NCBI GenBank assembly: GCA_030523425.1
Contig: JAUNIP010000017.1
Location: 1 to 34,053 of the forward strand
Direction of reading: 5' to 3'
Length of the DNA: 34,053 bases
From: Coriobacteriia bacterium
GTDB taxonomy: Bacteria; Actinomycetota; Coriobacteriia; Coriobacteriales; Eggerthellaceae
In this document: positions 1 to 34,053 of the stretch, in pieces
How positions within the stretch are numbered: the stretch's first letter is position 1
How the letters are laid out: each line of letters opens with the position of its first letter
Translations under genes and position numbers: made by a program
The notes under the pieces: model-generated
Databases searched by the model: none
What the model was told of the DNA's origin: nothing
Seen by the model: only the letters and a program-made list of their open reading frames with translations

Positions 1-7
1 TTCTACG

Positions 8-39
8 AGGCAGAACCATAGTCTAGCTGCCTTTCTTTT
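8..39 (+). terminator. Putative intrinsic terminator at the left edge
   Basis: Six-base arms AGGCAG (8-13) and CTGCCT (27-32) are exactly complementary around a 13-nt loop and are followed by TTCTTTT. This fits a rho-independent terminator for a plus-strand gene lying before the window. The stem is short, and no gene end is visible to anchor it. The remaining bases up to the first gene end show only a small GCGC-A6-GCGC hairpin (minus-strand reading) and nothing coding. Confidence 0.4.
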
Positions 40-116
40 GCGCTTTTTTGCGCCCCATTTCACATACGCCCCCGAGCAGCCGGACGTGCCAGGATTTCGC
101 AAAACTCGTTCGTGCG

Positions 117-908
117 TTATTGGTTGCTGTTTTGGCCTTTGGAGTAGATGGCGTTCAATAGGTGGGCCAGGGGGGCGGGCCAGAAACGTTTTAGCATGGC
201 CAGGTCTTCTTGGGTGCGGGTGTTGTCACGAATGAGGGCGGATGTTTCGGAATCTTGGTGGATGCGGTGGTGCATCAGGATGTTGTTGTCGTAGACGAAT
301 TCGCCGTCTAGGTGCGAAAAGCGCTCCCAGGCGTCCCAGTCCAGATTGCTTTTCATGTCTGAAATAAACGGCGGGTCAGGCAGGGTCTGCTTGTTCAGCG
401 TGACCGACGGGCAGCAGATGGCCGAACCCTTCGAAAGCAGCCCGCGCTTCTTGCGCGTGGTGGCGGCTATGCCGGTTTTCGCAATGGGTTTCAGCAACAT
501 GCGCTTCACGGACAAAAGCTGGTTGTCGTCAACTTCTTCACCGTCGCGCAGCTCGCCGTAGTTGGTGAAGAAGATGAGCGGGCGCGCGGCCCGGTTCATG
601 CCGGCAACGGCGCATTCGGCGTAGCGCGGCGCGTAGGTGTCGTCTTGGTGCGCAATGGTCACCAAAGGTGTGCTCGCGCAGATCACGGCGAAGTTCCAGT
701 CCGAGCCAATGCCAGGTTTCGCCGGATTCACGAACAGCGGGATGCCGGCTTCCTTCGCCACGTTTTCCACGTAGTCACTGGGCGTAGACGTGCACATGAT
801 GACGTTGGTCTTCAGCGTTTGCTGCTGCAGCGAACGCACACATTCGCCCAAGAAGGGACTTTCCTTGTAGGCGCAGATGGCGAAGGTGTGGTCGGCGGAC
901 GAAAACAT
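117..908 (-). CDS. Family 2-like glycosyltransferase (GT-A fold)
   Basis: A 263-residue protein with the GT2 pattern: an N-terminal strand and nucleotide-binding region (residues about 8-40, FAICAYKESPFLGECVRSL) and an acidic HQDD at 87-90 in the place of the DxD metal-binding motif. The later part is poorly recognisable and has no membrane segment, so it probably acts on the cytoplasmic face. It starts one base after the stop of the DUF2304 gene (TAG-c-ATG), which indicates translational coupling and a shared transcript with the two genes upstream. The acceptor and sugar cannot be read from the sequence. Membership of the GT2 superfamily is well supported; a role in a surface polysaccharide or glycolipid is inferred from the neighbours. 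Confidence 0.8.
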   Translation of the reverse strand: MFSSADHTFAICAYKESPFLGECVRSLQQQTLKTNVIMCTSTPSDYVENVAKEAGIPLFVNPAKPGIGSDWNFAVICASTPLVTIAHQDDTYAPRYAECAVAGMNRAARPLIFFTNYGELRDGEEVDDNQLLSVKRMLLKPIAKTGIAATTRKKRGLLSKGSAICCPSVTLNKQTLPDPPFISDMKSNLDWDAWERFSHLDGEFVYDNNILMHHRIHQDSETSALIRDNTRTQEDLAMLKRFWPAPLAHLLNAIYSKGQNSNQ

Positions 909-909
909 G

Positions 910-1269
910 CTAGTCGTCTTCGCCTGCGTCTTCGCGTGTGCTTGCGGCGTCCTTCAGCGCTATTTCCTGCGCCAGTTCGTTGATGCGGTGCTTCAGCAGC
1001 GAAATCTCGCAGGAATTCTGCAGAACCTTCCATAGCAGCAGCACGATGATGATCAAGAAGATGAAGTTGCTGGGGGACACAAACCCGAACAGCTCAGAGG
1101 TTACATAGGCCACCTGGGGAAACACGGCTATGACCACAAACACCAGGGCGAACACCACCCAGAAGATGGCGTCTTCCATGAGTATTTTGCGCTTGCGGAT
1201 GCGCTGCACCACCACGGCTAAGGCCACCACGGCGCCTAAGATCAGCAGGATTTGCAAAGGAAGGCTCAT
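910..1269 (-). CDS. DUF2304 family small membrane protein
   Basis: A 119-residue protein with three hydrophobic segments (about residues 3-22, 33-52 and 64-82) and a charged C-terminal helix (HRINELAQEI) ending in an acidic tail. This is the layout of DUF2304 proteins, which are typically encoded next to DPM1-like glycosyltransferases and are thought to help anchor them or assist at the membrane. The start at 1269 is preferred over a longer frame to 1290 because AGGAG sits 6 nt ahead of this ATG. The stop of the preceding GT2 gene lies 8 nt upstream and the next gene begins after a single base, so the three form one operon. The molecular activity of the family is unknown. Confidence 0.85.
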   Translation of the reverse strand: MSLPLQILLILGAVVALAVVVQRIRKRKILMEDAIFWVVFALVFVVIAVFPQVAYVTSELFGFVSPSNFIFLIIIVLLLWKVLQNSCEISLLKHRINELAQEIALKDAASTREDAGEDD

Positions 1270-1277
1270 GGCTACTC

Positions 1278-1958
1278 CTACCTGAACCACTGGAACAACA
1301 CGATGGACAAAATGGTGCGCGCCATGTACTTCACGATGGCGCTCAGCTTCAGATAGCTTTCGCCGCCTTGGCGGTCCTGCATGGTCACAGGAACTTCCAC
1401 GATTGCGTACTTCTGCCGCGCTGCCAACGCTATGGTGTCGGGTTCGGGGGCATAGTCGAAATCCTTCGCGAAGTTGCGTATCATGCGCGCGCTGTACAGG
1501 CGCATGCCCGACGTGGGATCGGTGATGCGCACGCCGGACGTCAGCTTGATGAGCCCCGAAATCATGGTGGAGCCCACGCCGCGCATGCCGCCCAACTTCC
1601 CGCCATTCACCAGGCGCGATGCAATGACCACATCCGCATGTTCGCGCTCCATGGCTTCCACCATGGGGGCGATGAAGGTGGGGATGTGCTGTCCGTCGGC
1701 GTCGAACTGGATAGCCGCGTCGTAGCCGTTGCGGTGCGCGTACTTCATGCCCGTGCGGAACGCCGAGGTGAGGCCGGTGTTGATGGGCAGGTTCACGCCG
1801 GCATACCCGTTTTTGGCAATGATGTCGCCCGTGGAGTCCTTCGAACCGTCGTTGACAACCAAATAGTCAAACTGCGGGCATTCCTTCACGAAGGAATCAA
1901 CGGTGCCCGCAAGGCATTCCTCTTCATTGTAAGCGGGAATAATGACTAATACTCTCAT
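1278..1958 (-). CDS. DPM1-like family 2 glycosyltransferase
   Basis: A 226-residue soluble GT2 of the dolichyl/polyprenyl-phosphate sugar synthase type. Visible motifs are VIIPAYNEEE (6-14), VVNDGSKDST (34-43), the catalytic metal-binding FDADGQH (85-91), and an ITDPTSGMRLYS segment typical of DPM1-like enzymes. Such enzymes move a sugar from a nucleotide donor to a polyprenyl phosphate at the cytoplasmic membrane. This protein has no C-terminal membrane helices of its own, and the DUF2304 membrane protein immediately downstream probably supplies the membrane link. ATG at 1958 is preferred over the in-frame TTG at 1964 because GAAAG lies at normal spacing from it. It is first in a three-gene minus-strand operon. 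Confidence 0.88.
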   Translation of the reverse strand: MRVLVIIPAYNEEECLAGTVDSFVKECPQFDYLVVNDGSKDSTGDIIAKNGYAGVNLPINTGLTSAFRTGMKYAHRNGYDAAIQFDADGQHIPTFIAPMVEAMEREHADVVIASRLVNGGKLGGMRGVGSTMISGLIKLTSGVRITDPTSGMRLYSARMIRNFAKDFDYAPEPDTIALAARQKYAIVEVPVTMQDRQGGESYLKLSAIVKYMARTILSIVLFQWFR

Positions 1959-2029
1959 CGACAATCTTTCGGCGAAAACGTGTCTTTTCTGTAGCTTCGG
2001 TTGCGCAGGGGCGCTTCTGCCAGTTCGCT

Positions 2030-2059
2030 ATTATAGACTATACCGTTAGGTACTAACCA
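2030..2059 (-). promoter_or_regulatory. Promoter for the minus-strand GT2-DUF2304-GT2 operon
   Basis: Reading the minus strand, a consensus TATAAT lies at 2035-2030. A weak -35 candidate TGGTTA lies at 2059-2054 with 18-bp spacing. It is about 70 bases ahead of the ATG at 1958. The -10 overlaps the upstream region of the divergent wall-protein gene. Confidence 0.5.
2032..2057. promoter_or_regulatory. Two adjacent dyads in the divergent promoter region
   Basis: TATAG-A-CTATA (2032-2042) and GTTAG-GTA-CTAAC (2045-2057) are two short perfect inverted repeats between the divergent genes, 25-50 bases before the GTG of the wall-protein gene. They overlap the minus-strand -10. Operator function is a guess; short AT-rich dyads arise by chance. 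Confidence 0.3.
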
Positions 2060-2081
2060 CTTTCCCGCAAGGGGGGATTTT

Positions 2082-4874
2082 GTGACTAATACATTACGTC
2101 ATTTGAACATAGCGAAGAAGGCTGCTGTCGCCTTCACTTCCTTGGTGCTGTGCGCATGCGTGGCGCCGTGCGCAGCCTGGGCGGCAGAAGCCGAAGTGGA
2201 CCCGCAAACCAGTGCGGCACCTGCCGGGCACTGGATGGTGACCGACACCATTACGGGCAGCATCGAACGTTTCTGGGTGGAGCCTTCGGGCGACATTGCG
2301 AAGAACCGCCTGATAACCGCCGACGAAGCAGGCTATTGGGCCTATGCCACGTCTACCGGCGCGGTGGTGCGCGGCGTGTATGCCGATCCTGAAACGGGCC
2401 TTGTGTACCTGGCGGACAACGACGGCAAGCTGTCTGACACCGGCTGGGTGGTCACGTCCAAGTACGGCCAGGGCCTGCAGCGCTACTTCGTGGATGCCCA
2501 AACGCACGCCTGCGTGCCGGGCTATTCCGCGGACGGCTATGACCACGCCACCACCCGCGAAGGCTTCGTGGTGCGCGGCGCGTACGCCGACCCGAAAACG
2601 GGGTATGTGTACCTGGCGGACAACGACGGCAAGCTGTCTGAGACCGGCTGGGTGGTCACGTCCAAGTACGGCCAGGGCCTGCAGCGCTACTTCGTGGATG
2701 CCCAAACGCACGCCTGCGTGCCGGGCTATTCCGCGGACGGCTATGACCACGCCACCACCCGCGAAGGCTTCGTGGTGCGCGGCGTGTATGCTGATCCCAC
2801 CACGGGCAACGTGTATTTGGCGGACAACGACGGCAAACTTTCGGGCACTGGATGGCTGGTCACGGATGCCTATGGCCAGGGCCTGCAGCGCTACTTCGTG
2901 GACGAAACCGCCCACGCCTGCGTGCCGGGCTATTCCACTGACGGCTATCCTCACTACACCACCGAAGCGGGCTATGTGTTGCGCGGCGAACTGACGGTGC
3001 GTGGCGTGCATCTGTTCGCTGACAACGACGGCCGACTGTCTATTTCCCGCTGGGTGTGCACCGACGCCGTCACGGGCAGCCTGGAGCGCTTCTGGGTGGA
3101 AGAATCCGGTGAAGTTGCCACCAACAGACTTATCACCCCTGACGAGGCGGGCTATTGGGCCTATGCCACGTCTACCGGCGCGGTGGTGCGCGGCGTGTAT
3201 GCCGATCCTGAAACGGGCCTTGTGTACCTGGCGGACAACGACGGCAAGCTGTCTGACACCGGCTGGGTGGTCACGTCCAAGTACGGCCAGGGCCTGCAGC
3301 GCTACTTCGTGGATGCAAAAACCCACGCCTGCATCCCCGGCTTTTCCACCGAAGGGTATGCCCATGTGACCAGCACCGAAGGCTATGTGGTGCGCGGGGC
3401 TGCCACGGTGAACGGCGAAAAGTACCTTGCGGACAACGATGGTAAGGTTCTCACCGACACCTGGGCTGTCACGGGCGCTTTCACCAACGGCGATCTGCAG
3501 CGTTACTGGGCAAGTTCCGAAGGCGCGTTCGCGGTGAACACGCTTCTTTCTGAATATGTGGCTGGCTACTGGGCCTATGCCACTTCCACCGGTGCGGTTG
3601 CTCGCGGCCGCTATACCGACCCCCAAACGGGCTATGTGTATTTGGCCAACAACGAAGGCGAGCTGGAAAACCCTGGCTGGCTGGTGACGAGCGCTTACGG
3701 CCAGGGCCTGCAGCGCTATTGCGTTGACGCCGACTACCATGCTTGCATTCCCGGCTTTTCGGAGTTCGATTACCTGCACTACACCACCAAGGACGGCTAT
3801 GTTGCCCGCGGTGACTACCTGACCGACATGGGCATCATCTTCGCTGACAACGACGGCCGCGTGGACGAAAGCGCCATGCAGGAAGGCTGGGCGGTCACCG
3901 ACGCCTTCGACGGCCGCGTGGAGCGTTATTACTTCCAGAGCTACGATGGCCACCTGTATGCCACCGTCGGGTTCTTCCAGGCGCAGCTGAACGACACCGA
4001 ATTGTGGTTCTACGGCATTCCGGAAGAAGGCTATGTGGTGCGCAGCAAGTACACCACCAACAACGGCGTGCTGGTGGCCAACGGCGACGGCGTGCTGATT
4101 GAGAATTCGTTCGGTGCGGGCTTTGCCGTGACCGATGCTTTCGATGGCGAATACCAGCGCTACTTCCTGCAGAATGTGGATGGCCACCTGTATGCGAAGA
4201 CCGGCTACTTCGAAGTGACCGAAGGCGGCGAAACCAAGGCCTACTTCGGTGACGAAGAAGAAGGGTATGTGGTGCGCAACGACACGCGCTATTACGATGG
4301 CGTGGTGTACAAGGCCGACAACGATGGCGTGCTGACCGCTATTGCCATCGACTACAACGCCAACGAAACGCGCGACCCCACGCTTTCCGAGGTCACGTGG
4401 AGCACGCATGCCAACTACCTGAATCAGATGCGCCTGTATGCCAGCATCTACGAGAGCGCCACGGATTGGTTCATCGCCGCAGACTGGACGCTGTGCCGCG
4501 TGACCATCTTGCAGCGCGTGAACGGCAACTGGGTGGTGTCGAAGACCTGGAACGGTAACTTCGGCTACAGTGGCGTCGGTAACGGCGACACGCACACCAT
4601 CAAGCATAAGCAGATCTGCAACTGGGACGACAGCTACTTCGGCTTGGGCTATAACGACTGGTCTTCGTGCTACATTGAGTCTTACAGCGACTACAACGTG
4701 GGCGGCCATTCCCGCTACATTCCAGGCTACGGCTACGAAGACTGCGCCTCCATCCATTCCACGGGGTACAACCATACCGGGTATGACAACCGGGGCTGCA
4801 TCGGCCTAACGTGGGACAATGCCAAGTTCGTGTATGACTACATCCCGGTTGGCACCAACATGTATCTGTTCTAA
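2082..4874 (+). CDS. Secreted wall-repeat protein with C-terminal L,D-transpeptidase-like domain
   Basis: A 930-residue protein starting at GTG behind AAGGGGGG. A signal peptide spans about 1-34 (AKK, hydrophobic core, cleavage near AAWA/AEAE). Residues about 48-770 hold roughly ten repeats of 68-78 residues, each with a GxVYLADNDGKL, GWVVT, LQRYFVD and GYVVRG pattern, resembling glucan/choline-binding-type wall repeats rich in aromatic residues and glycine. Residues about 785-930 look like an L,D-transpeptidase (YkuD) domain: a TDWFIAADWTLCRVTIL strand pair, His892, Cys906 in NRGCIGL, and a C-terminal AKFVYDYIPVGTNMYLF that fits the family's end. The usual SHGC(V/I)R is replaced by NRGCIG, so activity or substrate may differ. 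It probably acts outside the membrane on peptidoglycan. Three genes follow closely on the same strand (gap 21 nt). Confidence 0.85.
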   Translation: MTNTLRHLNIAKKAAVAFTSLVLCACVAPCAAWAAEAEVDPQTSAAPAGHWMVTDTITGSIERFWVEPSGDIAKNRLITADEAGYWAYATSTGAVVRGVYADPETGLVYLADNDGKLSDTGWVVTSKYGQGLQRYFVDAQTHACVPGYSADGYDHATTREGFVVRGAYADPKTGYVYLADNDGKLSETGWVVTSKYGQGLQRYFVDAQTHACVPGYSADGYDHATTREGFVVRGVYADPTTGNVYLADNDGKLSGTGWLVTDAYGQGLQRYFVDETAHACVPGYSTDGYPHYTTEAGYVLRGELTVRGVHLFADNDGRLSISRWVCTDAVTGSLERFWVEESGEVATNRLITPDEAGYWAYATSTGAVVRGVYADPETGLVYLADNDGKLSDTGWVVTSKYGQGLQRYFVDAKTHACIPGFSTEGYAHVTSTEGYVVRGAATVNGEKYLADNDGKVLTDTWAVTGAFTNGDLQRYWASSEGAFAVNTLLSEYVAGYWAYATSTGAVARGRYTDPQTGYVYLANNEGELENPGWLVTSAYGQGLQRYCVDADYHACIPGFSEFDYLHYTTKDGYVARGDYLTDMGIIFADNDGRVDESAMQEGWAVTDAFDGRVERYYFQSYDGHLYATVGFFQAQLNDTELWFYGIPEEGYVVRSKYTTNNGVLVANGDGVLIENSFGAGFAVTDAFDGEYQRYFLQNVDGHLYAKTGYFEVTEGGETKAYFGDEEEGYVVRNDTRYYDGVVYKADNDGVLTAIAIDYNANETRDPTLSEVTWSTHANYLNQMRLYASIYESATDWFIAADWTLCRVTILQRVNGNWVVSKTWNGNFGYSGVGNGDTHTIKHKQICNWDDSYFGLGYNDWSSCYIESYSDYNVGGHSRYIPGYGYEDCASIHSTGYNHTGYDNRGCIGLTWDNAKFVYDYIPVGTNMYLF
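2331..2497 (+). repeat. 167-bp perfect direct repeat, copy 1
   Basis: Identical over 167 bases to 3150-3316, offset by 819 bp (273 codons, in frame). It encodes the end of one wall-binding repeat and most of the next. Identity at silent positions points to recent duplication or gene conversion. Confidence 0.95.
2439..2580 (+). repeat. 142-bp perfect tandem repeat, copy 1
   Basis: Identical over 142 bases to 2643-2784, offset by 204 bp, i.e. exactly one 68-residue protein repeat. It overlaps the 167-bp repeat, so the stretch 2439-2497 exists in three identical copies in the gene. Confidence 0.95.
2643..2784 (+). repeat. 142-bp perfect tandem repeat, copy 2
   Basis: Second copy of the unit at 2439-2580, in frame. 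Unequal recombination between the copies would add or remove one 68-residue wall-binding repeat without a frameshift. Confidence 0.95.
3150..3316 (+). repeat. 167-bp perfect direct repeat, copy 2
   Basis: Second copy of 2331-2497. Identity breaks at both ends on single-base differences (2330 A vs 3149 G; 2498 C vs 3317 A). Recombination between the copies would delete 273 codons in frame. Confidence 0.95.
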
Positions 4875-4895
4875 GCGCAGGCGGGGGAGAAAGCT

Positions 4896-6176
4896 ATGCC
4901 TGAACAGCACCGTTTGCTCATTCTGGGCTCGATGCATGAATTCGTCCAGCTGGTGAAGAAGGCGCGCGCCCGCGGATGGTATGTGGTGGTGTGCGATGGC
5001 TATGCGGATGGCCCCGCGAAGCCGTTCGCCAACGTTGCCTACAACATCAACGTGCGCGACACGGCCGCCATTGTTGAAGTGGCCAAGAAGGAACGCGTCG
5101 ATGGCATCATCGCGTCGTTTTCGGACGTGCTGGCCGAATGCTTGGCCACCATTGCCACCGAAGCGGGCTTCGAACCGTTCTTGGCGCCCGAAAAGCTGGC
5201 GTATCTGCGCGACAAAAGCCTGATGAAGCAGATGTTCGACGAAGCGGGCGTGCCTTATGCCAAAACGGTGCGCGTCACGCGCGAAAACGCCGCACAGCAG
5301 CTGGCTGGCCTAACCTTTCCCTGCGTGACCAAGCCGGCCAACGCATGGGGTTCCCATGGCGTGAACTTGGTGCGCACTCCCCAGGAAGTGCTTGACTGCT
5401 TCGGCGACGTGGCCCGCTTTGCCGAAGAAGACTACATCTTGGTGGAAGAATACAACGACGGCTATGAGATCAACATGATGGCGTGGGTGTGCAACGGCAA
5501 GCCCGTGGTGCTAGACCTGGCCGACCGCGAAAAGTCCCAGGAAGACCCCAATGCGTTGCCTTACGTCACGCGCATCACCTATCCCAGCGTGTTCACCGGC
5601 ACCATCATCGAAGAAGCCACGGACATCCTGCAGCGCGTGGTTGACTTTTTGGGCTACGAATACGGTCCTTTGTGCATGCAGTTTTTCTACCAGCCGGGGC
5701 GCGGCATCCAGGTATGCGAATGCTGCGGGCGCATCTTCGGCTACGAGCACGAACTGTTAGAGCTGGCAAGCGAAGGCGGCTTGTGCATTGAAGACCTGCT
5801 GCTAGACAGCGCCTACGACAAGGCTTCGGTGGCGCCGCGCCTGGCTGCGCACAACCCGCGCTTCACCACGTGGGCTTCCGCGCTGAACTTCCACGCACGC
5901 GACGGCGTGATTGCCCGCTTGGAGGGCATCCCCGAAGAGGGCGGCATCGTAAAGGATTCGCTGACGTATCTGCACGTGGGCAGCGTGGTGTCCCATGAAG
6001 TGGGCGACATGCCCTACTTGGCGCGCCTGCTGATTGCCACGCCGGACCGCGAAGAACTTGACGCCGCAACCGACGCCTTGTTTGGCGCCGTTATTGCCGA
6101 AGATGCTGCAGGAAATTCGCTGGTGTGCGAAAATACCAGGGTGACCTACGACGGCGTCTTGAGTGCGGAGCTGTAA
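4896..6176 (+). CDS. ATP-grasp family ligase (carbamoyl-phosphate-synthase-like fold)
   Basis: A 426-residue protein with the ATP-grasp order: an N-terminal Rossmann-like preATP domain (LLILGSMHEFVQLVKKA), an ATP-binding lysine region (CVTKPANAWGSHGVNLV, about 148-164), ILVEEYNDGYEINMMAWV, and the metal-ligand strand near 275-279. That last motif reads E-C-C-G-R instead of the common E-x-N-x-R, so the usual Asn is Cys277. Enzymes of this fold join a carboxylate to an amine or thiol through an acyl phosphate. GGGGGAG lies 6 nt before the ATG. Its TAA is immediately followed by the ATG of the WecE-type aminotransferase, so the two are coupled and may act on one product, perhaps ligating an amino acid to an amino sugar. 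The substrate is unknown. Confidence 0.85.
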   Translation: MPEQHRLLILGSMHEFVQLVKKARARGWYVVVCDGYADGPAKPFANVAYNINVRDTAAIVEVAKKERVDGIIASFSDVLAECLATIATEAGFEPFLAPEKLAYLRDKSLMKQMFDEAGVPYAKTVRVTRENAAQQLAGLTFPCVTKPANAWGSHGVNLVRTPQEVLDCFGDVARFAEEDYILVEEYNDGYEINMMAWVCNGKPVVLDLADREKSQEDPNALPYVTRITYPSVFTGTIIEEATDILQRVVDFLGYEYGPLCMQFFYQPGRGIQVCECCGRIFGYEHELLELASEGGLCIEDLLLDSAYDKASVAPRLAAHNPRFTTWASALNFHARDGVIARLEGIPEEGGIVKDSLTYLHVGSVVSHEVGDMPYLARLLIATPDREELDAATDALFGAVIAEDAAGNSLVCENTRVTYDGVLSAEL

Positions 6177-7307
6177 ATGATTGACTTTAACGTTCCACCC
6201 TTTTTGGGAACCGAACTTGACTATGTGCGCCAGGCGGCACAGCACAACCACAAGATTTGCGGCGACGGCCCGTTTTCCGCCAAGTGCCACGAATGGATGG
6301 AGCAGCGCTTCCACACCCCGAAGGCGCTTTTGACCACCAGCGGCACCGCGGCCTTGGAAATGGCGGCCATACTGTGCGACCTGCAGCCCGGCGATGAAGT
6401 GATCTTGCCCAGCTACACGTTTTCTTCCACGGCCACGGCTTTCCAGATGGTAGGCGCCACGTTGGTGTTCGTGGACATTCGCCCGGACACCATGAACATA
6501 GACGAAACGCTGATAGAGCCCGCCATCACGGAAAAGACGCGCGTGATAGTGGCCATGCATTATGCCGGCGTGGCATGCGACATGGACGCTATTATGGACA
6601 TTGCGGCGCGTCACAACCTGTTGGTGGTGGAAGACGCGGCCCAGGGCGTCATGAGCACGTACAAGGGCAAGGCCTTGGGAACCATAGGCACCTTCGGCTG
6701 CTTTTCCTTCCACGAAACCAAGAACTATTCCATGGGCGAAGGCGGCGCCATTCTTATCAACGATTCCGCCTATATTGAGCGCGCGGAGATCATTCGCGAA
6801 AAGGGCACGAACCGCCAGCGTTTCTTCCGCGGCCAAGTGGACAAATACACCTGGGTTGACCGCGGCGGGTCGTATTTGCAGTCCGACCTGAACGCGGCAT
6901 ATCTGTGGGCCCAGCTGCAGGCGGCCGACGCCATCAACGAAAACCGCTTGGCTTCGTGGCAATTCTACTGGGACCATTTCGCTCCCTTGGCGCAACAGGG
7001 CAAATGCGTTCTTCCCACCATTCCGTCCGATTGCGAGCATAACGCGCACATGTTCTACCTGAAGTGCGAAAGCTTGGAACAGCGCAGCAAGCTGATAGCG
7101 TTTCTGAAGGAATGCGGCGTCATGGCGGTGTTCCATTATGTACCGCTGCATTCGTCCCCCGCAGGCCAGATGTTCGGGCGCTTCAACGGCGAAGACCGCT
7201 ACACCACTTCCGAAGGGGATCGATTGGTGCGTCTTCCCATGTACTACGGCATGACCCACGAAGACCTGCGCACCATCGTAGACGCTGTGTTGGCGTTTTT
7301 CGACTAA
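6177..7307 (+). CDS. wecE: WecE-type dTDP-4-amino-4,6-dideoxygalactose transaminase (DegT/DnrJ/EryC1 family)
   Basis: A 376-residue PLP enzyme of normal family length. It matches enterobacterial WecE motif by motif: GTELDYV near the N-terminus, RPDTMNIDETLIE (102-114), VVEDAAQGVMSTYKG (150-164), FSFHETKNY with the PLP lysine at 182, EIIREKGTNR and FFRGQVDKYTW. WecE converts dTDP-4-keto-6-deoxyglucose to dTDP-Fuc4N using glutamate, for enterobacterial common antigen in Gram-negatives. The start abuts the stop of the ATP-grasp gene (TAAATG). No dTDP-glucose synthesis (rmlAB) or Fuc4NAc transferase genes are in the window, so the keto-sugar must come from elsewhere. Family assignment is firm; exact substrate is by analogy. 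Confidence 0.9.
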   Translation: MIDFNVPPFLGTELDYVRQAAQHNHKICGDGPFSAKCHEWMEQRFHTPKALLTTSGTAALEMAAILCDLQPGDEVILPSYTFSSTATAFQMVGATLVFVDIRPDTMNIDETLIEPAITEKTRVIVAMHYAGVACDMDAIMDIAARHNLLVVEDAAQGVMSTYKGKALGTIGTFGCFSFHETKNYSMGEGGAILINDSAYIERAEIIREKGTNRQRFFRGQVDKYTWVDRGGSYLQSDLNAAYLWAQLQAADAINENRLASWQFYWDHFAPLAQQGKCVLPTIPSDCEHNAHMFYLKCESLEQRSKLIAFLKECGVMAVFHYVPLHSSPAGQMFGRFNGEDRYTTSEGDRLVRLPMYYGMTHEDLRTIVDAVLAFFD

Positions 7308-7325
7308 GCGAAGCGGGGTGCGCGC

Positions 7326-7865
7326 ATGGGCGAATCCATGGGAGTGCGGTTGCGGGCGCTGCGCAAGCAGCGCGGCCTGACGCTGCAGGATCTTTCCCGG
7401 CAAACGCAGCTTTCCATCGCTCACCTAAGCAACATCGAACGGGACAGCGCCAGTCCCACCATCGCAAACCTGCACTTGGTGTGCGCGGCGCTTGACATCA
7501 CGCTGAACGACCTGCTTGCAGCCGATAAGGATGCCGCTGAAAATGGTTCCTATGTGGTGCCCCAGCAGGCCCGCCCCGCCATTTTCGACCAGGAAGGGCT
7601 TTCGTATTCTTCGCTGACCTTGGGGGATAGCTCGCTGAAGGCCACGGCCATGAGCCTGTGTTCCCACGAATGGGTGCATTTTTCCGCCCACGACCACGAC
7701 GAACTGGGCATCATGAGCAGCGGAAGCATGGAAATGAAAGTGGGCGATGCCACCCATGTGCTGCATCCGGGCGACAGCATCTTCATCAGGCAGGGCACCA
7801 TGCACAGTGCGCGGCTGTGCGGCGAAGGCGAAAGCGTGAGCTACTGGATTAAATCGGGCGCGTAG
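7326..7865 (+). CDS. XRE-family regulator with C-terminal cupin domain
   Basis: A 179-residue protein with an N-terminal helix-turn-helix (about residues 6-62: LRALRKQRGLTLQDLSRQT, then IAHLSNIERDSASPTI) and a C-terminal cupin barrel (about 95-175, including HDHDELGIMSSGSMEM and HPGDSIFIRQGTMHSA). This is the common XRE-cupin type, in which the barrel binds a small effector that changes DNA binding. Members often control amino-acid, amine or sugar metabolism genes nearby. It begins 18 nt after the wecE stop, behind GGGGTG, and is the last gene of that unit. The next operon starts from its own promoter about 210 bases further on, a plausible target. The effector is unknown. Confidence 0.88.
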   Translation: MGESMGVRLRALRKQRGLTLQDLSRQTQLSIAHLSNIERDSASPTIANLHLVCAALDITLNDLLAADKDAAENGSYVVPQQARPAIFDQEGLSYSSLTLGDSSLKATAMSLCSHEWVHFSAHDHDELGIMSSGSMEMKVGDATHVLHPGDSIFIRQGTMHSARLCGEGESVSYWIKSGA

Positions 7866-7950
7866 GCACCGGGTTCACAAAATCTCCACAGGGGACATGT
7901 GGCGCGCCCTGCGGAAAAGTTTTACCACAGAAAAATTTGCTGCGCGGTTT

Positions 7951-7977
7951 GCGCCCGGCGGGCTTGCGTAATTTTTT
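7951..7977 (+). terminator. Possible weak terminator after the regulator gene
   Basis: A small GCCC-GGC-GGGC hairpin lies in the gap 7866-8120 and is followed, after TTGCGTAA, by a T6 tract. The stem is only four pairs and the T tract is displaced, so this is tentative. The gap also contains CCACA-7nt-TGTGG (about 7889-7907) and then the promoter of the next unit. I see no gene in it. Confidence 0.3.
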
Positions 7978-8075
7978 GCTGGTGTAATTTCGGGCTTAGG
8001 ATTACTGTCGGGCGCTTGGCAATCGTTTCTGGGCGGGGCGGGTTGCTGGTGGGCCTGCGGGCGGGCCTTCTGCGA

Positions 8076-8084
8076 TGATAAAAT
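8076..8084 (+). promoter_or_regulatory. Extended -10 promoter of the ATP-grasp/MmgE/opine-dehydrogenase operon
   Basis: TGATAAAAT combines the extended TGn element (8076-8078) with TAAAAT (8079-8084), 36 bases before the ATG at 8121. No good -35 lies 17 bp upstream (the sequence there is G-rich), which suits an extended -10 or activator-dependent promoter. Confidence 0.5.
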
Positions 8085-8120
8085 GTGTGTAATCGAGAGT
8101 TTTATCTGGGAAGGGCCATT

Positions 8121-9095
8121 ATGCACACTGCGCTAGTTACGTCTTTGGGGTCTACCGCCGGCGATATTGTCATCAAGAAGCTGAAGGAAAACGGGTTTTG
8201 CGTGGTGGGCGCTTCCATCTATCCCGAAGAGTGGCTGGCAGATGCCCTGATGGTAGATGTGTTTTACGAATCACCCCGGGCGGACCATCCAGATGAGTTC
8301 CTGCCGTTTCTGTATGACGTGTGCGAAAAGGAAGCGGTCGATTTCGTTGTTCCGCTGATTGACCCCGAAGTTGACCTGCTGAACGTGAACCGCACATGGT
8401 TTGAAGAGCACGGCGTCACGCTGGGTATTTCGCCTAAGCCGGCCTTGGACATCATCCGCGACAAGAAGAAGCTGGCCGATTTCATCCGCGACAACTGCCC
8501 GGACACGGTTTCCATTCCCACGGAGTACCTGCGTGATTTGCCGGAAATGCCCAATTGGGGCTTTCCCTTGGTGTGCAAGCCCTGCAACGGCCGCTCCAGC
8601 CAGGGCCTGACCTATGTGAACAGCCAAGAAGAATGGAACGCGCTGGTGGCGGTGGCCGACATGGACACCTACATTGTGGAGCCCTTCGTGAAGGGGCCCA
8701 TCTGCATGGTGGAAATTGTGCGCAACCCCGCGCAGGGCGTGGTGGTCACCGCCACACGCGAGGAACTTATGTCTACACCGCACTGCTTGGCGCTTACCGT
8801 GCGTACCTATCAAGACGAAGCCTTGGAGCAGGCTAGCGCCGTGCTGGCCGAAAAGCTGGGCATCGTGGGCAACGTGAACTTCGAATACCTGCGCGACGAC
8901 GACGGGGTGTATCACTTCGTGGAGTGCAACCCGCGCTTTTCCGCGGGTGCCGAATTCGCCGTGATGGCAGGCTTTGACGTGGTCACGGGCCATATTCGCA
9001 GCTTTGCAGGCGAAGACGTGGACGCGTATGAGTTTGATCATCCGCGCATTATCGCGCGCAAGTACGAAGAGTTCCTGACGAAGGAAGAAAAGTAA
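8121..9095 (+). CDS. ATP-grasp family ligase (CarB-like)
   Basis: A 324-residue protein. The N-terminal preATP domain begins HTALVTSLGSTAGDIVIKKL; the ATP-binding lysine region is PLVCKPCNGRSSQGLTYV; next comes TYIVEPFVKGPICMVEIV; the metal motif is a complete E268-C-N270-P-R272 in HFVECNPRFSAG. This is a full active set for an ATP-dependent carboxylate-amine ligase. ATG 8121 is preferred over an upstream in-frame GTG at 8085 because GGGAAGG lies correctly before it and the promoter -10 overlaps the GTG. It is first in a unit with MmgE/PrpD and opine-dehydrogenase-like genes. Substrates are unknown; likely a small amino or carboxylic acid made or used by those two enzymes. Confidence 0.85.
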   Translation: MHTALVTSLGSTAGDIVIKKLKENGFCVVGASIYPEEWLADALMVDVFYESPRADHPDEFLPFLYDVCEKEAVDFVVPLIDPEVDLLNVNRTWFEEHGVTLGISPKPALDIIRDKKKLADFIRDNCPDTVSIPTEYLRDLPEMPNWGFPLVCKPCNGRSSQGLTYVNSQEEWNALVAVADMDTYIVEPFVKGPICMVEIVRNPAQGVVVTATREELMSTPHCLALTVRTYQDEALEQASAVLAEKLGIVGNVNFEYLRDDDGVYHFVECNPRFSAGAEFAVMAGFDVVTGHIRSFAGEDVDAYEFDHPRIIARKYEEFLTKEEK

Positions 9096-9172
9096 CAGCA
9101 CGCGTTGCTTTTAGGATGTGCGCCTGTGGGCGAACCGTGCGGCGCTGAGCGATCCGCAAGAAAGGGGAGGGC

Positions 9173-10519
9173 TTGAAGTTTACAACCGATTATAGGCTGG
9201 AGAACTATATTACAGGCCTTACCTGGGATAATCTGCCTGAAACCGTGCAAGCGCGCGCTCGCGGCTGCGCGCTTGACTTAGCCGGTGCCCTTATTCTGGG
9301 CAGCAAAGGCAAGCAGTTCCAAGCAGGGCTTTCGCTGGCGCGCAGCGTATTTGCGCCGGGGGATGTTCCGGTGTTCGGCAGCATGCAGCGCGCTTCGCTG
9401 CCGGGCGCAGCTTCGGCGTTGGGCCACGCGGCCAATTCGTTTGACATCGACGACGGGCACAACCTGGTGAAAGGCCATCCGGGCGCTTCCTTCGCGGCGG
9501 GCCTTTTGGCGGCGGCTTGCCAGCAGAATTGCACCTACCGGCAGCTGCTGACCACCTTGGTGGTAGGCTACGACGTGGCGGTGCGTGCAGGCAAGGCTAT
9601 CCAAAGCTCGTATGGCTTCCTGCACAGCACGGGCACCTACGGCGCGGTGGCAACTGCCGCTGTTGCAGGACGCCTGATGGGCCTTACGCCCGCTCAGCTG
9701 AACACGGCGCTGGCCATCGCGGATTTCCATGCTCCGCTGACGCCGGTCATGCGCGCGGTGGAATATCCGTCCATGTCCAAAGACGGCGTGCCCTTCGGCG
9801 CGCTGGTGGGCTGCATGGCGGTGCTGGAAACGCTGGCGGGTTCCACGGGCAAAACCTACACCCTGGAAAGCGAAGATCAGGCGTATCTGCTGGATGACCT
9901 GGGCGAAACCTTCGAAATCATGAACCTGTACTTCAAGCCCTACACCTGCTGCCGCTGGGCACATCAGCCCATCCGTGCCATTATCAACCTGCGCAAAGAA
10001 CAAGGCCTGTGCGCCGAACAGGTGGAACACGTCACCGTGCACACCTTCGATTCCGCCGCGCGCCTTTCCAAGGTTGTTCCTGCCGACACCGACGAAGCGC
10101 AGTACAACATAGCCTGGCCGGTAGCCTGTGCGCTGGTGTATGGCGAAGTGGGCTATAACCAGGTGTGCGACGAAGCGGTGGGGGACCCTGCGGTCATAAG
10201 CATGATGGATCGCCTGGATTTCACGGTAGACCCCGAACTAGAGGCGCAGTTCCCCGAAAAGCGCCTGGCCTGGGTGGAAGTGCTTACCACCGATGGCCGC
10301 ACCCTTGCAACCCCGGTGTACGCCGCCGAAGGCGAAGCCACAGACGGCATAGACAACGAATGGATTCGCGCGAAGTTTCTGCGCATCACCGCTCCCGTGT
10401 TTCCTGAACAGCACGCCGTTCGCGTTGCGGACGCGCTGCTGGAAGGCAGCCTGGACGCGCATGTGCGGGACTTTGTTGAGTCGATAAACGAAGTATTGGC
10501 CCCGGAAGAAGACCAGTAG
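9173..10519 (+). CDS. MmgE/PrpD family protein (2-methylcitrate dehydratase-like)
   Basis: A 448-residue protein of normal family length, started by TTG 2 nt after a very strong AAAGGGGAGG. Family hallmarks are SFDIDDGHNLVKGHPGASF (about 94-112), LHSTGTYGAVATAAVAGRL, a KPYTCCRWAHQPI segment and a C-terminal lid domain. The family includes 2-methylcitrate dehydratase, iminodisuccinate epimerase and cis-aconitate decarboxylase, all acting on di- or tricarboxylates, usually by elimination or decarboxylation. No prpB/prpC methylcitrate genes are nearby, so propionate metabolism is not indicated. It lies between an ATP-grasp ligase and an opine-dehydrogenase-like gene on the same strand with short gaps, suggesting that it prepares or modifies a carboxylic acid for them. 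Confidence 0.87.
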   Translation: MKFTTDYRLENYITGLTWDNLPETVQARARGCALDLAGALILGSKGKQFQAGLSLARSVFAPGDVPVFGSMQRASLPGAASALGHAANSFDIDDGHNLVKGHPGASFAAGLLAAACQQNCTYRQLLTTLVVGYDVAVRAGKAIQSSYGFLHSTGTYGAVATAAVAGRLMGLTPAQLNTALAIADFHAPLTPVMRAVEYPSMSKDGVPFGALVGCMAVLETLAGSTGKTYTLESEDQAYLLDDLGETFEIMNLYFKPYTCCRWAHQPIRAIINLRKEQGLCAEQVEHVTVHTFDSAARLSKVVPADTDEAQYNIAWPVACALVYGEVGYNQVCDEAVGDPAVISMMDRLDFTVDPELEAQFPEKRLAWVEVLTTDGRTLATPVYAAEGEATDGIDNEWIRAKFLRITAPVFPEQHAVRVADALLEGSLDAHVRDFVESINEVLAPEEDQ

Positions 10520-10553
10520 GAAACGCAGTAGAAACCAAAGGAAGGAATTGAAC

Positions 10554-11768
10554 ATGAAGGATATGTCTTACTTGGCAGACAAGCCCATTGCCGTGCTAGG
10601 CGCCGGTGCCGTCGGCATGACGTGTGCCGCCGACTGCAAGCTGGCGGGCAAGGAAGTACGCCTGTATTCCCGCAGTCCGCGCAGCATCGAAGGCCTTGAC
10701 CGCACGGGCATCTTGCTTGACGGCATCCAGCGCAACCTGTACGGCTTCGAGCGTTCGGGCCGTGCGCATCTGGATATGTACACCAACGACATGGCCGAAG
10801 CCGTGAAGGGCGCCGGCATCATCATCATCGGCATCACCGCGCTGGCACAGGAAGACTACCTGCAGAAGCTGGTTCCGCTGCTGGAAGACGGCCAGGTCAT
10901 CCACACCTTCACCGACAACTACGCCAGCCTGCTCATCCGCAAGTACATGCGCGAAATGGGTGTGGAGAAAGACGTCATCGTGGGCGGCTGGGCTTCCGCT
11001 CCTTACGGCACCCGCGTGGAAAAGGTGCAGGGCTTCTGGATGCCGCACGTGGGAGCGAAGTACCGCGCCATCACGCTGCGCGGCGCCTGCCTGCCTATGA
11101 GCGACATCGACGAATTCATGGAGTCAACCAAGTACATGCCCTGTATGGACGCCATCACCGAAGGCGACGGCCCCGTGGCTGGCGACACCATGCTTGACAT
11201 TGGTTTCTCCAACGTGAACCCGGTCATCCACGTGCCCGCTTCCATTTTGGGCGTTTCCAGCATGGAAAACTGGAGCGACGTGTATGGCAACGACCCCGAC
11301 AGCTACTCCATGTACTCCCACGGCCTGTGCCCGTCCATCTGCGAAGTGCAGTACCAGTTCTTCAACGAAGAGCGAGCCATTGCCGACGCCATCGGTATCG
11401 ACATGCCCAAGTATGACTACGAGATGTTCTTCAGCCGCCGCAGCATTCTGACCCAGGAATACATGGGCCTAGACGAAAACGGCAAGGACAACGTGGTGTT
11501 CCCGCTTGACAAACCCTGCGACGAAGGCAACACCGGTCCGAACAACATAGATCACCGCTACATCACCGAAGACATCCCGGTAGGTTGCAAGATCTACCAC
11601 GACCTAGGCGTGAAGTTCGGCGTGCCCACGCCCATCATCGACTCCATGATAGTGCTTGGCGGCGCCATGCACAAAACCAACTGGTTCGAAACCAGCAAAT
11701 ACAACCTAGACTACTTCGGCATAGGCCAGATGACCAAGGAAGAACTGTTGAAGTACCTGCGCGGCTAG
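10554..11768 (+). CDS. NAD(P)-dependent octopine/opine dehydrogenase family protein
   Basis: A 404-residue protein with an N-terminal Rossmann domain (PIAVLGAGAVG, 11-21) and a C-terminal octopine-dehydrogenase helical domain. The likely catalytic His226 lies in NPVIHVPASIL, and the late family signature RYITEDIPVGCKIY is followed by FGVPTPIIDSMI. Opine dehydrogenases reductively condense the amino group of an amino acid with an alpha-keto acid, or run in reverse. The ATG at 10554 is preferred over TTG at 10548 because AGGAAGG is 8 nt before the ATG but only 2 nt from the TTG. It is the last gene of the unit and ends 4 nt before a strong terminator. Substrates are not readable; family assignment is good. 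Confidence 0.85.
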   Translation: MKDMSYLADKPIAVLGAGAVGMTCAADCKLAGKEVRLYSRSPRSIEGLDRTGILLDGIQRNLYGFERSGRAHLDMYTNDMAEAVKGAGIIIIGITALAQEDYLQKLVPLLEDGQVIHTFTDNYASLLIRKYMREMGVEKDVIVGGWASAPYGTRVEKVQGFWMPHVGAKYRAITLRGACLPMSDIDEFMESTKYMPCMDAITEGDGPVAGDTMLDIGFSNVNPVIHVPASILGVSSMENWSDVYGNDPDSYSMYSHGLCPSICEVQYQFFNEERAIADAIGIDMPKYDYEMFFSRRSILTQEYMGLDENGKDNVVFPLDKPCDEGNTGPNNIDHRYITEDIPVGCKIYHDLGVKFGVPTPIIDSMIVLGGAMHKTNWFETSKYNLDYFGIGQMTKEELLKYLRG

Positions 11769-11772
11769 ATTC

Positions 11773-11808
11773 TTGCTGTAGCCCGTACGGGCTACAGCAA
11801 TGGTTTTA
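11773..11808 (+). terminator. Strong terminator: perfect 28-nt palindrome
   Basis: Positions 11773-11800 are an exact palindrome with half-site TTGCTGTAGCCCGT, followed by TGGTTTTAT. It lies between convergent genes, 4 nt after the opine-dehydrogenase stop and about 20 bases past the minus-strand ATP-grasp stop. It could serve both strands, but the T tract favours plus-strand termination. Confidence 0.8.
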
Positions 11809-11819
11809 TAAGGCGACCT

Positions 11820-12977
11820 CTATCGTACAATCCCGTTGCGGGCTTTTTTGGCTTCGGGGGATAGGGCATCTATTTGGGCTAGGCGTTGGCGGTAGTAGGG
11901 GCCGGCTACGGGGTCGGCCATTAAGGGCTTGTATACCTGCAGGTACTTGATGCCGCTGTGGGAATTAATCTCCATCAGCTTGGGGCCTTTGGTGGTGATG
12001 CCTATGTCGAAGCCCAAATATTGGCAGGCGCTGAACTTCGCGCATACCTTCGCAATCATATCCTTCACTTCGGGCCAGCAGGCTATGTCGCCTTCGGCCA
12101 GGGCACCCGTGGCGGGGTGGTTGGGGGAGTCGACGGTTTTGGCGGCATAGACTATCTTGCCGTTGCCGAAATGCCCGGTCTCCATGTCGATGGACGTGTT
12201 GTAGGAAAAGATGTCGGCCGTGGTGGGTGGTTCGTAGTTGGGCTTGTAGCCTTCGTCGTCGCCGGTGGAAGCGAAGCGCACGTAACTGGCCACGGGGAAG
12301 GGGTTCGCGCCGTCTTCGTTTGCCACCAGCATGCGGATGGTGTGGATGCGCGAATTGATGGCGGCCATCTGTTCGTCGGGATAGATGAACTCGGTGAACA
12401 CGTAGTTCGTCAGTTTCGCCAGTTCTTCGGCCAGCTGTTCGGCGGAAACTTCTTGGCCGTCAAAGCGGTAGGCGCCGTCAACATATTCCATCATGTGGAA
12501 GCCGCTGGCTTCGGTGCCGTTGCAGGGCTTGCAGGCGAAGGCGCCTTCGGCTTGCAGCTTTTCCAAGAAGGCTTCCGTTGTGGCGCGGCCGTCGGAAAAC
12601 TGCAGGGGGATCAGGCGCGTGGCGGCGTTGTAGTAATAGTATTCCGGCAGGTATTGCTGCAGGTCGGAATCCATGAACATGGCATTCAAGGTCAGCTTGT
12701 CGTTGATCCAGATGCGCTGCCAGTCGTTTAGGGGCCACAGCTTCCAGTAGTCGTAGTCGGTCAGGTAGTCGGCCTTGTTTTCGTCGGTCAGGCCGTAAGC
12801 GCAGGCCGATTCGGCCAGAAAGCCGTTTGCGTGGGCCCATGCAAGGTAGTCGGGGTCGAACAGGCCGCTTTCGGCTTCGCGCTTTTGCAGCATAAGGTAC
12901 TCTTCGGCGAAACGCTTGGTGAAGCCGTCTTCTAGCAGGTCATTCAGGGTGGGATTGCTCAGCACAGCATGCTCCAT
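11820..12977 (-). CDS. Sugar-transfer-associated ATP-grasp protein (ATPgrasp_ST type)
   Basis: A 385-residue protein. The nucleotide-binding region reads FACKPCNGTEASGFHMMEY; then INSRIHTIRMLV, matching the NTiR motif of this group; and the metal-binding end is YLGFDIGITTKGPKLMEINS with the E-x-N pair, followed by a Q-x-x-K-P-L stretch. ATPgrasp_ST proteins are usually encoded among glycosyltransferases and are predicted to attach amino acids or other amines/carboxylates to glycans. It ends the minus-strand glycan cluster, though a hairpin at 13029-13063 separates it from the GT2 upstream. No clear ribosome site precedes the ATG at 12977, so the exact start is less certain. Substrate unknown. 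Confidence 0.82.
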   Translation of the reverse strand: MEHAVLSNPTLNDLLEDGFTKRFAEEYLMLQKREAESGLFDPDYLAWAHANGFLAESACAYGLTDENKADYLTDYDYWKLWPLNDWQRIWINDKLTLNAMFMDSDLQQYLPEYYYYNAATRLIPLQFSDGRATTEAFLEKLQAEGAFACKPCNGTEASGFHMMEYVDGAYRFDGQEVSAEQLAEELAKLTNYVFTEFIYPDEQMAAINSRIHTIRMLVANEDGANPFPVASYVRFASTGDDEGYKPNYEPPTTADIFSYNTSIDMETGHFGNGKIVYAAKTVDSPNHPATGALAEGDIACWPEVKDMIAKVCAKFSACQYLGFDIGITTKGPKLMEINSHSGIKYLQVYKPLMADPVAGPYYRQRLAQIDALSPEAKKARNGIVR

Positions 12978-13028
12978 TCAAATCGGTGGCGCCGAAAACG
13001 GGCCAAATAAACATACCGTTCCCATAAT

Positions 13029-13063
13029 AACGGACTGCAGCGCCCTGCGGCGTGCAGTCCGTT
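13029..13063 (-). terminator. Stem-loop between GT2 and ATP-grasp genes
   Basis: AACGGACTGCA (13029-13039) pairs perfectly with TGCAGTCCGTT (13053-13063), and an inner CGCC/GGCG stem fills the loop. On the minus strand it follows the GT2 stop at 13086, but only TTATTAT follows the stem. On the plus strand it is followed by CGATTTTT. It is a likely partial terminator or processing hairpin. Confidence 0.55.
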
Positions 13064-13085
13064 CGATTTTTGCGGTTTGTGCGGC

Positions 13086-14360
13086 TTACTTGTCCTTCTT
13101 CAGGGAACGCAAGGGCTGGGTTAGCTTCCAGCTGGTGGAAGAGTGTATCTGCTCTAGTTCTCCTTCCAGCTGCGCTATGCGTTCCAAGCAGGCTTCGAAA
13201 TGCTTGGACAGGCCGGCTATCAGCTCTTGCGCGTCGGCCTCGGCCTTGCGCAGGCGGTTGCATTCGGCCCGTTCGTCTTCCAGCAGCGCACTGGCGGTGG
13301 TGAAGGCTTCCAGCAAATCGTCGTAGCGCCCTTCCAAGTCGGGGTCGCTCAGCAGAAAATGCGACGTCAGTTCGTAGTAGTCTAGCGCGGTGAAGTGATA
13401 TTCCTGCGCAAGCACTTCGCATGATTCCGGGTTGTCTAGCAGCTGTTTTAAGGCATCCACGCCGGCCCAGCATACGAAGTCGTCGTTTTTCTTGGGCCCC
13501 ACCAGCAAAAACGCCTTTTCAATGGCAAGCTGCACGGCGGTGTGCGCATCCGGATTTTTGAAGTGGCTGCCGAAGGCGGCAATGAACAGGTCGTCCGGCA
13601 TGTTGTCGAAGTAGTGCTCGCGGATGAGCGAGTATTCGTTCCTGAAGCGCGAATGGCTTGCGTGGCTGTCGTTGCTGTTGTTGGTCACGCCGCCGGATTC
13701 TTCCATGTAGCGGCGCATGTTCACTAAGGGCTCGTGCAGCACATGCATGTCGTAGCGATGCGCGATGCGCACCCAGTAATCAAGGTCGTGCGATTGCGCG
13801 TAGGCCAAGTCGAAATTGCCCACGGTGCGCATGACTTCGGTGCGCATGAGCACCGAAGGGTGGGACAGGTGGTTGCACTCGAAGAATAAAAGCTCCAGCC
13901 ACTCTTCCTTCTTCTGCATGTCAACATCGAAAATGGCCAAGTAGTCGGGGTTTTCAGCGCTTATATCTGCGCCGTTTTCGTCTATGAGCCCGATGGTGGA
14001 AAACACCACGTCACAACCTGTTTCTTGCATATAGGCCATCTGCTTTTCCAGCTTTTCGGGCAGCCACACGTCGTCGCTGTCTATGCGCGCCAGGAATTCG
14101 CCTTTCACCAGGGAAAAGCCCACGTTGGTGGCCGCGGAGATGTGGCCGTTTTCGGGCAAGCGGTGCACCACTATGCGGGGGTCTTCGTAAGATTCTATAA
14201 TCTGGCATGATGCGTCGGTGGAGCCGTCGTCCACAATGATGAACTCGAAGTTCCCATACGTTTGGTTCAGCACGCTTTCGATGGAGTGTCCAATAACGTC
14301 TTCGTGGTTGTAGTTAACCATCAAGACGCTTACCAGGGGCGTACTAGGACCAGTAGTCAT
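13086..14360 (-). CDS. Family 2 glycosyltransferase with C-terminal coiled coil
   Basis: A 424-residue protein. The GT2 domain fills residues 8 to about 230 with VSVLMVNYNHE, VDDGSTD (43-49) and the metal-binding DSDD (94-97). The C-terminal part (about 345-410) is rich in Glu, Leu, Arg and Ala and looks like a coiled coil. It ends in SSTSWKLTQPLRSLKK, a tail often seen on bacterial surface-polysaccharide glycosyltransferases. There are no membrane helices. GAGAAGG lies 9 nt before the ATG at 14360. It sits between a second GT2 and an ATPgrasp_ST gene on the same strand, consistent with building a cell-surface glycan. Donor and acceptor are unknown. Confidence 0.87.
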   Translation of the reverse strand: MTTGPSTPLVSVLMVNYNHEDVIGHSIESVLNQTYGNFEFIIVDDGSTDASCQIIESYEDPRIVVHRLPENGHISAATNVGFSLVKGEFLARIDSDDVWLPEKLEKQMAYMQETGCDVVFSTIGLIDENGADISAENPDYLAIFDVDMQKKEEWLELLFFECNHLSHPSVLMRTEVMRTVGNFDLAYAQSHDLDYWVRIAHRYDMHVLHEPLVNMRRYMEESGGVTNNSNDSHASHSRFRNEYSLIREHYFDNMPDDLFIAAFGSHFKNPDAHTAVQLAIEKAFLLVGPKKNDDFVCWAGVDALKQLLDNPESCEVLAQEYHFTALDYYELTSHFLLSDPDLEGRYDDLLEAFTTASALLEDERAECNRLRKAEADAQELIAGLSKHFEACLERIAQLEGELEQIHSSTSWKLTQPLRSLKKDK

Positions 14361-14487
14361 TATTTGCTGCCTTCTCTGGAACTAATCCCACGCAAGGAAC
14401 ACCTTGCATCATTCACTTTGCTAAGCCAAACGCACACTTCAAATCATACCCTTCGCCGGAACAATTACCATGCAGAATTTCACGCAA

Positions 14488-15759
14488 CTAGCGGTTGCCC
14501 GACCGCTTCCGGTGTGCCAAGAAATAGCGCGACACCGAAATCCAGGTCTGCTTCATGCCGTAATGGCGCAGGTTGAACGCCCCTTGGCTTACCAGGTTCT
14601 TCGTGTAGCGCAAGCGGTGCTGCGGCGGGTTTTCTATGCCGCGCACTTCGGCGAACAGGCGGATGGTGTTCGGCGCAATGTAGGGATACTCAAACACCAG
14701 CGCGGGGTCCATGCGGTTGAACATGCGCTCTATCTGGGCTCTTATTTCCGGATCGTCGGCGCTGTGCTGCTCAAGCACGCCGCCCATGTACATGAAGCCG
14801 CGGCTGTAGTGCGCACACAGAATGCGTTCGTCGGTAACGCCCAAGCGCTCTATCACGTCCATCATGTCGTTCCAGCGGTCGAAGGGCACCATGGGCGAAT
14901 TCTTGTGGAAGTTTATGTTCTTGTCCGCAGTCTCTTCACGGTAGCAGTAGTACGCCTGGTCAAGATAGATGATGTTTTTCGCCTGCAGCATGGTTTCGGC
15001 CAAGAAGGGGTTGTCCGCCCAGCCGGCGCCGGGGATGGGCAGAAAATGGATGTCGTGTTCGGTCAGGAAGTCCTTGCGGTACAGGGCCGACCAAATGGAG
15101 GGGTGGTGGTGGAACAGGTGGATGGCGTCGGTGATGACGAAGGGCTGCTGCGCCGGCCTGATAAGGTCTTTGTAGCTGCAGGGAAGCTGCTGCTCTTGTT
15201 TGGTGTCCGGCATGTAGTAGCGCCAATAGGGCGTCTTTATGATGTCGATGGTCTCTTCGAAGCCGGAAGCGAACTCCAACATGTCTTCGTACATGGTGGG
15301 CAGAATCCAGTCATCGGGCTCCAAGATGGCAATCCAGTCGCCGTGGGATTCCGCTATGCCGCGGTTGCACGAAGCGCCGTAGCCTTCGTTTTGCTTGTCC
15401 ACTATGCGGATGCGCGGGTCGTCCTTGGCGTGCGCCTTCATGATGTCTAGCGAATTATCGGTGGAACCGTCGTTGATGCACAGGATTTCCAAGTTCTTGT
15501 ACGTTTGGTTGCTGATGCTGTTTAGGGCCTGGTCAAGGAAGGGGGCTGTGTTGTAGGTGGGCACCACCACCGAAACCAAGGGGCCTTCGCCTTCCGCGCG
15601 GATGCCTAAGGGGTTCACCTTGCCGCGCGCCTTCTGCGCCGCGGAGAACGCCTGGTTTGCCTTCGTAGCGTCGAAGAAGCCTTCCGCCTTACGCTGTTCG
15701 AAGCGGTCCAGATCGGCTTCGGTATAGGTGTAGTAGGTGTTTGCCGTGTTAGTTTCCAT
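14488..15759 (-). CDS. Family 2 glycosyltransferase
   Basis: A 423-residue protein with a roughly 60-residue charged leader region and then a classical GT2 domain: VSVVVPTYNTAPFLDQAL (62-79), INDGSTDNS (95-103), NEGYGASCNRG and the metal-binding EPDD (147-150). The C-terminal 200 residues are helical and specific to polysaccharide-type GT2 enzymes (WADNPFL, YCYREE). The ATG at 15759 is chosen over an in-frame GTG at 15765, because the purine-rich AAGGGTG directly abuts the GTG. A consensus TATAAT lies 35 bases upstream. It belongs to the minus-strand glycan cluster. Specificity is unknown. Confidence 0.87.
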   Translation of the reverse strand: METNTANTYYTYTEADLDRFEQRKAEGFFDATKANQAFSAAQKARGKVNPLGIRAEGEGPLVSVVVPTYNTAPFLDQALNSISNQTYKNLEILCINDGSTDNSLDIMKAHAKDDPRIRIVDKQNEGYGASCNRGIAESHGDWIAILEPDDWILPTMYEDMLEFASGFEETIDIIKTPYWRYYMPDTKQEQQLPCSYKDLIRPAQQPFVITDAIHLFHHHPSIWSALYRKDFLTEHDIHFLPIPGAGWADNPFLAETMLQAKNIIYLDQAYYCYREETADKNINFHKNSPMVPFDRWNDMMDVIERLGVTDERILCAHYSRGFMYMGGVLEQHSADDPEIRAQIERMFNRMDPALVFEYPYIAPNTIRLFAEVRGIENPPQHRLRYTKNLVSQGAFNLRHYGMKQTWISVSRYFLAHRKRSGNR

Positions 15760-15793
15760 GTGCACCCTTACTTCTTGCTTGCAAAACAGAAAA

Positions 15794-15799
15794 ATTATA
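15794..15799 (-). promoter_or_regulatory. Consensus -10 upstream of the GT2 gene
   Basis: The minus strand reads GGCGTATAATTT, with TATAAT at 15799-15794, 35 bases before the ATG at 15759 and just past the DUF6541 stop. No convincing -35 is found. It suggests the downstream GT2 genes can be transcribed independently of the DUF6541 gene. Confidence 0.45.
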
Positions 15800-15823
15800 C
15801 GCCATATGCGCCTGTGCCGCCCA

Positions 15824-17968
15824 CTAAACTGCCTGTATGCGGTACAGCCTCATGTCGCCTTCGCTGAGAACCACCTCAAAGCCGGGGGTTTCGTCGGTGA
15901 TGGCGTCTAAGCCGTACCACGATGTGGCGGTGTTTTTTGTCCATAAGTAGTGGCTTTCGCGCTTCACGCTGTCGCCGGCGTCAAGCAGCACCACGTAGTG
16001 CGCCCCCGTGTTCTTCACCGCTTCCTGCACGTTGGCGTTGGTGGTAATCTGGTACAGCTGATCGCGGATGTACCAGCTGTCCATCTTTTCGCTGTCCGTG
16101 TCGTAGCCGCGCAAATACCGATAATACACATTCGCGTCGTTTTCCACGGCAGCAAAGCAGCTGCCGTCGTTGGGCTGGTTCAAGATGACTTCCCCTGCGG
16201 GCACAATTTCTTTTACTTTGTCCATGAACCGGGATTCTTCTTGCGTGTACACCCGATTGGGGTTGGTGGGGTCCATGGGGCGCAGATAATCTTCCACCAT
16301 GCCGAAGGCGGTGTGAGTTTCCAGTTGGGCCTGTTCGTTTATGAAGTTGTAGCCCAGCCACTTGGAAATGGCGGTTCCCACCGGCGTGATGCCGGCGGTG
16401 GGGACGAAGTTGAACACGCAAAACACCACCAGCACCACCGCGGTGAGCGCACCCGTAAGCGGAGTGGGGTTGGCTGCGGTCTTCGGCGCAACCTTGCGGC
16501 AGACCCACACCGCGCCGCGGCATGCGGTTGCCAACCCCAGGCATGCCAGCGGGATGCCCGCCATGGCAAGTGTGGCACCCACGCGGTGCGAATCGGTGTA
16601 CCAAAAGCCTGCCATCAGGGATTTCAGCATGCCGTCGGTGTTGATGTCCACCAAGAAGATGAAGGCAATCAGCACATAGGAAACCACCAGCCAGCGGTGT
16701 TGCTTGGAGCGGCAGGCCGCCACGGCGCCAATGACCACCGCCACCGCCAGAAGCATCTGGGCTGGTTCCTTGTAGGCCACCGCCGCCACGAACACGAAAG
16801 TTTGGAGCTTGGAAGCGTAAGAGGGCCACCAGTCGGCCAAGGGGCCGTTCTGCATGAAGGGGGTGAAATACAGCGCCACCCAGATAACCGCAATGCACAC
16901 GGCGCACAGCGCGCACACCCCTGCGCCCACCAGCCGGTTGTGCTTGGGGGATTTCACCTTCGCCTGCACGGCGCGGCTTACTGCCAGGCACAGGAAAGGC
17001 GCCAACAGCACTACCGCCGAAAACAGCGTGTTGGGATGTGCCAGCACAATGCCCGCGCAGGCACCCACGAACATACCAACGCGCAGGGCAAGCCCTGCTT
17101 GGTTTCCGCTTTTTTCAAACAGGCTTATGAAGCACACCATGGCCACGGGCAGCAGGCATATGCCCAGCAAGTTGGGATACAGCGGGCCGAAGTACAGGTA
17201 ATCCCACGGAATGGCGGCGAACGACAAGCAGCCCAGCGCGCCGCACGCCACCACCAGCGGGTCTTCGGGAAACAGGGTTTTCAGCAGCACGCATGCGCCC
17301 AAGGGGAAGGTGATGCCAACAAGCACCACGGCCACAGCGTTGATAGACACGGCAATGCTAACGCCTGTGGCGCTTATAATCATGGCGCACAGGCAATGCC
17401 ACGCGGCAGGATAGAAAGCGCCGCCGCTAGACCAATAGAAGGGAACAGCATCGGGGTTGGTGGCCCCTTCCGGATACACGCCGGTGCTGAACACCGAATA
17501 GCAACCGCTCTTCACGAAGTAGCGGATGGTTCCTGTGTGGAACACGTTGTCGAATTCCTGTAGGTAGGCTTCGGGGCTGCCGATGGTTGCCAGGTACACC
17601 ACGCCTACCAGCACCAGCCCCACGCACACGTACGCTGCTGCCGTCAAGGCGCACTTCTTGCCGGAAAAGGACTGGGCCCCCAAGCGTTTCGGTTCCGCCG
17701 CAACACCACGCTTTCGCCCTAATGCGAAAGACACGCAGGCAGCCGCCAGGCACACAACCAAGGTGGGAAGGAACAGCCAAGCCCAGGTGGTGAACACCCC
17801 CGCCTTTTCCAGCACCACTGCCAGCACGCCGTAGGCCACCAAAGCCGCAAACGGCGCTAAGACCAAGCTGGTCAATCGCTCTAAACGGGCCGCCCTGAAA
17901 AGGAAGTAGCCGGGGACGTACAGAAACACCAGCGCAACAGCCGCTGCCGCTATAAGGGATATCCACAT
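15824..17968 (-). CDS. DUF6541 family multi-pass membrane protein (probable GT-C-like glycosyltransferase)
   Basis: A 714-residue protein with many hydrophobic helices (first at about 3-25, then through about residue 535) and a soluble C-terminal part of about 180 residues. Two parts are typical of DUF6541 actinobacterial envelope proteins: a long extracytoplasmic loop near 135-175 containing EFDNVFHTG and YPEGATNPDAVPFYW, and a C-terminal region with YRYLRGYDTDSE and HYVVLLDAG. The architecture resembles GT-C enzymes, which use polyprenyl-phosphate sugars outside the membrane. The acidic FDN in the first loop would be the natural catalytic candidate. GAAAGG lies about 9 nt before the ATG. 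The DPM1-like GT2s elsewhere in the window could supply its donor. The enzymatic role is inferred, not shown. Confidence 0.8.
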   Translation of the reverse strand: MWISLIAAAAVALVFLYVPGYFLFRAARLERLTSLVLAPFAALVAYGVLAVVLEKAGVFTTWAWLFLPTLVVCLAAACVSFALGRKRGVAAEPKRLGAQSFSGKKCALTAAAYVCVGLVLVGVVYLATIGSPEAYLQEFDNVFHTGTIRYFVKSGCYSVFSTGVYPEGATNPDAVPFYWSSGGAFYPAAWHCLCAMIISATGVSIAVSINAVAVVLVGITFPLGACVLLKTLFPEDPLVVACGALGCLSFAAIPWDYLYFGPLYPNLLGICLLPVAMVCFISLFEKSGNQAGLALRVGMFVGACAGIVLAHPNTLFSAVVLLAPFLCLAVSRAVQAKVKSPKHNRLVGAGVCALCAVCIAVIWVALYFTPFMQNGPLADWWPSYASKLQTFVFVAAVAYKEPAQMLLAVAVVIGAVAACRSKQHRWLVVSYVLIAFIFLVDINTDGMLKSLMAGFWYTDSHRVGATLAMAGIPLACLGLATACRGAVWVCRKVAPKTAANPTPLTGALTAVVLVVFCVFNFVPTAGITPVGTAISKWLGYNFINEQAQLETHTAFGMVEDYLRPMDPTNPNRVYTQEESRFMDKVKEIVPAGEVILNQPNDGSCFAAVENDANVYYRYLRGYDTDSEKMDSWYIRDQLYQITTNANVQEAVKNTGAHYVVLLDAGDSVKRESHYLWTKNTATSWYGLDAITDETPGFEVVLSEGDMRLYRIQAV

Positions 17969-18017
17969 GCTGCATGTACCTTTCTGATGGTTGGGCCTGC
18001 GCAGGTTCGGCCGTTAT

Positions 18018-18032
18018 TGCTACATAGTAGCA
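18018..18032. promoter_or_regulatory. 15-bp dyad between DUF4422 and DUF6541 genes
   Basis: TGCTAC-ATA-GTAGCA is a perfect inverted repeat in the 117-base gap, 50 bases before the DUF6541 start. It is either an operator or a small RNA hairpin. Two other short hairpins (CCTTCG-5nt-CGAAGG at 18062-18078, GCAAG-CGTT-CTTGC at about 18038-18051) fall in the same gap. None has a T tract. Confidence 0.35.
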
Positions 18033-18085
18033 CGGCGGCAAGCGTTCTTGCGCTTAGGCGGCCTTCGGCACGCGAAGGGGCGGGA

Positions 18086-19546
18086 CTAGTGCTGCGTTAG
18101 GCGCTTCAGGGCCTTCTCCAAGGCCGCCAAGGGCTTGGGGGCTTTCACAGGCTGGGGGGCGAAGACATCTTGGCTTAGGTACGTGGCAGCGCCGCGCGGG
18201 CGCTTGCCCAGGCGAGGCTGCTTCAGGAAGTGCAGGTAATATTCCTGCGTGTTGTCGCCAAACCGCTCCACCAGTTCGGGATGCAGCCTTTGGTAGTCCG
18301 TCACATTGAAGTTCACCGACCCCTGGCGTCCTTCCTGCAGGCCAACGGTGATGAAATGCTGCAGCGCCACCTGCGTTTCGTTGTGACAAGGCGGCACGTC
18401 GTGGTAGCGCGTGGTGTAGAACAGATAGTCATACACCGGGGAAAAATCGACGCCTTCCCACACGGTTTCGCCTATCACGGAATGGATGGGGTAGGGCGTG
18501 CCGTCAACGATGCGCCCGGCGTAGTGTTCGTCCCGCAGCGTCAGGCAACACTCCATCACGTCTTCCTTGCACCGCGCGCGCATGTAGGGATTCGCATTCA
18601 GGTAGCGCTCGAGCGAAAAGTAAGGGGCGGGTTGGTTGCGCTCGAACAGGCCGAAATCCCAGAAATGATCCTCTAGACTGCTGGGGTCTTCCACATATCC
18701 GTCAGCCAATTCGGGATAGATTTTCAGGTAGTACTGCGGGTCGATGAAGGGCGCCGGCGGGTTGCTGGAAGGGAAGGTGCGCAGGTATTGGGGCTGAACT
18801 TCCTGAGGCTGTCCGCGAAATTGGGCCAGCGATAAGGCTTCGGGATTGGGGCTGCTTATGGGGCATTCCGCAAACGAGATGCGGTTGGCGCGCAGGAAGG
18901 TTTCCATCAGGCGCTCCGCCAAGAAGCCGAACACGCGCGTTTGGTAGAGTTCCCTTCCGTGGCAGGGGTCTATGCGGCGTTCTGCCGCAGCAAGCACGGC
19001 GAACAGCCACGCGCAGTACGCGTCAAGCACGGGCTTTTTGGCCACTATCATGTTGTACGGGTGCAGGCTGTTGTCGTGAATGACCTGACGAAACATTTCG
19101 TAGTATTCCGGTGACACCTCATATATGGCGCTTTGCAGGCTGAACAGGTCGGAGCTTAGGTGGCAGATGTCGTAGTCTTCGGCCAATATGTTGGGAAAGT
19201 ATTCGCGTTTTGCCACCACGGCGTCGTGCGTTTCCAGCAGCTGCTCCAATTCGGCTTCGGTGATAGGCGTAGGGTTTTCGGGGCTGCTTGTAGGGCTACC
19301 GAAAAAACGACGGTAGTGCACCAGGCCCGCGCGTTCGGCCTTGCAGTGTTTCCATATCCAATACAGCCCGGTCAGTTCGCTGTAGTAAGGGTTTTTCCAA
19401 GATATGTTGTCCGGATCGGAGTCGTCGCGCTGCGCTCCTGCGGGAATGGGTTCGCTGGTGCGGGCTGCTCCCACGAACAGGGGGATGCAGGGCGCAGAGA
19501 TGCCTTCGATGCATTCTGCGCTGTGCACGGCAGCATATACGTTCAT
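18086..19546 (-). CDS. DUF4422 glycosyltransferase with repeat-bearing C-terminal half
   Basis: A 486-residue protein. Residues 1 to about 240 are a DUF4422 domain: NVYAAVHS at the start, DNISWKNPYYSELTGLYWIW, LVHYRRFF, YDICHLSSDLFS and HPYNMIVAKK. This family occurs in capsule and lipooligosaccharide clusters and is regarded as glycosyltransferase. Residues 267 to about 440 carry imperfect repeats of the form YYLxxYPELA...HFxxFGLxER (267-306, 367-410, and half-copies at 304-316 and 411-440). Repeats of this kind are often found attached to surface-glycan enzymes. A basic, proline-rich tail follows. The ATG at 19546 is where DUF4422 similarity begins; the open frame runs further upstream but shows no domain. 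There is no strong ribosome site. Confidence 0.82.
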   Translation of the reverse strand: MNVYAAVHSAECIEGISAPCIPLFVGAARTSEPIPAGAQRDDSDPDNISWKNPYYSELTGLYWIWKHCKAERAGLVHYRRFFGSPTSSPENPTPITEAELEQLLETHDAVVAKREYFPNILAEDYDICHLSSDLFSLQSAIYEVSPEYYEMFRQVIHDNSLHPYNMIVAKKPVLDAYCAWLFAVLAAAERRIDPCHGRELYQTRVFGFLAERLMETFLRANRISFAECPISSPNPEALSLAQFRGQPQEVQPQYLRTFPSSNPPAPFIDPQYYLKIYPELADGYVEDPSSLEDHFWDFGLFERNQPAPYFSLERYLNANPYMRARCKEDVMECCLTLRDEHYAGRIVDGTPYPIHSVIGETVWEGVDFSPVYDYLFYTTRYHDVPPCHNETQVALQHFITVGLQEGRQGSVNFNVTDYQRLHPELVERFGDNTQEYYLHFLKQPRLGKRPRGAATYLSQDVFAPQPVKAPKPLAALEKALKRLTQH

Positions 19547-19757
19547 GTGCTGACTATCCAATCCGTTCGACGGGTGACGCTTGCGGCAAGCCTCTGCCTT
19601 TCTTCGCGAACGATAATGGTAGCGCAGGTTGGGCTGTTGGGGGTAGCAAAATGGAAGAATACGCAGGCTTGCTGCCACTTGGAGCAGGTAATGTGTGCGT
19701 AGTATCCCGTTCGCATGGGATTTCCCCCTTCTGGGCGCGGTGCGGGCGCGCACACGG

Positions 19758-19763
19758 TAAAAT
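19758..19763 (+). promoter_or_regulatory. Putative -10 for the glycolipid glycosyltransferase gene
   Basis: CGGTAAAATGC gives TAAAAT 65 bases before the GTG at 19829, in the 282-base divergent gap 19547-19828. No clear -35 is present. The gap has no convincing gene; short open frames in it lack ribosome sites. Confidence 0.35.
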
Positions 19764-19828
19764 GCACGCAAAGTGTTGTTGTGCCCCCATGTTTTGCTTG
19801 CATCGGCAAGCGGGAAGGCCCCCCAAAC

Positions 19829-21100
19829 GTGTCTGACGCGCCAGAGACATACACCGTCGAAGACGATTTGCATCCCACTGTGCTGGTAATGCATGCTTCG
19901 GTGGGGTCGGGGCATCGCAGTGCCGCGCGGTCTGTCCAGCGCGCCTTCGAAAAGCTGATTGCAGAAGGGGAGCTGCCCAAAGATGTGCGCATCGAATTTC
20001 TGGACATCTTGGAATTAGGCCGCATCAAGTTCGACGGCAACAACACCGCTTCGCTGTTCATAGGCCCCACGCGGCCCATTTACGACCTTACGTGGCGCTA
20101 CACCTTCACCGGCAGGCTTTTGTGGGGCGGGGGCACCGTTTGGGGGCGCCTGATGTTTCCTGGCCTGACTGAACACGTGCGCAAGGTGAAGCCCATCGCG
20201 GTGGTGGCCACGCATATTACTGCGGCGAACGCGGCGGTTTCGGCGCGCATGATAACCGGGCAGGATTTCCCCATCATAAGCGTGCCTACCGACTACGAAA
20301 CCGAAGGGCTTTGGCCGCATATGGCCACCGACCTGTTCTGCTTGGCCACCGAAAGCATGGCCGAAACGCTGCGGGCCCGCAAGGTGAGCGAAGAGCGCAT
20401 GATGGTCACAGGCATCCCCGTGCGCGAAGGCTTTGCGCGTGCCGGCGAAGCGGCGGCTGATCGCGCTGAGTGGGGCCTGCCCGAAGACAAGCGGGTGGTG
20501 CTGGTGTTGGCGGGGGCCACCATCCCCAAGCCCTACCAGCACTTCCGCTCCATCATGGACCAGGCGTTGCCGTTCATGCATCGTCTAAGCCATACGCATT
20601 TTGTGTTCATAGCGGGCAAGGACGCCGAATACAAGGCCCACCTTGAAGCTGAGATTGCCGCTTTGGGTCTAGACTGCATTACCGTTTTGGATTACGTGGA
20701 CGACATGGCGGGGCTTATGTCTGCGTGCGATTTGGCCATATGCAAGTCGGGCGGTTTGGTGGTCACGGAATGCGTGTGTGCGCGGTTGCCCATGGTGCTG
20801 TTGGGCCGCGCCTACGGGCAGGAACGCGTGAACGTGCGCATGCTTACCGCTGCGGGCGCCGCCATGCATGCCACCACCGCGCCGGAACTGGTGAGCGCCT
20901 TGGAGCACTTGGAAAGCAACCCCCAAGCGGCCGAAGCTTTACTGATCAACGGCAGCTTCCTGCGGCGGCCGAACGCGGCAACCGACATTGCCCGGGCCGC
21001 CTATAAGCTTTCGCAGGTGCCTTACGTGGCCACCGACAAGCGCCGAAAAAAACACTTCGTGCGGTTTTATTGGGGACACAAGCCGGCTCACGTGCGATAA
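19829..21100 (+). CDS. MGDG-synthase/UgtP-like glycolipid glycosyltransferase (GT28)
   Basis: A 423-residue protein. The N-terminal MGDG-synthase domain opens with TVLVMHASVGSGHRSAA (17-33, the diagnostic GSGH). The C-terminal GT28 donor domain has VVLVLAGATIPK, HFVFIAGKD, VLDYVDDMAGLMSACDLAICKSGGLVVTE and a PMVLLGRAYGQE loop. Such peripheral membrane enzymes put glucose or galactose on diacylglycerol, making membrane glycolipids or lipoteichoic-acid anchors. It starts with GTG; GGAAGG is about 11 nt upstream, slightly far. The frame stays open to 19715, but that part has no family similarity. The C-terminus is strongly basic (KRRKKHF), suited to membrane contact. The helicase gene follows 34 nt later. 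Confidence 0.87.
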   Translation: MSDAPETYTVEDDLHPTVLVMHASVGSGHRSAARSVQRAFEKLIAEGELPKDVRIEFLDILELGRIKFDGNNTASLFIGPTRPIYDLTWRYTFTGRLLWGGGTVWGRLMFPGLTEHVRKVKPIAVVATHITAANAAVSARMITGQDFPIISVPTDYETEGLWPHMATDLFCLATESMAETLRARKVSEERMMVTGIPVREGFARAGEAAADRAEWGLPEDKRVVLVLAGATIPKPYQHFRSIMDQALPFMHRLSHTHFVFIAGKDAEYKAHLEAEIAALGLDCITVLDYVDDMAGLMSACDLAICKSGGLVVTECVCARLPMVLLGRAYGQERVNVRMLTAAGAAMHATTAPELVSALEHLESNPQAAEALLINGSFLRRPNAATDIARAAYKLSQVPYVATDKRRKKHFVRFYWGHKPAHVR

Positions 21101-21134
21101 TGCCGTGGTTTGTGTTTAGAAGGAGATACCTTAT

Positions 21135-22631
21135 ATGTCAGATTTTTCGTCCTTGGGCCTTTCGCCTAAGGTGTTGCAGGCTGTGCGGAATTTGGGCTAC
21201 GAAACGCCCACGCCGGTGCAGTCAGAAACCATCCCGCTGGTGCTGGCCGGCAAAGATGTCATAGCCGGCGCGCAGACAGGCACGGGCAAGACCGCCGCGT
21301 TCTGCCTGCCCTGCATGGACAAGCTGGGGCATGCAGGAAAGCACTGCGGCCCGTTGATGCTGGTGGTCACGCCCACGCGCGAATTGGCCGACCAGATTGG
21401 CGCTGTATGCGCGGAAGTGGCCAAGCTTACCAAGCACAAGGTGACCACCGTGGTGGGCGGGGTTTCGTACAACCCGCAGCGGGAAGCCCTGCGCCGTGGC
21501 ACCGACGTGCTGATTGCCACGCCGGGGCGCCTGGAAGACCTTATGGGCCAGGAATCCGTAGGGCTTGACCAGGTGGGCGTGGTGGTGCTAGACGAAGCCG
21601 ACCGCATGGTTGACATGGGCTTTCTTCCTGCGGTGAAGCGCATAGTGGCGGCGTGCACCGCGCCCCACCAAACGCTGTTGTTCAGCGCTACCATTGACGA
21701 CGCGGTGCAAAAGTTCGCCGACGGCGCGCTGCACCACCCCGTTTCGGTTGCCATAGCGCGCAAGGGCGAAACGGCCCAGACGGTGGACCAGTACCTGGTG
21801 CGCATTTCGCATGCGGCGAAGCCTTCCGCGCTGAAAGCCTTGTTGCAAAGCAGGGGGGCGAAGCGCGTGATCGTGTTCGCCCGCACGCGCCATCGCGCGG
21901 ACAGCTGCGCCCGCCGCATTTCCAAGATGGGATTCAAAGCCGAAGCGCTGCATTCCGACAAGTCGCAAAATCAGCGGCGGCGGGCCTTGGACGCGTTTGC
22001 CAAAGGCAAGGTGAACGTGTTGGTGGCCACCGACGTGCTGGCCCGCGGCATAGACGTCGACCAGGTGGATTACGTGGTGAACTACGACATTCCCACCCAG
22101 CCTGAAGACTACATCCACCGCATTGGCCGCACGGGCCGCGCCGGTGCCACTGGTTGCGCCATTTCGCTGGTGTGCCCCGAAAACGCCAAGGAACTGCGCG
22201 ACATAGAAGCCCTCATCAAGCGCAGCATTCCCGAAATGACCATCCCGGGCTTCGACGTGGAAGCCGCCGAATCCGATGCGGCTGACCGTTCCGCCCAGTT
22301 AGCGGCGCGCCGGTCGAAGGACCCCGAAGTGGAAGCGGCGGTGAAAGATCTTTCGGCCCAAAAGCGCAAACAGCGCAAGAAGAAGGCCCAGGCCGAAGCG
22401 CGTTCGAAGGCCGGGGCACCGGCGGCAAAGAACCCTTCCGCCAAGAAGAAGCGGGCCAAGCAGGCGTCTGCCGCGCAGGCGCCGGCGCAGACGGCCAAGC
22501 CCGCCAAGAAGAAGGACAAGCGTAGCGGCGTCCCGAAGCCCGCGGGCGGCAAAGCACCTGCAGTAACCAAAGACATGCGGCCCGGCAGGGCTCATCGTGC
22601 GGCCGTGGAAAGGCAGCGCCGCCGCGGCTAG
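21135..22631 (+). CDS. DEAD-box ATP-dependent RNA helicase (RhlE/CsdA-like)
   Basis: A 498-residue protein with all helicase motifs: Q motif (about 6-30, GYETPTPVQ), Walker A AQTGTGKT (46-53), PTRELA (80-85), TPGRLED (129-135), DEAD (153-156), SAT (184-186), and in the second RecA domain VIVFARTRHRAD, VLVATDVLARGIDVDQVDYVVNYD and HRIGRTGRAG. From about residue 385 the protein becomes a Lys/Ala/Arg-rich, probably disordered RNA-binding tail ending in RRRG. It remodels RNA, probably in ribosome assembly or mRNA turnover, often under cold or envelope stress. An excellent AGAAGGAGA lies before the ATG. The exact subfamily is not settled by the sequence alone. Confidence 0.93.
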   Translation: MSDFSSLGLSPKVLQAVRNLGYETPTPVQSETIPLVLAGKDVIAGAQTGTGKTAAFCLPCMDKLGHAGKHCGPLMLVVTPTRELADQIGAVCAEVAKLTKHKVTTVVGGVSYNPQREALRRGTDVLIATPGRLEDLMGQESVGLDQVGVVVLDEADRMVDMGFLPAVKRIVAACTAPHQTLLFSATIDDAVQKFADGALHHPVSVAIARKGETAQTVDQYLVRISHAAKPSALKALLQSRGAKRVIVFARTRHRADSCARRISKMGFKAEALHSDKSQNQRRRALDAFAKGKVNVLVATDVLARGIDVDQVDYVVNYDIPTQPEDYIHRIGRTGRAGATGCAISLVCPENAKELRDIEALIKRSIPEMTIPGFDVEAAESDAADRSAQLAARRSKDPEVEAAVKDLSAQKRKQRKKKAQAEARSKAGAPAAKNPSAKKKRAKQASAAQAPAQTAKPAKKKDKRSGVPKPAGGKAPAVTKDMRPGRAHRAAVERQRRRG

Positions 22632-22751
22632 GCGCGCAGGTTGGATGCCTTTGCTCTATGAATCTGCCCGTTTACAAGAACTTTTCTTTGCGGGTTCCAA
22701 ATGTGCGGTAAGGTTATTAGCACAGGGGAAGTGTGTGTCACGGAGGTTAGT

Positions 22752-23093
22752 ATGCGTATAGCCGTTGCGTGTTCGGGGCTGAACGTGTCCCGGCGGCTGG
22801 ACACATCGGATTGCTTTACGTGCTATAACGTTGACCGCGGCGTCATCAAGGGATGCCAAACCCTGCCGCTCTCTATAACTTCCACCGAAGACGTGCTTGA
22901 GCTTTTGCGCGCCGTTGCGGCCGATGTGCTGATTTGCGGTGCCATCAGCGCCGATGATGCGAATGAATACTGCGAGGCCGGCGTGGAGGTTCTTGCTGGC
23001 GTTGACGGCAGCGCGAAACAGGTTGCCACAGACTATGTCAACAACGCGTTAAGCGGCGCGATGGATTTGTGCGGCGAAGAGGACGACGACTAG
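22752..23093 (+). CDS. NifX/NifB-like molybdenum-iron cluster-binding family small protein
   Basis: A 113-residue single-domain protein of the dinitrogenase iron-molybdenum cofactor family: MRIAVACSGLNVSRRLDTSDCF at the start, VLICGAISADDANEYCEAGVEVLAG in the middle, and a C-terminal acidic GEEDDD. Cysteines at 7, 21, 24 and 35 could bind a cluster or metal. The ATG at 22752 is chosen because GGAGGT lies 4 nt before it; an upstream in-frame start has no such site. No nitrogenase genes are visible. Small orphan members are common in anaerobes, with unproven roles in metal-cluster handling or redox sensing. It is separated from the helicase by 120 bases. Confidence 0.8.
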   Translation: MRIAVACSGLNVSRRLDTSDCFTCYNVDRGVIKGCQTLPLSITSTEDVLELLRAVAADVLICGAISADDANEYCEAGVEVLAGVDGSAKQVATDYVNNALSGAMDLCGEEDDD

Positions 23094-23131
23094 GACTGCG
23101 TGCCCGTTCCGTTTGCGTCTTCGCTTTCCCG

Positions 23132-23545
23132 CTAAGCGGCGTCTTCGCCTTCTGTGGGCGCACCTGCGTCCAAGAACATCTTGCGCGTGACGAAGTTCCA
23201 CACCATCACCACGGCGGTGGCGAAGAACTTCGTGATGAAGTAGGGGATACTCACCAGGTCGGTGCCCAGCCACATAAGCAGGTTGTTGATGCCTAGGCCT
23301 ATCACGGAAAGCACCACAAAGATGACGAATTCGCGGGTGCGCGACATGCCTTCTTTGTGGGTGAACACATACCGCATGGAAGCCACGTAATTGAAGATGA
23401 CCGAAACGGTGAACGAAATGGTGGCGCTGATAAGGTAGTGCACGCCGAATACCGATGTGAGCAGCACCAGCAGGCCGTAGTCTATGACAAACGCGATTAC
23501 GCCCACCACGCTGAATTTCATTATCTGGTCAATAAGCTTGCGCAT
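23132..23545 (-). CDS. GtrA-family membrane protein
   Basis: A 137-residue protein with four hydrophobic helices (about 10-32, 37-60, 72-92, 100-122) and GtrA-type landmarks: KFSVVGVIAFVIDYGLL, FIFNYVASMRYVF-like SVIFNYVASMRYVF, and KFFATAVVMVWNFVTRKMFL. GtrA proteins are thought to move or help move polyprenyl-phosphate-linked sugars across the membrane. It is divergent from a membrane-anchored GT2 (23673-24659) of the kind that makes polyprenyl-phosphate sugars, a classic functional pairing. It converges on the NifX-like gene with a 38-base gap. Confidence 0.9.
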   Translation of the reverse strand: MRKLIDQIMKFSVVGVIAFVIDYGLLVLLTSVFGVHYLISATISFTVSVIFNYVASMRYVFTHKEGMSRTREFVIFVVLSVIGLGINNLLMWLGTDLVSIPYFITKFFATAVVMVWNFVTRKMFLDAGAPTEGEDAA

Positions 23546-23617
23546 GGTTGGTTCTTCTTGCCTTCTTGCATGGTCGTTTGGTGCACGGCGCTGCTTGCGC
23601 GCCTCCGCACTTTTTTA

Positions 23618-23639
23618 TCTTGCGTATAATAGCGCAAGA
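23618..23639 (+). promoter_or_regulatory. -10 element embedded in an inverted repeat (gtrA / GT2 intergenic)
   Basis: A consensus TATAAT (23625-23630) lies 43 bases before the GT2 ATG. It sits inside a perfect dyad TCTTGCG (23618-23624) / CGCAAGA (23633-23639) with an 8-bp spacer. A repressor bound there would block RNA polymerase. No good -35 is seen at 17 bp. Confidence 0.55.
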
Positions 23640-23672
23640 CCGAAAGCTTCACGAATAAAGGTTGGATGCACC

Positions 23673-24659
23673 ATGAGCACACCCGAACAAGCACGCGCAG
23701 TCGTTGAGCAGGCCCTGCAGGAAGGCTGCACGGTGGCCATTCTGGTTCCGTGCTACAACGAAGAAATTACCGTCGGCAAGGTGGTTGATGACTTCAGGCG
23801 GGAAATCCCCGCTGCTGACATATACGTGTACGACAATAACTCTTCTGACCGCACATCCCAGGTTGCCGCAGAACATGGCGCCATCGTGCACTTCGAAGGC
23901 CGCCAGGGCAAGGGCAACGTGGTGCGTCAGATGTTCCGTGAAATAGATGCGGATTACTACGTGATGGTGGACGGTGACGACACCTATCCGGCCGAAGCCG
24001 TGTATGAGCTGCTGGCGCCTTTGGTGCTGCAGCGTGCGGACATGACTGTGGGCGACCGCCTTTCCAATGGCACCTACGGCGAAGAAAACGACCGCGCCTT
24101 CCATGGCTTCGGGAACAACCTGGTGCGTTGGCTTATCAAGGCCATCTATGGTTATGCTTTCGACGACGTGATGACGGGCTACCGTGCGTTCAACCGGGTG
24201 TTCGTGAAAACCATGCCTGTGCAGTCTGCGGGCTTCCAGATTGAAACCGAGCTTTCCATCCACGCGGTGGATAAGCGTTGGCGCGTGGTGGATGTGCCCA
24301 TAGTGTACCGAGACCGCCCCGAAGGCAGCGAATCGAAGCTTTCCACCTTCGGCGATGGCGCAGCGGTGCTGATGGCCATCGGGCGTCTGTTCAAAGACTA
24401 CAAGCCGCTGGCGTTTTTCAGCCTTATTGCGGCGGCGTTTTTCGTGCTAGGCCTTGTTGCCGGCATCCCGGTTGTTGTGGAATTCGCCCATACGGGCTTG
24501 GTGCCGCGCCTGCCAACTGCCGTACTGGCCTTAGGTCTGGTGTTCATAGCAGTGCTGGTGCTTTCGTGCGGCCTGGTTTTGGACACCGTGGCGAAGAATG
24601 GCCGCAGGGACTATGAACTGCAAGTAATGCGCGAATACGACAGGCTTCCCAAACGCTAA
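23673..24659 (+). CDS. Membrane-anchored GT2 polyprenyl-phosphate glycosyltransferase
   Basis: A 328-residue protein. The GT2 domain (20 to about 230) has VAILVPCYNEEITVGKVV, YDNNSSDRT, a GRQGKGNVVR loop and the metal-binding DGDD (100-103), then MTGYRAFNRVF and ETELSIHAVDKRW typical of polyprenyl-phosphate-sugar synthases. Two hydrophobic helices follow (about 248-271 and 282-306), giving membrane anchoring, and then a cytoplasmic tail. The start at 23673 is where the family similarity begins; a longer open frame upstream crosses the promoter. It probably charges a lipid carrier that the divergently encoded GtrA protein helps flip. The sugar is unknown. Confidence 0.9.
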   Translation: MSTPEQARAVVEQALQEGCTVAILVPCYNEEITVGKVVDDFRREIPAADIYVYDNNSSDRTSQVAAEHGAIVHFEGRQGKGNVVRQMFREIDADYYVMVDGDDTYPAEAVYELLAPLVLQRADMTVGDRLSNGTYGEENDRAFHGFGNNLVRWLIKAIYGYAFDDVMTGYRAFNRVFVKTMPVQSAGFQIETELSIHAVDKRWRVVDVPIVYRDRPEGSESKLSTFGDGAAVLMAIGRLFKDYKPLAFFSLIAAAFFVLGLVAGIPVVVEFAHTGLVPRLPTAVLALGLVFIAVLVLSCGLVLDTVAKNGRRDYELQVMREYDRLPKR

Positions 24660-24708
24660 CGGGCGCGATGGTGCGCGCATGCCTCATGCGTGCTTTTCGC
24701 CCGTTTTT
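24659..24708 (+). terminator. Intrinsic terminator after the membrane GT2
   Basis: Outer arms ACGGGCG (24659-24665) and CGCCCGT (24698-24704) enclose an inner GCGCGCATG/CATGCGTGC stem and are followed by T4-C-T. The first base of the stem overlaps the stop codon. It insulates the GT2 gene from the rimP operon promoter only 4 bases further on. Confidence 0.8.
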
Positions 24709-24711
24709 CTC

Positions 24712-24740
24712 TTGCCACCTGCGTAAGCTTGTGGTATAAA
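24712..24740 (+). promoter_or_regulatory. Main promoter of the rimP-nusA-infB operon
   Basis: TTGCCA (24712-24717) and TATAAA (24735-24740) are separated by exactly 17 bp, the best sigma-70-type promoter in the window. Transcription would start near 24747, giving a leader of about 87 nt before rimP. Confidence 0.8.
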
Positions 24741-24779
24741 CTAATGCGCGCTTGGCGCAGAAATACTTTCGCTGGTTTG

Positions 24780-24810
24780 GAAAGTGGGCATGTCCCGCTT
24801 TCTTTTGTTG
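24780..24810 (+). promoter_or_regulatory. Attenuator-like hairpin in the rimP leader
   Basis: GAAAGTGGG (24780-24788) pairs with CCCGCTTTC (24794-24802), nine pairs including one G-T, with a 5-nt loop CATGT. It is followed at once by TTTTGTTG. It lies between the promoter and the rimP ribosome site (AAAGGAGGT), so it could act as a regulated terminator. Confidence 0.5.
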
Positions 24811-24833
24811 TAAGGGTCAAAAAGGAGGTTTGC

Positions 24834-25301
24834 ATGCTTTCGCAACGCGAGAACAAAATATTGAAGGCATTAGAGCCGTTGGCCCTGCAGCATGGCGTGG
24901 AAGTCATCACGGTGGAAGTGGTCGGCGCGAAGAAGGCCCCCACGGTGCGCGTGTACATCGACACAGCGGAAGGCGTCAGCTTCGACCAGTTGGCCGCCGC
25001 CCAGGTGTGGGTCAACCAGGTGATGGACGAACTTGATCCCTTCCCCGGTGCGTACAACCTGGAAGTCTCTTCCCCGGGCATTGATCGTCCGCTGCGCACG
25101 CTGGAGCATTTCCGGCGCTTTGTGGGCGAACAGGCCGTGGTGAAGACCACCGGCCCCTTAGATGGGCGCAGTTCGTTCACGGGCGAATTGGAAAGCGCAA
25201 GTGAAGACGGCGTGAGCATGCAGGTGGACGGCCAGCAGGTGGTCATTCCGCTTGATGCCATCAAGAAAGCCCACGTGGTGGGACAGGTAAGTTTCAAGTA
25301 A
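24834..25301 (+). CDS. rimP: Ribosome maturation factor RimP
   Basis: A 155-residue protein of usual RimP length and two-domain layout: an N-terminal alpha/beta domain with GVEVITVEVVGAKKAPTVRV and an LEVSSPGIDRPL signature (about 75-86), then a C-terminal SH3-like domain (HFRRFVGEQAVVKT, IPLDAIKKAHV). RimP binds the 30S precursor and aids assembly of its head region around S12 and the central pseudoknot. A consensus AAGGAGGT lies 7 nt before the ATG. The same frame is open upstream with an ATG at 24744, but that codon lies at the predicted transcription start and has no ribosome site. First gene of the operon. Confidence 0.95.
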   Translation: MLSQRENKILKALEPLALQHGVEVITVEVVGAKKAPTVRVYIDTAEGVSFDQLAAAQVWVNQVMDELDPFPGAYNLEVSSPGIDRPLRTLEHFRRFVGEQAVVKTTGPLDGRSSFTGELESASEDGVSMQVDGQQVVIPLDAIKKAHVVGQVSFK

Positions 25302-25363
25302 CGGTATTGCAGGCAAAGTGCCTTAACCAATAGGGGCGAAAAGCCCGGCAGAAAGGAAACGCA

Positions 25364-26572
25364 GTGGCTACTTCAGAGTTGATCGAGGCTTTACAGGCTT
25401 TGGCCCACGAACGCAAGATTGATGAGTTCTATCTGATTGAGCGCTTGGAGGCTTCGCTGGCGAAAAGCTACCAAAACATTTTGGACCTGGACTGGGATGC
25501 GCGCGTGACCATCGACCGCCAAACCGGCCGCATCTATGTGTATGAGTTGGTGCCGGTAGGCGAACCCGACCCCGAAACCGGCGAATACGCCGAATTCGAA
25601 GAGCGCGACGTGACCCCCGATGATGTCAGCCGCATAGCCGCGCAAAACGCCAAAAGCGTCATTTCCACTATCGTGCGCGACGCCGGGCGCCAGTCCATCT
25701 ACGAAGAGTTCTCCGACCGCGTGGGGGACTTGGTCACCGGCACGGTGCTGCAGGGCACGCCCGAATTCACCATCATCAAGATCCGCGACGGCGTGGAAGC
25801 TGAACTGCCTCACTACGACACGAAGCGCAACCCCGGCGAGCGCAACGAACGTCCCGCCAACGAGCGCTACCGCCACAACCAGCGCCTGAAGGTGTTGATC
25901 ATAGGCGTGCGGGACCCGCGCTCCGAATCGCAGAAGGCGCGCGGCGACCAGCAGCGCCCCTCCATCGTGGTGTCCCGCACCCACCCGGAGCTTATTCGCC
26001 GCCTGTTCGAAAACGAAGTGCCGGAAATCTATGAGGGCCTGGTGGAAGTGAAATCCATCGCGCGTGAGCCCGGTGCTCGTTCCAAGGTGGCTGTGGCTTC
26101 CCGCGAACACAACCTTGACCCGGTGGGCGCTTGCGTTGGCCCGAAGGGCAGCCGTGTGCGCATGGTGGTCGAAGAGCTGCGCAACGAACGCGTAGACGTT
26201 ATCCAGTGGAGCGAAGACCCCGCCACCTACGTGGCCGCCGCCCTTTCGCCGGCCAAGGTAAGCAACGTGCTTATCGACGAGGAGAACCATTACGCCACCG
26301 TGATCGTTCCCGACGACCAGCTTTCCTTGGCCATTGGCAAGGAAGGCCAAAACGCCCGTTTGGCTGCGCGTCTGACCGGTTGGCACATCGACATCAAGTC
26401 GGCGTCGTTCACCGGCGAACCGTTGGCGGCGGATACGCTGATTGACGAAGAGCCCGAAGAGGACGAAGGCTTAGGCGTGTGCGCTTACGAAAGCGAAGAC
26501 GGCGTGCATTGCCGCAATCATGCCAGGCCCGGCAGCCGCTACTGCGGCGTACATGCCTTCATGGAAGACTAA
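25364..26572 (+). CDS. nusA: Transcription termination/antitermination factor NusA
   Basis: A 402-residue protein starting at GTG behind GAAAGGAAA. Order: an N-terminal RNA-polymerase-binding domain (1 to about 125, [16 protein letters not shown]), an S1 domain (about 130-195, [15 protein letters not shown]), KH1 (about 225-285, [15 protein letters not shown]) and KH2 (about 290-350, [19 protein letters not shown]). An acidic linker is followed by an unusual tail with Cys373, Cys383, His386, Cys394 and His397, spaced like a small zinc site. There are no E. coli-type AR1/AR2 repeats. NusA controls pausing, termination and antitermination. The 62-base spacer after rimP holds two small hairpins (GGCA-AAG-TGCC, GGGC-GAAAA-GCCC). 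Confidence 0.96.
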
Positions 26573-26592
26573 GGAAACGCGAAGGGCAACCC

Positions 26593-26880
26593 ATGGCAGT
26601 GGCAACGAACACACAAACGCGGCAGCGCACCTGCATCGGGTGCGGAAAGCAGGCCACCAAGGGCCGCCTGCTGCGCATTGTGCGCACTGCTTCCGGCACT
26701 GTTGAGTTCGACGACACGGGCAAGGCTTCCGGCCGCGGCGCCTATGTGTGCTCTAGCGCGTGCTGGGAAAAGGCCTGCAACACCAAGAAAGTGCCAAGGG
26801 CGCTGAAGTGCTCTGTAAGCGCAGAAGACATGCAACGAATTTCTGGGCACCTTGCGCAGGCGTCCGTGACGGCCCTATAA
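26593..26880 (+). CDS. ylxR: YlxR (RnpM-type) RNA-binding protein
   Basis: A 95-residue protein with the YlxR signatures RTCIGCGKQATKGRLLRIVR (12-31) and SGRGAYVCSSACWEKA (about 46-61). The family is encoded between nusA and infB in many bacteria. It has been described as a nucleic-acid-binding protein and, in Firmicutes, as an RNase P modulator. Cysteines 14, 17, 53 and 57 are arranged in two CxxC/CxxxC pairs. It starts 20 nt after the nusA stop with a modest GAAGGG site. The L7Ae-like ylxQ that often follows is missing; infB comes directly after 12 bases. Confidence 0.92.
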   Translation: MAVATNTQTRQRTCIGCGKQATKGRLLRIVRTASGTVEFDDTGKASGRGAYVCSSACWEKACNTKKVPRALKCSVSAEDMQRISGHLAQASVTAL

Positions 26881-26892
26881 AGGAGGAAATAC

Positions 26893-29682
26893 ATGGCAGG
26901 CATGCGTGTACATGAATTAGCGAAGGAGTTTGGCCTTTCCAGCAAGGAAATGCTAGACAAGCTAAGCGAAATGAAAATCCCCGCCAAAAGCCATGCGAGC
27001 ATGCTGGCGGAGGCCTATGTGGACAAAATCCGCAAGAACATGGCACCCGAGCTGAAAGAACGCGCAGGCGAGCTGGAAGACGAAGAGGCCAAGAAGCTTG
27101 CGCAAGCCAAGCAGGCCGAAGCGGACAAGAAGGCGGCCGAAGAAGCCGCCCGTCGCGCGGCCGTGGAAGCCGAACGCGCCGCACGCGAAGCGGAGCGTGC
27201 TGCCCGCACGGGCGCAGAAGACGCCATGCCTGCGGAAGACCAAAAGCAGGCCCCGCAGCCCCAAAAGCCCCGTTCGGCCTTCGAAAGCTTGGCGGCTCAG
27301 ATTGAAAGCGAAAAGGCCCGCGTGGAGCGCGAAAAGGCCGAAGCCCAGGCCCGCGCACGGGCCGAAGCCGCCGCGAAGGACGTGGCGAAGCGCCAAGCGG
27401 TAGAGCAGGCCATGCGCGAACGTTCGGGCAAAAAGCAGGCTTCGAAGCCCCAGGCCGCGCCTGCAGCTGCGGCAAAGCCGCAGGCTGCCCCTGCCCCCCA
27501 GCCTTCTTCCAAGTTCTCTTCGCTGCTTTCCCAGATTGAATCCGAGCAGCAGCGCATCCAGCAGCAGGCCCAAAGCGCATCCGCGGCACCGGCCAAGGGC
27601 GGAAAGCCGGCGCGTGTTGCCACTTCCGCCGGCGATGCCACCAAAAAGGGCAAGGGCAAGGGCAAGCGGGGCCAAAACGCCTTCGAGCCCTTGGTCCCTG
27701 AACTGGAAACTGCCCAAACTGCAGGGGAAGACCGCTATGCGCAGATGGCTGTGCAGGCCGAAAAGCTGCAGCGCGACAAGGTGTTGGCCGAAGCGCGCGC
27801 CGCTGTGGCCGCCGCCACCACGCATGAAAACGAAGGTCGCCGCAAAAGCCGCAAGAAGAAGCGCGAAGAGGAGCGCCGCGAAAAGCTGGTGGCCGAAGCC
27901 GAGCAGCGCGGCATAGACGCCGAGCTGTTGCTGGACGATTCCGTGGTGGAAATCCCGCAGGGCGCCACGGTGGCCAAGTTCGCCGAGCTGTTAGGCGTTG
28001 GTTCCAACGACGTCATCAAGCGCCTGTTCATGTTAGGCCAGATGCTCACCCTTACCCAGACCATGTCTGACGACCTGATTGAGCTTATAGCCGATGACAT
28101 GGGCCGCAAGGTGCGCGTGGTTTCGCCCGAAGAAGAATACGCGGTGGTCTACCACGACACCGAAGACGATCTGAAACCCCGCCCGCCGGTGGTCACCGTC
28201 ATGGGCCATGTCGACCACGGCAAGACGTCACTTCTAGACGCCATCCGCCACACCGGCGTGGTGGCCAGCGAAGCCGGCGGCATCACCCAGCATATCGGCG
28301 CATCGGTGGTGAACATCAACGGGCAGCAGATTACCTTCATTGACACCCCGGGTCACGAAGCGTTCACCGCTATGCGTGCCCGCGGTGCCCAGGTGACCGA
28401 CGTCATTGTGTTGGTGGTGGCGGCAGACGACGGCGTGATGCCGCAGACCATCGAAGCTATCAACCACGCCAAGGCGGCCGATGTGCCCATAGTGGTGGCC
28501 GTGAACAAGATAGACAAAGACGGTGCCAATCCGGACAAAGTGCGCCAGGAGCTGGTGGAATACGGCGTCATCCCCGAAGAATGGGGCGGCTCCAACATGT
28601 TTGTGGAAGTGTCTGCGAAAAAGAACCTGCACATAGACGACCTGTTGGAAACCATCTTGCTGCAGGCCGAAGTGTTGGAACTGAAAGCGAACCCCGACGC
28701 GTTGGCCCACGGCTTCGTCATCGAGGCGAACCTGGACAAGGGCCGCGGCCCGGTTGCCACGGTGTTGGTGCAGCGCGGCACGCTGCATCCGGGCGACGTG
28801 GTGGTGGCCGGAACTTCGTGGGGCCGCGTGCGCGCCTTGGTGGACCCGCGCGGCAAGCACGTGAAAACCGCCCTCCCGGCCGATCCCGTTGAGATTTTGG
28901 GCCTGGGTTCGGTGCCCGTTGCCGGCGACGAATTCCGCGTGTTCGAAGACGACCGCGATGCCCGCAAGCTGGCCGAAGAACGCGCGCTGCGTGCTCGCTT
29001 GGCGGAACAGGAAACCAAGGGCCACATGAGCCTGGATGACCTGTTCAGCCGCATAGAAGAAGGCAAGCAGACCGATTTGAACCTTATTGTGAAAGCCGAC
29101 GTGCAAGGCTCCATCGAAGCGCTGCGCGACGCGTTCGAGAAGATGGACCAATCCGAGGTGCGCATCAACATCGTGCACAGCGCGGTAGGCGGCATCACCG
29201 AAACCGACGTCACGTTGGCGGCGGCCTCTGATGCCATCATCATCGGCTTCAACGTGCGTCCTACCGGTAAGTCCAAGCAGCAGGCCGAACGCGAACGCGT
29301 GGACATTCGCCTGTATCGTGTGATTTACCAGGCCATCGAAGACATCAACGCCGCGCGCGTGGGCCTGCTTTCGCCCGAAATCGTGGAAGAGGACACCGGC
29401 ATCGCCGAAGTGCGCGAAACGTTCCGTGTCCCCAAGGTGGGTACCATCGCCGGCAGCTACATTGTGGATGGCGAGATTTCCCGCGACGACAAGGTGCGCA
29501 TCGTGCGCGACGGCACGGTCATCTTCGAAGGCTCCATCGCTTCGCTTCGCCGCTTCAAAGACGACGTGAAGTCTGTGCGCCAAGGCTATGAATGCGGCAT
29601 TGGCATCAACGGCTACCAAGACCTGAAGGTGGGCGACACCATCGAAGGCTACAAGGTGGTCGAAGTGGAGCGCACCGAATAA
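26893..29682 (+). CDS. infB: Translation initiation factor IF-2
   Basis: A 929-residue GTPase. The IF2 N-terminal domain is at 1-50 ([18 protein letters not shown]). A very long Ala/Lys/Glu/Gln-rich linker (about 55-340) is probably helical or disordered. A second IF2_N-like segment is near 345-400 ([18 protein letters not shown]). The G domain has G1 GHVDHGKT (438-445), G3 DTPGH (484-488) and G4 NKID (538-541). Domains II, III and the C-terminal fMet-tRNA-binding domain follow ([31 protein letters not shown]). It places initiator tRNA on the 30S and promotes subunit joining. AAAGGAGG lies 6 nt before the ATG, immediately after ylxR. Confidence 0.97.
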
Positions 29683-29690
29683 TTATTTCC

Positions 29691-29726
29691 GCCGCGGCGC
29701 GGCTTGGGGCTTGCGCCGCGGCTTTT
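29691..29726 (+). terminator. Terminator-like hairpin between infB and rbfA
   Basis: GCCGCGGCGC (29691-29700) and GCGCCGCGGC (29713-29722) form ten perfect G/C pairs around a 12-nt loop and are followed by TTTTCC. It begins 8 bases after the infB stop and 26 bases before the rbfA ATG. It would terminate part of the operon transcripts or protect the infB mRNA end. Confidence 0.75.
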
Positions 29727-29752
29727 CCTTGGAACCTGTTCGGAGGTGTTCT

Positions 29753-30142
29753 ATGAAGCAGAGTTCTTCCAGCCGGCGCGTGAACGAACAGGCACGCGAG
29801 GTTATTTCTTCCATCTTGCTGTTCGAGATTTCCGACCCGCGCCTGCAGTTGGTCACCATTACCGGGTGTGAGGTTTCCTTTGACCGCAGCGCGTGCAACG
29901 TGTTTTATTCCACTGCGAAGGAAAACTACGACGACGCGGCCGATGCCTTCCAGAAGGCGGCGGGGCGCATTAGGCGCTGCATGGCGCAGCAACTTTCCTG
30001 GCGCGTTACCCCGCAGCTGCGTTTTTTGCTAGACGTAAGCGTTGACCAGGCGGAACGCATTGGCAAGGCACTGGCATTCGAAGCCGAGCGCGCGCCGGTG
30101 GACGTGGACGGCCTAGAAGGAACCGATTCTCAGGAGGACTGA
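29753..30142 (+). CDS. rbfA: Ribosome-binding factor A
   Basis: A 129-residue KH-like protein of family length: RRVNEQAREVISSILLFEISDPRL (as two adjacent motifs near 8-31), a VTITGCEVSFDRSACNVF strand region, and the C-terminal RVTPQLRFLLDVSVDQAERI. RbfA helps mature the 30S subunit near the 5' end of 16S rRNA and supports cold growth. The ATG at 29753 follows CGGAGGT by 5 nt. A strong hairpin separates it from infB, so part of its expression may depend on read-through or a promoter not recognised here. The next gene starts 2 nt after its stop. Confidence 0.95.
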   Translation: MKQSSSSRRVNEQAREVISSILLFEISDPRLQLVTITGCEVSFDRSACNVFYSTAKENYDDAADAFQKAAGRIRRCMAQQLSWRVTPQLRFLLDVSVDQAERIGKALAFEAERAPVDVDGLEGTDSQED

Positions 30143-30144
30143 TT

Positions 30145-31140
30145 ATGGCTGTGACTCCGCAGACCAATACCACCCTGGAAGAAATTGCGGCCGTTTTGCG
30201 CGAAGCGGACAACGTGGTGATCGCCGGCCATGTTTCCCCCGACGGCGACTGCATTGGGTCTCAGTTGGCCCTTATGTGGGCGCTGCGCGGCTTAGGGAAG
30301 AACGTGGCGGTCACCTTGGCGCGCGACGAGGCCATCGACGGCACCTTGGCGTTTTTGCCCGGTGTGGAATGCCTGCAGTTTGCGGGTGCCTTCACGGGCC
30401 CGGTTGACACGTTTGTGGCGGTGGACGTTCCCACCAAGGAACGCCTGCTGGAAGCCCAGTGGGCGCTGCATGAACAGGCTGCCACCACCATAACCGTTGA
30501 CCACCATGCGGTTCCGACGGCCATGGCGCGCTACAGCTATACTGATCCCGATGCCGCTTCCACCACGCTGATGATGTGGCAGATAGCCTGTATGCTGGGG
30601 CAGACCAGTGCCGAAGTGGCACAATGCGCCTACACCGGGCTCATGACCGACACGGGCGGTTTTCGCTATTCCAATTCCGATGAAACGGCGTTTGCGGCCG
30701 CGGCCGACATGGTGGCGTGCGGGGCGGACCCGGCGCTTTCGGCCACGAAGGTGTACCAGCAGCGCACGCGCGCTTCGGTGGAGCTGGAAGGCCTGGTCAC
30801 GCAGCGTATGGCCTTCAGTTGCAACGGCCAGTTCGTCATAAGCTACGTGACCTTGGAAGATTTCCAGCGCTTAGGCGCCACGAAGGCCGACGCCGAGCCT
30901 ATGGTTGACCTGCTGCGTTCGCTTGCGGGCGTGCGCGTGGCGTGCATGCTGCGCGAGCAGGAAACCGACGTGCGCGGCAGCCTGCGCAGCAAAGACGACA
31001 CCGATATTTCCGTGGTGGCGCGCCATTTTGGCGGCGGCGGGCACAAGGCCGCGGCGGGCTTTTCGCTGGAGCGTCCGCTTGACCGCGCGCTTGACCGCGT
31101 GACCGAACAGGTGATGAAAGTGTTAGGCGCCCGTGGCTAA
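30145..31140 (+). CDS. nrnA: DHH/DHHA1 phosphoesterase (NrnA-like oligoribonuclease / pAp phosphatase)
   Basis: A 331-residue protein. Motif I is GHVSPDGDCIGS with His29, Asp33 and Asp35; motif II VAVDVP with Asp94; motif III is the DHH at 119-121; motif IV GLMTDTGGFRYSNS; and the DHHA1 substrate motif HFGGGGHKAAAGF runs from His294. These residues bind two manganese ions. NrnA-type enzymes degrade 2-5-nt RNA and dephosphorylate pAp; some relatives cleave cyclic dinucleotides. The place between rbfA and truB is the usual one in Gram-positives. AGGAGG overlaps the end of rbfA; the gene end overlaps truB by 8 bases. The symbol is by family and context. Confidence 0.9.
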   Translation: MAVTPQTNTTLEEIAAVLREADNVVIAGHVSPDGDCIGSQLALMWALRGLGKNVAVTLARDEAIDGTLAFLPGVECLQFAGAFTGPVDTFVAVDVPTKERLLEAQWALHEQAATTITVDHHAVPTAMARYSYTDPDAASTTLMMWQIACMLGQTSAEVAQCAYTGLMTDTGGFRYSNSDETAFAAAADMVACGADPALSATKVYQQRTRASVELEGLVTQRMAFSCNGQFVISYVTLEDFQRLGATKADAEPMVDLLRSLAGVRVACMLREQETDVRGSLRSKDDTDISVVARHFGGGGHKAAAGFSLERPLDRALDRVTEQVMKVLGARG

Positions 31141-32230
31141 GAAGCGGGGCGCTTCCGGCCTTTCGCTGGTGGTAGGCGTGGACAAGCCGGTGGGCTGTTC
31201 GTCGCACGACGTGGTGAACGCATGCCGCCGCATATTCGGCGAACGCCGTGTGGGGCACACGGGCACGTTGGACCCGGCGGCTTCAGGGGCGCTTTTGGTG
31301 TGCGTGGGACCGGCCGCGCGCCTAGACGCGCATTTCGCCAACGACAGCAAAGAATACCTGGCGCGCATAGCCTTGGGGGCATCGACTGACACCGACGACG
31401 CCCAGGGGCAGGTGACCATGACGTTCCCGGTGCCTGAAAAGGCCACCGACCCTGATTTCGCCCAGCGCGTGCTGGATGGCTTTACCGGCACGCTGCAGCA
31501 GCTGCCCCCGGTGTATTCCGCCTTGAAAGTGAACGGGCAGAAGGCCTGTGACCAGGCACGCAAGGGCAATGTGATAGATTTGGCGCCGCGCACCGTGGAA
31601 GTTTCCCAGGCGAAGCTGCTGCGCATAACGAGCGGCGGGGGAGCGGCGTGCTACGAAGCCGAAGGGGCTCCGGGTGGGCTGCAGTCGTGGCAACCTGGGC
31701 CGGGTGTGGCTTCAACCTGCGAAGGCTTGCCCACGTGGGATGTGCTATTCAGCGTTTCGAAGGGTACCTACATCCGCAGCCTGGCGCGCGACATTGGGCT
31801 TTCGGTGGGCTGCGGGGCGCATGTGTGTGCGCTGCGCCGCACGCGCGCCGGGCGCCTTGACGTGCGCGAGTGCGTTTCGCTTGAAACTTTGGAGCAGGTG
31901 GGTACGGCGGCCGCGCTTGACCCGCTGCGATTGCTGGGAATGCGCTTCGCCTACGTGGACGGCGAAGCAGCCGTGCGGGTTTCGCATGGCAATGCGTTGC
32001 CAGCCGAAGCCCTTGTGCTGTGCGAACGTCGCTTTGAAGGCCTTGACGCTGCCCTGTGCGCCTGCACGTCGGGCGTGCGTGAGAGCTGCGATGCGCCGCG
32101 CGCCGGGGAAACGGTGGCGCTGTTGTGTTGCAATAAGTTGGTGGCGTTGTATGCTTACGATGCGCAGCGTGAGCGGTATGTGAGCGTGTGCGTGTTTTCT
32201 GAAGGGGTAATCCGTGGCACTGGTTTGTAG
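31133..32230 (+). CDS. truB: tRNA pseudouridine-55 synthase TruB
   Basis: A 365-residue protein, somewhat longer than the usual roughly 300. The catalytic Asp47 is in VGHTGTLDPAASGALLV (40-56); further motifs are KEYLARIALG (73-82), QQLPPVYSALKVNG (122-135) and SKGTYIRSLARDIG (209-222). It converts U55 of the tRNA T loop to pseudouridine. Residues about 167-201 (Gly/Ala/Pro-rich) look like an insertion between the second catalytic subdomain strands. The C-terminal about 100 residues are a weakly conserved PUA-like part. It starts at GTG inside the end of the DHH gene and overlaps ribF by 17 bases, so translation of the three is coupled. Confidence 0.94.
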   Translation: MAKKRGASGLSLVVGVDKPVGCSSHDVVNACRRIFGERRVGHTGTLDPAASGALLVCVGPAARLDAHFANDSKEYLARIALGASTDTDDAQGQVTMTFPVPEKATDPDFAQRVLDGFTGTLQQLPPVYSALKVNGQKACDQARKGNVIDLAPRTVEVSQAKLLRITSGGGAACYEAEGAPGGLQSWQPGPGVASTCEGLPTWDVLFSVSKGTYIRSLARDIGLSVGCGAHVCALRRTRAGRLDVRECVSLETLEQVGTAAALDPLRLLGMRFAYVDGEAAVRVSHGNALPAEALVLCERRFEGLDAALCACTSGVRESCDAPRAGETVALLCCNKLVALYAYDAQRERYVSVCVFSEGVIRGTGL

Positions 32231-33134
32231 GGCAGATGCGGCGCGTGACTTGGGAATATTTCACGATAGCCATATTGCGTTCGGCGTGTTTGACGGTGTG
32301 CACAAAGGGCATGCGTTTCTGATAGGGCAAACCCAGGCGGCTGCGGCGAATCAGGGCGGGCGCAGCGTGGTGCTCACGTTCACCGTTGACCCCGACGAGC
32401 TGTTTCGTGCGGATGAGCTGCGCAAGCTTATGAGCAATGGTCAGCGCATTGCCGCGCTGGAAGCAACCGGGGTTGACGCGGTGGTGCTGTTGCCGTTTGA
32501 CGCCCAGATGGCTTCTCTTGACCCATTAGCGTTCCTGGAGCGCACGTTTTACGGCGCCGTGCCGGCCTCTTTGCACGTGGGCAGCGATTTCCGTTTCGGT
32601 GCGAAGGGAGCTGGAACCGTTTCTGACCTGCGTTTTTGGGCTGATCGCACCGGCACCGAAGTTTTCCCGTACGCCCTGTTGGAACAAGATGGCCAGCCCA
32701 TTACCGCCACGCGCATCCGCGCGCTTTTGCAGGCTGGCAATGTGCGTCAGGCAGCTGACCTGTTGGGGCACCCGTATGCTTTTGAGGGCACGGTGGTGAA
32801 AGGCCGCCAAGAAGGCGAAGGCATGGGTTTTCGCACCGCGAACCTGAATGTGCCCGCGCAGCTGCAGGCAGCGGCCGACGGCGTGTACGGCGGGTATGCC
32901 GTTGTGGGCGGCCGCAGGTACAAGGCTGCGGTTTCCCTGGGGGTTTCGCCCACGTTTGAGCAGGCCACGGCCACCTGCGAAGCGCACATTCTGGACTTCG
33001 ATGAAGACATTTACGGCCAGACTATCCAAATTCAGCTGGTGGAATGGCTGCGTCCTATGCGCACTTTCCCTTCGACTGAGCAGCTGATTGCAACGGTGAC
33101 CAGCAACATTCGGTGGTGCCGGGACAACCTGTAG
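32214..33134 (+). CDS. ribF: Bifunctional riboflavin kinase / FAD synthetase
   Basis: A 306-residue protein. The N-terminal FAD-synthetase (nucleotidyltransferase) domain has FGVFDGVHKGH (23-33), DPDELFR and VGSDFRFGAKGAG, and ITATRIRALLQAGNV. The C-terminal riboflavin-kinase domain has GMGFRTANLNVP (203-214), DGVYGGYAVV and VSPTFEQATATCEAHILDF. Together they make FMN and then FAD from riboflavin. The GTG start lies within the end of truB, preceded by GAAGGGG. It is the last gene of the operon, followed by two small hairpins. Confidence 0.95.
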   Translation: MALVCRADAARDLGIFHDSHIAFGVFDGVHKGHAFLIGQTQAAAANQGGRSVVLTFTVDPDELFRADELRKLMSNGQRIAALEATGVDAVVLLPFDAQMASLDPLAFLERTFYGAVPASLHVGSDFRFGAKGAGTVSDLRFWADRTGTEVFPYALLEQDGQPITATRIRALLQAGNVRQAADLLGHPYAFEGTVVKGRQEGEGMGFRTANLNVPAQLQAAADGVYGGYAVVGGRRYKAAVSLGVSPTFEQATATCEAHILDFDEDIYGQTIQIQLVEWLRPMRTFPSTEQLIATVTSNIRWCRDNL

Positions 33135-33142
33135 GCGCATTC

Positions 33143-33182
33143 CGCTGCTTTTCAGCGCTTTCGGCGAAGAATTCGCCTGTTT
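33143..33182 (+). terminator. Tandem hairpins at the end of the housekeeping operon
   Basis: CGCTG-CTTTT-CAGCG (33143-33157) and GGCGAA-GAA-TTCGCC (33163-33177) follow the ribF stop. The second is followed by TGTTTCC. Neither has a strong T tract, but the pair is well placed to end the ribF transcript. Confidence 0.45.
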
Positions 33183-33241
33183 CCCCGAATTGTGCTTGCC
33201 CTTTTTCCGTTAATTCGTTTCAAAAGCACTATTATTTTCAA

Positions 33242-33287
33242 GTTACTATCTTTTCGATATGTGGGTGTGTGCCGAAAAGATAGTAAC
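33242..33287. promoter_or_regulatory. Perfect 15-bp inverted repeat upstream of hppA
   Basis: GTTACTATCTTTTCG (33242-33256) is exactly repeated in inverse at 33273-33287 (CGAAAAGATAGTAAC) around a 16-nt GT-rich spacer. It ends 33 bases before the GTG of hppA. It is AT-richer than its surroundings. It could be an operator pair overlapping the promoter (TTTCAA at 33218-33223 is a weak -35 candidate) or a 5' mRNA hairpin. Confidence 0.7.
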
Positions 33288-33320
33288 GATACGTTTTGTC
33301 CGACCTAAAGGAGGAAATAA

Positions 33321-34053
<733 letters not shown>

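Follow-up and report, generated by a model that had tools for sequence, protein, structure and literature searches.

The C-terminal domain of a 930-residue repeat protein encoded in the window (the whole 34,053-nucleotide stretch of Coriobacteriia DNA analysed here, contig JAUNIP010000017.1) belongs to a distinct coriobacterial clade of YkuD domains, and is neither a one-off nor a decayed copy. Members of this clade retain the histidine and cysteine equivalent to the catalytic pair of L,D-transpeptidases while the residues around the cysteine have changed. A preliminary description of the sequence had noted the motif NRGCIG with His892 and Cys906 in place, and the translation confirmed both the residue numbers and the codon positions (Table 1).

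Table 1. Features of the window, in order of position
Feature	Position	Strand	Detail or basis
Family-2 glycosyltransferase	117..908	-	Locus annotation
DUF2304 protein, on the same flank as the glycosyltransferases	910..1290	-	Locus annotation
Family-2 glycosyltransferase, divergent neighbour	1278..1964	-	Homologue at least 50% identical in 14/19 variant loci
Putatively exported repeat protein ending in a variant YkuD domain	2082..4874	+	930 aa, GTG start; signal-peptide-like N-terminus
Ten repeats of 66-78 aa each, residues 49 to ~746	2226..4319	+	Predicted carbohydrate-binding beta-hairpin solenoid of the choline-/glucan-binding kind
Predicted variant YkuD catalytic domain, residues 771-930	4392..4871	+	Fold prediction, profile comparison
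His892, equivalent of the catalytic His	4755..4757	+	Column kept in 20/20 clade and 45/45 ordinary domains
NRGCIG motif (residues 903-908), replacing S-H-G-C-V/I-R	4788..4805	+	Translation, motif comparison
Cys906, equivalent of the catalytic nucleophile	4797..4799	+	Column kept in 20/20 clade and 45/45 ordinary domains
ATP-grasp protein, 21 bases downstream of the repeat-protein gene	4896..6176	+	Likely same transcript
DegT/DnrJ/EryC1 aminotransferase	6177..7307	+	Locus annotation
HTH-cupin, ATP-grasp, MmgE/PrpD and octopine-dehydrogenase-like genes	7326..11768	+	Last three have same-order counterparts in locus L067
Sugar-transfer ATP-grasp, two family-2 glycosyltransferases, DUF6541 and DUF4422 genes	11820..19915	-	Surface-polysaccharide locus

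The Pfam YkuD model (PF03734) gives the domain 18.3 bits, below the 23.4 cut-off; four other YkuD genes in this genome lie above it. Some clade members do pass (for example L073 at 27.2 bits and L084 at 61.5 bits), and 14 of the 16 rows of alignment A2 match Pfam YkuD at E <= 1. Structure prediction of residues 771-930 from a 16-row alignment gave a good model (pLDDT 87.6, pTM 0.85), which overlays the solved structures 4xxt (Z 15.1), LdtMt1 (Z 14.4) and Bacillus subtilis YkuD 1y7m (Z 14.3, rmsd 2.0 over 108 residues); its top Foldseek matches are 4xxt and the carboxypeptidase Bd1075. Searched against solved YkuD-type chains, the clade profile matches 4xxt at E 6e-12, and in a profile alignment His892 and Cys906 fall on the corresponding pair of 5bmq. 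Because the model is good, its best solved matches are YkuD-type and the profiles align to solved enzymes, we assign the domain, on modelling grounds, to the YkuD fold (Z 14-15 to solved L,D-transpeptidases); a fold unlike YkuD, which the preliminary description had named as a refuting result, was not what the prediction returned. This is the protein's last domain, with no NTF2 domain after it.

The repeats that precede the catalytic domain are predicted to adopt the beta-hairpin fold of choline- and glucan-binding proteins. A two-repeat model (pLDDT 94.5) found Foldseek matches with E down to 2e-6, among them pneumococcal choline-binding proteins (TMq ~0.6), the matched structures comprising Pce, CbpF, CbpJ and LytA, regions of sucrases that bind glucan, and the repeats with which large clostridial toxins bind carbohydrate. 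While this predicted fold is common to LytA, CbpF and the glucansucrases, the present repeat, of ~68 aa, differs in being only weakly recognised by TIGR04035 (16.5 bits against a curated cut-off of 147.7, E 0.0075); a Pfam scan of the protein placed no repeat family above its curated cut-off. The fold held in common with clostridial toxins is a shared carbohydrate-binding fold and no sign of toxicity, and nothing toxin-like was found here. The accompanying modules differ elsewhere in the clade: L068, for example, has a coiled coil of the PcsB type, and L084 has lectin domains of the ricin type.

A scan of named genomes with the single protein found nothing, but a profile built from a five-row alignment recovered seven named relatives, including Thermophilibacter provencensis, T. 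mediterraneus, Olsenella phocaeensis and the uncultured Coriobacteriaceae RUG12341. Across 396 genomes of the class, profile search returned 19 places at E <= 2e-36, followed by a gap to 9e-22; three of these places (G084, G110 and G317:C36) were absent from the profile rows. The Atopobiaceae-type family (f2) has clade members in 17 of its 140 genomes, and the window's own family in two of 138, namely the window genome and G718 (a 71% complete assembly); in a phylum sample of 296 genomes, only the window genome scores below 7e-19. That genome holds two members, the window gene and a 586-residue paralogue on contig C9, which are 47% identical over the domain and are sisters in the tree (support 100/93).

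For comparison we assembled 20 distinct clade domains and 45 distinct ordinary coriobacterial YkuD domains (65 rows), taking as variant those scoring above 100 bits with the A2 profile. Where domains agreed completely over a stretch of 110 residues, one row was kept for them. The G718 copy has no separate row, and the distant relative L033, which has no Gly-Cys at all, was excluded from the 65-row motif table and the tree. With the motif columns removed, all 20 variant domains lie on one side of a branch with 99/97 support, and within them a core of ten domains, from Atopobiaceae and the window genome, is supported at 100/94. The distinct subfamily that the preliminary description had offered as one of three possibilities is thereby supported.

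Two positions beside the cysteine separate the clade from its ordinary relatives. Arginine two residues after Cys is present in one of 20 clade domains but in 45/45 ordinary ones, and Ser or Thr at -3 in 4/20 against 45/45, whereas His at -2, found once in the clade, is itself variable among ordinary domains (27/45). Of the substitutions flagged in the preliminary description, all of which are real, we therefore set aside His to Arg as the key change; judged from the alignments, the telling ones are Arg to Gly (+2) and Ser to Asn (-3). At +2 the clade has Gly in ten domains, Cys in five, Val in two, and Thr, Ala and Arg once each, while the core, mostly NxGCxG, has Gly in 10/10 and Asn at -3 in 8/10. 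The sole clade member with the full motif including Arg is G386 (SHGCTRL), so not every line of the clade has lost it. Extra cysteines occur in the clade; a paired disulfide was considered for them and dropped, since alignments A1 and A2 give no clear pairwise loss.

The loops on either side of the histidine differ as well. Ten residues lie between His892 and Asn903, as first described, but the spacing of 14-17 with which this had been contrasted is not universal, the solved YkuD enzymes 4lzh and 5bmq having 12 between His and Ser. Measured from His to Cys, the distance is 8-22 in the clade (14 in the window domain) against 21-32 in ordinary coriobacterial domains, ranges that touch at their ends, and from a conserved Asp column to the catalytic His it is 79-107 residues against 59-93, again overlapping. 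In most core members the stretch before the His has conserved residues of its own in the alignment, for example N-D-W and G-Y-E-D-C. Compared with YkuD-fold L,D-transpeptidases (B. subtilis YkuD, LdtMt2, Clostridium 4xxt and the coriobacterial S/T-x-G-C-V/I-R type), the domain thus has in common the predicted fold, the catalytic His and Cys, the Gly before Cys and the C-terminal helix-strand ending, but lacks the Ser/Thr at -3 and the Arg (or Asn) at +2, and has a longer stretch before the catalytic His and a shorter loop after it.

The variant genes belong to a surface-polysaccharide locus. At least one of five marker genes occurs at 17 of 19 variant loci, compared with one of 20 controls centred on ordinary YkuD genes (Fisher 6e-8, a value that overstates independence, the rows being related and L081 and L082 near copies; the neighbourhood thresholds were our own choice, fixed in the same script as the count). 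The two variant loci without marker genes are that of the C9 paralogue in the window genome and G317:C49. In the window, the variant gene is probably the first in a transcript with the ATP-grasp and DegT aminotransferase genes, and it points away from the two family-2 glycosyltransferase genes and the DUF2304 gene on its other side.

In six core-clade loci (L067, L068, L070, L071, L072 and L075) the gene directly after the variant encodes an ordinary enzyme with the motif S/T-x-G-C-I/V-R, and these partners bear repeats resembling those of the window protein. Together with a gene on contig C59 of the window genome and L087, from family f3, they form a clade of eight (support 96/90). A profile of seven partners, run against the 140 Atopobiaceae-type genomes, reached E <= 1e-67 in seven and no more, each of which carries a core variant, with the next best at 2e-27; the partner is therefore present in 7/8 core carriers of that family and 0/132 of its other genomes (Fisher 4e-11, again overstating the independence of related rows). 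Since the partner was defined from the neighbours of the variant, this pairing is partly by construction; independent of it are the absence of the partner from all other Atopobiaceae genomes and the score of G084, which lay outside the partner profile rows and reached 6e-75. Within the window's family, the partner is found only in the window genome (1/138 at E <= 1e-67; three others score ~1e-24), where it is itself a row of the search profile and lies on a different contig from the window gene. The one core carrier without a partner, G269, has instead a nearby protein combining the same repeats with a CotH kinase domain.

Divergent YkuD enzymes with new reactions are already known, among them DpaA, Csd6, ElsL and LdtGo2. 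DpaA-like amidases, Csd6 and Pgp2 are reported to lack the L,D-transpeptidase Arg two after Cys (PMC8263019); the +2 residue is Val in Bd1075, Ala in Csd6 and Pgp2 and Arg in most transpeptidases (PMC8938487), and a buried Ala in DpaA (PMC10653827); hydrolases have a single-entrance pocket and transpeptidases a two-entrance groove exposing the +2 Arg (PMC10653827); and Csd6 has a remodelled loop set, the shape of its site being given as the reason for the lack of transpeptidation (PMC4599014). DpaA, Csd6, Pgp2 and Bd1075 are reported as demonstrated hydrolases (PMC8263019, PMC10653827, PMC8938487).

Against this background the window domain, with NRGCIG where S/T-H-G-C followed by Arg or Asn marks an L,D-transpeptidase, resembles these four enzymes in its predicted YkuD fold and in having a small residue where the +2 Arg would stand, Gly in all ten core members. 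With the Gram-negative DpaA/YafK amidases, reported to act in reverse of a transpeptidase, it has in common a short His-to-Cys loop: in our own translation of Escherichia coli K-12 DpaA (HGDCVSIGCYA) the distance is 8, as in 4/20 clade members. DpaA, however, keeps the Ser at -3, has Ala at +2 and carries no wall-binding repeats. Unlike Csd6, Pgp2 and Bd1075, the window protein has neither their NTF2 domain nor their D-Ala-pocket Trp two before the His, which is Ser890 here, so that a Csd6-like carboxypeptidase is not indicated.

An altered specificity or an altered reaction is the leading kind of explanation for these features, and within it we tentatively favour, at a little short of an even chance for the joint reading, a wall-bound cysteine hydrolase of a stem-peptide amide that is paired with an ordinary transpeptidase. 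The protein would be exported, to judge from its N-terminus, and held on cell-wall polysaccharide by its ten choline-/glucan-binding-type repeats, as their predicted fold suggests. Its YkuD-fold domain, on the basis of fold prediction, conservation and tree, would be a Cys-His acyl-transfer enzyme in which the groove Arg two after the nucleophile has been lost, the stretch before the catalytic His remodelled and the loop after it shortened. Most likely it would not join two peptidoglycan stems but hydrolyse an amide at the L-centre of stem residue three, and so either trim off residue four or release a group bound at that point. Most core-clade relatives encode an ordinary SHGC-I/V-R transpeptidase beside it; the variant would be the enzyme that trims or detaches where this partner joins, and both would probably serve a surface polymer that the genes around them produce. 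The fold, the clade, its conservation, the locus and the partner were obtained by computation; the step to hydrolysis we infer by analogy, since a small +2 residue instead of Arg is reported for proven YkuD hydrolases. Several points speak against it: the +2 Arg is no law, since in our alignments mycobacterial LdtMt2-type enzymes and 5bmq, transpeptidases by name or known activity, have Asn there; Gly itself is not among the +2 residues of characterised hydrolases in the reports consulted; the Trp of the Csd6/Pgp2 type is missing; and one clade member, G386, keeps the full motif.

The main rival to the hydrolase is a transpeptidase with an altered donor or acceptor, joining to the wall some product of the locus, be it a protein, an amino sugar or an unusual stem peptide, which we consider a real possibility if on balance improbable. 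With a different substrate the usual stem-binding Ser and Arg would be dispensable, and the retained catalytic pair, a locus rich in ATP-grasp, DegT and glycosyltransferase genes, and a long stretch before the His that could bind another substrate (although its range overlaps that of ordinary domains) all agree with it. LdtGo2-type enzymes, which are reported to have an open site and to make 1-3 cross-links (PMC10727944), would be a precedent. Against it, the small +2 residue agrees with that of the reported hydrolases, and an ordinary transpeptidase is already a neighbour.

It is quite improbable, by our estimate, that the protein is an inactive relic whose sole role is wall binding, with a YkuD domain that serves structure or regulation. 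Of the four conserved residues next to the Cys, three are lost, the domain scores below the Pfam cut-off, and L033 indicates that decay does happen among relatives; but summed branch lengths within the 20-domain clade come to 14.4 substitutions per column, and two columns, His and Cys, that stay invariant over such a span are unlike neutral drift, just as a +2 Gly kept in every core member is unlike a decaying site. Of the explanations first put forward, the relic is accordingly disfavoured, because the catalytic pair is invariant while the residues around it vary. That this is an ordinary L,D-transpeptidase whose motif tolerates neutral change is very doubtful, for although the -2 His varies in ordinary coriobacterial domains too, the +2 Arg and -3 Ser/Thr are invariant there and are lost together with the loop changes in one supported clade.

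A more specific form of the hydrolase reading, speculative and on our estimate unlikely, is a writer-eraser pair in single-membrane bacteria, in which the core NxGCxG enzyme would free what the adjacent SHGC-I/V-R enzyme attaches, whether surface polymer or wall protein, the two having been transferred together between Atopobiaceae and the family of the window genome. Such an eraser of the YkuD type would stand apart from the Lpp system of Gram-negative bacteria; Lpp is not expected in the bacteria considered here.

As the clade is otherwise almost entirely from Atopobiaceae, genome contamination was considered for the window gene, but the genome is 99.36% complete and 0.62% contaminated, and the locus lies on the same contig as the nusA, infB and truB genes; transfer between families is more likely. 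A phage lysin or plasmid cargo was rejected, since a search of viral contigs found no relative and tblastn against phages and plasmids no match, within the sensitivity of these searches.

Coriobacteria are common gut bacteria whose wall chemistry seems little studied: literature searches for such enzymes in Coriobacteria, Actinobacteria or Olsenella/Atopobium gave, among the papers listed, none on the YkuD enzymes of this group. The default annotation of a YkuD-fold domain is transpeptidase, yet this clade may represent an enzyme that cuts rather than joins wall links. In this defined set from nature the catalytic pair persists without the groove Arg, and the loci also encode an ordinary enzyme as a match, so that what makes YkuD enzymes join or cut becomes directly testable.

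The genome carrying the window encodes a second member of the clade, a protein that begins with a lipobox-like sequence (LSGC); it is not surrounded by any of the genes of the window locus. The motifs of two more YkuD proteins encoded by this genome mean that Arg, Asn and Gly at the second position after the cysteine all occur within one genome. Almost the entire repeat protein gene of the window is also overlain by an ATG-initiated open frame on the opposite strand, probably a by-product of GC-rich repeated codons.

Coordinates of clade members, related proteins and the antisense frame
Feature	Genome	Position	Motif	Length
Second clade member	G000 (contig C9)	L073:9783-11540	QEGCLGL	586 aa
Further YkuD protein	G000 (contig C86)	L001:1501-1914	SGGCVN	
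Further YkuD protein	G000 (contig C67)	L002:1501-1881	SHGCVN	
Antisense frame	G000	window 2094-4775 (-)		893 aa
CotH-kinase repeat protein		L066:10829-14326		
Distant relative	G114	L033:1-2013	SHGGTCIS	
Clade member	G386	L084:10035-12803	SHGCTR	

The only core-clade genome lacking the ordinary partner transpeptidase contains a protein that combines a CotH kinase domain with predicted wall-binding repeats like those of the window's repeat protein. A further copy, L091, lies in a 71% complete assembly (G718) from the window's family; its score is nearly identical to the one obtained for the 850-aa form that G110 and G317 carry, and it may reflect either contamination or recent transfer.

The distant relative, altered where the Gly-Cys motif is expected, may be a decayed copy. 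The G386 clade member, which bears ricin-type lectin repeats and retains the full motif, is a possible intermediate.

Follow-up and report, generated by a model that had tools for sequence, protein, structure and literature searches.

A putative opine-forming gene trio in a Fuc4N-associated surface-glycan locus of a Coriobacteriia bacterium

Described systems close to the locus

Some bacterial surface sugars are known to bear opine substituents. In the O-antigen of Providencia alcalifaciens O35, alanopine is amide-linked to Qui4N, and Asp was reported on Fuc4N in a glycan of Treponema medium (PMC10609480). The O35 structure is of the same type as the product that we propose here, in which a 4-amino-4,6-dideoxyhexose of a surface polysaccharide would carry an opine in amide linkage, but it is a Gram-negative O-antigen and carries Qui4N. 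The chemistry is known, but no gene set for such substituents was described in the literature searched; this search found neither the O35 gene cluster nor any paper in which an opine dehydrogenase, an aminotransferase, and a polysaccharide gene cluster are brought together.

Two biosynthetic pathways are also related to the locus. With the Fuc4NAc branch of the enterobacterial common antigen (RmlA/B, WecE, WecD), it shares a WecE equivalog and RmlB, which predict the synthesis of dTDP-Fuc4N; unlike this branch, however, no WecD, the usual Fuc4N N-acetyltransferase, scored over the curated cut-off in any of 13 tested genomes, and ATP-grasp ligases appear to replace this acetyltransferase. The Arn pathway (ArnB-ArnC-ArnE/F-ArnT), which leads L-Ara4N to lipid A, has in common with it a DegT-family 4-amination and an ArnC-like undecaprenyl-phosphate transferase, and in relatives the sugar gene is surrounded by small EmrE-like proteins that may correspond to ArnE/F, but the sugar here would be dTDP-Fuc4N instead of UDP-Ara4N, ATP-grasp ligases are found instead of a formyl intermediate, and the host belongs to the Actinomycetota.

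The stretch of DNA analyzed here (the window, 34,053 nucleotides of contig JAUNIP010000017.1) contains three consecutive genes encoding an ATP-grasp ligase (ATPg2), an MmgE/PrpD-family protein, and an opine dehydrogenase (ODH). This trio is probably part of a surface-glycan locus and serves there as an opine module: it would form an opine, might epimerise it, and would attach it through an amide bond to Fuc4N of a cell-surface glycan. The locus would then supply candidate enzymes for opine substituents on surface sugars.

Gene arrangement and glycan context

Table 1. Features of the trio and of its neighbourhood in the window.
Feature	Position	Strand	Remarks
Secreted 930-aa repeat protein	2082..4874	+	Usual neighbour of relatives' ATPg1/WecE loci
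ATPg1, ATP-grasp amide ligase with L-amino-acid-ligase-like fold, WecE partner	4896..6176	+	ATP-grasp_4
WecE, dTDP-4-amino-4,6-dideoxygalactose (Fuc4N) transaminase	6177..7307	+	NCBIfam equivalog
XRE-family helix-turn-helix + cupin regulator	7326..7865	+	HTH_3, Cupin_2
Extended -10-like element TGATAAAAT, weak	8076..8084	+	Sequence; no -35
ATPg2, PylC/CarB-like ATP-grasp amide ligase	8121..9095	+	ATG start; Pfam
MmgE/PrpD-family protein	9173..10519	+	TTG start; Pfam, PDB match
Opine dehydrogenase (ODH), Octopine_DH family	10554..11768	+	ATG start; Pfam, CENDH match, tree
Perfect 28-nt palindrome, intrinsic-terminator-like, between convergent genes	11773..11800	.
Sugar-transfer-associated ATP-grasp (ATPgrasp_ST), convergent neighbour	11820..12977	-	PF14397, 64.3 vs 31.4 bits
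Two GT2 glycosyltransferases and DUF6541 multi-pass membrane protein, surface-glycan context	13086..17968	-

As originally predicted, the three genes are in tandem on the same strand, with gaps of 77 nt (ATPg2-MmgE/PrpD) and 34 nt (MmgE/PrpD-ODH), and their families scored above the Pfam gathering thresholds. The terminator-like palindrome was also confirmed: the inverted repeat is exact, a random 34-kb stretch of the same composition would contain about 0.0002 such repeats, and it ranks first among the terminator-like sites (12 pairs, weak U tract). The extended -10 element at the front of the trio is indeed present, but no recognisable -35 was found beside it and a sigma-70 scan returned 0 sites, compared to 2.3 expected, missing this element; the case for a promoter is thus weak. 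The description of the operon as self-contained could not be maintained, because ATPg1 and WecE are encoded upstream on the same strand and are evolutionarily tied to ATPg2. A point against the opine-module reading is that WecE and the trio are separated by a regulator gene standing on its own and by a 255-nt gap. The XRE/cupin protein is a possible regulator of the trio.

The best structural match of ATPg1 was an L-amino acid ligase (3vot, Z 33.4), and WecE exceeded the equivalog cut-off of NF008687 (627.8 bits vs 375) as well as that of TIGR02379 (617 vs 435). ATPg1 was detected in 13 and WecE in 22 of the 76 genomes searched. All 13 ATPg1-positive genomes also encoded WecE, at a distance of at most 2.3 kb in 12 of them, and the same held for the presence of WecE in the six ATPg1-positive genomes (6/6) among the 63 that were not chosen for having ATPg2. 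RmlB was over its cut-off in the 13 ATPg1-positive genomes tested. The secreted repeat protein had no match in the Pfam search, and its homologues adjoin ATPg1, ATPg2, or WecE at seven loci (L020, L051, L052, L053, L057, L082, and L087).

ATPg2 scored above gathering for ATPgrasp_Ter (38.1 vs 29.1) and PylC-like_N (38.1 vs 27). The structure search returned general ATP-grasp folds only (2pn1, biotin carboxylases) and named no substrate, the absence of other families from this list of matches being no evidence in itself. Homologues (41-58%) were found in 12 further Coriobacteriia genomes, with RmlA/RmlB, DegT, Wzx, and WecE as neighbours. They stood beside ATPg1 and WecE (L051, L052, L053, and L057), beside WecE and a LAL-type ligase (L054), beside RmlA and RmlB (L055 and L056), or beside Wzx and DegT (L050, L053, and L060). 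Homologues of the convergent ATPgrasp_ST protein were found at L020 and near ATPg2 at L053, L054, L058, L059, and L060. These sequence comparisons support the assignment of the Coriobacteriia ATPg2 gene to surface-glycan loci with Fuc4N synthesis, flippases, and glycosyltransferases, and likewise the membership of the trio in a glycan locus and its link with Fuc4N.

The trio had been proposed to yield a free opine-type, amide-linked small molecule, such as a metallophore, an osmolyte, or a signal, in which case it would merely adjoin the glycan genes. An ODH, an epimerase, and a ligase would suffice to build such a compound, and the trio has its own gap, a possible promoter, and a terminator. 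However, the relatives of ATPg2 are consistently located in amino-sugar or glycan loci, the Bacteroidales members of the ODH subclade described below lie in capsule loci, and the annotated genes of the window include neither a nicotianamine-synthase-like gene nor a metallophore exporter or receptor. In addition, sequence searches of the PDB with ODH matched two opine dehydrogenases only, CENDH and octopine dehydrogenase, and no CntM-type entry. A free product of this kind is therefore unlikely. The original prediction had rightly remarked that a staphylopine-type nicotianamine-synthase-like or racemase gene is missing, as neither is among the annotated window genes. A staphylopine-like metallophore (CntK/CntL/CntM), for which the window holds no partner genes, was not favoured.

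The original prediction had also made conservation of the trio in related genomes its test. A neighbourhood search recovered the trio intact in only 2 of 396 Coriobacteriia genomes (G000 and G372). In G372 (locus L020), the same trio is located between surface-protein genes, a glycosylation-type ATP-grasp gene, and a DUF6541 gene, with WecE 27 kb away. This rarity and this distance also speak against the opine-module reading.

The opine dehydrogenase and MmgE/PrpD proteins

By sequence, ODH is a member of the opine (octopine/nopaline) dehydrogenase family, and it is predicted to join an amino acid to a 2-oxo acid with NAD(P)H. It matched PF02317 (Octopine_DH, 106 vs 30) and NAD_Gly3P_dh_N (31.7 vs 23.1), with a C-terminal domain following the Rossmann domain, and aligned with CENDH (1bg6) over residues 9-394 (E 7.8e-17). 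Its H226 and D340, invariant in a 7-member alignment, correspond to H202 and D297 of CENDH, which we take to be the catalytic His and Asp. Despite this full-length match and these conserved residues, CENDH and octopine dehydrogenase are distant from the window ODH, which falls in a separate subclade tied to ATP-grasp and capsule genes.

This subclade (98/100 support) contains the window and L020 proteins from Coriobacteriia, two proteins from Bacteroidales capsule loci, and one from a phage contig, the relatives being 76-82% identical to the window ODH. In every member found, an ATP-grasp gene lies at most two genes from ODH, although the ATP-grasp subfamilies differ: the gene order is WecG-DegT-ATP-grasp-ODH in the capsule loci, and an ATP-grasp and an amidoligase_2 are the neighbours on the phage contig. 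The opine and ATP-grasp amide chemistry put forward in the original prediction fits these comparative data, which support a coupling of the two predicted activities. When 344 genomes of the taxonomic order to which the Bacteroidales locus belongs were searched for ODH, that genome itself was the sole one with a member, and the capsule linkage thus rests on two MAGs. No MmgE/PrpD gene was present among the genes examined at the close Bacteroidales and phage loci, so that this protein is not obligatory. We know of no MmgE/PrpD protein for P. alcalifaciens O35 either.

The sister group of the subclade (48-58% identity) belongs to an ODH-Asp/Glu racemase-NlpA module of Coriobacteriia and of an Enterococcus raffinosus megaplasmid. 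Unlike the trio, this module carries a PF01177 racemase and a substrate-binding lipoprotein, with no ATP-grasp or glycan genes among the genes examined, and it was rejected as the identity of the window ODH, from which it is separate in the tree.

The MmgE/PrpD protein scored 139 vs 32 for MmgE_PrpD_N and 112 vs 32 for MmgE_PrpD_C (PF03972, PF19305). Its best PDB match was iminodisuccinate epimerase (2hp3/2hp0, E 1.5e-23), for which two bases, H99 and Y145, have been proposed (PMC7347537). H99 aligned without gaps, and this catalytic His is conserved in both the window protein and that of L020. The region of Y145 also contains a Tyr, which aligns only if a short gap is introduced, and conservation of K200 of bsIRG1 is not clear. 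The epimerase is the closest solved relative, but a distant one, and the context in the window is biosynthetic rather than that of xenobiotic degradation. The substrate of iminodisuccinate epimerase is an opine-like compound. A 2-methylcitrate dehydratase (PrpD) of propionate catabolism was rejected (NCBIfam scores of 27.3 vs 575 and 24.4 vs 458 bits; no propionate genes nearby), and the protein would have a role beyond propionate or itaconate metabolism.

Remote MmgE-ODH pairs were observed in two other genomes (G072 and G032), and that of G072, which adjoins an ABC transporter, an amidohydrolase, and an ornithine-cyclodeaminase-family gene, looks catabolic; in principle, an imported opine might also be the substrate of the window pair. 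Iminodisuccinate epimerase itself has been described from iminodisuccinate degradation. Moreover, mmgE lies at the edge of the opine region of a succinamopine Ti plasmid (PMC6733357). Such a catabolic pair would epimerise and oxidatively split an opine or iminodicarboxylate taken up by the cell, and the ATP-grasp would be unrelated. We consider this quite unlikely, since the Coriobacteriia MmgE and ODH proteins concerned share only 20-25% identity with those of the window, their ODHs branch far away, the surroundings of the window trio include no transporter or catabolic gene, and the L020 trio is again found in a surface-protein and glycosylation-type setting.

A proposed route to an opine-capped Fuc4N

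In the favoured reading, that of an opine module in a glycan locus, RmlA/RmlB and WecE would provide dTDP-Fuc4N, and ODH would catalyze the reductive condensation of an amino acid with a 2-oxo acid to an opine, or alternatively condense the 2-oxo acid onto an amino acid already bound to the sugar. Like iminodisuccinate epimerase, the MmgE/PrpD protein may then act as an epimerase on one stereocentre of the iminodicarboxylate. One or both ATP-grasp ligases would then form the amide bond between the opine or aminoacyl group and the 4-amino group of Fuc4N, replacing the usual acetyl. Finally, an Arn-like route would place the decorated sugar on undecaprenyl phosphate, flip it, and pass it on to a polymer of the cell surface. 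What we infer is which amino and oxo acids are used, in which order the steps occur, how the two ATP-grasps share the work, in which direction and to what end the MmgE/PrpD protein acts, and which carrier route is taken.

ODH families accept varied amines, and the gene set and glycan context are equally compatible with ODH acting on the amino sugar directly. In that case it would reductively condense a 2-oxo acid with Fuc4N at the 4-amino position, and the ATP-grasps would add amino acids to the carboxylate of the resulting N-(1-carboxyalkyl) amino sugar. This is very unlikely, as the family members that have been characterised use amino acids rather than sugar nucleotides as partners of the 2-oxo acid, and we know of no N-carboxyalkyl-Fuc4N.

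The opine-module reading predicts that the surface of these Coriobacteriia carries aminoacyl- or opine-modified Fuc4N. More tentatively, this may be a first genetic route, in Gram-positive gut and rumen bacteria, to an opine-amide 4-amino sugar. In this Arn-like Fuc4N pathway, amino-acid ligases would take the place of acetylation, and ODH, with a relative of iminodisuccinate epimerase, would build a stereo-defined dicarboxylic opine cap; ODH would have passed between Actinomycetota, capsule loci of Bacteroidota, and a ligase-carrying phage. The related ODH sequences in Bacteroidales capsule loci and on the phage contig suggest that such a tag is exchanged between gut bacteria, and it may be under phage selection.

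Genes that could serve the last steps were found in the window and elsewhere. The DUF6541 protein (15824-17968), with about 15 TM segments by hydropathy estimate, is only a candidate for an ArnT-like GT-C transferase. In relatives, an ArnC-like gene is near WecE-ATPg1 in six genomes, and at L053 and L083-L086, WecE-ATPg1 is flanked by an ArnC-like glycosyltransferase and by two small 4-TM EmrE-like proteins. A PDB search gave no match for the small EmrE-like protein; the ArnC-like protein of a relative matched ArnC (9hwj, E 1.7e-37). The genome of the window also carries, on another contig (C2), an ArnC-like gene (3822-4730; 43%) adjoined by an EmrE-like gene (61% homologue).

Neighbourhood of the trio

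The ATP-grasp (ATPg2), MmgE/PrpD and opine dehydrogenase (ODH) genes were found, as predicted from the sequence, to be closely spaced on one strand and followed by a perfect 28-nt palindrome, with ORFs, Pfam scores and the exact repeat in agreement. The extended −10 proposed at the operon front makes a weak promoter candidate, as the −10-like element there has no partner −35 and was unsupported by a sigma-70 promoter scan of the window. Nor is the operon self-contained, since four genes, including a second ATP-grasp (ATPg1) and the dTDP-Fuc4N transaminase WecE, lie directly upstream on the same strand. Convergent genes 3' of the trio encode a sugar-transfer-associated ATP-grasp, GT2 enzymes and DUF6541. 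The C-terminus of the repeat protein (SIHSTGY...RGCIGLT) shows, by eye, likeness to an L,D-transpeptidase motif, and its paralogues border related loci.

Features of the trio and of the genes upstream in the window
Feature	Position	Strand	Remarks
Secreted repeat protein, 930 aa	2082-4874	+	No Pfam match
ATPg1, second ATP-grasp	4896-6176	+	
WecE	6177-7307	+	Equivalog match, 628 vs 375 bits
XRE-cupin regulator	7326-7865	+	
ATPg2, ATP-grasp	8121-9095	+	Pfam domains above gathering scores
MmgE/PrpD	9173-10519	+	TTG start, preceded by AGGGGAGGG; Pfam domains above gathering scores
ODH	10554-11768	+	Pfam domain above gathering score
28-nt palindrome, trio end	11773-11800		Exact; not chance; U tract weak

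Among 396 Coriobacteriia genomes, relatives of ODH (≥50% identity) were found in seven, the window counted, of MmgE (≥50%) in two and of ATPg2 (≥41%) in 13. The full trio occurs only in the window's genome (a 1.97 Mb Coriobacteriia draft) and in G372. The G372 locus (L020) reads repeat protein - ATPg1 - ATPg2 - MmgE - ODH, with WecE 27 kb off, and contains three repeat-protein paralogues. Elsewhere, ATPg2 homologues accompany ATPg1 and WecE (loci L051, L052, L053, L057), WecE and an L-amino-acid-ligase-type ATP-grasp with an LAL_C2 domain (L054), RmlA and RmlB (L055, L056), or Wzx and a DegT aminotransferase (L050, L053, L060). In G159, ATPg1 and ATPg2 are separated by a gene of the sodium/glutamate symporter family (L051:6632-7990), which may point to a dicarboxylic amino acid as substrate.

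Fuc4N supply and carrier genes

ATPg1 is tied to WecE. All 13 ATPg1-positive genomes among 76 searched also have WecE (22/76 overall), within 2.3 kb in 12 of them; a nominal hypergeometric value of 3e-9 takes no account of relatedness or of how genomes were picked, and WecE was present in 6/6 ATPg1-positive genomes among 63 picked independently of ATPg2. RmlB scored above cut-off in 13/13 genomes tested and WecD, the usual Fuc4N N-acetyltransferase, in 0/13. Hence dTDP-Fuc4N can be made, and ATP-grasp ligases appear to stand in place of the usual acetyltransferase, which was not found. The predicted fold of ATPg1 is nearest to L-amino acid ligase 3vot (Z 33.4; next rows 30-31), which fits amino-acid amide formation but names no substrate. 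An ATPg1 relative in another genome (G040:C1:1643729-1644991) contains one in-frame TGA stop.

The WecE-ATPg1 clusters of five genomes (G096, G041, G017, G007, G337) contain an ArnC-like glycosyltransferase (G041 protein against ArnC 9hwj: E 1.7e-37) and two small 4-TM proteins, EmrE/ArnE-F-like in look; in G298, coordinates place an ArnC-like gene between WecE and ATPg1. The window's own genome, a fragmented draft, has candidate carrier genes on contig C2, where an EmrE-like gene (61% identity to the G096 protein) adjoins an ArnC-like gene, beside Wzx-like and DegT-like aminotransferase genes, both named from sequence without family search. Loci L053 and L083-L086, which combine WecE-ATPg1 with an ArnC-like glycosyltransferase and two EmrE-like small proteins, represent a putative Arn-like Fuc4N export pathway of Coriobacteriia using an amino-acid-ligase-like enzyme.

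ODH and MmgE/PrpD

ODH matches CENDH (1bg6) along its full length (E 7.8e-17), with H226 and D340 aligned to the catalytic His and Asp. In a maximum-likelihood tree, the window and L020 share a subclade (98/100) with IMG/VR contig L072 (IMGVR_UViG_3300012016_000004) and two MAG loci of rumen Bacteroidales. In the two Bacteroidales loci, ODH forms part of a capsule cluster (WecG - DegT - ATP-grasp - ODH, GC 46%). L072 is a phage contig (SPP1-type portal by Pfam, downstream; terminase-like gene by eye); in its stretch 1985-12100, an ODH 76% identical to the window's lies just 5' of the terminase-like gene, and upstream of this ODH are an ATP-grasp of Ddl type and an amidoligase_2/DAM-like/GNAT-like protein. 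Because the adjoining ATP-grasps belong to differing subfamilies, the pairing appears to have more than one origin, which argues for a functional link. A sister ODH group (L013, L014, L015, L061, L062, L073) occurs in Coriobacteriia and on a megaplasmid of Enterococcus raffinosus. It forms a conserved module in which ODH stands with a PF01177 Asp/Glu racemase and, as a rule, an NlpA lipoprotein (present where checked, in L013, L014, L062 and L073), with no ATP-grasp among the genes examined.

Among solved proteins, MmgE/PrpD is closest to iminodisuccinate (IDS) epimerase (2hp0/2hp3; E 1.5e-23), followed by IRG1 of B. subtilis (6e-23). The proposed catalytic His of IDS epimerase (PMC7347537) is kept, and the Tyr is plausible but its alignment gapped. 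Since IDS epimerase works on an opine-like iminodicarboxylate, epimerisation of the ODH product is the most economical reading. PrpD identity was rejected, PrpD models falling far under cut-off. Remote MmgE/PrpD-ODH pairs (20-25% identity) occur in two other Coriobacteriia, G072 (L018:4231-9155) and G032 (L019:5931-8491), the former beside genes for an amidohydrolase, an ornithine-cyclodeaminase-family protein and an ABC transporter, and an mmgE gene closes the opine region of a succinamopine Ti plasmid (PMC6733357). This recurrence is suggestive but falls short of proof, and the contexts in G072 and on the Ti plasmid are apparently catabolic.

Candidate glycan decoration

The likely role of the trio, as read from few complete-trio genomes and from MAG contigs, is a new variety of glycan decoration. 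The Fuc4N context, the ligase context and the ODH + ATP-grasp pairing are supported by the comparative data. ODH would form an opine, MmgE/PrpD would adjust its stereochemistry, and an ATP-grasp would join it to Fuc4N through an amide bond, whether or not the sugar is already on its lipid carrier. The opine chemistry and amide bond of the original prediction are retained, but not its free product from a self-contained trio. Chemical precedent for such a decoration comes from P. alcalifaciens O35, where Qui4N carries alanopine, and from Treponema medium, where Fuc4N carries D-Asp (PMC10609480).
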